The notes under the pieces: generated by a model
What the model saw: only the letters and a program-made list of their open reading frames with translations
Told to the model about the DNA's origin: nothing
Databases searched by the model: none
Program-made: the position numbers and the translations under genes
Part shown: piece by piece, positions 1-64,000 of the stretch
Position numbering within the stretch: position 1 is the stretch's first letter
Layout: each line of letters begins with the position of its first letter
Source: an uncultured Verrucomicrobiaceae bacterium
Lineage (GTDB): Bacteria; Verrucomicrobiota; Verrucomicrobiia; Verrucomicrobiales; Verrucomicrobiaceae
NCBI GenBank assembly: GCA_937872615.1
Contig: CALMTT010000062.1
Span: forward strand, 1-64,000
DNA length: 64,000 nucleotides
Reading direction: 5' to 3'

Positions 1-37
1 CCGTTCTTCCCAAAGGACGGCTTTCATTTTTTTATAA
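1..37 (+). terminator. Rho-independent terminator of an upstream gene
   Basis: Bases 1-8 and 13-20 form an 8-bp stem (one G-U pair) around the loop CCCA, followed by CTTTCA and a run of seven T. This is a textbook intrinsic terminator for a rightward gene lying off the left edge. It belongs to the left ~400 bases, which seem to come from a different genome than the rest of the window. Confidence 0.75.
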
Positions 38-77
38 CAGAGTCCGGCGGTACTTTCACAGTCCAAAATTTCCCAAT

Positions 78-400
78 ATGAAAATGATGATGAAACCTGT
101 TCTGCTAATTGCTTTGTTTTTGTCCGCCGGATCCCTGTTTGCCCAGATCAAACTCACGGATCCGCTGCCGGTGGACCCCTCGGTCCGCATCGGACGGCTA
201 TCCAATGGACTTACCTATTACATCCGCAAAAACGTCAAGCCGGAGAAGAAGATGGAATTGCGGCTGGTGGTCAATGCCGGTTCGGTACTCGAAAACAATG
301 ACCAACTGGGACTGGCGCATTTTATGGAACATATGAACTTTAACGGTTCCCGGCATTTCCCGAAGAATGAACTGGTGGACTACCTCCAGAAAGTGGGCGT
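78..400 (+). pseudogene. M16 (insulinase-like) zinc peptidase, N-terminal fragment cut at a junction
   Basis: The first ~107 residues read as the start of an exported M16 metallopeptidase: a signal peptide (residues 1-22, ending SLFAQ), the typical opening IGRLSNGLTYYIRKN, and the inverted zinc motif HFMEH at about residues 81-85 followed by MNFNGSRHF. In the family this is followed by a conserved FGADLNAYTSFDETVY-like stretch. Here the homology stops after KVGV (near base 398) and the frame continues as meaningless sequence to 656. The gene is therefore broken at about 395-402, where sequence of a different secreted protein begins in another frame. The style (KMMMKP signal, FAQIKLTDPLPVDP) recalls Bacteroidetes proteins. 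Either an assembly chimera or, less likely, a real recombination. Confidence 0.85.
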
Positions 401-1564
401 GTCTTCGCTGTTGAATGGACGGGTCGTGATGACGCGGGAGGCAGCGGTATCGCCGGCTACGATGTCTTCGTCTCAACCAACAACGCATCCTTTGTGCCCT
501 GGATCACCAACACCACCGAAACCTCTGCCTCGTTTGTCGGTGAATTGGGCAAGTCCTATGGCTTCTTTAGCGTTTCAAGGGATAATGTCGGAAATCAGGA
601 GCTTGTTCCCTCGGGCTCGGATGCCACTACCACAGTGGCCATTGATGCCCCGTTGATCGTCTCTGTGACCAATCAGGTTGCCGATGTCGGTGGAACGTTG
701 GCAGTGACAAACCACGTGCAAGTAGGTTCCGCTGACGGTGTCCGCTGGAGTTTGGTCGATGCACCAAGCGGGGTGACGCTCAATCCGACCAACGGAATTT
801 TGCGGTGGGAGCCGACTTGTTCCCAAGCCAGCCGAGACCACTTCGTAACGTTTAAAGCCACTCGGGTCGGCAATACGAATATCTATGACCTCCACACATT
901 TGTGGTACGAGTAAACGAATGCGTTGTCCCTGGGCTTGGCGGCGTGGTCCTGTCGGCCGGGGATAGTGGACGGCTTCCGGTGAATCTAATTTCGACAGTT
1001 CCGATCACCAATTTCGCCATGACCGTGGAGACCGCGACTAATCGGATCCAGAATCTGTTCCTGGAGCCGATCGTTCCTGAAATATGTTCCACCCACGTGG
1101 TTCTAGCCCCCAACCTAGGCGGAACCACAGAGGGAGACGGCTTCCATCTCGTTTCATTTGGCGCCTGTCCGACTCAATTTCTGGTGGGCACTCAACAGAT
1201 TGCTTGGCTCCATTTCACTACCGTCTCCAATCAATCTTCCGCGTTCCTCAGCCTAAATTTGGACAATGCAGTGGGTCGCAAGTTGGACGGATCAGAAGTG
1301 AGGAACTTCGCGCCACAATCCGGACGCGTTGTCATCGTGGGACAAGAACCGCTCCTCGAGGCTTTGATCGATACCAACCGTCAGCCGGCGATGATTCTCT
1401 ATGGCCAGCCTGGTCCAGGCTACGTTATCGAGAGCAAACCAGCCTTATCGTTTGTCTTCCCGTGGGAAGTCGCCTGGCGTGGTGAACAAACCAATCTTTT
1501 CCAGCAGCTGCCTATCATTACGGATGCCAATCGCACCCTTTTCTTCCGAGCTCGGACCGAATAG
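401..1564 (+). CDS. Secreted Ig/FN3-like protein, C-terminal fragment (5' end missing)
   Basis: From about base 401 the second forward frame is open to the stop at 1562-1564. It starts inside a domain: FAVEWTGRDDAGGSGIAGYD, then VFVSTNNASF and SFVGELGKSYGFFSVSRD, a fibronectin-III-like module often repeated in large verrucomicrobial exported proteins. After it come a putative-Ig (cadherin-like) domain (SVTNQVADVGGTLAVTNHV ... GVTLNPTNGILRWEP) and a C-terminal region with the GYVIESKPAL style seen next to sorting domains in that phylum. No start codon belongs to it; the internal ATG at 494 is not the true start. It represents the host gene (or gene remnant) to the left of the mobile element. 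Function beyond an extracellular or surface role is unknown. Confidence 0.7.
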   Translation, partial: VFAVEWTGRDDAGGSGIAGYDVFVSTNNASFVPWITNTTETSASFVGELGKSYGFFSVSRDNVGNQELVPSGSDATTTVAIDAPLIVSVTNQVADVGGTLAVTNHVQVGSADGVRWSLVDAPSGVTLNPTNGILRWEPTCSQASRDHFVTFKATRVGNTNIYDLHTFVVRVNECVVPGLGGVVLSAGDSGRLPVNLISTVPITNFAMTVETATNRIQNLFLEPIVPEICSTHVVLAPNLGGTTEGDGFHLVSFGACPTQFLVGTQQIAWLHFTTVSNQSSAFLSLNLDNAVGRKLDGSEVRNFAPQSGRVVIVGQEPLLEALIDTNRQPAMILYGQPGPGYVIESKPALSFVFPWEVAWRGEQTNLFQQLPIITDANRTLFFRARTE

Positions 1565-1931
1565 GAAACTGGCACGTCGACGACATTCGGTCGGGGTTCG
1601 ACGCCAAGGACAGCATACAATTCACGGGCACCAAAACGGGCATCAAATAGTTCAGTTGAGTTAGGTTGGGTTAAGATCAGTTAGCTTGATTTCCTCAGTA
1701 AAATGCGACATTTTGTCCTCGTTCGAAGGTCGTAGGCGGACGATTCCGACCCTCGCCTCCAATCCTAAATGCGTGTGCATCAGGCTCTTGCGAAGGCGAG
1801 AAAGCCAGACTGTCAGCAAAACTGTCAGCAGCGGAGACGCCTCGTAACTGCGGATTTACTCCTGAGTTACTACCGCTCCACTCCTCATTAACGCTTCGGA
1901 ATCGGTTGATTTTAGGCTCGTTCGAAAGCCT
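1565..1931. other. Gene-free stretch between host gene fragment and integrase
   Basis: No credible gene. It holds a pair of 10-bp direct repeats (1809-1830), the 10-mer CTCGTTCGAA twice (1718-1727 and 1917-1926), and the element upstream of the integrase (1880-1932). Position next to an integrase makes it the likely place for an attachment site, but no tRNA 3' end or second att copy could be recognised. Confidence 0.5.
1809..1830. repeat. Paired 10-bp direct repeat upstream of integrase
   Basis: ACTGTCAGCA occurs at 1809-1818 and again at 1821-1830, two bases apart (12-base period, about one helical turn). Repeats spaced by a helical turn near an integrase resemble arm-type or Xis binding sites of lambda-like recombinases; that role is inferred from position only. 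Confidence 0.5.
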
Positions 1932-1932
1932 A
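1880..1932 (+). promoter_or_regulatory. Conserved 5' element of the integrase gene (copy A)
   Basis: ACTCCTCATTAACGC at 1880-1894, then exactly 19 bases, then the inverted repeat TAGGCT (1913-1918) / AGCCTA (1927-1932), whose last base is the A of the integrase ATG. The same arrangement, with one mismatch in the 15-mer and the same 19-base spacing, lies upstream of the methyltransferase gene at 13776. A shared operator or promoter/leader hairpin is the simplest reading; a duplicated recombination site is the alternative. Confidence 0.7.
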
Positions 1933-2960
1933 TGAAAAATCGATACCGCTTGTTCCGCCGAGGCAACGTCTACTGGTCCCACGACAGTTCCAATGGTAAG
2001 CAGGAATCACTGCGCACCAAGGACCGCACCGAAGCCCAACGCCTCCTCAACGCCAGAAACGAGGCCCTCCGACAACCCGGAATCAATCTCCAGATCGCCC
2101 GTGCCTACCTCATGGTGAGCGACCCACAGGCCCCCGTCCGCACCTGGCAACATGTGATGGATGAAATCGTGAAGATGAAGACCGGCGACACACGCCACCG
2201 CTGGAACACCGCCACCAAGGACAAGGCCTTGGATGACATTCGCAAAACCAAACTGCTGGAGACCCGCGCGGAGCAATTCCTGGCCGCCCTGCAACGCGGG
2301 AAGATCTCGACCAACGTTTACCTGCGACGCCTCCAGAACTTCGCGCTGGCCCTCAACTGGCTCCCGGTTCCTGTGATCCCGGTCAAACAGTGGCCTGTCA
2401 TTCGCTACAAAGAGAAGCGAGCCATCACCCTTTCCGAGCACCGCGCCATCGCATCTGCTGAGGGCAATACTGAGCGGAAAGCCTTCTATGAATTGGCCTG
2501 GTATCTGGGTGCCTCCCAGACCGACCTGGCATTCCTGCATGCCGAAAACATCGACTGGGCTAACCGCGTGATTACCTACTCGCGCTGCAAGACACGTGAG
2601 GTCGCCATGGTTCGCTTCGGTGATGAAGTGGCGGAACTGCTAAAGTCGCGCCCCAATTCCGGTCCCCTGTTCCCTTACCTACGGACGGTCCGGTCGTGCG
2701 ATCGTGCCACGGAATTCAAGCAACGTTGCCAGCAACTGGGGATCAAAGGCGTGACGCTGCACTCGTATCGCTACGCCTGGGCTGAACGCGCCAAGCGGCA
2801 CGGGTATCCCGAACGCTTCGCGCAACTCGCCCTCGGTCACAACAGCAAAGCGGTCCATCGTGCCTACGCCCGGAACGCCGATGTTGTGATCCCTACCTTG
2901 GAGTCGTATGAGAAGCCTGAGCTACAGCCCAAGATTATTCCTATCGCGCAGGGCCAATAG
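1932..2960 (+). CDS. Tyrosine recombinase/integrase with non-canonical box I
   Basis: A 342-residue phage-integrase-family protein. The N-terminal ~60 residues (YRLFRRGNVYWSHDS, then a basic helix DRTEAQRLLNARNEA) resemble an arm-binding domain. A core-binding SAM-like domain follows (about 70-150) and then the catalytic domain. Visible catalytic residues are the H277-x-x-R280 pair (TLHSYRYAW), H303 in ALGH and the nucleophile Y312 (VHRAYAR); K220 (SRCKT) may be the beta-hairpin lysine. The box I arginine is absent: the expected TGLR-x-x-E motif reads LGASQTDLAFL (192-202). This is a recognisable subgroup of integrases, so it may still be active. It probably integrates and excises the element. 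The start at 1932 is supported by the conserved upstream element ending exactly there. Confidence 0.88.
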   Translation: MKNRYRLFRRGNVYWSHDSSNGKQESLRTKDRTEAQRLLNARNEALRQPGINLQIARAYLMVSDPQAPVRTWQHVMDEIVKMKTGDTRHRWNTATKDKALDDIRKTKLLETRAEQFLAALQRGKISTNVYLRRLQNFALALNWLPVPVIPVKQWPVIRYKEKRAITLSEHRAIASAEGNTERKAFYELAWYLGASQTDLAFLHAENIDWANRVITYSRCKTREVAMVRFGDEVAELLKSRPNSGPLFPYLRTVRSCDRATEFKQRCQQLGIKGVTLHSYRYAWAERAKRHGYPERFAQLALGHNSKAVHRAYARNADVVIPTLESYEKPELQPKIIPIAQGQ

Positions 2961-3056
2961 AATCACACTATATGACTCTCGCTAAGCGCCTGCCGACCGC
3001 AAAGACCCTGGTTGGGATGGTCGCCCCGTTGACACTGTGTCGTAAACCGATGGATG

Positions 3057-3080
3057 CTGCTTACGACGGAGAGTAAGCAG
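3057..3080. repeat. Perfect 8-bp hairpin between integrase and DUF932 genes
   Basis: CTGCTTAC (3057-3064) and GTAAGCAG (3073-3080) pair perfectly around an 8-base loop. No T-run follows, so it is not a standard terminator. It lies in the 293-bp gap (2961-3253) upstream of the DUF932 gene and could be an operator or leader structure. Confidence 0.5.
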
Positions 3081-3253
3081 TCATGTGACATTCCCGCTCA
3101 TGATCTCCCTGTGCGATGCTGCAACGGCAGATTCGCCTTCAGGCAGACTCTTGACCGGCTTTCATGTGCCATCCGGTGCCCGGTCGAGAGCATTCACATC
3201 GAAGCACCACCGGTGCAAACCGGGGCGATTGGCACTGCAAAGGAAACTGTCCC

Positions 3254-4099
3254 ATGAATGCCATGTCGAACTTCAAGGCCGAAGCCTTGAACGACGAGAC
3301 CCTTCGTCAACGCGCTCCGAGTATCTACGCCTCCACGCCGATCCTTGGAGTAAGCACGCGCTACACATTCGTTCCCACCGCGGCGATTCTGTCGGGGCTC
3401 AGGGAACTGAATTGGGTGCCCGTGCAGGTGGAGGAACAACGGATTCGGATCGAAGCCCGACGGGGCTTTCAAAAGCATTTGATCCGCTTTCGTCGAGAGG
3501 AGCAGATGCGCTCGCTATCGGAATGGAATCTCGAGCTGGTGTTGGTCAACTCCCATGACGCGGGGTGTGCCTATCAACTCCACGCCGGAGTATTCCGACG
3601 AATCTGCAGCAACGGACTGGTGCTGAGTGAACGCAGCTTTGAGGCGATTCGTCTCCGGCATCACGGGCTGCTGCCAGGTGCGGTGGTTCAGTCCAGCCTG
3701 CGGCTGGTGGAGGCACTGCCGCGGCTCGGCGCGATGATCGAGGAGTTCACGCGCAGGACGCTCACGAATGGCGAGCAGACCCTATTCGCCCGACGTGCCG
3801 TTCTGTTGCGGTATAGGAATCTGGAACAAGCCCCGATTCAGGTCGAAACGGCCCTCAAAGCTCGGAGGCAGGAGGATGAAGGCGTCGATCTGTGGAGAAC
3901 CTTGAACCGGGTCTCTGAGAACCTCCTTCGAGGAGGGGTGTCCGACAATCGTCGAGATCGCGCCGGAAGACTGCGATCCGTGCGGCAATTGCGCGGCATT
4001 GATTCCCAGGTGAACCTGAACAAGGGCATCTGGTCGCTGGCGGAACAGGTCATCTCGGGAGAGTTGTTTCATGAGGACGAGCAACGGCTGTCCGAGTGA
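3254..4099 (+). CDS. DUF932 (phage/plasmid-like) protein
   Basis: A 281-residue protein of the DUF932 family, which is common on plasmids, phages and integrative elements and has no established biochemical function. Features matching the family are the central VNSHDAGCAYQLHAGVFRRICSNG stretch ("... hd ... y ... vfR-ICsNGLv") and the mixed alpha-helical C-terminal half with many Arg/Glu. I chose ATG 3254 because it has an AGGAAA ribosome site about ten bases upstream and the family usually starts close to here; the frame is open back to 3164 but that extra stretch looks non-coding. It is the first cargo gene after the integrase and is transcribed in the same direction. Confidence 0.75.
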   Translation: MNAMSNFKAEALNDETLRQRAPSIYASTPILGVSTRYTFVPTAAILSGLRELNWVPVQVEEQRIRIEARRGFQKHLIRFRREEQMRSLSEWNLELVLVNSHDAGCAYQLHAGVFRRICSNGLVLSERSFEAIRLRHHGLLPGAVVQSSLRLVEALPRLGAMIEEFTRRTLTNGEQTLFARRAVLLRYRNLEQAPIQVETALKARRQEDEGVDLWRTLNRVSENLLRGGVSDNRRDRAGRLRSVRQLRGIDSQVNLNKGIWSLAEQVISGELFHEDEQRLSE

Positions 4100-4203
4100 C
4101 TAATCCGCTCTGCAGGTTAAGGTAAAGGTTACACGGCTTTCGGGGGATTGAGCCTTAGAATCAATTCCTCACCCACAGCCTCAGTGTCCCTCCCCCTTTC
4201 CTA

Positions 4204-5691
4204 ATGCTTGAGAAGTTTATCCACTTGTTCCATAGCTTTTACATGCCAGCAAGGAAATGGTCTCAAAAGGAACTGCGGCTTCTTGGAAAGTGTCCCGACG
4301 AGAAGTTGGTGCAGGAATACGGCCGCACCCCACAAGCGGTGATTACCAAGCGGTCCATGCTGGGCATCCCAAAATTTGTCGGCAAAGGTGAACCGCGTCC
4401 CTGGACACCTGAGGACGAATCACTGCTAGGAACGGATACGGACTATAACATCGCCCAGCGATTGAAACGGACAACCGTATCGGTAACCAAGCGGCGGCGC
4501 TTTCGATGCATTCCTCATTATCAGGATCGCGCGTGGACGGAACAAGAGGATGCGCTGCTAGGCACCACCACTGACCGTCAGGTGGCTGAAGAAGTGGGAC
4601 GAAGCACACGGCAGGTCAGGGAGCGACGTCGATCCAAGGGAATCTTGCCATTCATTTACAAGCCTCGGCAGTGGACGGTGAAGGAGGAGCGTCTGGTCGG
4701 AACCGCGTCCGACTACACCATTGCGAAGCGCCTCCGACGCACCTTGACCTCAGTCCAAGCTAAGCGAGACAAGTTGGGAATCTCGCCCTATAAAGTCAAA
4801 AACAGGTTCTGGTCCGACGAAGAAGTTGAGATGCTCGGCACAAAACCGGATGCCGAAGTGGCGCGTCTGCTGGGCCGAACAAGGGACGCCGTGCGAATTC
4901 AGCGCCGCCTGAGAAAGATTCGTGGAGTGGATGACGAGCTGGTAGCCAAGCTCTGGACTAAGGCCGAGGAAAAGTTACTCGGCAAACTCTCCGACGAGGA
5001 AGTAGCCAAGGCAACAGGTCGCAAAGTGACGGCCGTGAGGCATCGACGTCATCTGCTGGAGATTCCACCCGCGGTATTTCTGCGAAGGCCTTGGACCAAG
5101 GAGGAGGAGAAGCTGTTGGGAACCGACACCGATGAAAAAATAGCAGAGATGCTGGGGCGGGACCGTGCCACAGTAGGTGACCATCGTAGAGATCTCGGCA
5201 TTCCCACGGTGGTTCCCGAGTGGACTCCCGAAGAAACCAAACTGCTTGGGACGGCTCCCGACCCGCAGATCGCAAAGCAACTCGGCCGCAGCTTGGATTC
5301 TGTGCGGAACCGTCGGCTTAGGCTCGGAATTCCTCGCGCCGCCCTGCCCAACTATCGGTTTTGGACCGATCAGGAAATCGCCCTGCTAGGGACGATGCCG
5401 GACTCCGACCTGGCAAAGAAGTTGGGCAGACCGTATGTGGCGGTTCGGGATAAGCGGAACCAACTCAAAATCCCCTATCAACAACCCCGATATGTTTGGT
5501 GGCATCCCGAGGAGCTGAAGCTATTGGAATCCTGCTCGGACGAAGAAGTCGCCAAACGCACCGGCCGACCGATCGGAGCAGTGCGCCAAAAGCGATGGAA
5601 GCTGGCAATGCGTGGCGAGAGTGTTCATACCGCCCGGGCTCGAGCTAAATTTGAGGCCGATCAGAATGCGCCTCCGCAGAGCCACTCTTGA
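4204..5691 (+). CDS. Protein of ten tandem ~46-residue Myb/HTH-like repeats, putative modular DNA-binding protein
   Basis: The 495-residue protein is almost entirely ten degenerate copies of one unit. Each begins with a Trp (W19, 67, 111, 157, 203, 251, 297, 340, 387, 433), giving a period of 43-48 residues. The unit reads W-[TS]-x-x-E-E-x-x-LLGT-x-x-D-x-x-[IV]-A, then x-x-LGR-x-x-x-x-V-x-x-[RK]R-x-x-LGIP. This is the pattern of a short three-helix (Myb/SANT-like) DNA-binding fold, where GR-x-x-x-x-V-x-x-RR would be the recognition helix. The residues between GR and RR differ in every repeat, as in modular DNA readers. No catalytic domain is seen; the last ~45 residues are low-complexity. Start is uncertain: ATG 4204 or ATG 4243 (MPARKW), neither with a strong ribosome site. 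I do not recognise a characterised homologue; DNA binding is inferred. Confidence 0.75.
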   Translation: MLEKFIHLFHSFYMPARKWSQKELRLLGKCPDEKLVQEYGRTPQAVITKRSMLGIPKFVGKGEPRPWTPEDESLLGTDTDYNIAQRLKRTTVSVTKRRRFRCIPHYQDRAWTEQEDALLGTTTDRQVAEEVGRSTRQVRERRRSKGILPFIYKPRQWTVKEERLVGTASDYTIAKRLRRTLTSVQAKRDKLGISPYKVKNRFWSDEEVEMLGTKPDAEVARLLGRTRDAVRIQRRLRKIRGVDDELVAKLWTKAEEKLLGKLSDEEVAKATGRKVTAVRHRRHLLEIPPAVFLRRPWTKEEEKLLGTDTDEKIAEMLGRDRATVGDHRRDLGIPTVVPEWTPEETKLLGTAPDPQIAKQLGRSLDSVRNRRLRLGIPRAALPNYRFWTDQEIALLGTMPDSDLAKKLGRPYVAVRDKRNQLKIPYQQPRYVWWHPEELKLLESCSDEEVAKRTGRPIGAVRQKRWKLAMRGESVHTARARAKFEADQNAPPQSHS

Positions 5692-5866
5692 ATCGTCGCT
5701 CACGCAATCGCCATTCAAACCCAAGCGCATTCAGTCACGTAGGTCTGACAAACCGAAATACTGCATGATGGCCCTCGTTCGTTCGGCAACACGGTCGGGA
5801 AACATCCCGGCTCGGCTTAGATCATTTGTGCGATCAATATGCGAGTGCGTTGAAAATTGGCTTCAA

Positions 5867-6859
5867 TCAGCTTTGTGCCGTCACGTCCGGATAAGGCCCA
5901 AGGAACCGCTCTCCATTGAAGTGGATCATGTGGTCGGGATCATCGGCGATCCAGACTTCGGATTCCCATGCGATGTGCGAGACGAAGGCCTGCATGGTCC
6001 GGCGATTCTCGAATGCGGTGACGAATACAAGGCCCGCTTTACAAAGGGCGAACAGGGTCTTGAGTTCCTTGCGTCGCTTACCATCCACCGGACCCGCGCT
6101 GGTGACCGCTTCGATGAGAATAAGCCAATTTTTGGCCCGGTAGTGGACGATGACATCCGGAATCTTTGAGGCGGAGTCCAAGCTGACGCCGAGCGCCGCC
6201 AAGCCTGCGGCTTCGAGGTGGACGAATTTGTTCTGCGTGTCGCCGATGTAGAGAACCACCCCGCCAGGGGCGAAGATGGGGCAGAAGTGTTCGATAATGG
6301 ACTTGATGAGTGGATTCTGGCCACCGGGCGACAGCGCAACTTCGGAGCCATCGGGCAAAGTGACAGGCACGCGGGTGAGATCGCGCTTCCGGGCAATCTC
6401 GTGCTTGAGCGACTCACGACTGACAAGGTAGTTTTGTAAGGCGGGAGTCCACGCGGCGGTTCCAAACTTGCGCAAAAGGGCTAGGGCTGTCGGTTCGATT
6501 TGATACACTGTCTTGCCGCTGTTGGTGGGGCGATGGGGTTCGTCGGGATTGCGCAACAGCAGGCCTTCTTCGACAAAGAACTTCACCGCATCGTCGCGGA
6601 TTGTTTCGCGCGTGTTGGGCGCATAGCGATTGCCGTAAGCGGTCGCAATGAAATCGATAATGGGGGTGATGCCACGCAAAGGTGCCTGTGCGTCGGACCA
6701 TGCGGCATCCGATTGAAGATCCAGGAGGGCCAGCAACGTATAGGCAGCAGTTTCGTTCCGTTGCTTAGGTCCGAACTTCAAAGAGGTGAGCGCCAGAATG
6801 GCTTCGGCAAGCCGTTTTTTTCGAGAGGTAGCTTTGCGATTGGGTTTATTGATAGGCAT
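5867..6859 (-). CDS. BsuBI/PstI-type type II restriction endonuclease
   Basis: A 330-residue protein with the two-domain plan of the BsuBI/PstI family, whose founding members cleave CTGCAG. The N-terminal part (about 18-150) is a winged-helix-like domain with NETAAYTLLALLDL and ITPIIDFIATAYGNRYAPNTRETIRD. The C-terminal nuclease domain carries LYIGDTQNK (203-211), then PD at 234-235 (KIPDVIVHY), E250 (LILIEAVTSAGPVDGKRR) and the conserved GPVDGKR block, which is the family's catalytic region. It is intact and overlaps the methyltransferase gene upstream by 14 bases, so both are made from one leftward transcript, methyltransferase first. The recognition sequence cannot be read from the protein, though CTGCAG-like is a reasonable guess. 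Confidence 0.88.
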   Translation of the reverse strand: MPINKPNRKATSRKKRLAEAILALTSLKFGPKQRNETAAYTLLALLDLQSDAAWSDAQAPLRGITPIIDFIATAYGNRYAPNTRETIRDDAVKFFVEEGLLLRNPDEPHRPTNSGKTVYQIEPTALALLRKFGTAAWTPALQNYLVSRESLKHEIARKRDLTRVPVTLPDGSEVALSPGGQNPLIKSIIEHFCPIFAPGGVVLYIGDTQNKFVHLEAAGLAALGVSLDSASKIPDVIVHYRAKNWLILIEAVTSAGPVDGKRRKELKTLFALCKAGLVFVTAFENRRTMQAFVSHIAWESEVWIADDPDHMIHFNGERFLGPYPDVTAQS

Positions 6860-8330
6860 GAAGGTGCTTGGCGACGAGTTCGTCGATATCGTCCTGCGAG
6901 AGGTTGAGGGATTTCACTTCGCAGCCCATAGACTGGAGCGTCTCGCGGTCAGGATACGCCAAGGTGCGCAGGTCAGTGGCGTTCACTTGCGTGTGACCGC
7001 TGAAACGCCGGAAATACTGATCCACTACAGTTGAGTTCAGGAAGGCATAGAGGCCGACGGCCATAGTGCGCTCCAAGCCGTGCCCACTGGCGTGAAGATA
7101 ATTTAGGTGGTTCTCGAAACCGACCCACTCAGTTTTCACCAAGTCTGGGTCGAAGAGGCACGCTACGAGACGACGGCGCTCCTCCTTCGACGTGAAGCGT
7201 TTCGTGAGTAGATAAATGCCGGATGGGACGAGCCATGGGCGCGTTTCGTCGTTGACGAGGATGGCGTTGGGCTTGCGTGCTTCAAGCCTCGGCCAGTGAA
7301 CGGTGCCGCCGTTGAAGTGGCAGGGATAGAGAAGTGGCACGGTGCCGTGTTCGGGTTCCTTGCGCAGCGCAGCTTTGAGCCGAAAGTCCACGACACGCCC
7401 AGTGGAGACCGTTACTCCTAGTGAGGCGAGGCTGGTGCGGAGCCCGTCCATGACTTCCTTTGCCGTAGAGTGGTTGGCTGTAGACGGGATATGGATAAAC
7501 TTCTCGGCGTCGTGCGGGTGAACGATTTCGGCAAAGGGAAAGACGTCCTCGGTAATGTCGCTGCCATGCTCGCCGCTGCTACTGGAGATCAGTATCCTGT
7601 CGGGTTGGTTCAGCCCCCTCACTGCATGGAAGATAATGTTTTCCTGCAAGACTCTATCGTCTCGAAAAGCGGCCTGTCGGGACTCAAAGACGTGGAGGCG
7701 GCGAAGTTCCAACTGGCTCAAAAAGTCTTCACGGAACGGTCGAAAGTAAGGGCCGTTGCAAAAGCTACGAGGCGTGATACCGACGAGTTGGCCACCGGGA
7801 ACGAGTAGACGCTGAATGAGGGCGATGAAGCCGGTATAGAGATTGCTAGTTTCGACGCCCACGGAACGCAAAGCGCGGCGCTCGTCGGAGTCGGTGCTAA
7901 TCTTGCGGTAGGGCGGATTAGCAATGGCGGCGTCAAAGGCGGGCGGTTGTTTTACGAACAAATCACCGGCGAGACGTGCAGACATTTCTTGGATGAAGTC
8001 GGCGGAGTGAATGGTGAAGGTGAAACTGATACCCGCTACGGCGCATCGACGCTCGCATTCACGCATCGTAGCTTTCAGCACGTTTAGGATTTCACCGTCG
8101 AGTTCATACAGTGTGGCTTCGATGGCATGGATACCGTCACGCTTTTCACAACATCGAGATACGAAAGCCGCAGTGAGCGCGCCAGCGCCAGCGCCCGCAT
8201 CTAGCAGACGCACCGTTCGAGGGAGTGGCCCGAACATTGATGCCATATAATCTGCCACATGAGTCGCCGTGAAAAATTGACCGAGTGTTTCCTGCCTACT
8301 TCTGGGGGAGACTGTGGCTGCAGTTTTCAT
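6846..8330 (-). CDS. PstI/Eco57I-type DNA adenine-N6 methyltransferase
   Basis: A 494-residue class I SAM-dependent N6-adenine methyltransferase. Motif X region ETLGQFFTATHVADYMASMF (14-33), motif I DAGAGAGALTAAF (44-56) for SAM binding, and the catalytic motif IV NPPY at 138-141 are all present, followed by TSNLYTGFIALIQRLLVPGG and the target-recognition half. It modifies the site cut by the endonuclease at 5867-6859, with which it overlaps by 14 bases. It is paralogous to the larger methyltransferase at 13776: shared blocks include TSNLY, SPRSFCNGP/TPRSFCNGP, FDSRYAAFR/FESRQAAFR and LNYFHRCG/LNYLHASG. Start ATG 8330 fits family length. Confidence 0.9.
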   Translation of the reverse strand: MKTAATVSPRSRQETLGQFFTATHVADYMASMFGPLPRTVRLLDAGAGAGALTAAFVSRCCEKRDGIHAIEATLYELDGEILNVLKATMRECERRCAVAGISFTFTIHSADFIQEMSARLAGDLFVKQPPAFDAAIANPPYRKISTDSDERRALRSVGVETSNLYTGFIALIQRLLVPGGQLVGITPRSFCNGPYFRPFREDFLSQLELRRLHVFESRQAAFRDDRVLQENIIFHAVRGLNQPDRILISSSSGEHGSDITEDVFPFAEIVHPHDAEKFIHIPSTANHSTAKEVMDGLRTSLASLGVTVSTGRVVDFRLKAALRKEPEHGTVPLLYPCHFNGGTVHWPRLEARKPNAILVNDETRPWLVPSGIYLLTKRFTSKEERRRLVACLFDPDLVKTEWVGFENHLNYLHASGHGLERTMAVGLYAFLNSTVVDQYFRRFSGHTQVNATDLRTLAYPDRETLQSMGCEVKSLNLSQDDIDELVAKHLHAYQ

Positions 8331-8390
8331 GGCATCAAGCTACCTACCTGCGTTCTCCGCACCGCGATCGAACAAACGGGCATCGTTCGC

Positions 8391-8860
8391 CTAATCAAGC
8401 CTGTTACCCTTTCCGTGGAACCAAAGCCACGCCGGAATCTGAGTGCTGAGAAAATCCTCACCGGGCAGGGCAACCACGCCGTCCACGAGGTCTGCGTTGA
8501 AGAAGGCGCTGCAGATGTCACCGTCACCGGACTGGTTGGAGGACATGCTGGCACTGGCGGGGAAGAAGACTGCCATGCCCCGGGCGGTGCCGCTTCCCTC
8601 GGGGGCGAGGTGGTGGATAAAGTGCTACACCCAACCGAAGTTCGCGTTGCCCTTGGTCGGGACGCCGAATAGGCGGCGCGCGCCGTAGCCCTCGCGGCCC
8701 CTGTCGGAGATGTATTTGGGGACGACGAGGCGTGGGTCACGTGCTTGTATTCCGACTCGTCCATGTCGTGGCGCTGCTTGTCGGTAGTAAGCCAGAGTTT
8801 GGCCTCGAAGCATAAGATGGCGCTGAAGCACGCCAATTTTTCTGTTTTTCCGTCTTTCAT
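8391..8860 (-). pseudogene. hsdM: Remnant of a type I restriction-modification methyltransferase (hsdM)
   Basis: Reading leftward from 8860, the first ~45 codons contain LWLTTDKQRHDMDESEYKHV, the well-known HsdM N-terminal segment (LW..ADKLR..MD..EYKHV). The homology then hops to another frame as LVVPKYISDR (HsdM has LKYISD here), then, after a large internal deletion, to NANFGWV, a TAG stop, HFIHHLAP, and finally MSSNQSGDGDI ... NADLVDGVVALPG ... STQIPAWLWF, which matches the region after the catalytic NPPF motif of HsdM. SAM-binding and catalytic motifs are gone. It is a frameshifted, deleted fossil directly upstream of the PstI-type system. Confidence 0.8.
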
Positions 8861-9067
8861 TCTAACAAGCTCGCCCGGCTGAAGTGGAGAATACCCCCAT
8901 CCGCTTAGTCAACGGTCGCGCATTCCATCCTGCGTGAACCCGATGTCTTCTAGGAGTTTGCATCTGTCTGAATTAGAAGCAATCACAGAGTCGCAAGTCA
9001 GATGCGGTGATTGAGGGGGCTCTTGCCCGACATCCTGAGGGGAGGTTACAAGATTCTGAGGAACCTC

Positions 9068-9754
9068 ATGGCCCAAACCAAGAATAAGGGGCGGGAGCTT
9101 TGTTTAGGAGCGCAACGCGAAATGGATGTCGGAGAATCCAGAGAACGGAATCAGGCTCTTCTGTCAGATCTGGTCGGTGAAGAGGCAACCGCTTGCTTGC
9201 TAAAAAGATTCCTTTCGCTCACTGACCTTTCTCGGGCCTCGTTCGAGGATCTAACCCAAGTAAAAGGCGTCGGGCCCTCGCGGGCGAAAACGATTCGAAG
9301 CGCCTTCCTCCTGGCTCAAGAGCTGTCTGCTGAAAGAAGAAAGGATTATCCAGTTCTCGACACACCCGAGCGGGTGGCTGAATGCTTCCGGGAGGAGTTT
9401 CGGAGCTACAATACGGAACACTTCAAAGTGGTCTGCTTGAATACGCGGCGGCACATCATCAATGCTCACGAGATTGCAATCGGCACACTCGATACCGTTT
9501 TGGTCCATCCGCGTGAGGTTTTTCGGGTAGCCATCTCCTCCAACGCTTCTGCGATTTTGGTCCTGCACAATCACCCCAGTGGCGATCCAAGTCCAAGTGA
9601 CGCCGACATCCGGTGCACGCGCGACCTCATCCGGGCTGGTCAGATTCTCAAAATCGAGCTGCTCGATCACATTATTCTTGGGCTACCTCGGGTCGATAGC
9701 CCGAGGGATTATGTTTCCCTCAGAGAACTGGGATATTTTGGATCTGGTGGCTAG
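9068..9754 (+). CDS. radC: RadC-family JAB/MPN protein
   Basis: About 228 residues. A helix-hairpin-helix-like UPF0758 N-terminal part (LTQVKGVGPSRAKTIRSA) is followed by the JAB1/MPN+ domain with its metal signature H-N-H-P-S-G-D-P-x-P-S-x-A-D (VLHNHPSGDPSPSDADI, bases ~9560-9610) and an upstream conserved Glu. RadC-type proteins were once thought to act in DNA repair; the true role is unsettled, and copies are frequent on mobile elements near restriction and anti-restriction genes, as here. The usual PREKL...LSDAELLAILLRTG opening is only weakly recognisable, so the N-terminus is divergent. ATG 9068 has a GGGGAGG element ~20 bases upstream; an in-frame TTG at 9011 is an alternative. Confidence 0.85.
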   Translation: MAQTKNKGRELCLGAQREMDVGESRERNQALLSDLVGEEATACLLKRFLSLTDLSRASFEDLTQVKGVGPSRAKTIRSAFLLAQELSAERRKDYPVLDTPERVAECFREEFRSYNTEHFKVVCLNTRRHIINAHEIAIGTLDTVLVHPREVFRVAISSNASAILVLHNHPSGDPSPSDADIRCTRDLIRAGQILKIELLDHIILGLPRVDSPRDYVSLRELGYFGSGG

Positions 9755-9865
9755 TCGCGAATCATGCCGAGTTCCTCGAAAGTTACTAAAATTGGCCTTT
9801 CCGCTCGGTCCAACTCGTCATTCTGCGGATGACAGTGCTGTCTGAACACGCTAGACACACGCCTC

Positions 9866-10822
9866 GTGAAGAACATCAGCGTGATCGGAGTTTGTCTGTT
9901 GGTTGCGTGCGCCGCAATAGGCGCGCAGACGAATGTATGGCAGCCATCACAAGGGCACTTCCAAGTGCCGATTTGGCCTGGAGCGGTTCCCGACCCACAG
10001 TCGGTCCCAGGACCGGAGGGGCTGTCTTCCAACCCGGGGAGGCTCATCGCGGGCAAACCATTCGTATTTGTAGTGAATGTCACTCAGCCCACGATGACGG
10101 TTTACGCACCCAAAGGAACCAATACGGGCATAGCGGTCGTGGTTTTTCCCGGCGGCGGGTATAATGCGCTCGCCATTGACCTGGAGGGCACGGAAATCTG
10201 TGATTGGCTCACTTCCCGTGGGATCACTGCGGTGCTCTTGAAATACCGGGCACCTACTCCGAAAGTGGGGAGATACCACGAGTCTCTCCAGGCCCTGCAA
10301 GATGCGCAACGAACCCTCAGCCTCGTCCGCTCGAACGCTTATAAGTGGCACATCGATCCGCGCAAGATTGGTGTTATTGGGTTTTCAGCCGGAGGGCATC
10401 TGGTTGCTGCGACGAGCACACGCTTCGACAAACGATCCTATCCTCCGCTCGACTCGGCTGATCAAATAAGCTGCCGCCCGGACTTTGCGATTGCGCTCTA
10501 TCCAGGCCATCTTTCTCCTTGGTATTCGGATGATCCGAAGGCCTGGACAAGCACAGAGAAACTGGGCTTCAACGCCAACATTACCGTCACCAGCAATACA
10601 CCACCGACCTTTTTGTTGCAGGCTCAGGACGATCCAGTCGATGACGTCCGCAATTCGATGGCATATTCCCTCGCCCTGAGGAACGCAAGGGTTCCCGTTG
10701 AGCTGCATTTGTATGCGGAAGGCGGGCACGCCTTTGGAATTCGCCAGACCAAATTCCCGATAAGCGGCTGGCCTAAGTTGGTAGAGGCGTGGCTTAGGAC
10801 GATCGGAATCATTTTGGATTGA
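9866..10822 (+). CDS. Exported alpha/beta hydrolase (acetyl-esterase/carboxylesterase-like)
   Basis: A 318-residue protein starting at GTG 9866, with a signal peptide (residues 1-20, ending AAIGA). The alpha/beta-hydrolase fold is shown by the oxyanion element VVFPGGGY (92-99), the nucleophile elbow GFSAGG (Ser174), an acid at D255/D256 (LLQAQDDPVDD) and His288 (EGGHAFG), in the right order for the catalytic triad. Its resemblance is to the acetylxylan-esterase/BD-FAE-type enzymes common in polysaccharide-degrading Verrucomicrobia and Planctomycetes; substrate unknown. It stands alone between radC and a leftward hydrolase gene. Confidence 0.85.
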   Translation: MKNISVIGVCLLVACAAIGAQTNVWQPSQGHFQVPIWPGAVPDPQSVPGPEGLSSNPGRLIAGKPFVFVVNVTQPTMTVYAPKGTNTGIAVVVFPGGGYNALAIDLEGTEICDWLTSRGITAVLLKYRAPTPKVGRYHESLQALQDAQRTLSLVRSNAYKWHIDPRKIGVIGFSAGGHLVAATSTRFDKRSYPPLDSADQISCRPDFAIALYPGHLSPWYSDDPKAWTSTEKLGFNANITVTSNTPPTFLLQAQDDPVDDVRNSMAYSLALRNARVPVELHLYAEGGHAFGIRQTKFPISGWPKLVEAWLRTIGIILD

Positions 10823-10913
10823 GTTCGCTGTGTTGAGTGGATGGAACCGGGTCGGTTTGAAAAACCACCTCCAAGCCTACCGGACTAAGCCCTTCTCGAA
10901 AGCTCGACGGCTG

Positions 10914-12065
10914 CTAGAGCTGCTTTTTGATGCTTGGTGACAGTAAGGTCGGGACATGAAGGCCAGCCACATGCAGGGCGATCTGGATCGTGTCGGCTGT
11001 CTCACTGTTTGTGAGAACGATGACGGTTATCTGATCATCAATGAATCTCCATATAAACGTTGAGAACCCCGGTAATCCGCCCCCGTGCCCAACAGTTCTG
11101 TGACCATCGATTGGTCGCAAAAACCACCCGAATCCATATTTACTCAGAGTGCCATCATTTAACTGGAAAGGTGCCCACATAGCTTCAAGGCTTTCCCTCC
11201 GCAATAATGTCTCTGAATTGAGAGCAATATCCCACTTGACCATATCCAAGGTTGACGAGACGAGCGCACCTTCCGAAAACGCGGACGAGGCTGTCACAGG
11301 CTCCCGGTTGACCCAGCGGCCCTCGCTCCAAGCGTAACCGCGAGCGCGGCTTGGGATCACTGTCTTTGGATCGCTGTTTCGCGTGGAGTTCATGCCTAGG
11401 GGACGGAAAATTCGCTGTGCGAGAAAATCCCAATAAGCCTGTCCGCTCGCTTTCTCGATGAGCATGCCCAATAGCCGATAACCCACGTTCCTGTATTCGA
11501 ATCTGGCTCCTGGGGGCGATAGCAACGGTCCGAATGCGGTCCGAACAACGTCTTCTTGTTCATATTCGAATCGATCAAATTCAACCAGACCGCCCTTCCA
11601 CTCTTCCTCCCGTATTCCAGAGGTGTGAGTCAAGAGATGACGAATTGTGACTCCGCCCCACTGGTTGGACATCCAAGAGAAGTATTTGGAAATCGGATCA
11701 TCTATCCGCAGCTTTTGGTCTTCGACGAGTAGCATGATTGCGGCAGCCGTAAATTGTTTTGAAATGGAACCGAGGCCAAACAATGTCGACGCTGTAACGG
11801 GTGCCTCCAGTTCCAAATTGGCCCTTCCGTAACTCTTGGTCTGAACGATCTTTCCAGCACGGACCACTGCCAACGCGAGTCCCGGAATGTGTTGCGAGTC
11901 CATTTCTCGGCGCACGTAGTCATCGATTTCATCCTGAGCCGAGAGCATGCGAATAGGTATCCTTGACGGTAACTCCTGTCCGAAGGCCGAAGGCGATTCA
12001 GGTAGTGCTAACGTGAGGACCAGGGAAGTAAGCAAAGGTGTGATGCGCATTCGCTTCAGAGACAC
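10914..12065 (-). CDS. Exported serine hydrolase, class C beta-lactamase/penicillin-binding family
   Basis: A 383-residue protein with a signal peptide (cleavage near AFGQ, residue ~30). The serine beta-lactamase-like motifs are complete: S100-x-x-K103 (GSISKQF), Y190-x-N192 (FEYRNVGY) and HGGG near residue 337 (VGHGGGLPGF). Family members include AmpC-like enzymes, D-aminopeptidases and esterases; the sequence alone does not tell which. Antibiotic hydrolysis should not be assumed, since most such environmental proteins are peptidases or esterases. Monocistronic and leftward, convergent with the esterase. Confidence 0.85.
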   Translation of the reverse strand: MSLKRMRITPLLTSLVLTLALPESPSAFGQELPSRIPIRMLSAQDEIDDYVRREMDSQHIPGLALAVVRAGKIVQTKSYGRANLELEAPVTASTLFGLGSISKQFTAAAIMLLVEDQKLRIDDPISKYFSWMSNQWGGVTIRHLLTHTSGIREEEWKGGLVEFDRFEYEQEDVVRTAFGPLLSPPGARFEYRNVGYRLLGMLIEKASGQAYWDFLAQRIFRPLGMNSTRNSDPKTVIPSRARGYAWSEGRWVNREPVTASSAFSEGALVSSTLDMVKWDIALNSETLLRRESLEAMWAPFQLNDGTLSKYGFGWFLRPIDGHRTVGHGGGLPGFSTFIWRFIDDQITVIVLTNSETADTIQIALHVAGLHVPTLLSPSIKKQL

Positions 12066-12163
12066 CGGTGTGCATCGCTTTTGTATCCGCCTTAAGAGAA
12101 AATTCCTCCTGCTATCTAATTACTAGTCGGTGACTTGCCGGAGATTGCGCGATATCCACATAG

Positions 12164-12589
12164 TCAGTCTTTGAGACTAGACTCAAAGCGACCCCGGAGC
12201 CTTCTGAGAATGCCGTAGAGGGGCTCGTCATTCGCGGTTCCTCCAGCCCACCATTCGAGCACCTTGATTGCGGCCTCCCGGTGTTGACGATCCAGACGGC
12301 GCAGTTCCAGTCCGCCGTTTCCTCGATAACCAGTCGGATCCTCCCTTCCGGCGAGCCAGAAGAGGAAAGACCGCGCCGCTTGGCTACCGCCGGTGTCCAA
12401 ACGCGCTGCTGACTCGAGAATGGCCAGGGATTCCATCGGTTCGAGCTGGGCTCCAGTGATGGATCGACGGATCTCTTCAAGCGCCCATGTTCGCTCTGCG
12501 TCGGCTTGCACAATCGGTGTCAATTCGCTGACTTCTGAGCGCTCCTGGGGAATGACAATCCCGTCCAGTTCTTGTTGTATCGGATCCAC
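12164..12589 (-). CDS. Small conserved element protein (DUF7673-like)
   Basis: A 141-residue acidic, helix-rich protein starting at GTG 12589, which has a strong GGAGGG ribosome site four bases upstream. The segment LDTGGSQAARSFLFWLAGRED followed by GLELRRLDRQHREAAIKVLEWWAGG resembles small plasmid/ICE proteins of the DUF7673 type (gqarrvAnfLLAWWNa ... d...). No function is known. It is divergent from the next gene, sharing a 153-bp intergenic region with it. Confidence 0.55.
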   Translation of the reverse strand: MDPIQQELDGIVIPQERSEVSELTPIVQADAERTWALEEIRRSITGAQLEPMESLAILESAARLDTGGSQAARSFLFWLAGREDPTGYRGNGGLELRRLDRQHREAAIKVLEWWAGGTANDEPLYGILRRLRGRFESSLKD

Positions 12590-12742
12590 TTCTCCCTCCG
12601 CGCCGCTGCTTTGGTGACTTTTCTCGAAACTCTCCTCCCCATTACTCCGATCGGCTGTCGGAACACAACCCCCCTGGACATTTCACTCCCTGCCCAAATC
12701 ATGGTATAGCTTGATCGTGTTTCGTTGGAGCAAGGAGGTTCG

Positions 12743-13027
12743 ATGTTTGAAGACCGGCAATTCCCGAAGTTCGCCCTCGGGCAAGTTGTCATAACCACAA
12801 ACGCGCTGTCTCATCTGGAGATGTCGGAAGTCGAAGCGGCAGTCCACCGGCATGCGCTTGGCGATTGGGGGGATGTCTGCCCTGATGACAAAAAGGAGAA
12901 TGAACTATCCCTTACCTCTGGCCTGCGGCTCCTGTCGGCTTACCAAGCACAAAACGGGGTTCGGTTCTGGATCATTACCGAGGCTGACCGGTCGCTTACC
13001 ACAGTTTTGCTGCCCGAAGATTACTGA
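12743..13027 (+). CDS. Conserved plasmid-associated small protein
   Basis: 94 residues. The pattern MFEDRQFPKFALGQVVITTNAL ... HALGDWGDVCPDDKKEN ... RLLSAYQAQNGVRFWIITEADRS ... TVLLPEDY is that of a small protein widespread on proteobacterial plasmids and integrative elements, always of about this length and of unknown function. ATG 12743 is preceded by AAGGAGG (12732-12738) with ideal spacing; the in-frame TTG at 12725 is rejected. Its presence supports the view that this part of the window is transferable DNA. Confidence 0.8.
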   Translation: MFEDRQFPKFALGQVVITTNALSHLEMSEVEAAVHRHALGDWGDVCPDDKKENELSLTSGLRLLSAYQAQNGVRFWIITEADRSLTTVLLPEDY

Positions 13028-13139
13028 GCCACGGTCGCGCCGTGGCCCGGGTCCGCCTGTTGTGCGGAGCCCCACATGTGTGATAGAACCCCATTATAGA
13101 GGAAGGTTTTAGCACATCGGCTATCTCAGGGAGAATTGC

Positions 13140-13430
13140 GTGGAGAACAACCCCATCGAAAGCATGAAAACCAAAGACAAACCCGTTCACGAGGTCCGGT
13201 TGGGTGCCATCAAATGCGCCCTCTGGAGAAATGACACCGACAATGGGATTCGATACAACTCGACCTTTACCCGTCTCTACCGGGACGGCGATGAATGGAA
13301 GAGCAGCGATTCCTTTGGTCGAGACGACCTGCTCACGCTCGCGAAGGTGGCGGATCAGGCGCACACCTGGATTTGCGAGCAGACCCAGGAACGTGAAAGA
13401 GATCGCGATCGGGATCGAGGAAAAGACTGA
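13140..13430 (+). CDS. Conserved plasmid-associated small protein with charged tail
   Basis: 96 residues from GTG 13140. The core KPVHEVRLGAIKCALWRNDTDNGIRYN, then FTRLYRDGDEWKSSDSFGRDDLLTLAKVADQAHTWI, is a conserved small-protein family found on plasmids and ICEs, of unknown function. The last 13 residues are an alternating Glu/Asp-Arg tail. It sits 112 bases after the gene at 12743 in the same direction and may be cotranscribed with it. A hairpin at 13454-13477 could end the transcript. Confidence 0.75.
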   Translation: MENNPIESMKTKDKPVHEVRLGAIKCALWRNDTDNGIRYNSTFTRLYRDGDEWKSSDSFGRDDLLTLAKVADQAHTWICEQTQERERDRDRDRGKD

Positions 13431-13453
13431 GGGGAGTAAGGTTCGGGGCTTAC

Positions 13454-13477
13454 GGAATTGTGCCGTCAAACAATTCC
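13454..13477. repeat. Inverted repeat after the small-protein genes
   Basis: GGAATTG (13454-13460) and CAATTCC (13471-13477) pair perfectly around a 10-base loop. There is no T-run, so it is at best a weak terminator for the gene ending at 13430. Confidence 0.45.
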
Positions 13478-13497
13478 ACCATCCCAGGAAGAAAGCG

Positions 13498-13566
13498 GTT
13501 CGAACGGTAGACGCCAAGGAGGTGGCGGTGGAGAACCGCGCTGAAGAAACGTGCTACCGTTCGAAC
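13498..13566. repeat. 69-bp element bounded by a perfect 13-bp inverted repeat
   Basis: GTTCGAACGGTAG (13498-13510) and CTACCGTTCGAAC (13554-13566) are exact reverse complements, 43 bases apart. Between them CGCCA/TGGCG form a smaller stem that places AGGAGG in its loop, and GCGGTT (13495-13500) can alternatively pair with AACCGC (13534-13539). It may be a miniature inverted-repeat element, a protein-binding dyad or a structured RNA. No flanking target duplication is obvious. The rest of the 13431-13775 gap holds no gene. Confidence 0.7.
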
Positions 13567-13724
13567 AACTAATCCCTACGCCCATTTCTCTCTGGGTCAA
13601 GACCTGACCTGAAGACGATTCGCCTGAGTTTGTCCTTGCCGAAAGAGTCCCAATCCAACCCGGGGCCCATCGGCGTTCCTCTCAACTCGCAAGTTTTTGG
13701 TCACTCCTTCGTTACAACCACCAT

Positions 13725-13776
13725 ACTCCTCGTTAACGCAGCGTGGGATCCTGTTCGTAGGCTCTTGCTCAGCCTA
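13725..13776 (+). promoter_or_regulatory. Conserved 5' element of the second methyltransferase gene (copy B)
   Basis: ACTCCTCGTTAACGC at 13725-13739 (14/15 identical to copy A at 1880), then 19 bases, then TAGGCT (13758-13763)/AGCCTA (13771-13776) ending on the A of the ATG. Upstream similarity continues (GTTAC at 13711-13715 as in copy A). The identical spacing to two start codons of unrelated genes argues for a functional site. Confidence 0.7.
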
Positions 13777-16007
13777 TGAACAGAAAGCCTAGCTTAACCA
13801 GACTTGGGCCACTGCTATCAATTCATGATGCGAGTCGTAGCTTGCGGAGAAACTATCCTCAAGGTGATAGCACTGGCTTCTTCCCGCGCTTAAGTGTCAA
13901 CCCTCGATCTCGCCCTCGGCTGAAAAGTAGCCCGAACTTGACTGACCAGTATTCGCAGGCGGATCCCCACGTCGACGCAAGCCAACTCCCACTTGAGGAG
14001 AATCCCAATTCGGGTGCTGGCACTCCGTCGTCTCCCGGCTCGCCGCTAAGTCGTTCCGAAATCAGCCCGATCGAAGCGGCATACCGGACTCGGCTGACTG
14101 CCTATGCGAACGTCAGTGAAAAGCGTCGCTCAGAGTTAGGCCAATACTTCACACCTCCGCATATCGCTAGGCTTATGGCAGCCAAGTTTCAGCCGACCAC
14201 TGAGGCGGTCAGATTGTTGGACTGCGGTGCAGGACTTGGGGTTCTGACAGCTGCTTTTGTTCAGGAAGCTCTCCAGTGGCGACTCGCTCCAAAAGCCATC
14301 GACGTGGTGCTATTCGAAATCGAATCCAGTTTTGTTCCATTTCTCGAGGATACCCTACTTGCCTGCGCTCGCGCCTGTGAGCTTCGAGGTGTCCCTTTCA
14401 CTTGGCGCATCGACAGCCGTGACTTCATTGAAGCAGTGGTGACGACTATCGCGGCAGACAAACCTTGCTCCACTGATGCGCTGGGATCCTTTACACACTG
14501 CATCCTGAATCCTCCCTATTCCAAGCTCGGCTCCGATTCGAGGCAAGGTCTGCGGCTTCGTGAGCTAGGCGTAAAGACATCCAATCTCTACGCAGCCTTC
14601 ATTTGGCTGGCGGTTCGCTTGCTCGGTAAAGAAGGTGAGTTCTGCAGCCTGAGTCCGCGGAGCTTTTGCAACGGACCCCACTTCGCACAATTCCGTGATA
14701 TGCTGAGCCGCGAGACAGCCATTGAGGATATCCACACCTTCGACTCGCGCTATGCTGCGTTCCGCGAGGACAACGTTTGCCAGGAGTTGATCGTGTTGCA
14801 CGCTCGCCGAAGCCACAGACCCCCCCTCGAGTTTAACCTAACCAGCAACACCGGAGACCCGGAGGATGATGTCCTCAATTGGCGGAAGCTCCCCTACCAT
14901 CGATTGTTCTCGTTGAACGATTCGCATCCAGTGGTGCAACTTCCGATGAGCCTGCAAGATGAGGTGATTATGGAGGAACTCGAACGCCTTCCTTGCTCTC
15001 TCGATGACCTGGGCCTTGCCGTGAGCACCGGTGCTGTTCTGGAGCATAGGGTCAAGGATGCCTTACTGTCTGAATTTGCAGAAGGCGCAGCGCCAATGAT
15101 TTACTCCCACCATCTTAGAAATGGTCGAGTGGTTTGGCCCGGGGAGAGAGGTCGAAGGCCCAGCGCTATCTTCAGAACTCAGGAAATCGAGCGACTGCTT
15201 ATTCCGTCAGGGTGCTATGTGCTGGTCAAGCGCTTCAGCGCCCGAGAGCAAAGGCGTCGCGTCATGGCCTTCGTTTTGGATTCATCAAAAACGGCAATTC
15301 CAGCGACCGTTGTGGGGATCAACAACCAGCTTAATTACTTCCATCGCTGCGGAAAGTCATTGGATCCAAAGCTGGCCGCTGGAATGGCGATGTTCTTGAA
15401 TTCCACCATCACCGATCGGGTCTTCCGGATCTTTAACGGGACCACGCAAGTCAACGCCGCCGATCTCAGGAGGCTCCGTTATCCGTCTCCGGAGACTCTT
15501 CGTCGAATCGGCTCCCAACTGGGAACAGGAATCCCATCACAGACTTCCATGGACCGGATCGTGAATGATTCACTAGATCTTCGGTTCGCCACACGTGGGG
15601 CGCTTGCCGCACAAGCATTGATCGATCATGCTCGCTTCGTGCTGGGAGCGATTGGGATCTCAAAAGATTCATCTAATGAACGCTGTGCTCTTGCTCTCCT
15701 AGCTTGTCTGGGTGTCATTCCCGGGAACCCATGGACTATTGCACGGCCATCAAGGCTGACGATTGAAACGATCATTGAGTTTTGCTCGAAACACTTTGGC
15801 AGATCCTATCACGCAGCCAGCAAGAGATCACTCCAATCCCAACTGATTGATCCCCTGACCGAGAAAGGGGTTTTACAGGAGCTATCAACTTCTACTTCTC
15901 ACGCCGGTGGAGCGAGAGCGTGGATCTGTCGAGCACCTGAGCGCCTGATCACGTTGCTCCGACTCTATGGCTCTAGAGATTATGATACAGATCAGGAAAT
16001 CCGCTGA
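13776..16007 (+). CDS. PstI-type adenine methyltransferase fused to the endonuclease's N-terminal domain (no nuclease domain)
   Basis: A 743-residue protein in three parts. Residues 1-95 are a Ser/Pro/Arg-rich, probably disordered extension. Residues ~100-600 form an N6-adenine methyltransferase: LGQYFTPPHIARLMA, motif I DCGAGLGVLTAAF, and NPPY near 245-248 (HCILNPPYSK), then the same target-recognition blocks as the methyltransferase at 6846. Residues ~610-740 resemble the N-terminal winged-helix domain of the endonuclease at 5867: NERCALALLACLG versus NETAAYTLLALLD, and TIETIIEFCSKHFGRSYHAASK versus ITPIIDFIATAYGNRYAPNT. The protein ends where the nuclease domain would start. It should therefore methylate but not cut. 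It could be a solitary protective or regulatory methyltransferase. The start at 13776 is supported by the conserved upstream element. Confidence 0.82.
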   Translation: MNRKPSLTRLGPLLSIHDASRSLRRNYPQGDSTGFFPRLSVNPRSRPRLKSSPNLTDQYSQADPHVDASQLPLEENPNSGAGTPSSPGSPLSRSEISPIEAAYRTRLTAYANVSEKRRSELGQYFTPPHIARLMAAKFQPTTEAVRLLDCGAGLGVLTAAFVQEALQWRLAPKAIDVVLFEIESSFVPFLEDTLLACARACELRGVPFTWRIDSRDFIEAVVTTIAADKPCSTDALGSFTHCILNPPYSKLGSDSRQGLRLRELGVKTSNLYAAFIWLAVRLLGKEGEFCSLSPRSFCNGPHFAQFRDMLSRETAIEDIHTFDSRYAAFREDNVCQELIVLHARRSHRPPLEFNLTSNTGDPEDDVLNWRKLPYHRLFSLNDSHPVVQLPMSLQDEVIMEELERLPCSLDDLGLAVSTGAVLEHRVKDALLSEFAEGAAPMIYSHHLRNGRVVWPGERGRRPSAIFRTQEIERLLIPSGCYVLVKRFSAREQRRRVMAFVLDSSKTAIPATVVGINNQLNYFHRCGKSLDPKLAAGMAMFLNSTITDRVFRIFNGTTQVNAADLRRLRYPSPETLRRIGSQLGTGIPSQTSMDRIVNDSLDLRFATRGALAAQALIDHARFVLGAIGISKDSSNERCALALLACLGVIPGNPWTIARPSRLTIETIIEFCSKHFGRSYHAASKRSLQSQLIDPLTEKGVLQELSTSTSHAGGARAWICRAPERLITLLRLYGSRDYDTDQEIR

Positions 16008-16008
16008 G

Positions 16009-16720
16009 TCAACAGCCGTCGCCGCTGCAGTTCTTGGGGGGTGATACCAATCGCAGTATCTGCTTTCCGACGAAACCTCGCAGCCTTGGCCAACTTCTTC
16101 GATGCAAGGTGACGGCATTCATCCATGGGAGCAGTGGCACAGGTCCTGACCTAGCGATCCTTTCCCCGCCGTCGATGGTATCCGTAACCCGGTGGAGGTT
16201 CAGAAAGATCTGCCGCTTCCGGTCGCGGATCATCTGCGCCACAGGATCTGGTCCCGGATAGGAAGGCCAGTGCGCATCGCCGTGATGGAAGTGAAAAGCC
16301 GAGCGGAGGATGGCGGAAGATCGGCGTCGGGATCCGCTGGCCGAACGTTGCCATCAGGCAGAGATCTGGATTCCAGTCTTCGAAGAACAAGCTCCTGAAA
16401 GCCAGAGTATTGATTCTTCCGGTATAGGCTTCCAGTCCATGGGCTTCGCCCAGCTTCTGCACCATCCTTTCCTCCGCAGGATCATGGGGATAACGCCAGA
16501 GGCGAACTCCTGGATGGGTGTAGCTTTGCCTTGGATCATCCGTTGCCAGACCTGTCACAACGACCTGGGGACCCAATTGAATTAATTCTTTCAGCACTGT
16601 CAGCCCGCCATAAAAACTTCCAAACAGAACGACCCGTATGGGATCGCTGGAGTCGTCGGCTTCGCGGAGTGCCAGCGCTGATTCATTCCCCGGCGAGAGG
16701 TAGGAGATGTAAGAGCTCAT
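16009..16720 (-). pseudogene. Formyltransferase-like gene with a +1 frameshift
   Basis: The N-terminal part (from ATG 16720, MSSYISYLSP) reads RVVLFGSFYGGLTVLKELIQ ... YTGRINTLAFRSLFFEDWNPDLCLMATFGQRIPTPIF, the formyltransferase fold of methionyl-tRNA or amino-sugar formyltransferases. At RHPPLGF the frame slips: the correct continuation HFHHGDAHWPSYPGPDPVAQMI (with an Asn/His-rich catalytic-like segment and PGPDP) is in a different frame and runs to 16009. Removing one base from the AAAA run at 16294-16297 restores a single ~236-residue reading frame. Either a homopolymer sequencing error or a real inactivating mutation. It is convergent with the methyltransferase gene ending at 16007. Confidence 0.65.
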
Positions 16721-16798
16721 CGATAATGTGGTGAGCTTGCGAAGGGGACGGGGGCAAAAAAAGAGGGCGCGACCCGATCGCACCCTCGCTCGAGGCAC

Positions 16799-17153
16799 CG
16801 CGAAGCGCCTATCCAGAGAGCACGACAGGCCACGCCCAATGCATGGGCGTGGTTATCGGCCGGGCTTCTGGGAGGAAAATTCGCGGTTTTCGAGCGAAGC
16901 CTGATCCGTAACTACGCAAACTTAAAATGTCGGCCTTACGTCTGGATCGATTGCGAGCGTCCGGCAAGAATATTCTGGAGCAGAATATTTGCCAGGATCC
17001 GCTTGCAACGGAGCGTGGCCTGCGGACTTCGGCGTGGGATGTGTTAAGTGTTCGTTCATGGCCGTGGTTTTGTAGCACCCCGCTGACATCGCCTAGGAGG
17101 TCGCTAATCACCGGTTACGATGCGTCGACATAAAGGTGGAGTTTAAGATGAGC
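16799..17153. other. Gene-free stretch with two hairpins
   Basis: No credible gene. CCACGCCCA (16830-16838)/TGGGCGTGG (16844-16852) is a perfect 9-bp stem with a 5-base loop. AATATTCT (16969-16976)/AGAATATT (16982-16989) is an 8-bp stem with loop GGAGC. Both lie downstream of the leftward RHS operon and could help end it, though neither has a clear T-run. Confidence 0.5.
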
Positions 17154-17582
17154 TCAATTCCCAGATTTGACTGAGACACTGCGCTCTGGGTCGGCAACTC
17201 TGCCACCCTGAAGCAAAAGACGACTGAACTTAACTTGAGTCACGATGTTGGTAGTCGCCAATGGCCTCTGCGAGTTAACGACGAAATAAAAGGTATTCGT
17301 GCCACCTGAAATCAGCGCCGCTGTGGGCTCAGCTTCCCCCCCAATCACCCATCGTGTTCCCTGTCCTAACATCCTGCCATTTTCGTCCATTAAAAACACC
17401 ACTGCTCTAGCTCCCTCGACCGCTTCGGAGAAATTGTTTTTCATGGTAATTGGAACCACCACCTTCTGAGCCGTAATCCTAGGTGGCAAGACTGTGACCA
17501 ACAGTTCCGCGTTAACCGCAAGCACGCTTAGTAAGAAGGCATGCAACAACAATAAGATTTGTGCTCTATGGACCAGATGCAT
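17154..17582 (-). CDS. Exported protein of unknown function, last gene of the RHS operon
   Basis: About 142 residues from ATG 17582 (MHLVHRAQILLLLHAFLL). A hydrophobic signal segment ends near VLAVNA, so the protein is exported. The mature part (VTVLPPRITAQKVVVPITMKNNFSEAVEGARAVVFLMDENGR) has a beta-sandwich look, like an Ig-like accessory domain. It begins 13 bases after the stop of the gene at 17596, which suggests cotranscription. No family recognised. Confidence 0.6.
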   Translation of the reverse strand: MHLVHRAQILLLLHAFLLSVLAVNAELLVTVLPPRITAQKVVVPITMKNNFSEAVEGARAVVFLMDENGRMLGQGTRWVIGGEAEPTAALISGGTNTFYFVVNSQRPLATTNIVTQVKFSRLLLQGGRVADPERSVSVKSGN

Positions 17583-17595
17583 TGAGGTTAAGGAT

Positions 17596-18330
17596 TCAGC
17601 GACCAGTTGCTGCATTGCGTAGCTGCATGGCATATGGAACGAATGCCTTTCCATCCGCTAGTCTCACATATCCTTGCGGTAGCTCGACAAGGCTTGCGGC
17701 GGCTTCCTTCATCTGTTTGTGCACAAGTGAAGCCCTTGCAGTGCCCTGTCGCGTTACCAGGTCTATGCGGATTGGAAGACCGTTCGTCGGTATGGCAGGA
17801 TACCAAACGAGTGCAAATTCATTTGTTTTGCCCGATTCCACGAGCTTTTCCTTCCTGCATGATTGTCCATTAATTGTCTCTTTACCAAGGTCAGTCCTCG
17901 CAAATCTCTTGGCCGCCATCGTCCTAAATTCCATGACTTCGTTTGGTGTCATTGGAACTTCACAGTAGGCACGGAGATTCGGTTGTATCACGTAGGTAAC
18001 GTTCCGGTCGTATCTCGGTATCACTGCAAACGTCTCCATACCCAGGCTGGAGAGTGCTGAACGTGCTTCAGGGGGTAGTGCATCGGACTCCAGCATCAAT
18101 ACTTCTAGGCGCCCAATACCATTCACCATTATCCACGTGAACGGTAGTCGGCCCTTGGGCTTTCCAGCGACGGTGAACATCCTAAAATCGACCTTGGTCT
18201 TAAACGTATTTGTATACCCACACAACGGCAATAAAAGTGTCGTAACCTGGGAAAACTGAGCGAGGCTAGCTAGGTCTTGAGCCACACTCCAATGTGGCAA
18301 AAGGAAAATACAGAGCAGTAAGGAGCGCAT
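17596..18330 (-). CDS. Exported DUF4412-like protein
   Basis: A 244-residue protein with a signal peptide (MRSLLLCIFLLPHWSVAQ). It is beta-rich with a periplasmic outer-membrane-lipoprotein-sorting-like plan: FRMFTVAGKPKGRLPFTWIMVNG, then RNVTYVIQPNLRAYCEVPM, then GKETINGQSCRKEKLV and NEFALVWYPAIPTNGLPIRIDLV. Such alternating segments (the "convert/ask the user" plan of DUF4412/LolA-like proteins) are common in Verrucomicrobia. Function unknown. Lies 48 bases after the gene at 18379. Confidence 0.55.
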   Translation of the reverse strand: MRSLLLCIFLLPHWSVAQDLASLAQFSQVTTLLLPLCGYTNTFKTKVDFRMFTVAGKPKGRLPFTWIMVNGIGRLEVLMLESDALPPEARSALSSLGMETFAVIPRYDRNVTYVIQPNLRAYCEVPMTPNEVMEFRTMAAKRFARTDLGKETINGQSCRKEKLVESGKTNEFALVWYPAIPTNGLPIRIDLVTRQGTARASLVHKQMKEAAASLVELPQGYVRLADGKAFVPYAMQLRNAATGR

Positions 18331-18378
18331 TGGTAGATGGTGATGTATTTAAGTGTAAGCGGTTGCCCTTAAATTGCG

Positions 18379-18801
18379 TTATTGAGGTCTCGCATCTACA
18401 CCTTTGCTTTTGACAACGGAGTATGGCCATTCCCCAAGACCGATTCGGATTGGGCTCCGATGCCATTCACCAGATGACCTTGGACGCGAATCCGGGTTGC
18501 CATCAGGGGTTCCACTGCTTATGGCGTCTGGTGACATGAATGGTTCAAAAGTGATTACGCCGTTCTTGTCGCGCCATATTCCGGAAGCTGAGTAAATAAC
18601 GGCCACCCCCTTTTTGAACGTCTGATAGAACTGGCCATCAGCTTTGAGGTCGATGACTTCGATGCCATCACCATAGCGCCCAGTGTATGTTCCAACCACT
18701 TCAGCGGTAGAAGGCGGCGTTTTACTCTCGGTGCAAACGACTACCACTCCCAAGATTAGCAGAACGATACTGCTGGCAAACACTGTCCCAATAGCTTTCA
18801 T
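18379..18801 (-). CDS. Membrane-anchored small protein, paralogue of the next upstream gene
   Basis: About 140 residues from ATG 18801 (MKAIGTVFASSIVLLILGVVVVC): a single N-terminal hydrophobic segment with a Cys at its end, so either membrane-anchored or a lipoprotein. The exposed part (EVVGTYTGRYGDGIEVIDLK, QTFKKGVAVIYSASGIWR, ITFEPFMSPDA, DGNPDSR, RSPIRIGLGEWPYSVVK) lines up along its length with the protein at 18929-19354. The frame is open further upstream to 19113 but that overlaps the paralogue and is rejected as start. Confidence 0.65.
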   Translation of the reverse strand: MKAIGTVFASSIVLLILGVVVVCTESKTPPSTAEVVGTYTGRYGDGIEVIDLKADGQFYQTFKKGVAVIYSASGIWRDKNGVITFEPFMSPDAISSGTPDGNPDSRPRSSGEWHRSPIRIGLGEWPYSVVKSKGVDARPQ

Positions 18802-18928
18802 TGACCGATATTCGGTGGCACCTTTCAGTCGTATGCCCACACCATCTACACAGGCGAGGCGGTTCCGGAACACTGGCCCAGAGCCAACGATGGCCAGGTC
18901 AGCAAACTGACAGATGGAAGAAGAAGCT

Positions 18929-19354
18929 TCACTTTTGCTCATAAGGTTCAATAGATGCCCCATGACCTCTGACTTTCGCGGCGTGGTAAGGCCACTCTGT
19001 AAATTCAATTCGGATTGGATTTCTCTCCCAAGACCCTGGGGCTCCTTGTGTAAGGTCTGGATTGCCATCAAACTTGCCAGACCAAAGCCCGTCCGGTGAC
19101 ATAAACGGCGCAAAACGAATTACGCGGCCGGTGACTTTCCACTTTCCGGAAGCGTTGTAGATGGTTTTTGATCTGATTTGAAACGTCTGGGTAAAACTGC
19201 CGTCGGGATTGAGCTCGAAGGTTTCCACACCTCCACCATATCGGCCCATATACGTGCCTACAATCTCACTGCTTGAAGGGTCACTTGTATTTGAGCTACA
19301 AGCAAAGCCTACGAACATCAGCATCAACGGTAATACTTGGATTACTCCTTGCAT
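18929..19354 (-). CDS. Small lipoprotein, paralogue of the downstream gene
   Basis: About 141 residues from ATG 19354 (MQGVIQVLPLMLMF). The lipobox VGFAC ends the hydrophobic signal, so it should be acylated and membrane-anchored. The body (EIVGTYMGRYGGGVETFELN, QTFQIRSKTIYNASGKWK, RFAPFMSPDG, DGNPDLT, RNPIRIEFTEWPYHAAK) is a divergent copy of the 18379 protein: a tandem duplication. Its start lies 13 bases inside the gene at 19342-19626, implying the same transcript. Function unknown; position downstream of an RHS gene allows an immunity role. Confidence 0.65.
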   Translation of the reverse strand: MQGVIQVLPLMLMFVGFACSSNTSDPSSSEIVGTYMGRYGGGVETFELNPDGSFTQTFQIRSKTIYNASGKWKVTGRVIRFAPFMSPDGLWSGKFDGNPDLTQGAPGSWERNPIRIEFTEWPYHAAKVRGHGASIEPYEQK

Positions 19355-19626
19355 AAGTCGCACCCTTTTGCGTGAGCAGCGATTTGATGCCACTCAAAGT
19401 GGTCATTCCAGGTTTCCAAGTTTTCATTGTCATGTAACCACCATTCCTTTGATTCGCCTAGTTCCTTCTTCTGAAACTGGTAAACAGCGGAACTGTCGTA
19501 GTGGCTGTAATACTCTTGCTTATAAAGTAGTATCTCTCCTTCGATGAAAGTGGAGTTTCCGCTAGTGAAGTGCTTCTTTACTCGGTATGGCTGCCCAACG
19601 ATGAAAGGGGATGGACGCCAACTCAT
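19342..19626 (-). CDS. Small cytosolic protein (DUF3601-like), possible immunity-type gene
   Basis: A 94-residue soluble protein: FIVGQPYRVKKHFTSGNSTF, IEGEILLYKQEYYSHYDSSAVYQF, EWWLHDNENLETWNDHFEWH. The order "y-V-k-k-f ... f-x-G-E-x-L ... Y-s-x-Y-D ... f-x ... D-x-e-x-w" resembles DUF3601-type domains. Two Cys near the end (KGCDLCKE). Its ATG (19626) overlaps the stop of the 56-residue gene in front as ATGA, so translation is coupled to the RHS operon. Immunity to the RHS toxin is only a guess from position. Confidence 0.6.
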   Translation of the reverse strand: MSWRPSPFIVGQPYRVKKHFTSGNSTFIEGEILLYKQEYYSHYDSSAVYQFQKKELGESKEWWLHDNENLETWNDHFEWHQIAAHAKGCDLCKE

Positions 19627-19793
19627 GGTAGCCTCGGAGGGATGGGTGTAAACGATACTGGCTGAGGAACAAAATATTGGACGCCACCACCCGCACCTCG
19701 AGCAGCAGCAGGCACAGTTATATTATTGAGCGACCTAACACTCCCTGCGGCAATAAGCCAGGCAGCTACGAATAAACACCAATATATGTTCAT
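19623..19793 (-). CDS. 56-residue exported small protein inside the RHS operon
   Basis: A short gene fitted exactly between its neighbours: its ATG (19793-19791) overlaps the TGA of the 153-residue gene as TGATG, and its TGA (19625-19623) overlaps the ATG of the next gene as ATGA. The product begins MNIYWCLFVAAWLIAAGSV, a membrane or signal segment, and continues with a Gly/Ala/Pro-rich tail (ARGAGGGVQYF, FTPIPPRLP). The double overlap is the main evidence that it is translated. Function unknown; it could anchor or help export a neighbour. Confidence 0.6.
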   Translation of the reverse strand: MNIYWCLFVAAWLIAAGSVRSLNNITVPAAARGAGGGVQYFVPQPVSFTPIPPRLP

Positions 19794-20254
19794 CACCGCT
19801 TGGGTAGCATTGAGCTTTTTACTGCATTAATGAAATCCTGATGTCGCGGAGAGCCAAATTGAGGGTTGTCAATTGTCACATGCCTCAACGCAGCAGGACT
19901 GCCCCAGCATAGCGAGTAATAGATGCCGTCTTTTACTTTTCCCGTAAAGTTACCCAATTCGACGCCACCCTCTTCTACACAGTCCAGAACTTTCGCAAAA
20001 TCTGATTGTGGCAACTCGGTCTCAATCACTGTTCGCTCAGTTTTCTCCTTCAGGTTGGTTTGGCGGACTTTGAGATGGGAGGTGTGAGAGTGTTCCTCCA
20101 ATAAATAAGTCGTGCGAATGCCTGACAATGGAGTTGTCTCCACTAGCAAGATGGCCCTTTGCAAGTATGGAGTAGCATCAAACAACTCCAGTAGTTTAGC
20201 CTGGGCTGGCGGACAAAAGTGTTTTTGGAAGAGCCGTTTAAACAACTTGCTCAT
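19793..20254 (-). CDS. Unknown protein directly coupled to the RHS gene (immunity candidate)
   Basis: A 153-residue soluble protein (LFQKHFCPPAQAKLLELFDATPYLQ, RTTYLLEEHSHTSHLKVRQTNL, LPQSDFAKVLDCVEEGGVELG, KDGIYYSLCWGSP). No family recognised and no signal peptide. Its ATG overlaps the RHS stop codon as ATGA (20251-20254). In polymorphic toxin systems the gene immediately behind the toxin, coupled in this way and cytosolic, is usually the cognate immunity gene, so this is the best candidate here. Confidence 0.65.
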   Translation of the reverse strand: MSKLFKRLFQKHFCPPAQAKLLELFDATPYLQRAILLVETTPLSGIRTTYLLEEHSHTSHLKVRQTNLKEKTERTVIETELPQSDFAKVLDCVEEGGVELGNFTGKVKDGIYYSLCWGSPAALRHVTIDNPQFGSPRHQDFINAVKSSMLPKR

Positions 20255-23200
20255 TTGAAAAGCGAGTAGCCCACGCCGATTGCTCCAGCACCAACCGCCG
20301 CTTCACCAAAGTAGAGACCCGGCGACACTATCGTCCCACCACGCACAGCGTATGCACCATTGAAAGCGTGACTTATGCCGGACCGCAAACTGCCACTGGC
20401 GTATGTTTCAGCAATGATTTCCTCTGTGGCCTTGAGGAAAGCACTGTTGTCATATCCAAATTGTCCAACAGCTTGGCGAAGTCCCACCAAAGGTCCTCCC
20501 CTCGGAGTCAGGAACGAATGGACACTCTCGTGCGCCAAAGTAGATGCCTGTTGCGCTCTGGTGAGACCTGGCTGTAAAAATACCTCCCCTGTGGGAGTTG
20601 TGTATCCCAGAGTGCCGCTTCCGGCCAACTGCGCATCAGTTGCTGGTAACCGCAATGCGCGTAATCCTTGGATTCCTTCACTGGCAGCAGCCGCGCGCTC
20701 CGCGAACACACCTGCTTCGCCCGCTCTGCCAGCGTTCAACGCTTCCCCGCCATAAACCAACGCGGCGATTTGGGCGCCGGTGTAGCCGACGCGATATGCC
20801 GTAGAGTTATCCTCGCCGCCGGTCAAGTGGCTGCCCACACCGTAGAGTCGGTCCGCCGCAGAACCATAGGTAGCCTCGTCACCGGTCAGCGTGTAGCCGA
20901 TGCTGCCACCCACGTCGTAGAGCGTTTGCCCAACGCCTCGCACCGCACCGGAGAGTTGGTGTCGTTGCTGCCCATAAATGCTCTCGGCGGCTTCGTAGTC
21001 CACCAGTGCTGTAAGTCCGTAGCCGATTGTTCCTCCGACATTATAAGCCAATTGCCCGCCTCCTCTCGCTAAATCGACTCCCGCATCGAAAGCTCCTTTC
21101 CCAAACCTACCATCTGGGTCGAAATAGTTTACGGGGTCTCCCGAGCAGAATGAGTAGAGGTCCCCACTCCCTTCATGTCCCATCGGGTCACCACTGAGAA
21201 AGCGCCCCTCCACGGGGTCGTAGTATCGGTGCCCTAAATAGGTGAGGCCTGTTACATCAGACCACCGACCACGCCAAACGCTGGCCCCAGCCAGGTCCCC
21301 ACCGTGGCTTAATGGTGGGGGTCTATAACTTGGAACGGCCCCATAACCAGTGACCCGCGTCGGATACCAAGTAAGGGTCGAATGGCTAACATAGATGCCG
21401 TGAATGTTCCCTTGCACATCTGGAACCAGGGGACAAAACAGTTCCAATGTCGGAACGAATGCATCAAACCCGCCAGTCCCTTGCATCCCTCCATAAACCC
21501 CATTCACATCTGGACCTAGGAGTTTCCATGTTGTCCGACCAGCCTCGGTGACGCCAACTTCGAGAAATCTGTGTTCGGGGTCGTAATACTGCTTGATGAT
21601 TCGCGCTGCTGAGACGTTTGTAACGTTGTTGGTTACAACCGTGGTGAACGTGGTCGTCTGCAACCTACGCCCAAGCCCATCATAAACGGCGATCCAATCG
21701 AACCCGGACTTTTGGGAATCTCGCTCGCTGACTGTCAAAAGGCGACCACGGCCGTCCCAAACCAATGCCTGGCTTCGATTCGTTACAGACCCGTTTTTCC
21801 ACAGCCGATTTGTGATTTGACCTGCTGCATTGTAAAGAACCGAAACATTTTCAGTGGCATTGTTCGTGAAGGTGTTTGTCTTTGAAGCGATAAACCTTCC
21901 GCTTGAGTGAATTGCGCTTGCGACCAGTTTGTGAGCGCCTGGCGTTAGGTCTAAGGACGAGCGCCACTGAGGAGAGCTGGTTCCTACAAGGCTTACTGGC
22001 ATCGACCTGCCATCCAGATTGATAATCACCTGCCCTTTTCCTTTCACTCCACCGTAAGCAGGTCTACGGGAGACAGAGTTCGTTTCGAGTGATACACGAG
22101 ACAAGGCATCCAAACTTCCGCCCCACGCCACTCCACCACTTGCGACCGCACCCGCTCTTGTCAGAACTCCAACCCCAGAGGATTGCCCATTATCAAAGGC
22201 GAATGCATTCGTCCAAAAAGTGCTGGCTGCGACTGCGAGGCGTTCATTGATTAGCCTACGCGACTGAGCCGCGTAGGCGTAGGTGCGTTGGTCTTGATAG
22301 TCTACTCTGTCCAATTGATGAGACGCGAGTAAGCCATCTCCAGTCCACGCTAAAGTCTCAGTCAAAGAGGATTGACCGCCAACGTCTGTGGTCGCTCCAA
22401 GAATCCGTCCAGTGCCATCGCGTTGCGTGTAAGTTGTTGTCCGCTGGCCTACATTTCTGGAAGTGATTAGCCCTGCGGTGTTGTAACCGTAGGAGCCACC
22501 ACCTGTGACTCCATTGGCTGATTCCAAGAGCCCATCGCCTCTCCACGTGAATCCGATACCAAATGAGCCGTAGCTAAGCCCTTTCCGCCGCATCGCAGAG
22601 TCCCAACTTTCCATTGCTCCAGAGATTTTAGAGGTGCCCACAAACACGTCCTGACGTGTGCGTGAACCGTAGGCATCATACTCATTGGTAACCGTCGTCG
22701 ATGGCCCAGTGGTCCCACTGGCAAAGCTTTCGGAAATACTGGTCAGGAGTTCTCTGGCATCGTAGGAAAACGTTGTGGTCATCGAATACTGCGCCACAGA
22801 ATTGCTATGCGAATACACCTTGGAACTCTCGTGCAGCCACGCATCATATGACGTGAGGCACACCACTCCCAACGCGTTCGTCGTGTATTGAGGAAGTCCA
22901 GCAAAGGTGCTGTTAGTTGGGTAATAACCGTAAGCTGTCCTTCGGGCTGTCACTCCTCCGCTACCAACATTTTCCTCCATAAGGATTTGGCCTGCTCCGT
23001 TGTAACTTGCATTCCAAACGAGCGTGGCGCCAGGCATGATTCGATTCGTCACGTTTCCCAGAGCATCATAGGAAAATGTTGTAACGGCGTTGTCTCGGTC
23101 CACTTTCTTGACCAGACGACTTAACCCATCAAAAGTGTTTGTGACGGTCGAAAAGGTAACGACTGTCCCGTTCGAAGAGGATGAACGCACTGAAACAAGA

Positions 23201-26200
23201 TTGTTTCCAACTACGTCGAACTCCGAACGCCCAATCTCCAGCACACTGGCTGCTGGGTGCGCTATCCTAAGAACCACGTTTCCCGCATTGTCCGTGAAGG
23301 AATCACTGACTATCGCCCCTGCCCCTGCCCCTTCAGTCACTGTTACTCCGTGGTGAGTGGGAAGGTAAGAAAACGTTGTCTCCCGAATGAGGGTGTTGGC
23401 CCCGTTGCGGATTTCCGAACGAGTGGGACGCCCCAGAGCGTCTTTGTAGGTGACCGTTTTCTCACCGAGAGCATTTGCGGCGATGAACACCACTCCCGCC
23501 GCGTCATAGAAATTGGTTGTGCGCAGTTGCACTTGAGCCGGAGTATATCCAGGCAGGCTTGGCGGCTGTGCGTTGGTGGGGTAGCTGTTGGTCATCACCG
23601 GCCCCGTCGCCAGCTTGATTCGGTCCAGACCATCAAAGACGTTGGTCCACGTATTTCCACTGGGGTCTGCCTTTGCCACCACATTACCGCGACGGTCGAA
23701 CGATAGCGTGTTTGTAGCAAGTGGCCCATTCGCCGCAGTGTAGAATATGTGGGTTTCCTTTCGGTTTAGGTCGTCGTAACTCGTCTCCCAATAGGAACCG
23801 TTGCGCAACGTCTCTCGCCTTAAGCGACCATCGAGGTAATAACTCCAAGACCGTGTTGCTCCATCGGGGCCTCGCTCAAACTTTTTCTTTCCTGTGCTCG
23901 TGTATTGGGTCTCAGTCACTCCTCCAAGCGCATTGGTGTTAAAGCGCACAGAATCGGCTAGGTCATATGCAAACAGTTCAGTGCTTAGAACCGTTCCATT
24001 GGTATCAAGAACTCTGCTTTGAATGAGTCGCCCAATCGCGTCCCACGAGTTGGTAACGATAACGCCCCTTGGGTCGATGGTGCGCTTTAAGTTTCCAAAG
24101 GAGTCATACTCTCGAAAAGAGTTGGCCCACAGCGCATAGCCGGGCATGGCTTCGACCCCACTACCATCTACCTTAGCGGCGGACCTCCAGCGTGTTTCTG
24201 TAATTAACCGTCCAGCCGCATCATAGTCGCGCCAAACGTAGTCTTCTGGATTGTAACGTGGTCCATCGCTCCAAGTGAGTTCCCCGTTGTCATTGTAGTA
24301 GTTGTAGTCCCACGTCATAGGAACCCCTGTTTCACTAATGACCTCGGAACTCTTGAGCCTTCCTACGGCATCATAGTCGAAACGATTCGTGCGATTGGCT
24401 GCATCGATACGCTCCACCAACTGGCCTCGATTGTTGTAGACAAGTGCGACAACAACGTTCGAGTCCGCTGTGCCAGTATATCTAGTTGAGAGCAATGGAA
24501 ACCCGCGCCCATCGTAGCCCCAATCGGTAGTGGAGGCATCCGCAGTGCCAAAGGCTTTAAGCTCCTGCTTGACTACCCCAAACGCGATGTTCGTCAGACT
24601 CTGACCCCCTGCAGAGAATGTGTTGGTCACATTCTGTCTCAGAAAAACATTCGTGCTTATGGGAGTTGTCCCGCTTAGACGAATTATCTGCTGAGCCTGA
24701 TACGAATAGTTTGTATCGTAGACGTAGCGCGTTCTGTTCCCCACTGGGTCAATAACTTCCCAGAGAAGATTGTTCGTGTAACTCATCGTAGTCGCAGCGG
24801 TTTCGTTTGTGCTGCTTCCACCGGTCAGATTCCCCGTGACTACTACGTTGGTTACATTCCCGTTCGCGTCATACTTGTAGTCCGTGATGAGACCACGCTT
24901 ATCAACAAGCCGCTGCAAACTGCGCGGGTAGTATCCAACCAAGCTCGATTCATTGGTTAGATACCAGTCTTGGAGGATGATTCCCCCTACTGCATTTGAA
25001 ATTAGTGTAATCAAACCATTGGTGTAACCGTAGAGCGTGTTGTTACCGTTCACATCCAGGATGACAGTCGTCCCAGAAGGACTATTCGTTATCGCGCTGG
25101 CAAGGCTTTGACTTCCAGAATAGAGGAAACTTGCGTTGCGCACCAAGGCAAGGTTGTTGCTGACTGTGGACAATTGGTTTGTGACACGCCGATAAGCATC
25201 ATACTGATTCACCAGTAAACGACTGTCGGGTTTGATTTCTTTCAGCAACAGGTGGGTTGAGTAGGGCACTTGCGTCAGCACACTGCCATTCGTGATGGAT
25301 AGCGTTTTGTGCTCATACTCAAATGCTCGCTCACTTCCATCCGGCAAGGTCACGCTCGTCAAGTCACCGTGCTCGTCGTAAACGTAACTCGTTGCACGAC
25401 CATCGCCCGTGGCTGCTTCGATGATTCGCCCGAATATGTCATACGTTAGGACAAGAAAATTTCCGTTACTGGCTTGCACACGCCGCACTTCCTTGTAGTC
25501 CGGCATGGATACATTGGTTCCATATTCGTAAGTGCAAAAGTTGCCTCGGTCATCTTGCCACCTCGTCAGGTATGGCTTAAGGCTCGTATCCCCTGAAATA
25601 AGACCTGTTTGGTATTTCCGTGTGCTCCCGTCCGGCTTGGTGAGGGTATAGACCGATACCCCGCCATTTACCGTTCGCGTGATTTGGGATTTGAAATCAT
25701 TCGCCTTTGAACCCATTCCAGAAACGCTTCGATTGTCCAGGAGTGGATTCTTCTCTGCCTTAACCACCCAGGTGTTGTTGCTAAGAAATGAGTAAGCTAT
25801 AACCGAACCGTCAGGGTCTGCGGCGTAAATGGTGGTTTCATTGGTTGCAAGGCCGAGATACGGCATAAAGTTGAATTTCCAGCCATAGCCAAACTGATTA
25901 TTTGCCTCGTTAAGGCTCGAATAGTTTCGTTTGAGCTCCAACGGCATGGGGCCTGGTAGACTCAAATCCACCTCGCTCACCCAAAACTCCCCGGTAACTA
26001 CATCGACGGGGTCGGCTACCGTTGACCAGACTTTATCGGCGGCGGATAAAGCCGTGCTTAAGAGTCCGCGGTCCTCAACCGTTTGGAGGGCCTGTCCAAA
26101 TTGAGCGCTTGTTGTCCCTGAGCCACTAATCCCATAGACATTCAACGTGGCGATAGCGGCCTCATCCTGTGTAGCCGTTGTCGCGTAATATCCAGCCGTC

Positions 26201-29200
26201 GCATTGTTCACCACAGACGCGGTTGCAAAATCTGCTACCGCCTGTGGCGCTTGCTCCTTGTTGCCCGCGCTCGGCGGCGTGTAGTCCATGTAAAAGTCGC
26301 CACCAGGAGCCACACTGATGGAGGTTTGTGCTGCTTTCAGCAAATCGAAGGTCGTATCCGGAAGAGGTGGGCTGTAGCCGCCATTTATGCCTGGGCTAAT
26401 AAGTGCTGAAAGGTCGCCACCGGGCGTCCACAACAGTGCCCCCATACCAAGGTAGGTGTTTCCTGTGTTTGTCAGCACCCCAGGCGTTACGAATCCGACT
26501 CGGAAATCCTTACGATAGGGGTCTTCAAAAAAGTTCGTTACACTAGCCCATATCGCGGAGTCATGATTCTTTAGCAGGACCCCATTGTAACTGGTATTTC
26601 CAAACGTTCGATAGTTCGTGGCGTCCATCGAAAGAATCCCTGGCACCGATACAGTGGAACGTTTTTGGGCAAGCTGAAGCAGTTTGACTGTCGATACAGC
26701 CTCCGTCTGCCCAAAGAAGGCATTCATCGCACGATGCTCTTCCGAGGATCCACCGACAAGGTGCATCGCTAGCCAATCTTCCGAACCTGAGTTCAAGTCC
26801 AAGCCCGAATCCGGGTGCACTGTCCAATTGCCTGCAATCACCATGCGGTGTAGTCGCACATCAATCATCGGCTTGGTGAGAATGATATCTCCTGAGTTCG
26901 GTAGTGCTCCACTGACATGCTTGGCCGCCAGGACAACCAGGCTGCCGTCGAAATAGCTAAATCCAGAAGCCTTGTGCAAACGGGTAAGAACCTCCCGCAA
27001 TCGGCTCAATCGCTCGTAATACGAAAGACCTGCCATGACAGCGTATCCGCCCTGATAAAGGTCCGGCGACAAAGAATTTGTTGCAGAGGGGTTGGTTGTC
27101 AGGAGGCGCTGCATCGCCCACATGTCATTGGCATGAACATTGAGCATCGCACGCGAAACCGCCCCATAGTTGAAGCACACCGCTGCGAGGTCTCCTTTAC
27201 GCATTGGGTAGTCTGACATGGAGGCAGCTGATTCGATAAGGGATGGAAACGTGGTATTCGGGTTCGGGAACGTTCCTCCGAGTCCCTCCCACCACCCTCG
27301 ATGCCGCTTGTAGGTAAGTTTTACATTCAACGCATCGTCGCTTGAATTCAACGCGGTGCTTACCTGCTGCGCGCGAAGAAGAGAATCCCCAACGGTGAAG
27401 TTCGTAGCACCAGTTGCACCCGAGCGAAACTCTGCTAACGAGAGGATTAAATTGTGCGCATTTGCTCCGGTCTTCTCGTGACGCACGATCATTCGTCGAT
27501 TGTGCAGGTCGACCAATCTCAGCTCTCCGCTACTCACCTTTTTGGTCGGATTGCTCACGCTCGACACTTCCACAGTCATCGTATCGAAAATCTTGGTCAA
27601 TCGAGGCGAGGCATTTGTGAGCTCAGAAGAAGACAACGTGTCAACCGCAACCGCAGTTGCCGGAGTGACCCAAGGATGAGGAAAATCTGCCCATCGATGG
27701 TAGGCATTTTTGCGACTTCGCCATGAGTAGCCGACGTCATCCAACGACAACCCAGGGGCTGATTTCTGCAATTCTTTCTGAATGAACCTTTCGTAAATTC
27801 CAAGAACAGTGTCGTCATCAGTGACAGAAGCGAGGATGTTGGTATCTCCAAAAATGTAGCTCCTAGCCCACTTAAACCCGTTGTCGTAGGCGCTCGGCAT
27901 GTAATCATAAAGGTTCAGGCCCTCGATGACCTCCGTGTCCTTTAGCCAGGGAAATAAGTGAACCCACGAATTGTTCACATACGCCGCCACCCATGGGTAA
28001 TTCACCGGCAGCGCACGGTTCGTGGTATACGCTGCGCTCATGTTGTTCACGGCTTTAGACACCTGCAGACGCAGCAGACTGTTATACTGCTTATCCAAGA
28101 GCTTCATCTGGTTGTGGTAGGGATATACGTAGACAGTCGGGACTCCAGCTTGTCGGAGTAAGTAAACCAACAACGCACACTGCTCAGCGGGAGCTCCTCG
28201 CCCTTCCAAGAATGTTCCCAAAGCTCCTCGCGCAACACCGCCTTGGTTTAGGGATACCTCCGTCACCGCCCCATTCTCATTGAATCCCAATGCATCCGAC
28301 ATCTCGATTGCATTGTGCACATATCGTGTCAGTGCGATTGGGTCCTGACGCATGTCTTTCACGAATTGGTCCAAAGTTGGGTGCCTTCTGAGCTCAGGGC
28401 TATGATCCAAATTGGTGTATGTGGTCGCGCCAAACGGGAGACTGAACGTCGTAGTGACAGCGTTGTTTGTTAACAACTGCTCGGGTGTTTTCCCTGCGTA
28501 AGCCGAGGGTATGGGCTCTCCTTCGAATTGGGTTTGGTCCACGAATATTGTTCTCGACTGAGGCCGTGCCTCAAAGTCCAGAGTGTAAAGGGGGCTATCC
28601 GTGACGTCACCCGAACCAACCGCCACCATCGGGTAGAAATCTGGCACCGATGGCAATATGTTGATGTAAGCAACAATTCCGACTTGATACACTTTATTTG
28701 TCGCACTGGCGTCGGCTGCGTGAGTTAGGATGACTGTTCCGCGTCTATAGACTCCCCACTGTGACTCGTGGCCTTGTGTCTCATCCCCATCTTGCATAGC
28801 AATCGTGGTCGTCAACCCATTGGAACTTACGGTCAATGAATAGCCGTTAGTCTTGAACGAAAGCCATTCCGGAGGCGTAAAAAAGCTATCGGGAATATCC
28901 ACATACTGAGGGCCAACGTAAGTGAGATTTGTGCCGCTGCGGGTCCAACAGTTTATCACCACTTGAGGAGTGCTGATAAACTCTCCTGCATACGCACCAA
29001 AGCGATAACGCTGTCCCACATAGAGTGGACTACCCCCAACACGGGTTCCAAACGATGCAATCGGGTTTCGAAATGCAATTCGAGTTCCAAGGTCTGTCAG
29101 ACTCGAACTTACCGCCTGATTGTAGTGATACCTAAGTGCAGAACCTGGAAGATAAGGAAGCAGGGTGTCACTCGCCCCTCCGTTGTCACCACAGACACGG

Positions 29201-29370
29201 CCTTTTTGAAAATCCAAAGTGACAACAAAAGAATGACCCTCCGCGTTCGTTCCTGAACCACGAACAAAACGTCCTGTTTTGATGCTGTCCTGCTGAGCAA
29301 AAAGCGATGCCTCAGTAAGTATCAATAGCATCACAATGACCCACCCGATTCCATTCGTGCGATGATTCAT
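20251..29370 (-). CDS. Giant exported RHS/YD-repeat protein with transglutaminase-like N-terminus and HExxH C-terminal domain
   Basis: A 3039-residue exported protein. Order of parts: signal peptide (residues 1-25, SLFAQ); beta-rich region; transglutaminase-like segment with Cys near 399 (GAPAEQCALLVYLLRQAGVP) and His near 470 (NNSWVHLFPW); long linker; DUF6531-type entry to the shell near 1120 (DPVDVVTGEFWVSEVDLSLPG); many YD repeats (such as GxxTxYxYDxxGR) to ~2650; and the RHS core end GLTYLGHRYYDPVEGRFLSGDP at ~2715. The variable C-terminus (to 3039) has Gly-rich hydrophobic stretches and then LAHESVHSF near 2947 and EEIIAETYASGSL, a HExxH...E zinc-metallopeptidase pattern. By analogy with polymorphic toxins, the shell encapsulates the C-terminal domain, which would be the toxin. 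It is the main gene of a leftward operon with a coupled unknown gene behind it. The transglutaminase-like part is unusual in classical RHS toxins but fits large verrucomicrobial versions. Confidence 0.88.
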   Translation of the reverse strand: MNHRTNGIGWVIVMLLILTEASLFAQQDSIKTGRFVRGSGTNAEGHSFVVTLDFQKGRVCGDNGGASDTLLPYLPGSALRYHYNQAVSSSLTDLGTRIAFRNPIASFGTRVGGSPLYVGQRYRFGAYAGEFISTPQVVINCWTRSGTNLTYVGPQYVDIPDSFFTPPEWLSFKTNGYSLTVSSNGLTTTIAMQDGDETQGHESQWGVYRRGTVILTHAADASATNKVYQVGIVAYINILPSVPDFYPMVAVGSGDVTDSPLYTLDFEARPQSRTIFVDQTQFEGEPIPSAYAGKTPEQLLTNNAVTTTFSLPFGATTYTNLDHSPELRRHPTLDQFVKDMRQDPIALTRYVHNAIEMSDALGFNENGAVTEVSLNQGGVARGALGTFLEGRGAPAEQCALLVYLLRQAGVPTVYVYPYHNQMKLLDKQYNSLLRLQVSKAVNNMSAAYTTNRALPVNYPWVAAYVNNSWVHLFPWLKDTEVIEGLNLYDYMPSAYDNGFKWARSYIFGDTNILASVTDDDTVLGIYERFIQKELQKSAPGLSLDDVGYSWRSRKNAYHRWADFPHPWVTPATAVAVDTLSSSELTNASPRLTKIFDTMTVEVSSVSNPTKKVSSGELRLVDLHNRRMIVRHEKTGANAHNLILSLAEFRSGATGATNFTVGDSLLRAQQVSTALNSSDDALNVKLTYKRHRGWWEGLGGTFPNPNTTFPSLIESAASMSDYPMRKGDLAAVCFNYGAVSRAMLNVHANDMWAMQRLLTTNPSATNSLSPDLYQGGYAVMAGLSYYERLSRLREVLTRLHKASGFSYFDGSLVVLAAKHVSGALPNSGDIILTKPMIDVRLHRMVIAGNWTVHPDSGLDLNSGSEDWLAMHLVGGSSEEHRAMNAFFGQTEAVSTVKLLQLAQKRSTVSVPGILSMDATNYRTFGNTSYNGVLLKNHDSAIWASVTNFFEDPYRKDFRVGFVTPGVLTNTGNTYLGMGALLWTPGGDLSALISPGINGGYSPPLPDTTFDLLKAAQTSISVAPGGDFYMDYTPPSAGNKEQAPQAVADFATASVVNNATAGYYATTATQDEAAIATLNVYGISGSGTTSAQFGQALQTVEDRGLLSTALSAADKVWSTVADPVDVVTGEFWVSEVDLSLPGPMPLELKRNYSSLNEANNQFGYGWKFNFMPYLGLATNETTIYAADPDGSVIAYSFLSNNTWVVKAEKNPLLDNRSVSGMGSKANDFKSQITRTVNGGVSVYTLTKPDGSTRKYQTGLISGDTSLKPYLTRWQDDRGNFCTYEYGTNVSMPDYKEVRRVQASNGNFLVLTYDIFGRIIEAATGDGRATSYVYDEHGDLTSVTLPDGSERAFEYEHKTLSITNGSVLTQVPYSTHLLLKEIKPDSRLLVNQYDAYRRVTNQLSTVSNNLALVRNASFLYSGSQSLASAITNSPSGTTVILDVNGNNTLYGYTNGLITLISNAVGGIILQDWYLTNESSLVGYYPRSLQRLVDKRGLITDYKYDANGNVTNVVVTGNLTGGSSTNETAATTMSYTNNLLWEVIDPVGNRTRYVYDTNYSYQAQQIIRLSGTTPISTNVFLRQNVTNTFSAGGQSLTNIAFGVVKQELKAFGTADASTTDWGYDGRGFPLLSTRYTGTADSNVVVALVYNNRGQLVERIDAANRTNRFDYDAVGRLKSSEVISETGVPMTWDYNYYNDNGELTWSDGPRYNPEDYVWRDYDAAGRLITETRWRSAAKVDGSGVEAMPGYALWANSFREYDSFGNLKRTIDPRGVIVTNSWDAIGRLIQSRVLDTNGTVLSTELFAYDLADSVRFNTNALGGVTETQYTSTGKKKFERGPDGATRSWSYYLDGRLRRETLRNGSYWETSYDDLNRKETHIFYTAANGPLATNTLSFDRRGNVVAKADPSGNTWTNVFDGLDRIKLATGPVMTNSYPTNAQPPSLPGYTPAQVQLRTTNFYDAAGVVFIAANALGEKTVTYKDALGRPTRSEIRNGANTLIRETTFSYLPTHHGVTVTEGAGAGAIVSDSFTDNAGNVVLRIAHPAASVLEIGRSEFDVVGNNLVSVRSSSSNGTVVTFSTVTNTFDGLSRLVKKVDRDNAVTTFSYDALGNVTNRIMPGATLVWNASYNGAGQILMEENVGSGGVTARRTAYGYYPTNSTFAGLPQYTTNALGVVCLTSYDAWLHESSKVYSHSNSVAQYSMTTTFSYDARELLTSISESFASGTTGPSTTVTNEYDAYGSRTRQDVFVGTSKISGAMESWDSAMRRKGLSYGSFGIGFTWRGDGLLESANGVTGGGSYGYNTAGLITSRNVGQRTTTYTQRDGTGRILGATTDVGGQSSLTETLAWTGDGLLASHQLDRVDYQDQRTYAYAAQSRRLINERLAVAASTFWTNAFAFDNGQSSGVGVLTRAGAVASGGVAWGGSLDALSRVSLETNSVSRRPAYGGVKGKGQVIINLDGRSMPVSLVGTSSPQWRSSLDLTPGAHKLVASAIHSSGRFIASKTNTFTNNATENVSVLYNAAGQITNRLWKNGSVTNRSQALVWDGRGRLLTVSERDSQKSGFDWIAVYDGLGRRLQTTTFTTVVTNNVTNVSAARIIKQYYDPEHRFLEVGVTEAGRTTWKLLGPDVNGVYGGMQGTGGFDAFVPTLELFCPLVPDVQGNIHGIYVSHSTLTWYPTRVTGYGAVPSYRPPPLSHGGDLAGASVWRGRWSDVTGLTYLGHRYYDPVEGRFLSGDPMGHEGSGDLYSFCSGDPVNYFDPDGRFGKGAFDAGVDLARGGGQLAYNVGGTIGYGLTALVDYEAAESIYGQQRHQLSGAVRGVGQTLYDVGGSIGYTLTGDEATYGSAADRLYGVGSHLTGGEDNSTAYRVGYTGAQIAALVYGGEALNAGRAGEAGVFAERAAAASEGIQGLRALRLPATDAQLAGSGTLGYTTPTGEVFLQPGLTRAQQASTLAHESVHSFLTPRGGPLVGLRQAVGQFGYDNSAFLKATEEIIAETYASGSLRSGISHAFNGAYAVRGGTIVSPGLYFGEAAVGAGAIGVGYSLFK

Positions 29371-29387
29371 TAAGAATCCTTTCCACC

Positions 29388-29819
29388 TTAGTTGAAGATT
29401 GTTCCTGTGGCAGGAGAATCAATCGTGATACTTAGCGTCAGCACATTCGGGTCCTCCGGGTCACCATCCTGCCAATTGGGGACTCCATCGGCATCCCAAT
29501 CAGGCAGTGTCGCCTTGAAAAATCCTGCGACAAATTCATCAAACGTCGCCGTAAAGTTGGTCTGACCAGCCACTCCATTCGTTTGAAACACCCACTCGTA
29601 GGCGGGGTCTACCAAGTCTAGTCGACGATACACCTCATACAGCTCAGTGCTCAGGCCATTCGTGATTTGGAGAAGCACTTGGTTAGTGCTGAGTAGAGAA
29701 ATCTTAAGCGCTGGCAGCGGAGGGGGAGGAGGTTGAGGTGGCACCTGGGCAATGGCCAGAGTGATTAGCACTAGGACAGGAGACAAAACGCCAATGAGAA
29801 TTTTTCTTCCTTGATTCAT
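29388..29819 (-). CDS. Small exported protein leading the RHS operon
   Basis: A 143-residue protein with a signal peptide (ILIGVLSPVLVLITLAIAQ) and a Pro-rich spacer. The body looks like a beta-sandwich (ISLLSTNQVLLQITNGLSTELYEVYRRLDL), followed by an Asp-rich calcium-binding-type stretch DWDADGVPNWQDGDPED, as in thrombospondin-3/dockerin-like motifs. Its stop is 17 bases before the RHS start, so both share a transcript. It may be a surface partner of the RHS protein; function not known. Confidence 0.65.
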   Translation of the reverse strand: MNQGRKILIGVLSPVLVLITLAIAQVPPQPPPPPLPALKISLLSTNQVLLQITNGLSTELYEVYRRLDLVDPAYEWVFQTNGVAGQTNFTATFDEFVAGFFKATLPDWDADGVPNWQDGDPEDPNVLTLSITIDSPATGTIFN

Positions 29820-30301
29820 AGCTATTGCGGAAATAGCCGGTGAGGAATCTTGAGGTTTGATTTAGTAACCAGACCTCGAACCGCTTCAAGACTCCCTAGA
29901 CCTTACTCCGTTGCTAGTTACGCGATATGCGGATTAAGTGAGTGCCCAGCAATTTCGTCAATGCAAAAGCACCGGCCATCCGCATCCATGGTGGAGCGCC
30001 CCCTACCCGAAACGCCCCCCCAAGGTCGACTTGGCTGAATTTGACTGTCTGTCTTAGTGGCGGTCATGAAGGAACGAGACTAGGCCGCGTTGTTGCCTGT
30101 TTCAGGCAAATAATGAACGAGGAGAACCATAGTTCAGAGGAGAACATTCATCATTCCACCTGTGTTCTGGCGAACTGGCAGGGCATCAACCAAGTCTCGA
30201 ACATTCTCATCTGAGCGGACTACCGGACTGTAGCCCAGCGTCTTGAGGACCGTGGTTTATTGAGAACGCACTGAGGAGTCGCGACTTTAGGCTTTGACGG
30301 G
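29820..30301. other. Promoter region of the RHS operon; otherwise no gene seen
   Basis: 482 bases between two leftward operons. The candidate promoter at 29862-29889 is its only recognisable feature. A forward 90-codon frame (29942-30214) has no family resemblance and no ribosome site and is not called. Confidence 0.45.
29862..29889 (-). promoter_or_regulatory. Candidate sigma-70-type promoter of the RHS operon
   Basis: On the minus strand TTGAAG (29889-29884) and TACTAA (29867-29862) are separated by 16 bases, a reasonable -35/-10 pair. It would start transcription near 29855, about 35 bases before the ATG at 29819. Identified by eye only. Confidence 0.35.
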
Positions 30302-31258
30302 TTATCCGCCCCGCCATCGCCCCAGTGCACGTAAGCTTCCTCGATGAACCAGGAGTTGCTCCATATAACCGATCACCTCCTGGCTGTCTGTTTCGGTTTC
30401 ATCGACTGAGGTCGGATTTCGGGAGTGAGTGCAGGCTGGATTGCGTCGTCGCTTCGAACCAGACGGTTTCTGCGGCATCGATTGCCGAATCCGATTCAAC
30501 AAGGATTGGATATACCTCCCGTTGCCAGGGCGCTCGAGTAGACCAAATTCTCCCACTTCCACAAAATGCGGGCCACCGAAGAATAGAAAGAACCCTTTAC
30601 CTTCCATTCCCCCTACCCCAACAGGATGACATTGGGTCGATACAAACCGGAAGGTGCGATCAAAGGCCACACAGGAGCCTCCCGGTGAATACGCAAGCGG
30701 TCGTGCCATCGATCCCGGTAGCAGTCGAAAGGTCGCCATCGGACGGCACTGGAGTTGCCCCTTGAATTCAGGGCCTCCCGCTTCACCGAACGTCGCTAGG
30801 AACGAAAGCTGAAGCGGGTCCACCTCCTTCAACTGGTCCACCGGGAGAATCGCGTCATCGCTCAAATGACATCCAAACGCCAGAAACAGTTTTCCCACAT
30901 TGCTCCGGGTAAACCAGTCCCCAAAACGATACGCGAACGCGATCAGGATGCCTCCCGATCGGACATACTCCAGCGCAGTCCCAATCTCCTCCGGACGGAA
31001 CAGTGACTTGGAATCCACCCGCCAACGTTCTTCCTCCCGGTCATAAAGACCCGTCGGTGTCGGAATCACCAACGCATCGACCTCCCGCAGGTCCACCTGA
31101 TGGAGCGGGCGATCCAGGGAATCGCATTCCGCCCCGACATGCTCCAGCATCGCCGCCAGACCCGCGAAGCGTTCATGGCGCGAACGTGCGCCGTAACCCG
31201 TCTCTCCCCAATGCTTCTGCCCGTGCGCTTCATCGAAGAGCACGCGAAAAGTTCCCAT
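30302..31258 (-). CDS. Class I glutamine-amidotransferase-like (DUF4350/GldG-like) protein
   Basis: A 318-residue protein whose first ~230 residues have a flavodoxin-like/GATase1-like look: FRVLFDEAHG, LAAMLEHVGAECDSLDRP, VDALVIPTPTGLY, ALEYVRSGGILIAFAYRFGD. Proteins with "D-x-x-HG ... LVI-x-x-P" and a "V-x-x-GG-x-L" step belong to the DUF4350/ABC-type-uncharacterised group. The last ~80 residues are basic and low-complexity (KPSGSKRRRNP). No signal peptide. It starts 8 bases after the PIN-toxin gene, so it is the third gene of the toxin-antitoxin operon. Function unknown. Confidence 0.5.
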   Translation of the reverse strand: MGTFRVLFDEAHGQKHWGETGYGARSRHERFAGLAAMLEHVGAECDSLDRPLHQVDLREVDALVIPTPTGLYDREEERWRVDSKSLFRPEEIGTALEYVRSGGILIAFAYRFGDWFTRSNVGKLFLAFGCHLSDDAILPVDQLKEVDPLQLSFLATFGEAGGPEFKGQLQCRPMATFRLLPGSMARPLAYSPGGSCVAFDRTFRFVSTQCHPVGVGGMEGKGFFLFFGGPHFVEVGEFGLLERPGNGRYIQSLLNRIRQSMPQKPSGSKRRRNPACTHSRNPTSVDETETDSQEVIGYMEQLLVHRGSLRALGRWRGG

Positions 31259-31266
31259 CTTCCTCC

Positions 31267-31761
31267 CTACGGACTTAACGGACGATTCCGACGTGCGGCA
31301 TCCCGAGCCAAAGCCTGACGCACATAACTCGGGTCGATGCGGAAGTTGGTTGATTGCAGCCGCCGGAAGGCATCCTCCAAATCCAGCAGGCGTTCCGCAG
31401 CTGCTTTCTCCAACACACCCACCGTGCCCGCCACCTGAAGGCCCAACCTCTTGGCTTCGCTGCGACCCGCTCGCTCATCCAATAGCACCATGGCGTGTAG
31501 CTCACAGGCCAGTGCGATCGCTTCCGCTTCGCCAGGTCCCAGCATGGTTTCCAGGGGGAGGAGCTTTCCCTCCCGCACCTCCACCCACTCGGGCAGTTCC
31601 GCAACCCAACGCTGCACCGGCGTGGGCGCGTGGGGATGACGAAGCTCCTGCAAAACCGCGTGGGGAAGGATCACCTTGGTGTAAAGCCTCGGCAGGATGT
31701 GCAAGGCATCGATCAACGCCAAATACGAAATCGGACTCGAATCAGCGACGACCAGCGTCAT
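31267..31761 (-). CDS. PIN-domain toxin, DUF3368 type
   Basis: A 164-residue PIN-like RNase. It opens with the acidic DSSPISYLALIDAL, the DUF3368 signature; further conserved acidic residues sit in LGPGEAEAIALACEL and LLDERAGRSEAKRLGL, and GTVGVLEKA follows, all in family order. It would cut RNA when not held by its antitoxin. Its ATG overlaps the stop of the UPF0175 gene as ATGA (31758-31761), the usual arrangement for this pair. Confidence 0.88.
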   Translation of the reverse strand: MTLVVADSSPISYLALIDALHILPRLYTKVILPHAVLQELRHPHAPTPVQRWVAELPEWVEVREGKLLPLETMLGPGEAEAIALACELHAMVLLDERAGRSEAKRLGLQVAGTVGVLEKAAAERLLDLEDAFRRLQSTNFRIDPSYVRQALARDAARRNRPLSP

Positions 31762-32009
31762 CGCAGTTCCAACGCTTCACGGTCGAATTCCCAGTCCTGA
31801 AAAGTGTAAACCTGCTGGGCTTGATGCTCGGCCAGGAAAGCTTCCGTTTGCCATCGGTCCAACCCCAACAGCGTTCCTACCTGATGACGGGTCAATCGTT
31901 CGTTCCGGTATCCCTCAATCGCATACGCCTCCAGAAGCTGACGCGACATGGTTGGCATGTCCGGGAGCTGCCCAGCGATTTCTTCAGGTATGGTCACGGT
32001 GACTTGCAT
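31758..32009 (-). CDS. UPF0175-family antitoxin
   Basis: An 83-residue protein: VTIPEEIAGQLPD, then LLEAYAIEGYRNERLTRHQVGTLLGLDRWQTEAFLAEH. This is the UPF0175 (helix-turn-helix) family, partner of DUF3368 PIN toxins. It precedes the toxin gene with a 4-base overlap. It probably binds its own promoter in the 100-bp gap upstream (32010-32113) and neutralises the toxin; the pair would help maintain the element. Confidence 0.88.
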   Translation of the reverse strand: MQVTVTIPEEIAGQLPDMPTMSRQLLEAYAIEGYRNERLTRHQVGTLLGLDRWQTEAFLAEHQAQQVYTFQDWEFDREALELR

Positions 32010-32113
32010 GCCGTTCTTCCAGTTCGATCGACGTTTTCCACGTCCACTAGAGACAGATTACCATAAGAGCTCCCAAATGGCCATAGGAACTCCATCCCCC
32101 CCACCCCGGGGAA

Positions 32114-32917
32114 TCACTTCGAGGGGGGAACGCGCTCGGGCCGATCCGAACCCTTGTCCGAGATCGGGGCGACGGAGGGTTGCCAGGCCCCCTCAGTGGT
32201 TTGGAGATCGCGTTCCAAGATCAGTGCTTCGGCGCTCTGTTCGGGCCGCGCGGCCCGCACTCGGCTGGCGGGGGGAGGTCGTTCCGCCCGCCGGATTGTA
32301 ACACCGGACTGGACCGGTGCCTGGCGTCTCATCCGAGGTAGCCCCGCCGCCCCCAGCGGAATTCGCTCGAGCCCCGCCGTCCGTCGAATCCGGTTCACCT
32401 GGGCAATCACCACCCTCAACTGCTGCACGATTCCCGCATAACGCCGGAATGGAAGCTGGCGCATGCTTTCTACCAATTCGTCGGCAGTCCTTCGAAGGGC
32501 TCGGTTTCTAAACCGCCGTTTGATCCAGTCAAACACCCTCCTCCTCAACGTCACTTGGACCCCATTCGGGGTCACCCGCACCGCATAACATCCCAAGAAG
32601 AGCGGCTCCTTCCGCGCGTCCCGAAGCATCGAGGATTCCCGATCCAGAAACGCATGCTGTCCCACCGTGGATACCAACACGAACTCATGACGGCATCGCA
32701 CATACACCAGGTTGGCCAACCCGCGTCGAAGTCGCCGATGGCGCCCGGACTTGGATTGCTCCGGCCCATAGAGGCCGGCCAGCTTCTGGTCCACCCGTTC
32801 CGGGTCCTTGCGGAGGGGAATCCAACCGCGGACATATAGCACGTAGCCGCGCGACAGATACTGCGTCACCAATCGAGCCAGCATCTCCTCCCGCGTTTTC
32901 GCCCGGTAACTCAGCAT
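32114..32917 (-). CDS. Strongly basic protein of unknown function next to the hairpin-rich region
   Basis: A 267-residue, Arg-rich protein (RHRRLRRGLANLVYVRCRHEFVLV, RRRVFDWIKRRFRNRALRR). The first ~120 residues look folded (GYVLYVRGWIPLRKD, EPLFLGCYAVRVTPNGVQVTLRR); after ~190 it is Pro/Arg-rich and probably disordered. Pattern and charge fit nucleic-acid binding, but I recognise no family. It starts immediately beside the 1.9-kb hairpin-rich region, on the strand that would also transcribe that region. Confidence 0.6.
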   Translation of the reverse strand: MLSYRAKTREEMLARLVTQYLSRGYVLYVRGWIPLRKDPERVDQKLAGLYGPEQSKSGRHRRLRRGLANLVYVRCRHEFVLVSTVGQHAFLDRESSMLRDARKEPLFLGCYAVRVTPNGVQVTLRRRVFDWIKRRFRNRALRRTADELVESMRQLPFRRYAGIVQQLRVVIAQVNRIRRTAGLERIPLGAAGLPRMRRQAPVQSGVTIRRAERPPPASRVRAARPEQSAEALILERDLQTTEGAWQPSVAPISDKGSDRPERVPPSK

Positions 32918-32940
32918 CGTTCCCTCCCCTCAGGTGATTG

Positions 32941-32964
32941 AGGACTGTTTTGCGGCACAGTCCT
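32941..32964. repeat. 8-bp hairpin upstream of the basic-protein gene
   Basis: AGGACTGT (32941-32948) pairs perfectly with ACAGTCCT (32957-32964) around an 8-base loop. It lies 24 bases before the start codon of the gene at 32917, so on the minus strand it would sit in the leader of that mRNA. Confidence 0.55.
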
Positions 32965-32996
32965 CCCAGCACAAATCCTTTGGGTGATGGCAGCGT

Positions 32997-33045
32997 GCGC
33001 GCGCGATGCGGCCTTTCGCCGTGAAACGGCGTTTGGCGCGCGCGC
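32997..33045. repeat. GC-rich compound hairpin
   Basis: GCGCGCGCG (32997-33005) pairs with CGCGCGCGC (33037-33045); inside it CGCCGT (33017-33022) pairs with ACGGCG (33026-33031) around GAA. A two-step 49-bp stem-loop of this GC content would be very stable in RNA or single-stranded DNA. Confidence 0.65.
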
Positions 33046-34368
33046 CCGCATTCCTACGTTGGAAGTTGCCTGCAACCTCACCCCTAACCGATCCCTCTAA
33101 CCGTTCTCCTTCCGGATCACACTAACCTCCTGAAATTGTTCGCTCCAGAAACACCCCACCTCCCGGTGTCGTCTTTCTGAACCGTTTCTCCCCATCGGCT
33201 GGGCTGGCAGAAGTTGCCTCCTGCCAACCCAGCTTACCGATCGAGACGGGTTTCCCCGTCGCTGCTTTCGTATGCGGTTTCATGCCCGGCACCACCCGTT
33301 AGCACCCGCCCGCTCCAGAGACTGCCTTGCCTCCCGAAACGGAAACCGTTACCCGGTCACTTCTACTCACAGCACTCTCATCAAGGTGGGCTTTTCAAAC
33401 ACCGGGGGTCTTTACCCCGGCACCGGTAAGCGTCCGGCCGCCTCACCCCTTGCGCGGTTATCTCAGCTCTTCCCCGCAGCAGTCACGTTGGTAGGACCCC
33501 ATGATGGGTCCAGGTGTCATCCGAAATGTCGCCAACTCCCGTTAACGGCATCTTTTGCCATGGCTCCTTGACCATGGATTTCAGGGGACAGAATACAGAA
33601 GCTTCCCCTTACCCTCCGAAGACACTTTTCCCGGTTCGGCCCCGCGTCTCTGCTGCCGGTTACTGGCAAGGGCTTCATCGCCCCTTTCGTGGTTGAGCTC
33701 TTCGCGTTCCAGGGATTTGCCCCAGATACCCGGTAGAAAGATCCTCTACCGGCCCCTCGGTGTCACCACCGGAGGACTCCCCACGCCAGCCCGCGTTAAA
33801 CGAACCTGTCCCTACCCAGGACCGGTCCGAATCCCGCCGGGTGGATTTGAAGCGGACTCCCGCTTCGCACCAACTTTGAACTGAACCGACTTCGGGGAAT
33901 CTCACCCCAAAGCGTTTCCCGCTCGCCCCGACTCCGGCCCGGGGACTCCATGGGATCGAATCTGGGGATTCCTCGCCGCTTCCCGCGACGCATTACTCCC
34001 AAAAGCCTCCCTCGAACTGGACGAGCCAGTCTCCTGGCATCCAGCTCTACGGAGCGTTTGATTCGTGGTTGCTTAAGCCACCCCCTTCCCTGCTGACGGT
34101 AATCAGCGGTCCCGGGTCCAAACGCCCATCTCGATCGGAACTGAGAACGCGGCTGCGCTCGATACGTTCCTATCCTTTCCCATACCCCATCCCCGCCGTT
34201 CCAGACAGCCTCCAAAGCACCAGAAGGGTCCCCCACGAAGTGACCCTACCTTGATAGGGGATCGTGTCTCCATGCCTGCCGACGGTAAGGAGGTGAAAGA
34301 CGGGGGACCGGCAAAATTTTCGCGGGCTTCGCCGCTTAGCTCCGCCGGTCCGCCGACTTTCGCGTCCT

Positions 34369-34424
34369 GGGGAGGGGTGAAGCGGGTGGGTTCCCCACCC
34401 CAAACCCCTCCCCGAGTGGGGAGG
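34369..34424. repeat. Nested hairpin with a competing alternative stem
   Basis: GGGGAGGGGT (34369-34378) pairs with ACCCCTCCCC (34404-34413), enclosing the perfect stem GGGTGGG (34384-34390)/CCCACCC (34394-34400). The same right arm, CCTCCCC (34407-34413), can instead pair with GGGGAGG (34418-34424) around GAGT. The two structures exclude each other, as in attenuators and replication-control RNAs. Confidence 0.6.
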
Positions 34425-34586
34425 CAGGCATGGCGTGGCGTGGCGTGGCGGGCGGGGCGGAGCGGACGCGACGCAGACGGGCAGGCGAGGGCGAAAATTC
34501 GGGGGGCGAGGTCCAGGATGCCGGGAACGGCAGGCGGCCTCATCCGGCGCAGAACCCGGCCCCCCCCAGGCCAGCCCAAGCGGGTC

Positions 34587-34616
34587 CGGTTTCCCCTAGG
34601 GCCTAGGTGGAAACCG
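34587..34616. repeat. 8-bp hairpin with palindromic loop
   Basis: CGGTTTCC (34587-34594) and GGAAACCG (34609-34616) are exact reverse complements, with CCTAGG-G-CCTAGG inside the loop. Part of the hairpin-rich region. Confidence 0.55.
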
Positions 34617-34813
34617 AAGGTCTAGGGACCAGCACAAGCGGACAGGTTCGAAGGCGCAAAGGGGCACTGCTCGGGATATCAAACAGCCCGGCAGGTTGGG
34701 GCCTCCAGCAGACCGCCGGGTCAGGAGGCCATACAAGGAGGTCCCTAGAAGGGAGCGGGGGGAGGTTTGTGGGGTGGCGGTTCGTGGTCGAAGTGGGAAC
34801 CACTCGGGATACT

Positions 34814-34843
34814 GGCCAGACCGCCTGCCGCCGTCTGGCCTCT
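34814..34843. repeat. Dyad sharing its motif with the parA-side repeats
   Basis: GGCCAGAC (34814-34821) and GTCTGGCC (34833-34840) form a perfect 8-bp dyad just downstream of the leftward gene at 34864. GGCCAGACCGCC (34814-34825) also occurs at 41066-41077, and AGAGGCCAGAC (reverse of 34833-34843) at 41063-41073, within the repeats upstream of parA. It may be a terminator, a partition/iteron site, or both. Confidence 0.55.
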
Positions 34844-34863
34844 GAGCGAACTGGATCTCAGGT

Positions 34864-35484
34864 TTAGTCCGAGCAGACCAGGAGCACCGCCTTGTCTCCG
34901 AACTTGATCTCTTCTGCCTGCAAGGCCGGAGAATCGAGAAAGCTGTCCGTGTCAAAGATCAGCCCGTCGCATTGGCTCTTTTTCCACATCGCATACTCAT
35001 CGGGGTAGAAAAGCTCAAACAACTCATAGGCGGCTTCTTCGCGCACATCACAGAACCTGGATCCGATGAAGATATGAACATACAGATCTTCGATTGCATC
35101 CTGGGTTAGGTCGTTTAGATCGACCCCGTTATAGTCGAGGGCGTAGCGAATCTTGATAAAGGTTTCGTCGGAGTCGTCCCCAATCGAATTCAACAGACGG
35201 CTCAGCGCCAGAAGCTCATGCCCCGTCACTGAGGTTTTCCCTCGGAAGACCCACGACACCCCGGGATGATCCCCCGAGGGCCAGAATTTTGCCTCACCTC
35301 GCGTGTCGTGGTCCCACCCGAACACCTGCTGGGCCGTCAACGATTCTTCAATAGCCCCGTCGTGTCGGAAATTAAACCCTTCGAAGGTTCCCAAGTCGCA
35401 TATCTCGAAATCAAGTTCCAAGGCGTTCGCACCGGTTTCCTCACTGGTCTCATCGGGATTGGTTTCTAGCGTCGATTGGCTCAT
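34864..35484 (-). CDS. Conserved plasmid-associated acidic protein
   Basis: About 206 residues from ATG 35484, which follows an AAGGAGA ribosome site. The motifs FEICDLGTFEGFNFRHDG, VFGWDHDTRGEAKFWPSGD and HPGVSWVFRG, together with CDGLIFDTDSFLDSP, mark a family of acidic proteins seen on many conjugative plasmids, with no known function; a DNA-mimic or antirestriction role has not been shown. The frame extends to 35544 but the ribosome site fixes the later start. Divergent from the helix-turn-helix gene at 35599. Confidence 0.7.
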   Translation of the reverse strand: MSQSTLETNPDETSEETGANALELDFEICDLGTFEGFNFRHDGAIEESLTAQQVFGWDHDTRGEAKFWPSGDHPGVSWVFRGKTSVTGHELLALSRLLNSIGDDSDETFIKIRYALDYNGVDLNDLTQDAIEDLYVHIFIGSRFCDVREEAAYELFELFYPDEYAMWKKSQCDGLIFDTDSFLDSPALQAEEIKFGDKAVLLVCSD

Positions 35485-35598
35485 GTCGTTCTCCTTAAAA
35501 AAAAAGTGATTAGCCAACCCTGTTTTATCATGTCTCAATGACAATTGGTAGATATCGGGTTGTGATTTTTTCGTCCCTCTGAAATATTCCTGACCTCC

Positions 35599-36009
35599 AT
35601 GGGAAGGAGACCGAAACCTCTCAAACTATCGCCAGAGATTCAGCAGGCCTTGCACGAGCAGCTTCGATCTATTACCGACCCAAGAGATCAGGAACGACTC
35701 ATTGCGATCCTTCGCGCCGTGTCCGGCTCCCACTCCCTCGACGAACTGGCCCGTCTCGCCCAACGCTCTCGGTCCACCCTTCAAAATTGGATCACCAAAT
35801 GGAGCCGGGGCGGGGTCTCGGAATTACTTCGCCGGGAGACACCCCCGGGAAAACAAAGCCCCCTCTCCGACGCCCGCCTTCACAAGGAGATCATGGATGG
35901 ATGGCGCTCGGGCCGCTGGAAATCCGCCCAAGAAGTCGCCGACTGGCTCCAGAACGAACACGGGATCCAGCGATCGCGCAAATCCATCTATTACTGGTTG
36001 AAGAAATAA
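35599..36009 (+). CDS. Helix-turn-helix protein derived from an IS630-type transposase N-terminus
   Basis: A 136-residue protein with two helix-turn-helix units: HSLDELARLAQRSRSTLQNWITKWSR (about 45-70) and AQEVADWLQNEHGIQRSRKSIYYWLK (about 110-135), linked by GGVSELLRRETPPGK. This is the paired DNA-binding half of IS630/Tc1-type transposases. The DDE nuclease half is absent and no remnant of it is visible in the 134 bases after the stop, so the protein is more likely a domesticated regulator than a fresh truncation. It stands just upstream of the relaxase in the same direction and may control or assist it. Confidence 0.65.
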   Translation: MGRRPKPLKLSPEIQQALHEQLRSITDPRDQERLIAILRAVSGSHSLDELARLAQRSRSTLQNWITKWSRGGVSELLRRETPPGKQSPLSDARLHKEIMDGWRSGRWKSAQEVADWLQNEHGIQRSRKSIYYWLKK

Positions 36010-36143
36010 GCCTTCGCCTCCGAGCCTCCCGAGCCGGTGCAGCGTGCTCTACCTGGGAAACGGCTCGGACCTTCTTTCTCGGCTGCGTGCAACCTTGATC
36101 GTCCCCGGTGCGGATATCTGAGTAACCCCCTATGGGGGGGACC

Positions 36144-38762
36144 ATGATCACCGTCCGCCCACAACGAAAGGTATCCGTCGCTCTGCGCTATTTCCGTGAA
36201 TCCTTGCGCCAGGACGACGGTTATTTGCGGGAGGATGTCGGGCGTTGGTATGGGAAAGGTGCCGCCCGCCTGGGCCTCGTCCCAGGCGGTGCCATTGACG
36301 CCGCAGACTTTGAAGCGCTCTGCCGGAATCGTCACCCCAAGACCGGGGAACAACTGACCGTGCGACAGAGAGAGACCCGACGCCGCATCAGCTTCGATTT
36401 TGTGGTCTCCGCTCCCAAAAGCGTTTCGATCATGGCCCTGGTGATGGATGATAAACGGCTCACTGAACTCCATCACCGAGCGGTTGAAGTCGCCCTCAAA
36501 CGGATGGAGGAGTTCGCCGCCGTCCGCGTTCGCAAAGAGGCACGGAATGAGGATCGCACTTCGGGGGAAGCGATCATTGCCCGCTTTTTCCACACATCGT
36601 CCCGGGCATTTGATCCGCTGCTCCACACCCATCTCATTTTCTTTAACGCGACCTATGACCCCGTAGAAAAGTGCTGGAAAGCGCTACAACCCGGTCCCTT
36701 GGTCCAAAGCCTGCGCTACTTCACCGAGGTCTATCGGGCTGAGCTTGCTACCGGCATTCGAAGTCTCGGCTACCAAATCCATGCCACGCGCCACGGATTC
36801 GAAATTGAAGGGGTGCCACTCGGCATGATCCAGACCTTCAGTAAACGAGGCTCACAGATTCAAAAGAAGGTGGCCGAGGTGGCGGCCAAATTGGGTCGAG
36901 AGTTAACCTTCCTAGGGAAAGCGGCGATCGCCCAGTCGACTCGCGATCCTAAAGAACCCAAGTTCACCCCGGAGGAGCTGCGCTATTACCAGCTCACGCA
37001 AATGCCGCTCCACGTTCAGACTCAACTCCGCACGCTTATGGCCAACGCCACCAAAACCCAGGCCCCCGCTATCGAGAACCAAATCGCGGATCAAGCCCTC
37101 GCCTATGCGCGCGATCATCTCTTCGAACGCCACTCCACCGTCGAAGAAACCCGCCTCCTGCAAGAAGCCCTCACTTTCGCACGCGGTTCAGTCACCGACG
37201 CCCGAATGAGAGAGGCGCTCGCGCGGGCTCCCGAATACATCCGCGTGGGCACCAAACTCACGACCAAGGAAACCTTGCGCCTGGAGCGCGAAATGATCGC
37301 CTGGGTCAATTCACAGATGGATCTCTACCGCCCCTTCCTCAAAGAGACCACCGCCCCCGAAGCCCTTAACGAAGGACAGAAGCAGGCGTTCACGCATTTG
37401 GTTCAGTCACGGGATGGGATAAGCCTACTCGAAGGAGGAGCTGGGACGGGTAAAACCTTCATGCTGAAACATCTGGTTCTCGCACTGCACAAACGAGGAC
37501 ACGAAGTATTCGCGTTTGCCCCCACCACTGCGGCGGTCGAGGTGCTCAAGAAAGACGGGTTTGTCAACGCCACCACCGTGCAACGGCTTTTGGCGGATTT
37601 CGACATGCGGGTGGCTGTCAATCGCAAGGTGATTTTGGTGGATGAAGCAAATCTGCTTTCCACCGCTCAAATGCACGAGCTGCTTTATTTTGCCAAACTC
37701 GCTCGGTGCCGAGTGATCCTCTCTGGCAATACCGGCCAACATTCCAGCGTTGAGGCTGGTGATTCCCTCCGGCTCTTCACCACTCAAAGCCGCCTGCGTG
37801 TCATTCCCCTCGATCAAATCATCCGCCAGCGCAACGACGCCTACCGCGCCGCCATCGCCGACCTTGCCGCGCACCGAGTGGTCGAGGGATTCAAGAAACT
37901 CCAGGACATGGGCGCGATCCGCGAAGTGGGTTGGGGCCGGTATCAGGAGATCGCGAAGGCTTACGTCGAATCGCTCAAAGCCCGGCGTTCCGCCTCCATT
38001 ATCTCCCCAACATGGGGCGAAATTCATCCGCTCAGCCACATCGTCCGCCAGGAACTCCAGGAGACCAAAATGCTCGGTCCCTATTTGGGTAGTGTGCTCG
38101 CGCAAGAATCCCTCTCATGGACCACCGCCCAAAAGCAGGATCCGCGGAACTATCGACCCGGGCTCGTCCTCCGTTTTGTTAAAGAAACGACCCGATTCCA
38201 GACGGGCGATTCGGTCGCTGTCAAACGGGTAACTCCCTACGGGCTCATTGTCCGCCGCGGTGATGGCAAAATGCTGCGTGTGACGCGCAAACAGGCCATG
38301 TGCTTTGATGTCTGTGAAGAGCATCGCATGGTGCTCGCCCAGGGTGAACGGCTACTCCTCCAAGGAAACCAAAGGAAAGACGGCCTTCTCAATGGTCAAA
38401 TTGTCCACGTCAAGGCGCTGGGTCCCGAGGGACGCATTCAACTCACCGACGGTCGAGTCATCCCCGCAGGATTTCGCGCCTTCACCTACGGCTATTGCAC
38501 CACCAGCCACGGAGCCGAAGGACGCACGTTTGATGACATTTACCTCATGCTCAGCAATCAAAGCCTACCAGCTATCCACCGCGAGCAATGGTATGTCTCG
38601 GCCTCCCGTGCCCGGCACAAGATCCAAGTGTTTACCCAGAGTTCCAAAAAGCTCCTCGAAGCCCTCCAGGAAACCGGCGCTCGTCTGGCCGCGACCGAAC
38701 TCATTCAAGGCCTCGAGGCACCTCGCATTCAACCAACTCAATCCCGCAAACCATCCCTCTAA
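36144..38762 (+). CDS. MobF-family relaxase-helicase (TraI/TrwC-like)
   Basis: About 872 residues. The N-terminal TrwC relaxase domain has RKVSVALRYF and DDGYLREDVGRWYGKGAARLG (candidate catalytic tyrosines), ISFDFVVSAPKSVSIMALV, and the three-histidine metal motif in FDPLLHTHLIFFN (about 157-170). The C-terminal half is a RecD-like superfamily 1 helicase: Walker A GGAGTGKT (~431-438), Walker B VILVDEANLL, and QIIRQRNDAYR and YCTTSHGAEGRT as later motifs. It would nick oriT, bind the 5' end and unwind the strand for transfer. The family often carries a longer C-terminal region, so this is a compact version. ATG 36144 (MITVRPQ) is preceded by GGGGGG; the ATG at 36132 is less likely. Confidence 0.92.
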   Translation: MITVRPQRKVSVALRYFRESLRQDDGYLREDVGRWYGKGAARLGLVPGGAIDAADFEALCRNRHPKTGEQLTVRQRETRRRISFDFVVSAPKSVSIMALVMDDKRLTELHHRAVEVALKRMEEFAAVRVRKEARNEDRTSGEAIIARFFHTSSRAFDPLLHTHLIFFNATYDPVEKCWKALQPGPLVQSLRYFTEVYRAELATGIRSLGYQIHATRHGFEIEGVPLGMIQTFSKRGSQIQKKVAEVAAKLGRELTFLGKAAIAQSTRDPKEPKFTPEELRYYQLTQMPLHVQTQLRTLMANATKTQAPAIENQIADQALAYARDHLFERHSTVEETRLLQEALTFARGSVTDARMREALARAPEYIRVGTKLTTKETLRLEREMIAWVNSQMDLYRPFLKETTAPEALNEGQKQAFTHLVQSRDGISLLEGGAGTGKTFMLKHLVLALHKRGHEVFAFAPTTAAVEVLKKDGFVNATTVQRLLADFDMRVAVNRKVILVDEANLLSTAQMHELLYFAKLARCRVILSGNTGQHSSVEAGDSLRLFTTQSRLRVIPLDQIIRQRNDAYRAAIADLAAHRVVEGFKKLQDMGAIREVGWGRYQEIAKAYVESLKARRSASIISPTWGEIHPLSHIVRQELQETKMLGPYLGSVLAQESLSWTTAQKQDPRNYRPGLVLRFVKETTRFQTGDSVAVKRVTPYGLIVRRGDGKMLRVTRKQAMCFDVCEEHRMVLAQGERLLLQGNQRKDGLLNGQIVHVKALGPEGRIQLTDGRVIPAGFRAFTYGYCTTSHGAEGRTFDDIYLMLSNQSLPAIHREQWYVSASRARHKIQVFTQSSKKLLEALQETGARLAATELIQGLEAPRIQPTQSRKPSL

Positions 38763-38768
38763 ATCCTT

Positions 38769-39140
38769 ATGCTGCGCCGATCCTCCACACGCGATCCCCT
38801 TCGCACCGATCAGGATACCAGTGCCGTGCCGTATCCTCCTTCGGATCCCCCATTCGTGCTAGGAACCCATCCCTCAGGAATCCGTTTCTACGCCATCCAC
38901 GAAACCTTGTTTCTTCCCTACGCCGGGCTTCAGTCCGTGCATCTGGGACATGACGTGCTGACTCTTGGTTTCGTCACCCATGAGGTTGTCATCAGCGGAC
39001 TCGGCCTCCATACCCTCTACGCCCATGTCACCGAGCAGAAGCTCAAGCGCATCCACGAACAAGGCCCCGGTGTTGGAAGCCAGGATTGCTCTGTCTGGAT
39101 TCGCGAATTGCGTTGGTCCTCGCGCTCGATGACGCGCTGA
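38769..39140 (+). CDS. Unknown small protein behind the relaxase gene
   Basis: 123 residues, starting six bases after the relaxase stop, so probably cotranslated with it. A folded core is suggested by PFVLGTHPSGIRFYAIHETLFLPYAGL and VLTLGFVTHEVVISGLGLHTLYAHVTEQKL; both ends are Ser/Arg-rich. No family recognised and no membrane segment. It may be a transfer accessory protein. Confidence 0.55.
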   Translation: MLRRSSTRDPLRTDQDTSAVPYPPSDPPFVLGTHPSGIRFYAIHETLFLPYAGLQSVHLGHDVLTLGFVTHEVVISGLGLHTLYAHVTEQKLKRIHEQGPGVGSQDCSVWIRELRWSSRSMTR

Positions 39141-39150
39141 CCAAGCTCCG

Positions 39151-39507
39151 TCAGCCCGGCAAGAGTCCCGATATCAATACCACAAAAAAAGGGGGGATTT
39201 GGACCAACGAACACGGCTGGTTCAATTCCACGGTTGTCAGATCAATCATCCATCCCGAACGCGCGCCTCGTGGCCCACCCGCAGGCATCAATTTCCCATG
39301 CTCCCAATACTGAAAAAAACGAAGAATGCGATCCTCGTTTGGTTCGTCCTGTGCTGCGCACAACAAATTTGCCACTTCCTGAAGCAATGCCTCGTTTACA
39401 ACGAGGACGACCGACGGCGCCGGTGATTTGGCACTCCGCAGGTAATCGTGAAGCCGGCTGACCGTCACTCGCTCCACGAAATGAATTCGTTCGCGCGTCT
39501 CGCTCAT
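39151..39507 (-). CDS. Small protein, third gene of the partition operon
   Basis: About 118 residues from ATG 39507, whose ATGA overlaps the stop of the gene upstream (39504). Contains FVERVTVSRLHDYLRSAKSPAPSVVLVVNEALLQEV and a C-terminal hydrophobic end. No family recognised. The coupling to the parA operon suggests a role in partition or copy-number maintenance. Confidence 0.5.
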   Translation of the reverse strand: MSETRERIHFVERVTVSRLHDYLRSAKSPAPSVVLVVNEALLQEVANLLCAAQDEPNEDRILRFFQYWEHGKLMPAGGPRGARSGWMIDLTTVELNQPCSLVQIPPFFVVLISGLLPG

Positions 39508-39980
39508 ACGACCTCCATTCGATTCCCTAGGCTCCCCAGTCGCCTCTGCAGTGCCCGACCCAAACAGTGCATCCACCAATCCTCAAATGCTCCTTGCGCC
39601 AGCCGATCGTGCGTCGAGGGCATACGCTTAGGCTTGTGCCGGGTGAGTTCACTCACGATCGCCTCCTCCGCAGCCAGCACGAGGCTCAACGCTGCGCGCA
39701 AGATCACACTCGCGGGCACTTTCGTCCCTGAGCTTTGTTGCAGACGCAGCAAAAAGGCGTTGAAATCATCATCCTCCACGCGGGTCAAAAGTAAACGCTT
39801 GGCGATCATCTCCGTGCGTGGCACCTCCGGTAATTCAGATTGCGTCGGCTCCAGACGCGCCGGGGGTTCAAGCGTGCGACTTCCGGGTGGAGAAGGGAGC
39901 ACTCTCCCGGTCGTCGCCACGTCTCGGGCTAAGTCCGCAGAAATGGGGTCGTAGTTCTCGAGAAGTGGCTTCCTAGGCAT
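39504..39980 (-). CDS. ParA partner protein candidate (ParB-like role)
   Basis: A 158-residue protein whose start overlaps the 3' end of parA by eight bases. The N-terminal ~55 residues are Pro-rich and probably flexible; the rest is helical, with KVPASVILRAALSLVLAAEEAI resembling a ribbon-helix-helix/omega-like DNA-binding segment. In small type Ib partition systems the second gene encodes such a centromere-binding protein, so that role is inferred from position and size rather than clear homology. Confidence 0.55.
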   Translation of the reverse strand: MPRKPLLENYDPISADLARDVATTGRVLPSPPGSRTLEPPARLEPTQSELPEVPRTEMIAKRLLLTRVEDDDFNAFLLRLQQSSGTKVPASVILRAALSLVLAAEEAIVSELTRHKPKRMPSTHDRLAQGAFEDWWMHCLGRALQRRLGSLGNRMEVV

Positions 39981-40839
39981 TCACCACCTCCGCCAATCCC
40001 TGCGCCGCTGGCCGCAAGACTCGGATCCGCTCTTCCACTTCCCGCGCCAACGCACGGTATTCATCCGCTACCGGATGATCGCCCCGATATTGCAGTATGG
40101 TTTGCCCGGCTCGTTGTGCCTCTTGCACCACCACACTCCGGGTGATTTCACTCTTAAACTTCAAGCTCTGCGCCTGGGGATCCACGCAGGTGCGTTCCAC
40201 ATAGTTCACCAACTCCCGCGCCAATCGCGTGCGAGGTCGCGAAATCGCACATACGATCACCCCCAGAAGGGTCAACTGGGCGTTCGCCCGCGTCTGGGCG
40301 ACTCGGATGTCCCCCAAAGCATCCCCCATCGCGCTGACCGCCAAGTGATCTGGCATCGCGCTCAAAATCACGTAGTCTGCGGCCTTGAGCGCGGGAATGG
40401 TCGTCTTGGTCTTCTGAGGAGGCGTGTCCAAGAAAACATAGTCGTAGCGCCCCCTCAGCCGTTGAATCGGAGCCAGCAGCAAATCTTGCTGAATCACCCA
40501 CGGGTTTTCCGCCAAGTAGGTATCGAGTTCCGCCAGCTTGCGGGAGCCTGGGACCAAATGAATCCTCGGCGGCAGCGGCACCTCCTCTCCTTCCCGATCC
40601 GTGATGATGGTGTCCTCCGCGTTTTCCGCTCCGGTCAGGAGCTCGAATGAACTAATCCAACCCTCGGTGGGCGCTCCTAAAACTTTGGTGGCTCCACAGG
40701 TCATATCCAGATCAATGATGAGCGACTGGCGTCCAAGTTCTCCCAGTGCTCCTGCCAATTGAATCGTGTTCGTGGTTTTTCCCACGCCTCCCTTCTGATT
40801 TCCGACCGCAATTACAACAGTGTTTCTCCGATTTTCCAT
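39973..40839 (-). CDS. parA: ParA-family partition ATPase
   Basis: About 288 residues from ATG 40839, with GGAGGAAGAGAG upstream as ribosome site; the frame continues to 40956 but that stretch is leader. The deviant Walker A KGGVGKTT (16-23, in VVIAVGNQKGGVGKTTN), Walker A' LIIDLDMTCGATK and Walker B YDYVFLDTPP are all present, followed by VILSAMPDHLAVSAMGDAL. It is a Soj/ParA-type ATPase that moves or tethers DNA together with a centromere-binding partner. It is first in a three-gene overlapping operon and lies next to repeat DNA that could be its parS. Confidence 0.92.
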   Translation of the reverse strand: MENRRNTVVIAVGNQKGGVGKTTNTIQLAGALGELGRQSLIIDLDMTCGATKVLGAPTEGWISSFELLTGAENAEDTIITDREGEEVPLPPRIHLVPGSRKLAELDTYLAENPWVIQQDLLLAPIQRLRGRYDYVFLDTPPQKTKTTIPALKAADYVILSAMPDHLAVSAMGDALGDIRVAQTRANAQLTLLGVIVCAISRPRTRLARELVNYVERTCVDPQAQSLKFKSEITRSVVVQEAQRAGQTILQYRGDHPVADEYRALAREVEERIRVLRPAAQGLAEVVNA

Positions 40840-41361
40840 GAATCTCTCTTCCTCCCATCTCTCTTGAAATCTCCCAGGGCACTTTGGCGGGTGGGCCCTT
40901 CGGCCGTTGCCAACGCCTATGCGCCTAAGGGCCTCATGGCGTTCTCGCATAGCCAACTTCCCAACACAATAGGTGTTCTTTCTTAAGGCCCGATGGCCTG
41001 ATGGCCACGGCGCTCGTGATTCAGCCTAGAGGCCCAAACGCCATCGCGCCCCGCAAAAGCCAAGAGGCCAGACCGCCATCGTGCGTTGACTTAAGTTCGC
41101 CTCTTGCGGCGGTCGTATTCGCCGGGGATGCTCTTTAAGTCAGTTAAATCAAAGTCAGAACAGGAGGAGAGGTCTCGAGCCAACGACATAAAAAAACCAG
41201 CGCGCAAACGCTGGTTCACTGCCCAACTGGACAGACATCGAATAGTGAGATGTTCGAGTATGGATCAGTCCTGCATCGGCCCGCAATAGGGGTTCCATTC
41301 ACGGAACGAGTCGGCAGTTGTGTCTTGTTTCCGGGATCCTCGTTCGAGGGAGGAACAGAGG
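40840..41361. other. Intergenic region between parA and the replication-protein candidate
   Basis: 522 bases between two divergent genes, with no credible gene. It contains GGCC-rich repeats between ~40890 and 41080 (two good copies at 41024-41080; looser ones at 40923-40941 and ~40986-41011). Such a place, between par and rep genes, is typical for parS and/or the vegetative origin. Confidence 0.55.
41024..41080. repeat. Two 22-bp direct repeats upstream of parA (candidate parS/iterons)
   Basis: 41024-41045 and 41059-41080 match at 18 of 22 bases (core GCC-T/A-AGAGGCC...CGCCATC), with a 35-base period. A 12-base part (GGCCAGACCGCC) recurs at 34814-34825. Confidence 0.6.
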
Positions 41362-42561
41362 ATGATCATACCAGGCGGTTTTCATACATTGACACCGACT
41401 CAGCTCTGCAATGTGCTTTGGACATTCCAGGAACGTCGTATTTCAAACCAGGCGTTCCGCGTGGCGTTCGCAGTAGAGGCTCAGCAGGCGATAGGATGCG
41501 CACTCCGCCGCCTTCGCCCCCAACGGAGATCACTCCTGTCGAACGCTCCAGAGCTGCTTTCTCGCCTGTCAGGCATTCCCCGCGATCGGGTCGCGACCGC
41601 ACTCCGTCAACTCGATCGCGCTGGCGTCCTTGCAGGACCAGGACTGCGAAGGACACCGATCCCGGGAAGCGAGGCATTGCTCGAAGTGCTACGCTGTCGA
41701 CGAAGCGCGCGTCGCCCCATCCCTGTGCCGCGAAGAATCCTGACGTTTCTGGCCCAGCACTCCGCCCTGGCGCTGAGCCAGGTGATGATCGGATATCTAC
41801 TCCGGGGACTCTCCCGCCATCCTCGAACGGGCGAGATGGGTCACCGGGGCACGGTGAAAGCCTCCTGGCTCGCGCGTCATCTCGGGCTGAGCCTCCGCAG
41901 CGTGCGTTTGGCTCGGGCCTCTCTCATCGACCAAGGCTGGATCAGCGCCGATACCCAAAGCGTCCAACGGAAGCTCAATCGGGATGGTGCCTATTTCACG
42001 ATTCGCTTAGACTGGAAACCGAACCCAGTCAGAACATCCCAGGAGTCGCGCCCCATGTCTCCTCCAGCGCCTACCCAGAACCGCCACCTTCATCGCGAAT
42101 CTGCACCCCTCCAGCCCAATCGTCCCCCGGATTTTGCACCCCCTAAAGAAGACCTGAGAACTTCTATCGAAAAAGATCAAAACCAGAGAACTCACCCAAC
42201 CGCTCCGCTGCCTGAGCCGAATCCTGGTGTTTGCAAAACCAAGCCCAATCTGAACGCGGTTCAACTCGAAGATCTGCGGAATTTCGGTCGCATGGAAATT
42301 CTCTTTCGCCAGGCCGTGCAGCGATACGGGCTCCCCCCCGTCGAAGCTGAAGTGCTCAACTTTATCGCCGCCGCCGTGCGTGCCCGTGAGATCGGCCGTG
42401 ATCCTGCCCGGGTCTTTGTGTGGATGGTGCGCCACCGCAAATGGGATCACATCACCCAGGCCCAGGAAGATTACGCCCGACGCGCTTTGGCACGCTATCG
42501 GCAGGCGGATTCGGATCGATTTCGACCGGATACGACCAAGGGAGTGGGGGAGATGAATTAA
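41362..42561 (+). CDS. Winged-helix protein, candidate replication initiator
   Basis: About 399 residues from ATG 41362, preceded by GAGGAACAGAGG. The N-terminal part is rich in helix-turn-helix-like segments (ELLSRLSGIPRDRVATALRQLDRAGVL and KASWLARHLGLSLRSVRLARASLIDQGWI), matching the tandem winged-helix plan of plasmid Rep or DnaD-like proteins. A Pro/Gln-rich linker (about 240-310) leads to a C-terminal helical domain (FGRMEILFRQAVQRYGLPPVEAEVLNFIAAAV). Divergent from parA, with repeats between them, which supports an initiator role. A transcriptional regulator is the alternative. Confidence 0.55.
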   Translation: MIIPGGFHTLTPTQLCNVLWTFQERRISNQAFRVAFAVEAQQAIGCALRRLRPQRRSLLSNAPELLSRLSGIPRDRVATALRQLDRAGVLAGPGLRRTPIPGSEALLEVLRCRRSARRPIPVPRRILTFLAQHSALALSQVMIGYLLRGLSRHPRTGEMGHRGTVKASWLARHLGLSLRSVRLARASLIDQGWISADTQSVQRKLNRDGAYFTIRLDWKPNPVRTSQESRPMSPPAPTQNRHLHRESAPLQPNRPPDFAPPKEDLRTSIEKDQNQRTHPTAPLPEPNPGVCKTKPNLNAVQLEDLRNFGRMEILFRQAVQRYGLPPVEAEVLNFIAAAVRAREIGRDPARVFVWMVRHRKWDHITQAQEDYARRALARYRQADSDRFRPDTTKGVGEMN

Positions 42562-43943
42562 CGAAACCAGGAACAGACCGTGCCGTCCGGCTGAATCGGC
42601 GGGAGTAAGATCTTTCGATACCCATGCTCCGCATGAACCACCACACAGTAATGCTTCTTGAGTTTCCGCAATTGCGACGGTTCGAAACGATATTGTTCCT
42701 GCCGATGACGAGTTCGCGAACGGCGTCCGTCACCTCGCGTCTCTGATTCCTGATAGCCTTGCTTCTTTCCAACAAACTCAGCACTTGCTTTGGCATCTTC
42801 CTCATCTGCCGCGGTAAAGAGCAGACGATTGCGAAGGTTCAAGGTCAGGACCTTGCTCGCTTCGGCCCCTAATACTGGAACAAAGGACGTTGTGCTTTGA
42901 GTTGCCGCGATAAAAGCCACCCCGGCCTCACGAACCACATCCACGATGGAATGATCGCTTACCCCGTCTTCCGAATGCGTCATGAAGTGCTGAGCTTCGT
43001 CCGCCAGGAACAGCAGCAGATTGCAGGCAGCACGCTCCTCGGGGGAACGATCAAAGCGGCGCAACGCTTGAAGATAGAACAGATGCTTGAGCAGGGTTCC
43101 GACAAAGCGGCGCTCGGTCTGAAGTCGCTGGGGCAACGCGAGACAGACCAACTTTCCCTTTTCCATATCGGACAAGCTAAAGGTGCTGTCTCGGCAAAAT
43201 ACTTCGGCCACTTCGGGCGTGGTGAAGTGGTGGAGATAATTCGTGATGGTTCCCGTAATACCGGCCAACTGTTCCGCAGGTTGCCCCAGAAACTTTTCAA
43301 AATGCTTGATGAGGGCCTCGCAGCCAGGTCTTCCCGTCATCTGTTCCACCGCTTCTCGCAATTCATCCAGATCGGTCAACAGATGATAGAGGTTCTCCAA
43401 GCTCACGTCATATTCCAGAGCCGCCAAGACCGCGAGCCCCTCCGCAATATGGATCTGCGCCGCACTGCGAAAGAACCCTTGCTCGCGTCGATTACCAAGA
43501 CTGCTGGCCGTGTCTACGATACAGCGGGCATACGTGGCAAACGGGATGGTGCGATCTCCCACCAAATTGAAGCGATGAACCGGTTTCGCCTCGGGATCCA
43601 AACTTCGATCCACTACGCGCAAGAGCATCACATCCTGCTTGCGTCCGAAGCTGTGCGCCATGGCGCTCACCGTCTCGTGCAAAGTCCCTTTGTCGTCAAT
43701 CACCAGGCCTCCGAATGAGGGTAGATTCGAGAAGAGCTGATGCAGAATCTGTCGCACCCCACTTACGGTCTTTCCTGATCCCACCGCTCCCAAAATCAGC
43801 CAGCCTCGACAAAAGTCCTGCACGGTCCAATGGAGTCCACCCAGACGACATGCAATCGGCCCGTTGCGCCTCGGTCCCAAAAGCAGTCGGGTCGCCATCC
43901 AAAGCCCCCCCAATGCCAGCCCATACCAAAGGAGCGGCTTCAT
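42558..43943 (-). CDS. Type IV coupling protein (VirD4/TraG/TraD-like ATPase)
   Basis: About 461 residues from ATG 43943, which has GGAGGT upstream. One N-terminal membrane segment (LLWYGLALGGLWMATRLLL), Walker A GAVGSGKT (52-59), the family's GGLVIDDKG step and Walker B LLLFLADEAQ, then VAFIAATQSTTSF and LRNRLLFTAADEEDA. It would bring relaxase-bound DNA to the type IV secretion channel. It is shorter than classical VirD4 (about 650). The start overlaps the stop of the AAA+ gene as ATGA, so both are coupled. Its 3' end overlaps the convergent gene by four bases. Confidence 0.88.
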   Translation of the reverse strand: MKPLLWYGLALGGLWMATRLLLGPRRNGPIACRLGGLHWTVQDFCRGWLILGAVGSGKTVSGVRQILHQLFSNLPSFGGLVIDDKGTLHETVSAMAHSFGRKQDVMLLRVVDRSLDPEAKPVHRFNLVGDRTIPFATYARCIVDTASSLGNRREQGFFRSAAQIHIAEGLAVLAALEYDVSLENLYHLLTDLDELREAVEQMTGRPGCEALIKHFEKFLGQPAEQLAGITGTITNYLHHFTTPEVAEVFCRDSTFSLSDMEKGKLVCLALPQRLQTERRFVGTLLKHLFYLQALRRFDRSPEERAACNLLLFLADEAQHFMTHSEDGVSDHSIVDVVREAGVAFIAATQSTTSFVPVLGAEASKVLTLNLRNRLLFTAADEEDAKASAEFVGKKQGYQESETRGDGRRSRTRHRQEQYRFEPSQLRKLKKHYCVVVHAEHGYRKILLPPIQPDGTVCSWFR

Positions 43944-44854
43944 ACGACCACCTCCACATGATCGGCAACCACCGCCAAACGTGCGTTGCCGCCGCCTCCA
44001 CGCATAACCCACCCGGCGATCGCATCGCCCACGTGTTCATCCACAAACTGGTGGAGTGTCCGGGCCCCAAGCCGACGCGAGTAGCCTCGACACGCCAAAT
44101 ACGAGATGACACCCGGATCCACTGTCAGGAGCCGTCCTTTCGTCGCGTTCATCTCCACGATGCGCCGAACGTATCCCTCCGTGATTTCCAACTGGGCCTG
44201 GCGACTCAAGGGTTGGAACACGTAGGGGCGACTAAACCGGGCTCGCAACTCGGGCCGTAACCACGATTCCACCGCCCGGATCACATGACGTTCAATGCTC
44301 GAAAACGGAAGATGCTCGCGCCCGGCCACAGCGCCCGCCCCTAAGTTGGTGGTGACGATGACGTAAATGGATTTCAGACTCAGAGACTCACCCGCCGCGT
44401 TGGTCAGCACTCCATCCCCAACGCCCTGAAGGAAGAGATGCACCAGATCCGGATGAGCCTTTTCAATCTCATCAAACAACCAGACCCCCGCCGGGACCCG
44501 AGCAAACGCTTGCGCTAAGCGCCCCGCGTCCCCATCTCGATTGCCGAACAATCCCTCATAGGCCGCCAAGGTTTTGAACTCCGAACAATCGAGGCGAACC
44601 AAACGTTCCGCCCCAAATAGCCCGTTGGCTAGGGTGAGAGCCAATTGGGTTTTTCCAACGCCGGTGGGACCGGCGAAGATGAAGCCGCCTCGAGCCCCCG
44701 GTTGAGGAACGGCTTGAAGTTCGCGCCGCTGAATCTCACGCGCCAAGCGCTGGACCACGGGCATCTGACCGCGGACGTGGGTAGTAAAGTAGGTTTCCAG
44801 AGTCGATAAGTCCGCGACCACCGGAACAAGGGCTTTTGCTTTTGGTTTAGTCAT
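43940..44854 (-). CDS. Stand-alone ClpB-D2-like AAA+ ATPase
   Basis: A 304-residue AAA+ protein. It matches the second ATPase module of ClpA/ClpB: VRGQMPVVQRLAREIQRR (28-43), Walker A GPTGVGKT (62-69), Walker B VWLFDEIEKAH (124-134), sensor 1 VIVTTNLGA, arginine-finger region LRPELRARFSRPYVFQPL and sensor 2 RRLGARTL. The N-domain, first ATPase module and coiled coil of true ClpB are missing. It is coupled by ATGA to the VirD4-like gene, so it may remodel or unfold a transfer substrate or relaxosome component. That role is inferred. Confidence 0.82.
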   Translation of the reverse strand: MTKPKAKALVPVVADLSTLETYFTTHVRGQMPVVQRLAREIQRRELQAVPQPGARGGFIFAGPTGVGKTQLALTLANGLFGAERLVRLDCSEFKTLAAYEGLFGNRDGDAGRLAQAFARVPAGVWLFDEIEKAHPDLVHLFLQGVGDGVLTNAAGESLSLKSIYVIVTTNLGAGAVAGREHLPFSSIERHVIRAVESWLRPELRARFSRPYVFQPLSRQAQLEITEGYVRRIVEMNATKGRLLTVDPGVISYLACRGYSRRLGARTLHQFVDEHVGDAIAGWVMRGGGGNARLAVVADHVEVVV

Positions 44855-44990
44855 TCACCTAGGAATCCGCTGCTTCCAGATCGCTGGTTGCAAACAGGTT
44901 GCATAGGGCGAACTCAGCCGCTCCACAGATCGGACAGTCTTACGTTCCAACTCCGTGCAAGAGAAAGGGTTTGACCTGGATTGAACCCTT

Positions 44991-47900
44991 GTGGCACGCC
45001 CTGGGGAGGTGCATCGATTCACTCATTCCATTCCAACCAAGGTCGCGTGCCTCCTCGGGCCTCTGCTCCTGGGGTTCTTCTTGGTTCGGGTGGCTCAGGC
45101 TCAATTGCCCTCGGCCATTTCTTCTGATCCCAAGACTGAATTCCTCCAACGAGACGCCGAAGCGAAGCGGGCCGAAGCCGAGGGCCGGTGGGACCAAGCG
45201 CTGTCCCTGCGCCGGGAAATGGTGCAAGTCCTCGAAAGTCGATTCAGCCCCGAGAATCCCTTGGCGGATCAGGCGCGTGTCAGCCTCGTCGAACCCCTCA
45301 GCGCCTTTGGACGTTACGCAGAAGCGCGGGCAGTGCTCACGAAGTCCCTGGAATTACGTCAACGGCTCCTGCGCCCAGGCAATCCGGCGATTACCGATGT
45401 GCTGATCCGATTGGGGGAGGCCTGTCGGAATGAAGGAGATCTCAAGGCGGCGGAACAGCTCTACCGAAACGCCGAAGAGAGCCTGTCCTCCACGCACCCG
45501 CTTCGTGGTGCGTTACTCGGTTTAATTCGAAATGGGCAAGCTCACCTGGATGTGTTGGCCGGAGACAAAATCGCCGCTGAAAAGAAGTGGGGTGAGGCCC
45601 TCACCTTGATGGAATCGGTTCAGCCTCCTCAACCCGCTCGCGTCGCGCTGGTGCTCACCAGCCTCGGCGAGGTGCATCGTAGCTTTCGACAACTCGACCG
45701 CGCTCTCAAAGAACAGCAGCGTGCGGCAGAACTGCTCGCACAGCATGCACCCCATTTACCCTCGCGCTGGTTGGTCGACAACAATCTGGCCTCGGTTCTT
45801 CGCGATCAACGCCGCTCGCGCCAAGCCCTGCCGCTTTACACCAACAGCCTTCAATCGTTCCTCACACTCCGCTCCTCCAATCATCTGGAGATTCTCCACG
45901 TTCGACGAAACCATGCGATGGCCCTGAGTATGGCAGACGATTCTCAAGGGGCCTTGGCCACACTCACGGACGCGTTGAACCAAATGGACGCCACGGGTCT
46001 GACCAATCATCCACTCTATCGCACCTTGCGATTGGACCAAGCGGATGAGCTACTGCGACAAGGGGATTTGATCGGATCGGAACAGCTCTATCAAAGCTTG
46101 TATCAGCAATGGGCCCTCGCTCCGGACCATCCGCAACGACTCGACATTCAAGAGCGCCTAGCGACCCTCGCCGAGCGGCGTGGAAACCTGGCCGAAGCGT
46201 TCGATCAATGGGAGACCGTGCTCAACCGCCGTCGTAGCCTGGCTCAAACCGAACCCCGTCGAACTCCTGAACTCACCTCCACCCTCATCGGATACGCCGG
46301 ACTCGAACGGTCCCTCGGACGATTCGATCGCGCTGGCGACCGCTTAGAGGAGGCATTGAAGCTACCCCCCGCACCCGACGTCAGCGATCCGCTCCTCCTG
46401 GCGGATGCGTTGGAAGCACTCAGCACCACAACAGCCGCTGCTTACCAATGGAAGAATGCGTTGCGTTACTCGGAACAGGCACTCCGACTGCGCCGTGAAA
46501 TCTTAGGCGCGACTCATTCGTTGGTCGCCCGCAGCCAGCTCCAGAACGCAGAGTTGCTCCAGGCCATAGGCAATCTCGCCGCCGCAGAACCGCTCCTTCA
46601 ACAGGTGCGCACCTTTCTCCAGAATTCCGACACTGAGGATGCAAGTCTACGCATCGTAGCGGATGCCGTTGAAGGACGCTGGTTACAAGCCTCCGGCCAA
46701 TGGGACTTGGCCGCAGCACGATTGAAGCGCGCATTGGATGCTTCCGAAACCCAAGCACGATACCTCAACGCTGGCCTCCTCGCCGATATGGCCTGGGTCG
46801 ACCTGGAACGGCATCAAACGAACACAGCAGTAAGTCTTGCAACCCGCGCGCTGACGTCCCTGGAGACGGCCTGGGAAAACGTCCTCCGATTTACTCCCGA
46901 AGAGGATCGATTGGCCTGGCAGGACTCCGCAGATTTGCTGCCGCTATTGGCAGCTCTCGGAAAGCTCGAGCTCCTCGCACGCGCCGTGTTGCATCTGAAA
47001 GGCTTGGTCCTGGACACCACCATCGAAGAACGACAACTAGTCCGACTGGAAACCGCCGACACTTCGATCGCCGCCCTTCGCGAGGCAAGGAAAAGGCGCT
47101 ATCAACTGGAGCTCGCTCGCGGAAGCCTTCAACCCCCATCGCCTACCGAGCTGAACTCCGCCCGTCAGACGGTAGAGCAACTCGAGTCCGCCATCGCGCG
47201 TCGCTCCTCCGTCCTGCGGGATCATCGACGTGCGTTTGGTGTAACCGTTGAATCTGTTCAGAACGCCTTGTCGCCCGATTCCGTGCTGCTGGAGTATGTG
47301 CGTTATCCCAAGCGGATCGCGAACCGCCAATCTCAAGCCTGGCTGGGCGTTCTGGTGTTCAAGCCACGAGCCGCGGTTCAATGGATCGAGCTTGGCCCGG
47401 CGACAGGCCCCAACTCCATCGGCCACTTCGCCCAAGAATGGCAAAACGCCATGCGCAACCCGGCACCGCCTACCGATTCGCAAGCCATCACGACCCTCTC
47501 CAACCTAGCTCAACAGGTTTGGCAACCCATAGCCGAACGGCTCGGGGCAAACGACCGTCAAATTTGGGTCGCTCCTGACGGTGAAGTAAATTGGGTTCCT
47601 TTCGCGGCGCTCTGGCATCGAGATCGCTTCGCCGGGGAGACCGTTTCCTTCCGTTACTTAACCTCGGGGCGAGACTTGCTCTCCGAATCGGTCGCTCCTC
47701 CCAAGACTCGCTCGATGGTCGTCCTCGCTGCTCCCGAATTTGACCGCTCCAAGTCTGCAAAAATAGAAAACCGGTCCGCGTGGCAATCCTTCAAGGACTT
47801 CTTGAAAATCCCCGGTCTTCGGGGAGAGGGTGCTGCTGAGCTCCCCACGCGATATGACTCTCGCCCTTACACCGCGCTGGAGGCCGATCAGATTGTCGCC

Positions 47901-48542
47901 ATCGCTCGGAAGGCAGGCCTCGAATCCGTGACACTCTTGCGGGGAGAGCAAGCAACGGAACAGGCCGTCACCCGGCTCAATTCTCCCTTTGTGCTTCATT
48001 TCGCGACCCACGCCACCTTTCTGCCCGATGCGGTTGCCTCGCCCTGGACGGCTCGCAGTCAGCCCGAAAGACCGCATCAATGGTTGGCTCATCCCATGAG
48101 CCGAGCGTGGATCGCCCTAGCGCATGCCAATGACACGTTGGAAGGATGGCGGGCCGGCAAACCTCCTGATCCCACCAACGACGGACTTCTTTCTGCCGAG
48201 GAATTCGCGTCCTTGGACCTGTCTCAAACCTGGCTAGTCTCCTTGAGTGCCTGCGAGACAGGAGCGGGCGTGGTGCGGAGTGGCGAAGGGGTCTTTGGAT
48301 TACGACGCGCCGTCGCCTTGGCCGGTTCGAGGCATGTCCTCATGACCCTTTGGCCCATCAGCGACAAACCGTCTCAGGAATTGATGGCGGTCTTTTACAA
48401 AGACTTGTTCGCCACGGGCCAACCGGCTCTGAGCCTGTCGCAGGTTCAACAGCGCAAACTCAGCGAGTGGCGAACCGCGGAAGGCCCTTCACGCGCGGCA
48501 CGCTGGGCGGGGCCCTTTATCCTGAGCTCCATGGGAAAGTGA
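44991..48542 (+). CDS. Exported TPR-CHAT protease
   Basis: About 1183 residues. A hydrophobic N-terminal segment ending near VRVAQAQ (about 20-38) indicates export or membrane anchoring. Then come about 600 residues of tetratricopeptide repeats (such as RWDQALSLRREMVQVLESRF, FGRYAEARAVLTKSLELRQ), a helical linker, and the C-terminal CHAT caspase-like domain. The CHAT dyad is visible: His near 1005 in VLHFATHATF and Cys near 1086 in LVSLSACETGAG, with GVFGLRRAVALAGSRHVLMTLWPISD after it. CHAT proteases cut partner proteins once their sensor domain is triggered. Start is GTG 44991; GTG 45009 is an alternative. It is convergent with an anti-sigma-like and a sigma-like gene (27-base gap). Confidence 0.88.
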   Translation: MARPGEVHRFTHSIPTKVACLLGPLLLGFFLVRVAQAQLPSAISSDPKTEFLQRDAEAKRAEAEGRWDQALSLRREMVQVLESRFSPENPLADQARVSLVEPLSAFGRYAEARAVLTKSLELRQRLLRPGNPAITDVLIRLGEACRNEGDLKAAEQLYRNAEESLSSTHPLRGALLGLIRNGQAHLDVLAGDKIAAEKKWGEALTLMESVQPPQPARVALVLTSLGEVHRSFRQLDRALKEQQRAAELLAQHAPHLPSRWLVDNNLASVLRDQRRSRQALPLYTNSLQSFLTLRSSNHLEILHVRRNHAMALSMADDSQGALATLTDALNQMDATGLTNHPLYRTLRLDQADELLRQGDLIGSEQLYQSLYQQWALAPDHPQRLDIQERLATLAERRGNLAEAFDQWETVLNRRRSLAQTEPRRTPELTSTLIGYAGLERSLGRFDRAGDRLEEALKLPPAPDVSDPLLLADALEALSTTTAAAYQWKNALRYSEQALRLRREILGATHSLVARSQLQNAELLQAIGNLAAAEPLLQQVRTFLQNSDTEDASLRIVADAVEGRWLQASGQWDLAAARLKRALDASETQARYLNAGLLADMAWVDLERHQTNTAVSLATRALTSLETAWENVLRFTPEEDRLAWQDSADLLPLLAALGKLELLARAVLHLKGLVLDTTIEERQLVRLETADTSIAALREARKRRYQLELARGSLQPPSPTELNSARQTVEQLESAIARRSSVLRDHRRAFGVTVESVQNALSPDSVLLEYVRYPKRIANRQSQAWLGVLVFKPRAAVQWIELGPATGPNSIGHFAQEWQNAMRNPAPPTDSQAITTLSNLAQQVWQPIAERLGANDRQIWVAPDGEVNWVPFAALWHRDRFAGETVSFRYLTSGRDLLSESVAPPKTRSMVVLAAPEFDRSKSAKIENRSAWQSFKDFLKIPGLRGEGAAELPTRYDSRPYTALEADQIVAIARKAGLESVTLLRGEQATEQAVTRLNSPFVLHFATHATFLPDAVASPWTARSQPERPHQWLAHPMSRAWIALAHANDTLEGWRAGKPPDPTNDGLLSAEEFASLDLSQTWLVSLSACETGAGVVRSGEGVFGLRRAVALAGSRHVLMTLWPISDKPSQELMAVFYKDLFATGQPALSLSQVQQRKLSEWRTAEGPSRAARWAGPFILSSMGK

Positions 48543-48569
48543 CCTGGAACTGGAGCGGTTCGTTTCAGT

Positions 48570-49211
48570 CTAGGGCACGTAGCCCTGCTCAATGTCGGTG
48601 CCCGGCGCGTTGCCCACCGTCAATCGGCCCTTCAATAGCACACCAATAACTTCAGAGGATCCCTTGATCACCTGCACCTGGGGAGCATTGGTCAAGACAA
48701 CGGTGCCCTTGAACAGCACCCGCTCTCCCCGAGCATTGGTTCCGGCCAGATCCACATCGAACGAGGTGGTGTTATTGTTCGCGGCGCGTGTCGCTGAGTC
48801 GATAGCGCCACTCAGCCTTGTTCCTGCATCGGCAAGTTCCAGGCGACTCGAGCGAACGTTCAATTGCAGCTTTGGAGGCAGTCCACTAGCGACGCCGCCT
48901 GCGCCCTGAAAGGATCGCTCACCCCAGGGATATACGTAAACCAAGGATCCGGTGATCAACACGAAGGCGGCGAAGGCGACGGCCTTCGCCTCAGGTGATA
49001 AACACAAGAATGTCCACAATTCACTCCAGAAGGAAGACCGACTCGTCTTCGAGCCATAAGGCTTCAGATGAGTGCCGCGCAACTGATCCCAGTCTCGTCG
49101 CAACTGGTCTTCGGTCGCCCGCTTGCGCACGATTTCTAATGCCCGTCGATGCGCCTCTTCCGATTCCTTGCGCAACGCCTCTCTGGTTTCTGGATCCATT
49201 GGCTCAGGCAT
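48570..49211 (-). CDS. Single-pass membrane protein, anti-sigma/FecR-like candidate
   Basis: A 213-residue protein: a highly charged N-terminal cytoplasmic part (1-75, REALRKESEEAHRRALEIVRK), one membrane helix (about 76-94, AKAVAFAAFVLITGSLVYVY) and an extracytoplasmic beta-rich part (LQLNVRSSRLELADAGTRLSG ... GTVVLTNAPQVQVIKGSS). Layout and overlap with the sigma-like gene (49204-49211) fit an anti-sigma factor. No exact family was recognised. Its periplasmic half would be within reach of the exported TPR-CHAT protein made by the gene facing it. Confidence 0.6.
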   Translation of the reverse strand: MPEPMDPETREALRKESEEAHRRALEIVRKRATEDQLRRDWDQLRGTHLKPYGSKTSRSSFWSELWTFLCLSPEAKAVAFAAFVLITGSLVYVYPWGERSFQGAGGVASGLPPKLQLNVRSSRLELADAGTRLSGAIDSATRAANNNTTSFDVDLAGTNARGERVLFKGTVVLTNAPQVQVIKGSSEVIGVLLKGRLTVGNAPGTDIEQGYVP

Positions 49212-49890
49212 GCGCTTTATCCTTGGTTTTCAAGATGGCGGCAGCGGCGCGTGTTCGATCTCCGAGACCAGCTTCGCAGTCCAGCAAGCGCTCATGGGCT
49301 GTGCTTTTTGGAATCCCAAACGTGGATGCGACCTCCGGGCTGCTGAAATCCTGCTGCTTGAAAAAAAGTATGTCGCAGGCTTGTCGGCAGTGCCCCAACC
49401 GCAGGAGCTCCGGTGGCCTACGATGGCACTTCAGTTGGCAGCATTCAGCCGCCATCGCTTTAAGCATGGGTTCGAGTTGTGGCAGTTGGAATTCTGATTC
49501 CTGGTCCTGGGTGTCGGGTTGATCCGTGAACTTCTGCAATAAGTCGCGGACGGTCTCTTTCATCTGCAACGCGACCCAACTTCGAGGGCTATGCTTCCTC
49601 CAACGGACGTGCGCGATGGCTCGCCCCAAAGGCGTGAAGTCAGGACGCCAGCCAACTCGGGCAAAGAGCTCATTGCGGACGTGCTCCGTTGCATTTGCAG
49701 CGATGGTAGCATTGTCCGTCTCGAGAGCGGAAAGGCGTAAAAGGAAAACCTCCAAGGGTTCTCGAAGCGCTATAAACTTCTCTTTGGTCTTGGCATCCAA
49801 ATCGTCAAAGGACCGATGCCGGTTTTTATGAACCAGTTCAGCCAAGTCTTGGATTTGCCGCTTGGTGATCGGAAAGAATCCAAAGTCCAT
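49204..49890 (-). CDS. Sigma-factor-like protein (divergent ECF type)
   Basis: A 228-residue soluble protein. The C-terminal HTH ACDILFFKQQDFSSPEVASTFGIPKSTAHERL is like sigma region 4.2 ("...l-y-e-q.. s..EiA..lgi..stv..rl"). The N-terminal part (FDDLDAKTKEKFIALREPLEVFLLRLS, VGWRPDFTPLGRAIAHVRWRKH, ALQMKETVRDLLQKF) has helices in region-2-like positions but no clear core-binding signature, so the assignment is tentative. It overlaps the membrane gene by eight bases, the usual sigma/anti-sigma order. Confidence 0.5.
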   Translation of the reverse strand: MDFGFFPITKRQIQDLAELVHKNRHRSFDDLDAKTKEKFIALREPLEVFLLRLSALETDNATIAANATEHVRNELFARVGWRPDFTPLGRAIAHVRWRKHSPRSWVALQMKETVRDLLQKFTDQPDTQDQESEFQLPQLEPMLKAMAAECCQLKCHRRPPELLRLGHCRQACDILFFKQQDFSSPEVASTFGIPKSTAHERLLDCEAGLGDRTRAAAAILKTKDKAHA

Positions 49891-49968
49891 GCACGCGAAG
49901 CAAAACGAACGGAATCTGCCACGGTCAAGAGTGAAATCTCTGTGGGACTTGAAAGTGAACAGTCCTCG

Positions 49969-50304
49969 CTAGGTTCCGTTGAGGTGGGAAATCAAGTCGA
50001 AGAAGCGGTCAATCGCGGGTTGTCCGTAGATCGGTTGTCTATACAGCCGCCCTTTGACGAAAGGGCGGCCCGGCTTGAAGCCAGCCTCACGGAGTAGGTC
50101 GCGCAATTCCTCCAGTTCATCCTTTGAGCTCGCGCTCAAACGCAGCTCGGATCCCTTCTTATATCCAGCCCATCCACAGGACTCGACGCGGTCAGGGTTT
50201 TGCTGCCTAACATAACCGTTGCGCCGATAGATGGCCGCCAACTTGGCGATCACGCGATGGGAAGGATTCGACCTGTCCATGGCAATATTAGGCAGTTTAT
50301 TCAT
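49969..50304 (-). CDS. Small conserved protein of unknown function
   Basis: A 111-residue basic soluble protein (SHRVIAKLAAIYRRNGYVRQQNPDRVE, GYKKGSELRLSASSKDELEELRDLLREAGF). It recalls small hypothetical proteins seen repeatedly in verrucomicrobial genomes. 78 bases separate it from the sigma-like gene. No function can be given. Confidence 0.5.
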   Translation of the reverse strand: MNKLPNIAMDRSNPSHRVIAKLAAIYRRNGYVRQQNPDRVESCGWAGYKKGSELRLSASSKDELEELRDLLREAGFKPGRPFVKGRLYRQPIYGQPAIDRFFDLISHLNGT

Positions 50305-50367
50305 CGCATCTGGTTTTTACAGGGTGGCGGCGGCTCTGACATCACGTCCTCAGATCGACGGCTGAAA

Positions 50368-51039
50368 TCATGGCGTTCCACTTCGAAATCGATCGTATTC
50401 CTCCCCGTAGTATCGCTGGGTTCTCATATAATTGGAGTTGGGTATCCTGCGATTCCATGCTTGATATCCGCTGAAGTCAGTTGGAGCTGCGATGAGGTGA
50501 CGGTAAAGGTCTGTGCCAGACACCTCGTTCTCAGAGAGAGCTAGCAGGTCTTGGACGATGTTGCCAGCCCTCAGAACCGCCTGGTGCTCCTTTTCGCTTT
50601 TCTGGTGTATGTAGTCGTCGCGGGTGATTTTTCCGCCCGTCGCCTGCGCGACCAGACCCTCAATCCCCGAGAATTCTTGCGCATTGCAGATTTCAAAGAT
50701 GAGGGCTGTCAACTGATCCGCAGGGCACAGAGTTTTAGAGATGCGGATCAGGATGAGTTTGTATTCTGGCTCAAAGCCATGTTCGGCCATGCTCACGATG
50801 GGCTTATCGTCACTCCAATAGATGCGAGAATCCGCGATGGGGCGGTTCCATTCCGTGCGCAGCCATTGCACCAAGGGTGGATGTTGCCTAAGCAGCCTGG
50901 CAGCCCGTGGACGATCAGCCAAAAACTTATCCAAGGAATGCCTTGATAAGAATCGATCCCGGTGAAATCCAGCGCATCCAAGCGAAACCATTAGGACCAG
51001 CATCCATGGGCAGAGTAAGGACTGTCGGCGAAGGTTCAT
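50368..51039 (-). CDS. Lipoprotein of unknown function
   Basis: A 223-residue protein with the lipobox VSLGC at about residues 18-22. The body has LDKFLADRPRAARLLRQHPPLVQWL, SADDKPIVSMAEHGFEPEYKLI-like segments and LTALIFEICNAQEFSGIEGLV, the latter resembling the "I-x-E-x-x-NA" segment of putative metallopeptidase-like domains found near polymorphic toxins. No metal motif is evident. First of a series of leftward genes at 50-54 kb. Confidence 0.55.
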   Translation of the reverse strand: MNLRRQSLLCPWMLVLMVSLGCAGFHRDRFLSRHSLDKFLADRPRAARLLRQHPPLVQWLRTEWNRPIADSRIYWSDDKPIVSMAEHGFEPEYKLILIRISKTLCPADQLTALIFEICNAQEFSGIEGLVAQATGGKITRDDYIHQKSEKEHQAVLRAGNIVQDLLALSENEVSGTDLYRHLIAAPTDFSGYQAWNRRIPNSNYMRTQRYYGEEYDRFRSGTP

Positions 51040-51066
51040 GGATGTGGGATGGCAGGTGGGATGGCG

Positions 51067-51264
51067 CTACCCGTAAGAAGCATGAAGTGGGCCTGGTTGC
51101 ACGTCAATGAGACGACCATTGGTGCGGTCGAACTGCTCTCCGATCTTATGAGTGAGGTTCCAATTCAATCGGGTAACGCCCTCCCAGATTAGAAAGAGGA
51201 TGAGAAAAAGCGCCAGCACGCCCCATGCACCGCCGCGACACCGATACTCGATGCGCATCTTCAT
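51067..51264 (-). CDS. Small single-pass membrane protein
   Basis: 65 residues with one clear membrane helix (AWGVLALFLILFLIWEGV) and a short polar tail. It is 27 bases upstream of the lipoprotein gene on the same strand, and no other gene fits the space. Function unknown. Confidence 0.45.
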   Translation of the reverse strand: MKMRIEYRCRGGAWGVLALFLILFLIWEGVTRLNWNLTHKIGEQFDRTNGRLIDVQPGPLHASYG

Positions 51265-51321
51265 TCGTAAACCCAGATCTATAATTGCACATGGGCCCAG
51301 GCCGGTGACCGCTTACGGGCG

Positions 51322-51786
51322 TCATCGTTGCAATTGTTTGATAGCTTTCAAGATAGAGATGCAAAGACTGCCAGAATATTTGGCATGGCCGACGACTACC
51401 CCTGACCCATCGATCGTGAAGAGATCACTCGCATAATCTTCTCGGTTCAGCCCTACGATAATCTGGCTGACGGAGATCTTCCCACCAAGCGTGGTGACTG
51501 TTTGCGGGGTGGGGTATGAAACAAGCAGATATTTTCCCGCCACCATAGCCCGATACGTTCGCTGGACATCGGGAAGGTTGAATATCTTGTGCTTATCGCC
51601 AACTCCGGAATGAAAGTTTGAGGATTCCAACAATTGGAGCGCTTGGCGACCCAATGCCAATTGTTCGGACTCGGTCACGGGTGCTGGGTTCGTGCGCAAT
51701 TCCAATTCAACGAAAGGCTTGTCGGCTGCTCGGCTGAGGGTCAGTAATCCCACGAAGCAAATTATTGTGAGGAATTGCGATTTCAT
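51322..51786 (-). CDS. Exported protein of unknown function
   Basis: About 154 residues from ATG 51786: signal peptide SQFLTIICFVGLLTLSRAA, then VELELRTNPAPVTESEQLALGRQALQLLES and VQRTYRAMVAGKYLLVSYPTPQTVTTLGG. It looks like a small periplasmic beta-rich protein. The frame extends to 51861 but the signal peptide fixes the start. No family recognised. Confidence 0.55.
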   Translation of the reverse strand: MKSQFLTIICFVGLLTLSRAADKPFVELELRTNPAPVTESEQLALGRQALQLLESSNFHSGVGDKHKIFNLPDVQRTYRAMVAGKYLLVSYPTPQTVTTLGGKISVSQIIVGLNREDYASDLFTIDGSGVVVGHAKYSGSLCISILKAIKQLQR

Positions 51787-51982
51787 AAGTGCCAGGGTTT
51801 TGCAGGAATACTTGCCAGAACTTCTAATCAGTCCAGTGCTTCTGCCAGCCGCCGACTCCAAGACGCCTCGCGTCGATGGTTTCGAAACACCCGAAAAGAA
51901 CTATCGACCACAGAGCGGAACACATCCGTGAACAATTCCACACGCCTCGCGTCTGCATCGTCTGGAAAGCATACGACAAATG

Positions 51983-52537
51983 TCATCGGTTAGTCCTCCC
52001 TTCCGCTTTCTTACGATCTTTGCGCTTCCTGAGTTCTGCGATCTCCTGCGCAAAAACCTCCCCGAAGTTCAATGCAATCGGCTGTGCTCTTCCCAATTCG
52101 TGATCCCACCGACAAACGGAACCGTGCTGTTCGAAACAGTAAACATTGGCATCTCCAACGATCTTGAGAAATGGAACGAGTGATGTCTTGGTATTCTCAC
52201 GGAATAGCGTGGTCTGGATTCGAATGTCCATCCACTCAGGGATGCCTCGGGCAAGCCCAAAAACGAACACCCCATAAAGAAAGGACCAGAACGGGCCGAC
52301 TGCATACTCCTTCGCACGGGGCCATATCTCTTGCTTAGCTTCGACACAGATGCCACCTAAAGGTGAAATCGAAAACGCCCTGAAGTCCTGGGGGAGCTGG
52401 AAGCCGATCTCTCGCTCGAAATCCTGCAGCACAGACTCTGAAGGAGCATCGTTCCCGCACGCAAACACCGAGAAGTCACCATCAAGGTGCTGGTCCAGGA
52501 TCGTCTTGATTTCCGTTTTCCGCTTGAATGGCCACAT
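51983..52537 (-). CDS. SMI1/KNR4-family protein
   Basis: About 184 residues from ATG 52537 (MWPFKRK). SMI1/KNR4 signature: SESVLQDFEREIGFQLPQDFRAFSISPLGGICVE, then LVPFLKIVGDANVYCFE and SVCRWDHE. The family binds partners and is very common as immunity protein to polymorphic toxins. No toxin gene lies directly upstream, so it may be an orphan immunity gene or act elsewhere. The frame extends to 52567. Confidence 0.75.
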   Translation of the reverse strand: MWPFKRKTEIKTILDQHLDGDFSVFACGNDAPSESVLQDFEREIGFQLPQDFRAFSISPLGGICVEAKQEIWPRAKEYAVGPFWSFLYGVFVFGLARGIPEWMDIRIQTTLFRENTKTSLVPFLKIVGDANVYCFEQHGSVCRWDHELGRAQPIALNFGEVFAQEIAELRKRKDRKKAEGRTNR

Positions 52538-52641
52538 AGGACCTGGCGAATGCAGGCTATCCCGCAAGCTGGCGCATCGCCATCCCGCTCATTACGCCCG
52601 AAGCGATGCCTCGTGTCGATACTTCAAGTTCGGCGATGTCA

Positions 52642-53076
52642 TTATCGCCCTCGAACTGGCATCCCTGGTGACCATTCGACCGGCATCAGCCATTGCCCAC
52701 CGGTATTTGTCCGATTCCAGCGGTGCATGATATAGGTTTCGCTCTGCCAACTAAATGTGACGGCCGGTGAGCTCCCACGGTAGAACACGGCGATCTGAGA
52801 ATTGGTTTTGATCACCACTCGACTTCTGCCCCAATACCAATCCTGGTGGTCGAAGTAATGTCGCCCCCACCCACCGCCCGGCCTTCGGTAAACGAAGCTT
52901 GTTGTGAATGGCTCTGCAGTCCAATTGCATTCCTGCACAATGCACATTTCGCTGCCATCAAGTGCAACTGCGCGGCTGACCACACGGGGCGAGCTGATGT
53001 GATGAACGCACGAGCTCAGCCCGGCCACCAGAACGGCTGCCATGATTCCAAAGGCTATACGCGCTCGTAATGCCAT
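52642..53076 (-). CDS. Small lipoprotein
   Basis: A 144-residue protein with a lipobox at LSSC (about 20-23) after a hydrophobic segment (IAFGIMAAVLVAG). The rest is beta-rich with many aromatic residues (GGGWGRHYFDHQDWYWGRSRVVI, FYRGSSPAVTFSWQSETYIM). No family recognised; similar small lipoproteins occur near immunity clusters. Confidence 0.55.
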   Translation of the reverse strand: MALRARIAFGIMAAVLVAGLSSCVHHISSPRVVSRAVALDGSEMCIVQECNWTAEPFTTSFVYRRPGGGWGRHYFDHQDWYWGRSRVVIKTNSQIAVFYRGSSPAVTFSWQSETYIMHRWNRTNTGGQWLMPVEWSPGMPVRGR

Positions 53077-53171
53077 ACCTTAGACAGCTATTGGTTAATC
53101 GCACAGCACGGTGGACTCGTGTTGTTACAGTCGATGCCACTCAAGGAGGCCATCCGTAACCAAATCCCCAG

Positions 53172-53957
53172 TTAAGCGCTATTGGCTCCAGTCGGTAGGC
53201 TGCCATTGCGAATCCCGATGATTTCGCACCAAGCTTGGGCAAAGACAGCGTCAGGATGGCGACTCCACTCCCGGAGAGCCGCCGCTTCGTCCTGCGCACC
53301 AGAGGCTGCCAGACGCAAGGCCAGATACTCGCCAATGAAGGGCGGGGACTGATAACACTCGTAAGTCGCCGAAAATGTAAGTGACTGGAAGCCCGCGGAA
53401 CGCAACAAGCCCGGAAACTTGCGGCCGATATGAACATCGCCTCCATTGGCTGTCTGGATCTCCATGTAGCGTTTGATGGCCGAGTGAAGGCCATCCGTGT
53501 CAGGCGCGACGATAAAGCCTCCCCAGTCGGGACTGCGCAACGCGATCAAGCCTCCTGGCGCTAGGACGCGGTGTAACTCAGCCAACGCGGCGGCGGGTGA
53601 TGACAGGTGCTCAAAGACGGCATGGGCGAACACCACGTCGAATGAAGACTCTGGAAACGGCAACTCGTAAATAGAACCGACTTGGAATGTGGCGTTCTGT
53701 AACTCCTGGCTGGCGGCCCGATTGCGAGCCCGTTCCACCTGTGATTGCTCACGGTCAACTCCCGTGACACGACCCGCGGAAAGAATTCGGGCGAAGTCGC
53801 ACGTCACGGAGCCTGGTCCACACCCACAATCCAGCAATCTAAGCGAAGCGCGAAGATGCGGGAGCAAAAATGCGGCGTGGGTCTGAGCAGAGCGCTGGGC
53901 CATGAAGTCGCTGGCGTTCTGGGTATAACCGGGAGTGTAATTTTCGGGAGGGTGCAT
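53172..53957 (-). CDS. Class I SAM-dependent methyltransferase (UbiE/COQ5-like)
   Basis: A 261-residue methyltransferase_11-type enzyme. Motif I LLDCGCGPGSVT (about 41-52), D in TGVDREQSQVERAR, ELPFPESSFDVVFAHAVFEHL (motifs II-III) and LHRVLAPGGLIALRS are clear. It probably methylates a small molecule; substrate unknown. It has no visible link to its neighbours. Confidence 0.82.
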   Translation of the reverse strand: MHPPENYTPGYTQNASDFMAQRSAQTHAAFLLPHLRASLRLLDCGCGPGSVTCDFARILSAGRVTGVDREQSQVERARNRAASQELQNATFQVGSIYELPFPESSFDVVFAHAVFEHLSSPAAALAELHRVLAPGGLIALRSPDWGGFIVAPDTDGLHSAIKRYMEIQTANGGDVHIGRKFPGLLRSAGFQSLTFSATYECYQSPPFIGEYLALRLAASGAQDEAAALREWSRHPDAVFAQAWCEIIGIRNGSLPTGANSA

Positions 53958-54642
53958 CTTGTATTGCCTATGAATCTCAGCGGCTTCGCCGATCTCGGAT
54001 CACGAACGATAGCATCTCCTGGATCCGCCCGATCAAATGTCTGCGCTCTAAATCCTGTCGGATTTGGTCCCTTCCACTAATCGGTGATCAGCTACATCGC
54101 CGGTGTCACATAAGCACTCATTGGGAAGCATATTCCAGCCCCAAATTCTTTCCCTGCGGAGGCCAAGGGATCTCCGAAGCAATAAACACTATCCCGCATC
54201 GTAGGTTTCTTACTTTCGCAGATGGCCGAACCTGGAGTCCCTGTCGATCAGTTTTCATCCGACGCTGCCTCGACCTGTGCATTCCCTCTTAACAAAGCAA
54301 TCGGTAGAAGCTGCTGCTCAGATTCGCCGAACCCACGCAGGTAAAGGTGTTCATCGAAGCCACATGAACACACAGCCGTGCACCAGATCCGCTATTGGTG
54401 GACGCGACGGGAGTGTGTTGCAGGCGTTTCAATAGGAGCCAAAAGGCTCCTTCGAAAGAGTGCCTTTCAAATCATCCAAGGCATTTCCCATAGTGTTTAC
54501 CTCCAGCAGGTTACGCATTCCCCAAGACCTAACTATGGGCAGGGGCTTCCTCAACTAAGGTGATTCCCGTGACGGACATTCAGCTCTCTCCGAGACATCT
54601 GATTCAAGCCGTCCGAAACGGAAAATCTATCGGAATCACAAC
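53958..54642. other. Gene-free stretch upstream of the transfer operon
   Basis: 685 bases without a credible gene. A perfect hairpin AGGAGCC (54434-54440)/GGCTCCT (54445-54451) with an AAAA loop is the only clear structure; it contains AGGAG in its left arm. The region must hold the promoter of the rightward type IV secretion operon, but no strong -35/-10 pair was found by eye. Confidence 0.5.
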
Positions 54643-55203
54643 ATGAAGACAGCAATGGCAGCTCAGCAACCGGAAGGCGACAACCAATCGCCCATCGAAG
54701 TCAAAATGAAGTCGTGGATCGCAGATAACTGGAAGGTGGCGGTGCATCGTGCCAGGGATCGCGGCGTCCGTGATCCGGAGCAAATGGTTCTGGATGCGTT
54801 GTCGTCCGCAGCGAAAGCCAAAACAGAAGACGACTTCGAGAAAATCATTAAACGGCGTCTCTACTATGATCCCAAGAGTGACTACCGCAAACATCGCAGG
54901 GAGCGTTTGATTTTCGTTCCGCTCGAGGGAGAGCACGAGGAGTATTGCGAGGATCCAAACGTTAGCGATCGCCGACACTACCGCCGACGTCAATCCAGCC
55001 GGCTTATGCGAGATCTGCCAAAAGCGGACCGCTACCTCATCTGGTTGCGGATCTTCAAGCGCCTTCCTTACCGCAAAATAGCTCGGCTCCCGATGTTCCG
55101 ACGACGAACCTGCAAAGTAGGGGCGTTGAAGGCCCGCGTCTGTCGGATTTTCCAGCGACTTCGTAACCGGCACAAAAGGAACGGACGTAGGCATACCCTG
55201 TAA
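54643..55203 (+). CDS. Sigma-70-like regulator at the head of the type IV secretion operon
   Basis: A 186-residue basic protein. The C-terminal third (LPKADRYLIWLRIFKRLPYRKIARLPMF, then KVGALKARVCRIFQRLRNR) follows the pattern of sigma region 4 (LP...l-wLr-f..l.Y.eIA.....gavKaR..Ra...LR). The region-2 part (54-110) is unusual: AKTEDDFEKIIKRRLYYDPKSDYRKHRRERLIFVPL. It is the first gene before the VirB-like genes, in the same direction, with 90 bases between. A dedicated activator of transfer is likely, though not shown. Confidence 0.6.
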   Translation: MKTAMAAQQPEGDNQSPIEVKMKSWIADNWKVAVHRARDRGVRDPEQMVLDALSSAAKAKTEDDFEKIIKRRLYYDPKSDYRKHRRERLIFVPLEGEHEEYCEDPNVSDRRHYRRRQSSRLMRDLPKADRYLIWLRIFKRLPYRKIARLPMFRRRTCKVGALKARVCRIFQRLRNRHKRNGRRHTL

Positions 55204-55292
55204 CCTTCGACCATCTCCCCTCGGGATTACTAATGAAGGCACGACCAACAAACGATCGTCCTCAGCGAAACTAAAAACAAATCACCTATCGT

Positions 55293-55535
55293 ATGACAAC
55301 CTTTGTTCTCCTGCTTCTAGCTCAAGCAAATATCGATACTTCAGTCACCTCATTCATCGACTTCATGGGAAGGATTTTCAACATCATCGCTATTGTCATG
55401 GTGATGCATGCCGGCTCCCTCATCCACGATGGAAAAGCCCGCGAGGCCTGGTTCGCACTGATCGGTGCGTTCATCTGCGCTTTAGCGGTGCCAATCGTGA
55501 AAATGCTGATGGGTCTTGGGGGATGGCACTTCTAA
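55293..55535 (+). CDS. VirB2/pilin-like small membrane protein
   Basis: 80 residues with an N-terminal hydrophobic segment and two membrane helices (FMGRIFNIIAIVMVMHAGSL and AWFALIGAFICALAVPIVKMLMG) joined by a short polar loop (IHDGKARE). This size and layout, plus its place just before VirB4, match VirB2/TrbC-type pilins. Sequence identity to known pilins cannot be claimed. Confidence 0.6.
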   Translation: MTTFVLLLLAQANIDTSVTSFIDFMGRIFNIIAIVMVMHAGSLIHDGKAREAWFALIGAFICALAVPIVKMLMGLGGWHF

Positions 55536-55578
55536 ATTTTGTCTCCTTCTCGACTTACAACACCTCGCTTTCCATCCT

Positions 55579-58479
55579 ATGAACGATCACGCTCTCCACC
55601 TTTGTTCAACGCGAGCAACCAGCCGTATCGCAGGGACATTTCTCGGCCTGGATGCGATTAAATTCCTCTACGTCGTCGTCGCTCTCATCATCGGATTGTG
55701 GACCTGCTTCAAGCTCAACACCGACTGGCGACTCCCCATCGGGCTGGCATTGCCCATTGGACTCATGCCAGCGGTGCTTTGCTTCGGGATATTGAGGTTC
55801 CTGCAAGACAAGCCACGCAGCCACGGACGCGACCTGATCGAACAGATTTGGAACCGCGGAGATGCGGCACCAACGGTCGACGAAGGTGCACCATTCGTGC
55901 TAACACCCATACCCGATGGGCACCTCGCCGCGGATCTCATTCTCCTTAACGGCCCTCGCTCTGGAGGTGTTGTCTCCAAAGGATTTTGGATTAACCTACT
56001 ACCCCTTCACAACGCTTCGAATGCTCAGCGCAATCAATACTCGGAGAGCCTTCGTCAGTTGTTCCGCTTTTTGCCCGCGAACTACCGGGTTCAAGTAATC
56101 TGGTATAGCGATTCAGACTATCGAGCGGTCCTTGAATCCTATCAGACGGTTACCAAAGTCACCGCCAATCCAGTGAGTCGCTCTCTTCGCGAGCGCCATC
56201 ATCGGCGTGCCGCCGAACAGATGACACGCCGCATTCTCCGTCGAGAGCGGGTGGCGATAGTCCTTGGCCGAACTCTTGAGGATCTCCCAGCGATTCCTCT
56301 AACGCGAGATCGGGCTGAGCAGACATACAAAGCCCGACTGCACCAACTCCAATCGGAATTCAGTGATCTCGAAAAGCAGTTGCAGTCCTTCTTTGGTCCG
56401 CAGGGGGGAAAGGTCACTGCCATGAACGACCAGGACCACCTCCACCTGTTTGATCGGAAACTCAACCCATCACTCCTTGAACCGGCCTGGCGTGGCCAAC
56501 CTCGCAACGCCCAGGGAAACGATCGATTGCTGGACTCGGTTTGGCATTCGGCCATCAAGGGAGAAGACAACAGGGGATTCCACTTGGACGAAAATCACCA
56601 CGGCGTCCTCACTCTGAAGAGTCTGCCTGAGAAGACCTATCCCACCATCATGCACAGGCTCACGCAACTGCCTCTTGCCGACTACGAAATCACCGTTCAC
56701 GTCAAAAAGCTGGATCCCGCGCGGATCATCAAGCAGGAGCAGTCCGCAGCCGATCGGCTGTTCAATCAGCTTCAAGAAAAGCCGGACGAGAAACTCCAAG
56801 TAGGATTGGAGGCATCCCGGGCACGAATTCGTCACTTGGCAGAAGGATCGATTGTTCCCCTCGAGTTTGAGCTGATAATCGTGGCGCGCGCACGGACACA
56901 GGAAGCCCTTTCCGAAAAGATGCTGGCTCTGAAGAGCGCGGTTAACGGCCTGGCAGGTGCCTTGGCACAGGATCTCACTTTGGCGGCGTCAGCTAGGAAT
57001 GCATTTCTTCGGACGCTACCAGGCGTGCTCTTCAGCAAGCATGAGGGCATCGTTCATTACGGCGAAGATAGCTTCGTTTCACATCTTCTGCCTATTAGTA
57101 GCAGTTTCCTGGGTGATATTGAAGGCGCTGAAGCTATTTACCACGGTGCTCACGGAAGTTTAGTTGGACTCAAGGGTTTCTCAGGAACCGGGAACGCCCT
57201 GACTCCACTGCATCAAGCGGTCCTGGGAACCACCGGAGCAGGCAAATCGAAGTTTCTCTCGGATTGGTTTCAACAGTCCGCGCCCTACTATTCAACGACC
57301 GTCATCATTGAGGAGGGATTGTCGCACGCGGATTACACCCGGAGTTATGGCGTCGAACCCATTCAATTCCGACTCGACGGTTCTCAGACGATTAATTGCT
57401 TCGATACCCACACCCAGCCCATGAGCCCTTTCCAGCGTGCAACCATTGCCGCTCTGATTGCACGCATGGCGGGTGTGCCCAAAGATGAGGACTTAGCACG
57501 CCAACGGGCAGCCCTTATCGCAAAGAAGGTCACCCAACTGTGTCGTGACCACGCCGATGACTACTTGCAGCGTCAGTCAGAGGAACAATATCTGCGACTC
57601 GCTCGCCAGGCATGCGCCTTAGACTCGTGGTCGCGGGCGCGCGGATTGGGTTTTGCCGAAGCGTTTTCTGAATACCGCACTTGGAGCGTTCTCCCGGAGA
57701 ACCACACGACAGAAAGTTCTATTACCCCTGAAGCCGTCCACGATTTCGTAAGTCGGCATCCCGATGCACTCCGAGACCTCATCTTCGCATTCTTATCTGC
57801 GGACGAGCACCTCACCCTCAGCTCATTCCGCGAGTATCTCGAACTTTCGACGGAAGGCTCAGAGGCTGAGGAGTGCAGCCGCATCGCCACTCTTCTCCAG
57901 CCCTGGTGTCGGGGTGGAAACTACGGGGATTTGTGGGATGGGCCGAGCAACGTGTCACTGGACGGTCCCGTGATCCATTTCGAACTCGGGTTGATTCCTG
58001 AGGCAGCGAAAGAAGCCAAGGAACTGGCGGGATTTCTCATTATTAACGACGTTCGCCAATATCTGCTCTCGCGCCCTCGAGCAGAGCGGAAGCGCATCCT
58101 CATCGAAGAAGCCTCCCGATTCCTAGATGTGCCCGGAGGAGAGCAAATCCTGCGGGAGCTCTTTGAGCAATTCCGCAAGTTTTCCGTCCAGGCAACCGTC
58201 GTGTTCCAACAGTATTCTCGGATCGCCCAGACCCAGATTCGCACCGCCATCATCGGCAATTGCCGCTCCTTCATCATATTCAACCCGGGTGATCGACGCG
58301 ATCTCGATCTGCTCGCTCAGGATATCGGTCTCTCGAAAGTAGCCCAAGACACCATCCTCGCCTATCCACGACCTGACGAGCTGACCGGCACCAAATACTC
58401 CGAGTTTTGCTACTTCCGCACCGATCCCACCCAACCACTCTGCGGGACCGTCCGTTTCTTCGATGCCCCCAAAAACTAA
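55579..58479 (+). CDS. virB4: VirB4/TrbE-type conjugation ATPase with N-terminal VirB3-like membrane part
   Basis: About 966 residues from ATG 55579 (MNDHALHLC). The first ~90 residues contain two membrane helices (AIKFLYVVVALIIGLWTCFK and LPIGLALPIGLMPAVLCFGI), as in VirB3-VirB4 fusions. Then comes the CagE/TrbE-like middle and the ATPase domain: Walker A GTTGAGKS (about 550-557), Walker B RILIEEASRFL (about 839), and FVVFQQYSRI-like motif III (TVVFQQYSRIAQTQ). It powers assembly and transport of the type IV channel at the inner membrane. Start ATG 55516 in the same frame would overlap the pilin gene and is rejected. Confidence 0.9.
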   Translation: MNDHALHLCSTRATSRIAGTFLGLDAIKFLYVVVALIIGLWTCFKLNTDWRLPIGLALPIGLMPAVLCFGILRFLQDKPRSHGRDLIEQIWNRGDAAPTVDEGAPFVLTPIPDGHLAADLILLNGPRSGGVVSKGFWINLLPLHNASNAQRNQYSESLRQLFRFLPANYRVQVIWYSDSDYRAVLESYQTVTKVTANPVSRSLRERHHRRAAEQMTRRILRRERVAIVLGRTLEDLPAIPLTRDRAEQTYKARLHQLQSEFSDLEKQLQSFFGPQGGKVTAMNDQDHLHLFDRKLNPSLLEPAWRGQPRNAQGNDRLLDSVWHSAIKGEDNRGFHLDENHHGVLTLKSLPEKTYPTIMHRLTQLPLADYEITVHVKKLDPARIIKQEQSAADRLFNQLQEKPDEKLQVGLEASRARIRHLAEGSIVPLEFELIIVARARTQEALSEKMLALKSAVNGLAGALAQDLTLAASARNAFLRTLPGVLFSKHEGIVHYGEDSFVSHLLPISSSFLGDIEGAEAIYHGAHGSLVGLKGFSGTGNALTPLHQAVLGTTGAGKSKFLSDWFQQSAPYYSTTVIIEEGLSHADYTRSYGVEPIQFRLDGSQTINCFDTHTQPMSPFQRATIAALIARMAGVPKDEDLARQRAALIAKKVTQLCRDHADDYLQRQSEEQYLRLARQACALDSWSRARGLGFAEAFSEYRTWSVLPENHTTESSITPEAVHDFVSRHPDALRDLIFAFLSADEHLTLSSFREYLELSTEGSEAEECSRIATLLQPWCRGGNYGDLWDGPSNVSLDGPVIHFELGLIPEAAKEAKELAGFLIINDVRQYLLSRPRAERKRILIEEASRFLDVPGGEQILRELFEQFRKFSVQATVVFQQYSRIAQTQIRTAIIGNCRSFIIFNPGDRRDLDLLAQDIGLSKVAQDTILAYPRPDELTGTKYSEFCYFRTDPTQPLCGTVRFFDAPKN

Positions 58480-58494
58480 ACATCCCAACGCGCT

Positions 58495-58845
58495 ATGATC
58501 AGAACATCTATTCTACTTCTCGCCGTTCTCGTCCACACCACCGGGTGCTCAAGCTTGGAACATCCCCTCACAACCGCCGGTTTCGCCGGAGGTGGTGCAC
58601 TGCTGGCCAATCAACTCAGCAAGGGCAATCCCGCTGCCACCGTCGCAGGTGCGGCTGGAGGCGCACTGCTGGCGGAGGGTTGGACAGCCTGGCGCACCCA
58701 AAAGGAGCGAGATGCCTATCAACAAGGCTTCCAAAAAGGCCGCAGCGATGGCGTTAAGCAACTTTATTGGAATCTGCAGGACGCCCAACGTCCCGCTTCC
58801 CCCAACACACCGACCGTGACAACCGCCGCATCTCCCACCCGCTAA
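58495..58845 (+). CDS. Glycine-zipper lipoprotein in VirB7 position
   Basis: A 116-residue lipoprotein (lipobox TTGC, residues ~15-18) with a glycine-zipper stretch (TAGFAGGGALLANQLSK, ATVAGAAGGALLAEG) and a hydrophilic tail. Located 15 bases after virB4. Small lipoproteins at this place stabilise the outer-membrane part of type IV systems (VirB7/TraV/TrbH-like). The assignment rests on position and type. Confidence 0.65.
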   Translation: MIRTSILLLAVLVHTTGCSSLEHPLTTAGFAGGGALLANQLSKGNPAATVAGAAGGALLAEGWTAWRTQKERDAYQQGFQKGRSDGVKQLYWNLQDAQRPASPNTPTVTTAASPTR

Positions 58846-58871
58846 TTCGAACTCTGCTACAAACCAAACCT

Positions 58872-59633
58872 ATGAAATACCTCATTCTTCTCCTCACCCT
58901 CGTTTCTGGCCTCCGCCTTTCTGCTGCCGTCACGGTTTACGACCCTGCCGTTCTTGCAAAAATCATCGAATCACTCACCACAGCCAATGCCCAATTGGAA
59001 ATCATCCGACAGGTCGCCCAACGATGGGGAGATCCGGCCGAGGTCCAGCGAATCGAGGGGATGCAGGCCGTGATCCAAAACACGTTGAATCCAATCCTCT
59101 CACTATCGCTACAGCAGATGCAGATGTTGAGCACCGGGGCTAGTGTCTTCAATCCCTCCACCAACGGACTCTTTGTGCCAGTCAAGCCCACCATCACCCT
59201 GCCTGATGGCCAAAGCGCCCCGCGCGCTTTACAGCGCTATAAGGCCTTTGAGGCGCTCGATCAAACCGCCAATAACTTTCTAACCGTTCAACGGGAAGTG
59301 GAGCAGCGTCGTTCCGAGATGCTCGCAGCTCTGAAGACCACCCTCGAACAGTGTCGATCGGCCACGACCATGAGCGAGCTTCAGAAACTCCACGTCACCG
59401 CCTTAGGGCAATCTTCCGTGCTGCAGGACCTGGAACGTCAACTGGACGCTGCGGTTCAGAATACGCTCGTTCAACATCTCCAGAATCAGAATCAGGAGGC
59501 CATTAAAAAGGAGGCGCTGAAGGAGGAGTCCGGCGCTGTTTTCGAAGCTCACTCTAGGAATCTAAGGAAGGTTTTTAAGTTTGAGAACTCCCCGGGAAAT
59601 GCTCCCAACGGGAATCCCCAATCTCAACCCTGA
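58872..59633 (+). CDS. VirB5/TrbJ-like periplasmic protein
   Basis: About 253 residues from ATG 58872 with a signal peptide (YLILLLTLVSGLRLSAA). The mature protein is almost all helix, with a coiled-coil pattern (IIESLTTANAQLEIIRQVAQRWGDP, NNFLTVQREVEQRRSEMLAALKTTLEQC). VirB5/TrbJ proteins at this place in the operon are pilus-tip or channel-associated helical proteins. Homology is remote but the plan fits. Confidence 0.65.
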   Translation: MKYLILLLTLVSGLRLSAAVTVYDPAVLAKIIESLTTANAQLEIIRQVAQRWGDPAEVQRIEGMQAVIQNTLNPILSLSLQQMQMLSTGASVFNPSTNGLFVPVKPTITLPDGQSAPRALQRYKAFEALDQTANNFLTVQREVEQRRSEMLAALKTTLEQCRSATTMSELQKLHVTALGQSSVLQDLERQLDAAVQNTLVQHLQNQNQEAIKKEALKEESGAVFEAHSRNLRKVFKFENSPGNAPNGNPQSQP

Positions 59634-59671
59634 AAACTTGCCGCCCCCGACAACGCCACTCCCTCAATCTC

Positions 59672-60127
59672 ATGAAACAACGTCACAATCTCCTCCCCCT
59701 CTTTTCATCTACTTCGGATGAATGGCCCACACCGCAATTGTTGTTCGACGCGCTCAACTCGGAGTTCGGATTTACTCTGGATCCCTGTGCGACCGCAGCG
59801 AACGCCAAATGCAGCCGATACTTTGACCGAGCGCAGGACGGACTCTCCCAGAATTGGGGACACGAAACGGTGTTCATGAACCCGCCCTACGGGAAGGCGA
59901 TCGGGCTATGGATGGCAAAGGCCTATCACTCCGCTCAGGCGGGAGCTGTGGTCGTCTGCCTGGTTCCTGCCCGCACAGACGCGCGATGGTGGCATCGATA
60001 TGCGATGCGGGGAGAAATTCGGCTCCTCTGTGGCCGAGTTCGCTTTGTGGGTGGCAAACACGCTGCTCCGTTCCCCAGCGCAATCATCGTCTTCAGACCA
60101 CCCACCTTCTCGCTCCAAAGCGCCTGA
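59672..60127 (+). CDS. Phage-type DNA N6-adenine methyltransferase embedded in the transfer operon
   Basis: A 151-residue small adenine methyltransferase of the Dam family seen in phages (DNA_N-6-adenine-Mtase type). EWPTPQLLFDALNSEFGFTLDPCA is the family opening, then YFDRAQDGLSQNW and the catalytic motif NPPYG (FMNPPYGKAIGLWM), then VVVCLVPARTDARWWH. No endonuclease gene is nearby. It lies between the VirB5- and VirB6-like genes with 38- and 4-base gaps, so it is transcribed with the transfer genes. It would methylate the element's DNA when transfer is on. Confidence 0.88.
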   Translation: MKQRHNLLPLFSSTSDEWPTPQLLFDALNSEFGFTLDPCATAANAKCSRYFDRAQDGLSQNWGHETVFMNPPYGKAIGLWMAKAYHSAQAGAVVVCLVPARTDARWWHRYAMRGEIRLLCGRVRFVGGKHAAPFPSAIIVFRPPTFSLQSA

Positions 60128-60131
60128 ACGC

Positions 60132-61409
60132 ATGAACACTCTCATCCAGCAGGAATTCCAACCCTTCTTTGATGCGTGCAGGCGCTTGCACGAAAACTTG
60201 GTGCCCGGATCCATGGTAATCCTAGTCCTGTCCTTCGGGTTCTTTTTTTGGACTCGACCGCAGCATCCCATGGATCTGATCAAGTTCCTGGTCAAATTGT
60301 TTCTGGTCGTGCTCCTGATCCAGAGCACTGAGAGCCTCATAAATTGGGGACAATCAACGGTTGATCAGTTCGTGGAGCACAATGTTCCCGCACGTCCAGA
60401 TCACATAGCCTCCCGCTATGCGGAACGTGTGCTGGGGCCCGTAGATGGTGGCGGGGCCCAAGACCGTTCGTGGTGGGATGTCCTCACCGGAGCAAGCCTC
60501 TTCGAATCTATTCTCTATGCAGCCATCGTGGGCATATCTTGGATCGCAGTGAGCGTGCTCAAGCTCGTCTATGCCTTGCAGCAACTCTCACTGCACTTCT
60601 GCTGGGTTCTTTCACCTCTTCTCTTTGCCTGCTTCGCGATTCCGCCATTGAGCAGCATCGCTTACCGGCATTTCTTGAGGATGACTGGAATCATCCTATG
60701 GCCGATTGGCTTCGCCTTGGCGGCCACGGTGACCGAGTGCCTCCTTGGACTCGAATCTCCATCGCCGCATGACTCGGTGGTCCGAAGCGTATACCGCCCT
60801 GATTTGACCAATCCGTTTCTCATAGGCCTGGGCTTTTGGGTCATTTTTTCAACGCTCCTTGCCCCCGCTTTCATCCAACGTCTCGTAACAGGATTTGCTG
60901 GCAGCAGCAGTGCCCTATTGGAGCAATGGGGTGAGAGGGCTCTGCGCATGGGGCGATTCCACCTGGCCAGCATGCTTCCGCATCGACCGGCATTCAGTCC
61001 ACGATTGATGGGATTGGATGAGAGTTTGAGCCCTCATGATCCAGCGAATAGTTCCAAACACATCCTAGCCAAAGTCGATCCCATCGTTCCGGGGCACTCC
61101 GTTGACGCAACCACTGCCCCGGGGGATACCACCTCGGATAAAGCAGCCGAAGGTCCGTCGAATGAAAGCGCAGCGCCCACTTCACCTGGGGCGGAGGACA
61201 AAACGAACCCAACAGACTCCCAGCCAACAAACACCGCTACCGAACCGCCGCCCCCCGCTTCCGGCGAGACTGCACCACAACAAACGACCGGTGAAGTCCC
61301 GCCCGAGTCCGGCTCCGAATCCCCCGCGGACTCCAAAGAGAATAAACCACCGAAGGACGATGAAACGCCTTCCACCGAACAAGACCCAAACAAGGAACCT
61401 AAGAAATAA
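60132..61409 (+). CDS. VirB6/TrbL-like polytopic membrane protein
   Basis: About 425 residues from ATG 60132 (MNTLIQQEF). Several membrane helices (MVILVLSFGFFFW, FLVKLFLVVLLIQS, ILYAAIVGISWIAV, HFCWVLSPLLFACFAIPP, GIILWPIGFALAA and FLIGLGFWVIFSTLLAPAF), matching VirB6/TrbL. The last ~110 residues are Pro/Thr/Ser/Glu-rich and disordered. It forms the inner-membrane channel of the system. It starts four bases after the methyltransferase stop. Confidence 0.8.
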   Translation: MNTLIQQEFQPFFDACRRLHENLVPGSMVILVLSFGFFFWTRPQHPMDLIKFLVKLFLVVLLIQSTESLINWGQSTVDQFVEHNVPARPDHIASRYAERVLGPVDGGGAQDRSWWDVLTGASLFESILYAAIVGISWIAVSVLKLVYALQQLSLHFCWVLSPLLFACFAIPPLSSIAYRHFLRMTGIILWPIGFALAATVTECLLGLESPSPHDSVVRSVYRPDLTNPFLIGLGFWVIFSTLLAPAFIQRLVTGFAGSSSALLEQWGERALRMGRFHLASMLPHRPAFSPRLMGLDESLSPHDPANSSKHILAKVDPIVPGHSVDATTAPGDTTSDKAAEGPSNESAAPTSPGAEDKTNPTDSQPTNTATEPPPPASGETAPQQTTGEVPPESGSESPADSKENKPPKDDETPSTEQDPNKEPKK

Positions 61410-62065
61410 TGAAAACTGCACTCAGAATGTTCGCTCACACCGCAGATTCCACGCGAAGCAAAGTGGTAGCCGCTGCCAGCTTCTTCGGAGCTCAGGACAG
61501 ACTCTCGCGGCTTTGTCTGACGACAGCCTTGTCTTGTTCTCTCTCCTTGGCGCTCGTCACAAGCTACCTGTTCACACGATCGAAACCCGAGTCCACGGTG
61601 GTCGTTTTGGATCCGGCCGGGAATTCCTGGCTAGCCACTGGACGTCGCTTCGATCATGCCCCCGACTTCCACGTTCAGCAGGCTCTGCTGGCGGCCAATA
61701 CGCTCCTCCTCCGGAATCCAGCGGGCTTTGACCTCCCCGAAATGATGCAGACGTCCTTTGCCGCGGACGCTCAAACCAAAGCTCAGGCCTTGCGTAAAAG
61801 CGAAGCGCAGGAGTTTCAGTCCAAACAGCTTCAGCAGAAGCCACTCATCTCGCACATTGATGCCTTAAGCGTGCGGCCCGATTCGGTCCAAATGCGCGCC
61901 AAAGGCCAACTGCTTCGGATTGGGGCTTTTCAAGGGCAGGCTTTGAACGAAATCGTCCCCTTCACCCTTCAGCTAACCCTCCAGCACAATCCGGATCTGA
62001 TCCGCAACCGATTGCAACCCACCATCGTCACCGATTTTGAGATCCACTATGAAGAACTCCACTAG
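61409..62065 (+). CDS. VirB8/TraE-like bitopic protein
   Basis: A 218-residue protein whose ATG overlaps the previous stop as TAATG. One N-terminal membrane helix (LCLTTALSCSLSLALVTSYLF) and a periplasmic domain. TraE/VirB8-like features are the single TM, AAGNSW-like linker and the domain ending TDFEIHYEELH. Homology is remote, but order (after VirB6, before VirB9/10) supports the assignment. A periplasmic assembly factor. Confidence 0.65.
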   Translation: MKTALRMFAHTADSTRSKVVAAASFFGAQDRLSRLCLTTALSCSLSLALVTSYLFTRSKPESTVVVLDPAGNSWLATGRRFDHAPDFHVQQALLAANTLLLRNPAGFDLPEMMQTSFAADAQTKAQALRKSEAQEFQSKQLQQKPLISHIDALSVRPDSVQMRAKGQLLRIGAFQGQALNEIVPFTLQLTLQHNPDLIRNRLQPTIVTDFEIHYEELH

Positions 62066-62975
62066 GTTAACAAACAACATCATTCCTGTCCTTTGGCTTA
62101 TCCCCGCCCTGCTCAAGCTACTCACGCTGATTACTTACGGTGAAGAAGCCATCAAAGTAATGCCTCTTGACTCATTGAATGTCACCAAGGTGTTGGTGTC
62201 TCGCGAACATTTGACCACCATCGCCTTCCCCTCTGCTATTTCGGATTTGCAGGGCCTGTATCTCGCAGCGGAGCCTGAACCACCCGCGCTCTTCCAGATC
62301 GCCTTCCGTCCGGGGAGCCAGATCTTTTCAGTGCGAGCGATCTCAACTAACTGCACGACTCAACTGGTTGTCGGGTGGCGAAAGCGCGTCTTTGTCCTTC
62401 AACTGGTGGAATCCAATGACGGGTGGACGTCTGTATTGTTCAATGAACCCCCAAAACCGCAGGCTAAGGCCCAGCCTCCGCCTAAACCCTCCGAACCTAG
62501 CCTGCCGGAGCGGCTCCGTGACATGCTTGCCGCCTGTCGACTCATCAAGAACCTAACCAATGGCATCCCGCCAATCCTCCAGCATTCCAGACAGGTCAAA
62601 GACGGGCATGCTATCGTCTACCCGACCCACAGGGTTTCATTGAATGAGGTCGTGGATTTCCCCACCGAGGATACGCTGGCATTCGGAATTACCCTGGAAA
62701 ATCGCACGGACAGTCCGCTGGAATACATTCCTGAAAGCGTTGCTCCGAAGTTTATGGGCCGCCTTCTTATGCCGTCCCTATCCGATGCGACAGGACTACT
62801 TCCACCCGGCACGGAAGTTAAAGTCTGGGTCCTGGTCACAGGGGGGATCAATGGGGCGCCTCGGAATCTGAGTCTGACTCAATTCTATCCCATTGGATTG
62901 GAACTACGACAGCCGCCTCTCCCGACCGTTTCCGTCCCCAAAACGTTTTCCAAACGAACACTCTCTACCCGCTAA
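62049..62975 (+). CDS. VirB9/TraK-like outer-membrane complex protein
   Basis: About 308 residues from ATG 62049 (MKNSTRL), overlapping the previous gene by 17 bases. Hydrophobic signal region (IIPVLWLIPALLKLLTLI), an N-terminal beta domain (VTKVLVSREHLTTIAFPSAISDLQGL) with the "I-x-F-P-s-x-I-x" step of TraK/VirB9, a Pro-rich linker (KPQAKAQPPPKPSEPS) and a second beta domain. It would sit in the outer-membrane core with the VirB7- and VirB10-like proteins. Confidence 0.7.
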   Translation: MKNSTRLTNNIIPVLWLIPALLKLLTLITYGEEAIKVMPLDSLNVTKVLVSREHLTTIAFPSAISDLQGLYLAAEPEPPALFQIAFRPGSQIFSVRAISTNCTTQLVVGWRKRVFVLQLVESNDGWTSVLFNEPPKPQAKAQPPPKPSEPSLPERLRDMLAACRLIKNLTNGIPPILQHSRQVKDGHAIVYPTHRVSLNEVVDFPTEDTLAFGITLENRTDSPLEYIPESVAPKFMGRLLMPSLSDATGLLPPGTEVKVWVLVTGGINGAPRNLSLTQFYPIGLELRQPPLPTVSVPKTFSKRTLSTR

Positions 62976-62981
62976 TCCCGT

Positions 62982-63914
62982 ATGAACTTTGCTCAAATCA
63001 AACACTTCTTCCTCAGTTGGTATGGTGTTGTCTTCATGGCAGTGGCTGGTGTCGTGATCTTGGGTTATGTGGACCCTATACGGTTCATGAGGAACTCAGG
63101 GAGCCAAACAACCACCATCTACTCCAAACCCTCTGCAACGAACTTCAGCCTCTCGGTATCGAGGCCGATGCCGACGCTGACTCCGATCCCCGTCGGAGTT
63201 CCCGTCGAACCAAAAATCCAAAAGCCCACTCAGACCCTGTTCAGCGTCCACGTGGACCTCCCTGCGGAGACCAACGTATTTGAAGCGGACTTTCTGCCCT
63301 TTGGGCGACTCGTTCAATGTCAGTTGGTGAATACCCTCGAAACCATCAGCATTGAGACGCCCATCATCGGACTTGTGACCCAGGATGTTTGGCACGACGG
63401 CAACCTTGTGATCCCCGCAGGAACCGAAGTGCACGGGCGTGCCAAGGCCGATCGGGCTCGGGAACGGATTGCCTCACTGGAGAATTGGCGCTTGGTTTTC
63501 CAAAACGGAGACGAGCTCCCTATCCATGGGTTTGCCTTGGATCGGGAGTTTGATACCGAGGGCGCTGGATGGGGCATCACCGACGGAAGTGCTGGAATTC
63601 GGGGCCAGGTGCTCAAGAGCGATTCACTCGCCGAAGCCAAGCTGTTCCTCGCCACGGCGCTTTCCGGCATGGCTGAGGGGCTGATCCAAACACGCACAAC
63701 CGCATTGGGAAACATCATGCGCGGCACCGCCCGCAATGCTGGTGTGTCCGGGGCCAGTAAGGTTCTGGACACGTATGCGGAACAGATCCAGGAAGCGGTC
63801 AAACGCGACGGCATCTACGTTCGTGTCCCCGCTGGCAAACAGTTCTACCTCTACCTGAATCAGACCCTCGACAAAGGCAAAGCCATGCGCGGCGCGCAGG
63901 CGGCAAGTCGATAA
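62982..63914 (+). CDS. virB10: VirB10/TraB/TrbI-like channel protein
   Basis: A 310-residue protein with one N-terminal membrane helix (WYGVVFMAVAGVVILGYV), a Pro-rich periplasmic stretch (PMPTLTPIPVGVPVEPK) and the C-terminal VirB10 beta-barrel domain: FLPFGRLVQCQLVNTLETI, TPIIGLVTQDVWHDGNLVIPAGTEVHGRAK, and at the end the VRVPAGKQFYLYLNQ step. It connects inner and outer membranes in the type IV channel. Shorter than many VirB10 proteins but complete. Six bases after the VirB9-like gene. Confidence 0.85.
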   Translation: MNFAQIKHFFLSWYGVVFMAVAGVVILGYVDPIRFMRNSGSQTTTIYSKPSATNFSLSVSRPMPTLTPIPVGVPVEPKIQKPTQTLFSVHVDLPAETNVFEADFLPFGRLVQCQLVNTLETISIETPIIGLVTQDVWHDGNLVIPAGTEVHGRAKADRARERIASLENWRLVFQNGDELPIHGFALDREFDTEGAGWGITDGSAGIRGQVLKSDSLAEAKLFLATALSGMAEGLIQTRTTALGNIMRGTARNAGVSGASKVLDTYAEQIQEAVKRDGIYVRVPAGKQFYLYLNQTLDKGKAMRGAQAASR

Positions 63915-63940
63915 CGGTCTGCGATACGCGACGCACCACT

Positions 63941-64000
63941 ATGGACTCCGAACAGCGACAATTCCTGACTCTGGCACTTCTTCCCTCCCGTTTGACGGCG
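63941..64000 (+). CDS. Start of the next transfer-operon gene (cut by the window edge)
   Basis: ATG 63941 opens a frame running to the edge: MDSEQRQFLTLALLPSRLTA. It lies 26 bases after the VirB10-like gene on the same strand. Too short to identify. Confidence 0.5.
   Translation, partial: MDSEQRQFLTLALLPSRLTA

Follow-up and report, generated by a model that had tools for sequence, protein, structure and literature searches.

Ten Diverged Units Fill One Open Reading Frame

The array open reading frame (P0001) occupies positions 4204–5691 on the plus strand of the window, the whole 64,000-nucleotide stretch analyzed here from an uncultured Verrucomicrobiaceae bacterium. Ten diverged units of 43–48 residues fill nearly all of its 495 codons. 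The original prediction had described a ten-copy repeat array, and a profile built from P0001's own ten units bears this out: It finds ten domains totaling 667 bits, whereas among 200 shuffled P0001 sequences the highest score is 7.5 bits. Units 1–10 begin at residues 19, 67, 111, 157, 203, 251, 297, 340, 387, and 433 (spacing 43–48). Upstream of the array gene lie a phage-integrase-type gene and a DUF932 gene; downstream, a BsuBI/PstI-type restriction enzyme is encoded with an Eco57I-type methyltransferase.

The true start is probably ATG 4243 (MPARKW, 482 aa) rather than 4204, because the leader of a second copy, on contig C132 of the same assembly, carries an in-frame TAA. The features of the locus are:

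4206–4234, plus strand: conserved leader GCTTGAGAA..TT.T.C...TGTTCCATA, shortly before the probable start codon
4243–5691, plus strand: likely true array coding region, 482 aa (TAA in the C132 leader; dN 0.059, dS 0.847 between copies)
4258–4401, plus strand: unit 1 (residues 19–66)
4402–4533, plus strand: unit 2 (residues 67–110)
4534–4671, plus strand: unit 3 (residues 111–156)
4672–4809, plus strand: unit 4 (residues 157–202)
4810–4953, plus strand: unit 5 (residues 203–250)
4954–5091, plus strand: unit 6 (residues 251–296)
5092–5220, plus strand: unit 7 (residues 297–339), folded in the three-unit model
5221–5361, plus strand: unit 8 (residues 340–386), folded in the three-unit model; best unit match to the GcrA DNA-binding domain
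5362–5499, plus strand: unit 9 (residues 387–432), folded in the three-unit model
5500–5634, plus strand: unit 10 (residues 433 to ~477), followed by a short tail up to the stop
5645–5725 (left edge approximate), minus strand: remnant of the C terminus of a helicase-associated (HA)-repeat gene, by DNA match to a C132 stretch ending at L006 position 9429 and by its peptide in one minus-strand frame
5749–5815, minus strand: remnant of the C terminus of a 164-aa gene, 94% identical over 67 bp to L006 8088–8154, with a peptide match

Five positions (W1, D14, R23, V28, and R32) are invariant in 10/10 units, and E5, L8, L9, G10, A18, and I37 are nearly so; overall identity to the reference unit is only 34–50% for the other nine. 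Tandem Repeats Finder detected no DNA-level tandem repeat in the array gene. Because the units are this diverged and leave no repeat at the DNA level, the array is, judged from its sequence, old rather than recently expanded. The original prediction had also placed the changing residues exactly between the GR and RR motifs, where a recognition helix would vary. This was overstated: Helix 3 does differ most between units, yet only slightly (mean pairwise difference 0.66, vs. 0.62 for helix 2 and 0.55 for helix 1), and the variation is spread over all three helices.

With up to three mismatches allowed, the leader pattern occurs three times in the 6.8-Mb assembly, each time just 5′ of an array gene, and the reversed pattern, used as a control, has no occurrence. 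The leader is a possible promoter or autoregulatory site; its restriction to three array genes may be a matter of common descent alone.

Profiles, Charge, and Predicted Fold Point to DNA Binding

Two Pfam families match P0001 above their curated cut-offs—Sigma70_r4_2 at 37.6 bits (cut-off 25.7) and HTH_23 at 36.8 bits (cut-off 24.6)—which places it by curated profile in the helix-turn-helix (HTH)/homeodomain-like superfamily. As had been predicted, Pfam found no enzyme domain, the GIY-YIG catalytic domain included, and neither Myb nor GcrA was among the 11 families matching at E up to 10. The phage profile PHROG 323 ("transcriptional regulator, D5-like") matches P0001 at 4.9e-59, over six stretches, and the D5 protein of phage T5 at 1.2e-71, E-values that are inflated because repeats match repeats. 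The same profile matched 8/8 proteins tested, at 6e-113 to 4e-11: T5 D5, a Listeria phage D5-like protein, a Pseudomonas plasmid array, proteins from loci L060, L116, L104, and L062, and a Vibrio phage GIY-YIG protein. The T5 record annotates D5 as DNA-binding and needed for DNA replication and late transcription.

P0001 has a net charge of +34, distributed unevenly within each unit: Positions 24–36 carry 0 to +5, and positions 1–22 carry +2 to −5, mostly negative. Helix 3 of unit 7 has no net positive charge. Basic positions 24–36 form the pattern that would be expected of a DNA-facing third helix. No target site for P0001 was found.

An AlphaFold2 model of units 7–9 (pLDDT 86.8, pTM 0.58), whose alignment held only other triplets of P0001 and of one relative, predicts three helices in each unit, in keeping with the anticipated Myb/HTH-like character. 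The full-length model likewise contains ten three-helix units, with a pTM of 0.22 and several linkers below pLDDT 50, from an alignment of only two sequences. Inter-unit geometry is thus not confident in either model (pTM 0.58 for three units, 0.22 for ten), and as modeled the full-length array looks like beads on a flexible string, without a confident superhelix. The superhelical packing foreseen at the outset is rejected for now on these values, which, with two aligned sequences, amount to a weak test.

The best structural neighbor of unit 8 is the DNA-binding domain of GcrA, DNA-free (Z 5.5, rmsd 1.6 over 43 residues) and DNA-bound (Z 5.3, rmsd 1.3 over 39 residues), with 35–38% identity over 39–43 residues (PDB 5yiu, 5yiv); Z scores near 5 are middling and common among small helical domains. 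A spliceosomal Myb-type chain, Reb1-Ter, and Myb repeats follow, the Myb structures again at middling Z (1h8a, Z 4.7, rmsd 1.7 over 40 residues; c-Myb R2 1mbg, Z 4.3, rmsd 1.9 over 41). Searched with Foldseek, the full-length model had no PDB match at E 1e-3; its first matches, both weak, were SNAPc on a promoter (E 7e-3) and Reb1-Ter (E 0.035). Among viral predicted structures, 41 matched at E 1e-3, including a Vibrio phage D5 protein and proteins named endonucleases. By sequence, the PDB held no match to P0001 (best profile E 0.23), and an additional PDB sequence search returned a kinase domain as its sole match. A family missing from these fold lists was not counted as excluded.

Some SANT/Myb repeats bind protein or RNA, and the fold list, with its spliceosomal Myb/SANT-type chains and a PRC2 structure, raises the same reading for the array. 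We regard it as highly improbable, as the charge polarity, the HTH profiles, the D5 annotation, and the fusions to nucleases described below all indicate DNA.

Units Are Conserved Individually Between Copies

Besides the window, the assembly holds a full-length copy of the array on C132 (88% identity), another on C513 that is truncated by the contig end (89% identity over 197 residues), and a piece with two units on C317. The assembly has an estimated contamination of 7.4%, so the copies may stem from more than one strain. The array copies on other contigs are under strong purifying selection: Nei–Gojobori dN/dS for the three copy pairs is 0.059/0.847, 0.052/0.377, and 0.070/0.481, or 0.07, 0.14, and 0.15.

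The original prediction expected diversifying positions in the third helix, and such diversification is rejected, since between copies helix 3 evolves no more quickly than the other parts of the unit, and among orthologues it resembles helices 1 and 2. Window and C132 differ at 6/110 residues in helix 3 (positions 25–35), 5/80 in helix 2, 10/80 in helix 1, and 21/109 in the linkers. Counting only positions that vary between units, 8/80 changed in helix 3 and its turn vs. 9/70 in helices 1 and 2 (Fisher p 0.61) and 16/79 in the linkers (p 0.08 against helix 3). In a different family of the order, six four-unit orthologues give the same picture for the helices (mean entropy 0.42 in helix 3, 0.40 and 0.45 in helices 1 and 2); there it is the linkers that vary least (0.29), the reverse of what the window copies show. 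Nor did either comparison, window with C132 or the six four-unit orthologues, reveal conservation specific to helix 3. The units thus appear conserved individually, which fits a fixed target without singling out helix 3, and this unit-by-unit conservation could also reflect folding or protein contacts.

This pattern bears on a reading in which P0001 is a largely sequence-independent coating or architectural protein, its weak HTH units adding avidity to compact or silence the element. The net charge of +34 and the many basic helix-3 faces would suit such a protein, as would ten units joined by low-confidence linkers and a unit number that varies among relatives from 3 to 14, mostly without any other domain. 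However, one unit is not exchangeable for another: The helix-3 sequence particular to each is retained from copy to copy at dS 0.38–0.85, and across six genomes a four-unit paralogue shows the same conservation of every single unit. We therefore consider coating rather unlikely.

Two further observations concern the copies. On C317, a contig of just 3.5 kb, the end of the two-unit piece (L008, 2737–3114, minus strand) reaches 4 bp into a Cas4–Cas1 fusion gene at its start; cas2 comes next. The piece also overlaps an FtsH-like (Peptidase_M41) gene of opposite orientation at that gene's 3′ end. It is either the leftover of a rearrangement or a small array protein linked to the CRISPR adaptation genes. 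Separately, a 41-bp stretch is common to window 13510–13550 and C513:1074–1114 and occurs nowhere else in the assembly; both contigs carry an array gene.

Relatives Range from Free-Standing Arrays to Nuclease Arms

Unit number varies among relatives, as had been anticipated, from 3 to 14 across Verrucomicrobia, Bacilli, Pseudomonas plasmids, and phages. Profile search gives 11 units in a Verrucomicrobiales protein (L060), six each in the arrays of pQBR103 and pPma4326F, four in that of G268, and four matches in T5 D5, three of them above 5 bits. In a Bacilli genome (L062), adjacent open reading frames contain 14 and 12 domain matches, of which 11 and 10 exceed 5 bits; these paralogous arrays (3758–8193) have a similar C-terminal region and are followed by a sigma-70-like gene. 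In a test for colinear descent of the units, P0001 and the 11-unit L060 protein fit best at an offset of +1 (permutation p 0.08).

Within the window's order, 25/386 genomes, the window's own counted, have matches at E 1e-5; among the listed members of its own genus, only the window genome itself matched at that threshold. The array reading frames in 18 fetched regions contain 3 to 7 units. These regions represent 16 of the 24 other matching genomes (G492 and G622 contribute two each; G268 is locus L009); G348, G523, G542, G567, G593, G603, and G604 are represented by their short loci from the search. A full-protein search of the phylum sample matched 2/288 genomes, the window's own included. 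P0001 alone found nothing in the genome contigs and viral contigs collections, nor did A4 and the L063 and L065 proteins in the viral contigs collection. A search combining a single-unit alignment with PHROG 323 (56 relatives) was rejected as evidence of distribution: It matched 29 genomes but also 11/14 controls, mostly through weak generic HTH matches.

In IMG/VR, 11/138 candidate stretches were confirmed. Free-standing arrays account for L116, L117, L118, and L124 (8, 7, 8, and 3 unit matches); L125 has one unit ahead of a metallophosphoesterase; and six are GIY-YIG-like proteins with two to four units (L119–L123 and L126, L121 repeating L120). Of five such proteins compared with Pfam, three have a confirmed GIY-YIG domain (L120, L123, and L065; not L119 or L126). 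In these phage nucleases the units form the C-terminal part, the place where a DNA-targeting arm is expected. An unusual combination occurs on an alphaproteobacterial plasmid (Qipengyuania; L066, 3818–6769), where seven unit matches and a GHKL-type ATPase domain share one protein that might be a DNA-targeted ATPase; its Pfam matches to Myb (sub-threshold) and GcrA (0.001) lie below cut-off.

Units serving as the non-catalytic arm of nucleases are good indirect support for DNA binding. Taken with the HTH profiles, the GcrA/Myb-type fold, and the helix-3 charge, they make the DNA binding of the original prediction well supported and probable. They also suggest that P0001 could be the detached targeting arm of a GIY-YIG homing-type nuclease, retained for competition or immunity. 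The position of the units C-terminal to GIY-YIG in phage proteins (three of five by Pfam) and a weak match of P0001 to the homing endonuclease profile PHROG 7168 (8e-4) speak for that origin. It is nonetheless very unlikely, for most cellular relatives are free-standing arrays, T5 D5 of the same family is nuclease-free, and P0001 has ten units against the 2–5 of nuclease arms.

The Restriction Genes Appear to Be Later Neighbors

The integrase and restriction-modification genes flanking P0001 had suggested a role tied to them, a link that the other loci leave unsupported. In a blastp comparison of open reading frames of at least 90 aa across 24 loci, the window's first 20 kb shared only the array and antisense frames, and 0/23 other loci shared the array's neighbors, with flanks of ~6 kb or less that leave more distant links possible. 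Beside the C132 copy are a convergent HA-repeat gene and a gene for 164 aa, with a type IV coupling protein encoded nearby. The HA-repeat gene (L006, 8196–9509) encodes a 437-aa protein of six helicase-associated (PF03457) repeats and overlaps the array gene, which puts two distinct repeat proteins next to each other. Both genes are intact there, and because the window retains remnants of them (5645–5725 and 5749–5815), the restriction genes are most simply read from these sequence traces as a later neighbor of the array.

Elsewhere, loci L009 and L111, both from one family of the order, have the four-unit gene after a DUF480 gene, thiC lying no more than a few kb away, and the L060 array adjoins glmS (a gene name assigned by eye from sequence). 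Given such neighbors, the array family is not confined to mobile elements. The window also contains, at 13776–16007, a second Eco57I-type methyltransferase, fused to a BsuBI/PstI N-terminal HTH domain and 5 kb from the first restriction-modification pair, and a group II intron match at 33950–34049 on the minus strand (Rfam, 49.1 bits).

A Free-Standing Array Proposed to Bind One Long Site

We propose, with a probability of roughly 0.6, that P0001 is a free-standing D5-type, GcrA/Myb-like DNA-binding protein whose ten HTH units recognize one conserved long site, and that it acts as a regulator or DNA organizer. Each unit is predicted to fold into three helices; from fold and charge, the basic third helix would enter the major groove, and flexible linkers would let successive units dock along one DNA. 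The array would thereby recognize a single fixed long or composite site. One fixed site is the most likely arrangement because each unit's identity, helix 3 included, is kept between copies on different contigs. In an R2R3-Myb protein, two units read a six-base motif (PMC7145699); extrapolating ~3 bp per unit from that pair, the site could extend to ~30 bp. Once bound, P0001 would act as a repressor or activator, or as a local organizer of the accessory DNA that carries it, by analogy with T5 D5. Regulation or organization of accessory DNA is our best guess for the role of the bound site.

A bolder version casts the family as bacteria's own equivalent of TALE and zinc-finger arrays: free-standing arrays, reaching ten units or more, in which each compact three-helix unit reads its own few base pairs within a single very long site and the units are reused as arms of homing nucleases. 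We consider this version unlikely. As a further addition, some units could sense methylated adenine as GcrA does, written by the neighboring methyltransferases; the title of entry 5yiv refers to GcrA recognition of methylated DNA.

D5-like HTH repeats are a known kind. The literature searched, which left most subscription journals outside, contains no description of the array family: neither of a ten-unit, enzyme-free D5-like array, nor of its spread, nor of its kinship to nuclease arms. To our knowledge, few natural bacterial DNA readers with long arrays are known. If each unit reads its own bases, the family would offer small modular DNA-binding parts that can be put to the test, and it would indicate how proteins of phages and plasmids are directed to long sites; it spans Verrucomicrobia, Bacilli, plasmids, and phages and is already joined to nucleases in nature. 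On the bolder reading, reuse as nuclease arms would make the units a new, small modular DNA-reading scaffold. If the units do not read their own bases, the T5 D5 family still widens from a phage regulator to a broad family of repeat arrays.

Comparison with Known Systems

TALE units have 33–35 residues, two helices, and a two-residue variable pair. Those of P0001 differ in length (43–48 residues), fold (three helices), and layout of variable residues (dispersed), so that the two have nothing in common beyond the broad concept of many DNA-binding modules in a long row. Comparisons of units, copies, and orthologues found neither diversification nor evidence of a TAL-like reading code.

The eukaryotic multi-Myb binders (SNAPc, Reb1, and c-Myb/v-Myb) also consist of tandem three-helix units, theirs on one DNA. 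Such proteins have 2–5 units, and the Myb/SANT hallmark is a set of three tryptophans or aromatics at regular intervals in each unit; that hallmark is absent from P0001, where only W1 is conserved. GcrA of Caulobacter (5yiu, 5yiv) has one such domain per entry vs. ten in P0001.

The GIY-YIG homing-type nucleases of Vibrio and other phages have homologous C-terminal units, 2–5 in number and attached to a nuclease domain, whereas P0001 has ten units and no nuclease. The Pseudomonas megaplasmid arrays (pQBR103 WP_011923144 and pPma4326F WP_007250635) are, like P0001, free-standing and built from the same type of unit; they are shorter, with six units, are annotated as hypothetical, and have several matching places per plasmid.

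T5 D5, represented by PHROG 323, belongs to the same profile family and similarly consists of repeated HTH units without an enzyme domain. In a 2026 preprint (PMC13405049), T5 D5 is reported to trigger a retron, its HTH being predicted by AlphaFold3 to bind the msDNA, and to be toxic on its own. D5 has 255 aa with three to four weakly matching units and belongs to a lytic phage; P0001 has 482 aa with ten well-matching units and resides in bacterial accessory DNA.

Follow-up and report, generated by a model that had tools for sequence, protein, structure and literature searches.

The cassette described here, in which the gene of an exported TPR-CHAT protease converges on an overlapping gene pair for a candidate sigma factor (S228) and a single-pass membrane protein (T213), is real and unusual, and we propose, with a probability of roughly 0.4, that it works as an envelope signalling switch of three parts, borne as cargo on a conjugative element. 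In this proposal the protease would be located outside the inner membrane, where its TPR part would detect a ligand and its CHAT domain would then cut the outer part of T213, probably near the membrane; a site-2 protease of the host would complete the cleavage and free S228, which would act at target genes as a divergent sigma factor or as another HTH regulator. We infer the identities of T213 as anti-sigma factor and S228 as sigma factor, the cleavage of T213 by CHAT and the order of the cuts, and the protease/anti-sigma/sigma reading with CHAT as the cleaving enzyme is plausible from gene position, membrane topology and the analogy with Craspase. Of a single-pass partner, only the outer half would be accessible to an exported protease, and a sigma factor with such a partner is the usual layout for an ECF sigma factor with a membrane anti-sigma factor.

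The cassette and its element

The window, by which we mean the whole analysed stretch of 64,000 nucleotides, comprises bases 1-64000 of a 69.7-kb contig in a Verrucomicrobiota MAG. Contamination of this MAG is 7.4%, and the host of the contig is therefore uncertain. Judged by its gene content, the contig looks like a conjugative element, which also bears much unrelated cargo.

1932: phage-type integrase
In the same element: BsuBI/PstI restriction-modification genes
36132: TrwC relaxase
42558-44854: ClpB-like AAA and TraD coupling genes
55516: VirB4-like transfer gene, with the VirB4/TrbI transfer genes from here onward
62982: TrbI/VirB10

The cassette was correctly placed by the earlier note between the coupling genes and the VirB4/TrbI transfer genes. 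Its borders could not be defined by empty-site comparison via the ClpB-like AAA gene, the matches of which in related elements are too distant. A second CHAT gene in the host genome likewise adjoins a coupling-protein gene, and the repetition of this arrangement suggests an insertion hot spot. The host genome also contains M50 site-2 protease genes. The cassette itself consists of the following features.

44991..48542, + strand: exported TPR-CHAT protease, GTG start, 1183 aa
48543..48569, no strand: gap of 27 bp separating the stops of CHAT and T213, which converge
48570..49211, - strand: T213, candidate anti-sigma factor by position, single-pass membrane protein of 213 aa
48894..48920, - strand: juxtamembrane segment ERSFQGAGG of T213, predicted outside the membrane, putative cleavage region
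49204..49211, - strand: 8-bp overlap of the S228 end with the T213 start
49204..49890, - strand: S228, candidate sigma factor by position, 228 aa

The ORF coordinates confirmed that all three genes named by the earlier note are real and lie where it had put them, and they bear out both the convergence across the 27-bp gap and the T213/S228 overlap. An AAGGA Shine-Dalgarno-like motif stands 5' of the T213 ATG, and the 8-bp overlap suggests translational coupling of S228 and T213. In their codon signature both match the genes of the element, unlike a long antisense ORF, and these codon statistics support the prediction that S228 and T213 are genes. No sigma70-like promoter was found for CHAT or S228.

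The three proteins

The CHAT domain occupies residues 835-1176 of the protease (PF12770, E 1.2e-54, 186 bits vs a curated cut-off of 24), and several Pfam TPR matches mark a TPR region at about residues 65-625 (TPR_12, E 6e-36). By inspection, the N-terminus, MARPGEVHRFTHSIPTK-VACLLGPLLLGFFLV-RVAQA followed by Q, was read as a Sec signal peptide of about residues 1-37. A location of the CHAT domain outside the cytoplasm, on which the idea had been staked beforehand, is thus predicted both here and in the sigma-linked relatives, which have predicted signal peptides as well. The catalytic pair proposed previously is present, but its numbering (His ~1005 and Cys ~1086) was off by 2: the residues are H1007 in HFATH and C1088 in SACETG, both invariant among seven aligned sequences. 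A sequence search of the CHAT domain against PDB chains gave no match, and the domain is therefore far from Csx29. In a tree of CHAT domains it forms a long, poorly placed branch beside unlinked CHATs and does not group with the sigma-linked ones.

T213 has one hydrophobic stretch at about residues 77-93, and residues 1-76 are predicted to be cytoplasmic, with about 120 residues outside, an orientation deduced from sequence only. The description of T213 as anti-sigma-like is a weak one: its single transmembrane segment (TM) and the position of its gene directly after the candidate sigma gene S228 fit, but it belongs to no recognised family: no Pfam or NCBIfam match to an anti-sigma domain (zinc-finger ASD, FecR or RseA) was found, and T213 had no relatives in close relatives of the host or in viral contigs. 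Its segment ERSFQGAGG resembles an SFRG segment in one clade of CHAT-linked membrane proteins; against the membrane-protein profile of that clade the score was not significant, being equalled by 188 of 2000 TM-preserving shuffles.

S228 is predicted, at low confidence, to be all-helical, with an HTH of the sigma region 4/LuxR-like type at about residues 178-204. The earlier term sigma-like has weak support from this C-terminal HTH signal, which is above chance, and none from any family or region-2 match. Pfam, NCBIfam and PADLOC gave nothing above chance for S228 or T213, no Pfam match to Sigma70 region 2 was detected in S228, and the ECF profile from its own genome aligned mainly with the HTH end. 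Against this profile, built from 26 ECF sigma factors of the host genome, S228 scored 10.5 bits with the HTH as the aligned core; 1 of 2000 shuffles did as well, as did 4 of the 781 other ORFs with a similar length. The HTH alignment spans 27 residues and beats shuffles; LuxR-type HTHs match as well. With profiles of the CHAT-linked sigma factors the score was no better than chance. No relatives of S228 were found in 388 genomes of the phylum, 56 close relatives, GTDB contigs, viral contigs or plasmids; two matches at E 8e-4 were rejected as relatives, these being LuxR-type HTHs of response regulators aligned with residues 158-220. The S228 sequence had no match in the PDB, and AlphaFold models were too poor for use (pLDDT 44 for S228 alone and 49 with four CHAT-linked sigma factors). 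Sigma-like is thus a fair term for S228 as an HTH protein in the sigma position, short of an identification. Sequence does not connect S228 or T213 with the recurrent sigma/anti-sigma families described below, and because both are orphans, the reading at the window locus rests on position and topology.

Recurrent cassettes in Verrucomicrobiota

The conserved neighbourhood that the earlier note had suggested looking for recurs in five Verrucomicrobiota families of our sample (f2, f9, f31, f58 and f85), with differing gene orders, and in further named MAGs. We sampled CHAT genes across 388 genomes of the phylum and examined the surroundings of nearly all matches. For the calling of sigma genes we used profiles of the host genome's ECF sigma factors and of the first CHAT-linked sigma factors; signal peptides were counted by hydrophobicity, with three mis-set ORF starts corrected by eye. 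A sigma gene lay at most 2.1 kb from 12 of about 31 exported TPR-CHAT genes and from none of 12 non-exported ones (Fisher p 0.009, or 0.03 if L190, which has a mis-set ORF start and shows a signal peptide only after shifting the start to an internal codon, is counted as non-exported). Each of the 12 sigma genes is followed by a gene for a single-pass membrane protein, and no sigma genes were found 2.1-4.4 kb from the sampled CHATs. Given a density of about 40-50 sigma genes in 6-7 Mb (the window's own genome has 39 region-2 matches), a sigma neighbour is expected for about 4-6% of genes, which gives a binomial p of about 1e-9 to 1e-7, a value that overstates the case because 7 of the 12 loci come from one genus. 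No sigma neighbours were found for L012, L013, L023 and L025, and L193 (G283), with a sigma-TM pair 5.5 kb upstream of CHAT, was left out of the count. Together with four further loci from named MAGs (L069, L071, L129 and L090), the cassettes have these arrangements, TM standing for the membrane-protein gene.

CHAT-sigma-TM: L024, L027, L188, L187
sigma-TM-CHAT: L069, L071, L129, L191
sigma-TM-FecR-like-CHAT: L194, L200
sigma-TM divergent from CHAT: L090
sigma-TM pointing at CHAT across one intervening gene, resembling the window's converging layout: L189
haemagglutinin-like gene between CHAT and sigma-TM: L026, L178, L179, L190

Pfam cut-offs for sigma regions were exceeded in L024, L071 and L191; the L027 sigma factor goes unmatched in Pfam and was detected only through the host-sigma profile (E ~1e-5). 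In one clade of sigma-linked relatives the CHAT protein ends in a TM anchor of its own, by which it would be kept on the membrane that also contains the TM protein. The partners of this anchored-CHAT clade and of the L069/L071/L024 group have Arg-Gly (or Arg-Ser/Asp) just outside the membrane. This juxtamembrane motif, which we guess to be the cut site, is kept in these two related groups and absent from other partners, and T213 has Gln there (SFQGAG).

To account for the sigma-linked state, the CHAT-domain tree requires about 10 changes, of which at least 5 fall on well-supported branches, and linkage between CHAT and sigma genes thus seems to have come and gone repeatedly, with a change count that undetected sigma factors and contig ends could inflate. 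Many exported CHATs have no sigma neighbour, which means that CHAT function does not require a sigma factor. The window locus has an exported CHAT, a single-pass TM gene and, in the sigma position, the HTH protein S228, and its gene pair repeats the order and overlap of the CHAT-linked pairs, with the sigma position first and the TM gene next.

Known systems and competing readings

In the type III-E CRISPR system Craspase/CASP (Cas7-11, the TPR-CHAT protein Csx29, Csx30 and CASP-sigma) it has been shown experimentally that Csx29 cleaves Csx30 in the cytoplasm and that CASP-sigma is thereby relieved (PMC10028731). The cassette is similar in that a TPR-CHAT protein is encoded with a candidate sigma factor and a candidate inhibitor, but here the protease is exported and the candidate inhibitor is a membrane protein without a family match. 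No Cas7-11/gRAMP, Csx30 or other CRISPR effector was found among the genes scanned around the cassette, which were part of the window's ORFs. With the regulated intramembrane proteolysis of ECF anti-sigma factors of the RseA/DegS/RseP type the proposed system would share an ECF-type sigma factor (in the relatives), a single-pass inner-membrane partner, an outer-face protease and a site-2 protease in the host, whereas the site-1 protease, there a PDZ serine protease, would here be a cysteine protease of the TPR-CHAT kind. The window's protease has its signal peptide, TPR region and C-terminal CHAT domain in common with exported TPR-CHATs of cyanobacteria and Verrucomicrobiota (about 24-39% identity over the aligned part). 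No sigma gene was detected next to those closest to it in sequence, and several of them are kinase fusions or adjoin two-partner-secretion genes.

The main rival to the switch reverses the direction of control: S228 and T213 would sense envelope conditions and switch on CHAT together with other genes, and CHAT would be one of the outputs, never touching T213 but processing surface or secreted proteins such as two-partner-secretion adhesins. Sigma operons often include their own targets, and exported CHATs without a sigma gene adjoin TpsA/TpsB-like two-partner-secretion, CHASE2-like sensor and FecR-like genes (L169, L172 and L174, the two-partner-secretion and CHASE2 names being assigned by eye), while a haemagglutinin-like secreted protein lies inside the sigma-linked cassettes of one genus. 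Since secretion and haemagglutinin-like genes accompany exported CHATs, the theme that unites them could equally well be the processing of surface proteins. However, no secretion or adhesin partner was seen adjoining the window's CHAT gene, CHAT and S228 had no common two-block promoter motif, a result that counts against the switch as well, and the CHAT gene of several cassettes points away from the sigma operon or runs against it and is thus not always an operon member. We consider such control of the protease rather unlikely, and the present data do not separate it from the switch.

Two further readings concern the identity of the gene pair and its association with CHAT. S228 might be a small LuxR/GerE-like HTH regulator held at the membrane by T213, in which case any switch would be a membrane-tethered transcription factor; the HTH is its only sequence signal and its only genomic matches outside the host are the response-regulator HTHs mentioned above, but the helical pattern, size and position of S228 fit an ECF sigma factor equally and the CHAT-linked sigma factor of L027's clade escapes Pfam too, which leaves this reading improbable. 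Slightly more improbable still is that the convergent genes are independent cargo, side by side by chance. The absence of relatives of S228 and T213, the converging transcription, which excludes a single operon, the quantity of unrelated cargo on the element and the suggested insertion hot spot at coupling-protein genes would all fit such an accident, but the recurrent cassettes have this very composition, an exported CHAT next to an overlapping HTH/single-TM pair.

Beyond this locus, we tentatively suggest that Verrucomicrobiota TPR-CHATs exported to the periplasm may make the site-1 cut in ECF anti-sigma factors. The Craspase switch would then have a counterpart in membrane topology that works without CRISPR, borne here on a conjugative element and equipped with a sigma factor so divergent that current profiles miss it. 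Our search of the open-access literature yielded no description of exported TPR-CHAT/sigma cassettes, only papers on CRISPR proteases, a review of non-canonical ECF sigma factors and general work, and among open-access papers these cassettes are thus provisionally undescribed. The recurrent cassettes with clear sigma factors, some of them in completed genomes, make the idea directly testable. If it is true, the protease may switch genes on while itself outside the cytoplasm, caspase-like CHAT proteases would acquire an envelope-sensing function in the control of transcription, and the sigma logic of Craspase would look like a widely reused module rather than a CRISPR invention.

Neighbours and relatives of exported CHAT genes

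Among the Verrucomicrobiota CHAT-gene loci (L-numbers; coordinates locus-internal), a divergent family of sigma-like proteins, about 306 aa long, is encoded next to exported CHAT genes in L026, L027, L178, L179 and L188, and a Pfam scan of the L027 protein, the one member scanned, gave zero matches.

Sigma-like genes beside exported CHAT
L026:5585-6502
L027:9928-10851
L178:10379-11296
L179:9996-10913
L188:6528-7451

Exported CHAT with two-partner-secretion TpsA/TpsB-like neighbours
L172:7402-13201
L174:1497-11467, also a CHASE2-like sensor
L169:7514-11648

The proteins most closely related to the window's CHAT protein include very long ORFs of L060, L133 and L062, in which TPR and CHAT are fused to an N-terminal part resembling a Ser/Thr kinase.

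Other genes in the window

5867-8330 and 13776-16007, BsuBI/PstI-type restriction endonuclease and methylase; a second long ORF joins methylase with the endonuclease N-terminal domain
20251-29370, RHS-repeat protein, 3039 aa
33950-34049 (-), match to the Rfam group II intron family RF00029

A second TPR-CHAT gene in the same genome

Contig C593 of the same genome carries a further, non-exported TPR-CHAT gene, which directly adjoins a TraD-like coupling-protein fragment (L014:8074-11866). The placement of a TPR-CHAT gene beside a TraD-like coupling gene is common to L014 and the window, and the coupling-gene side is possibly a cargo hot spot in related elements.
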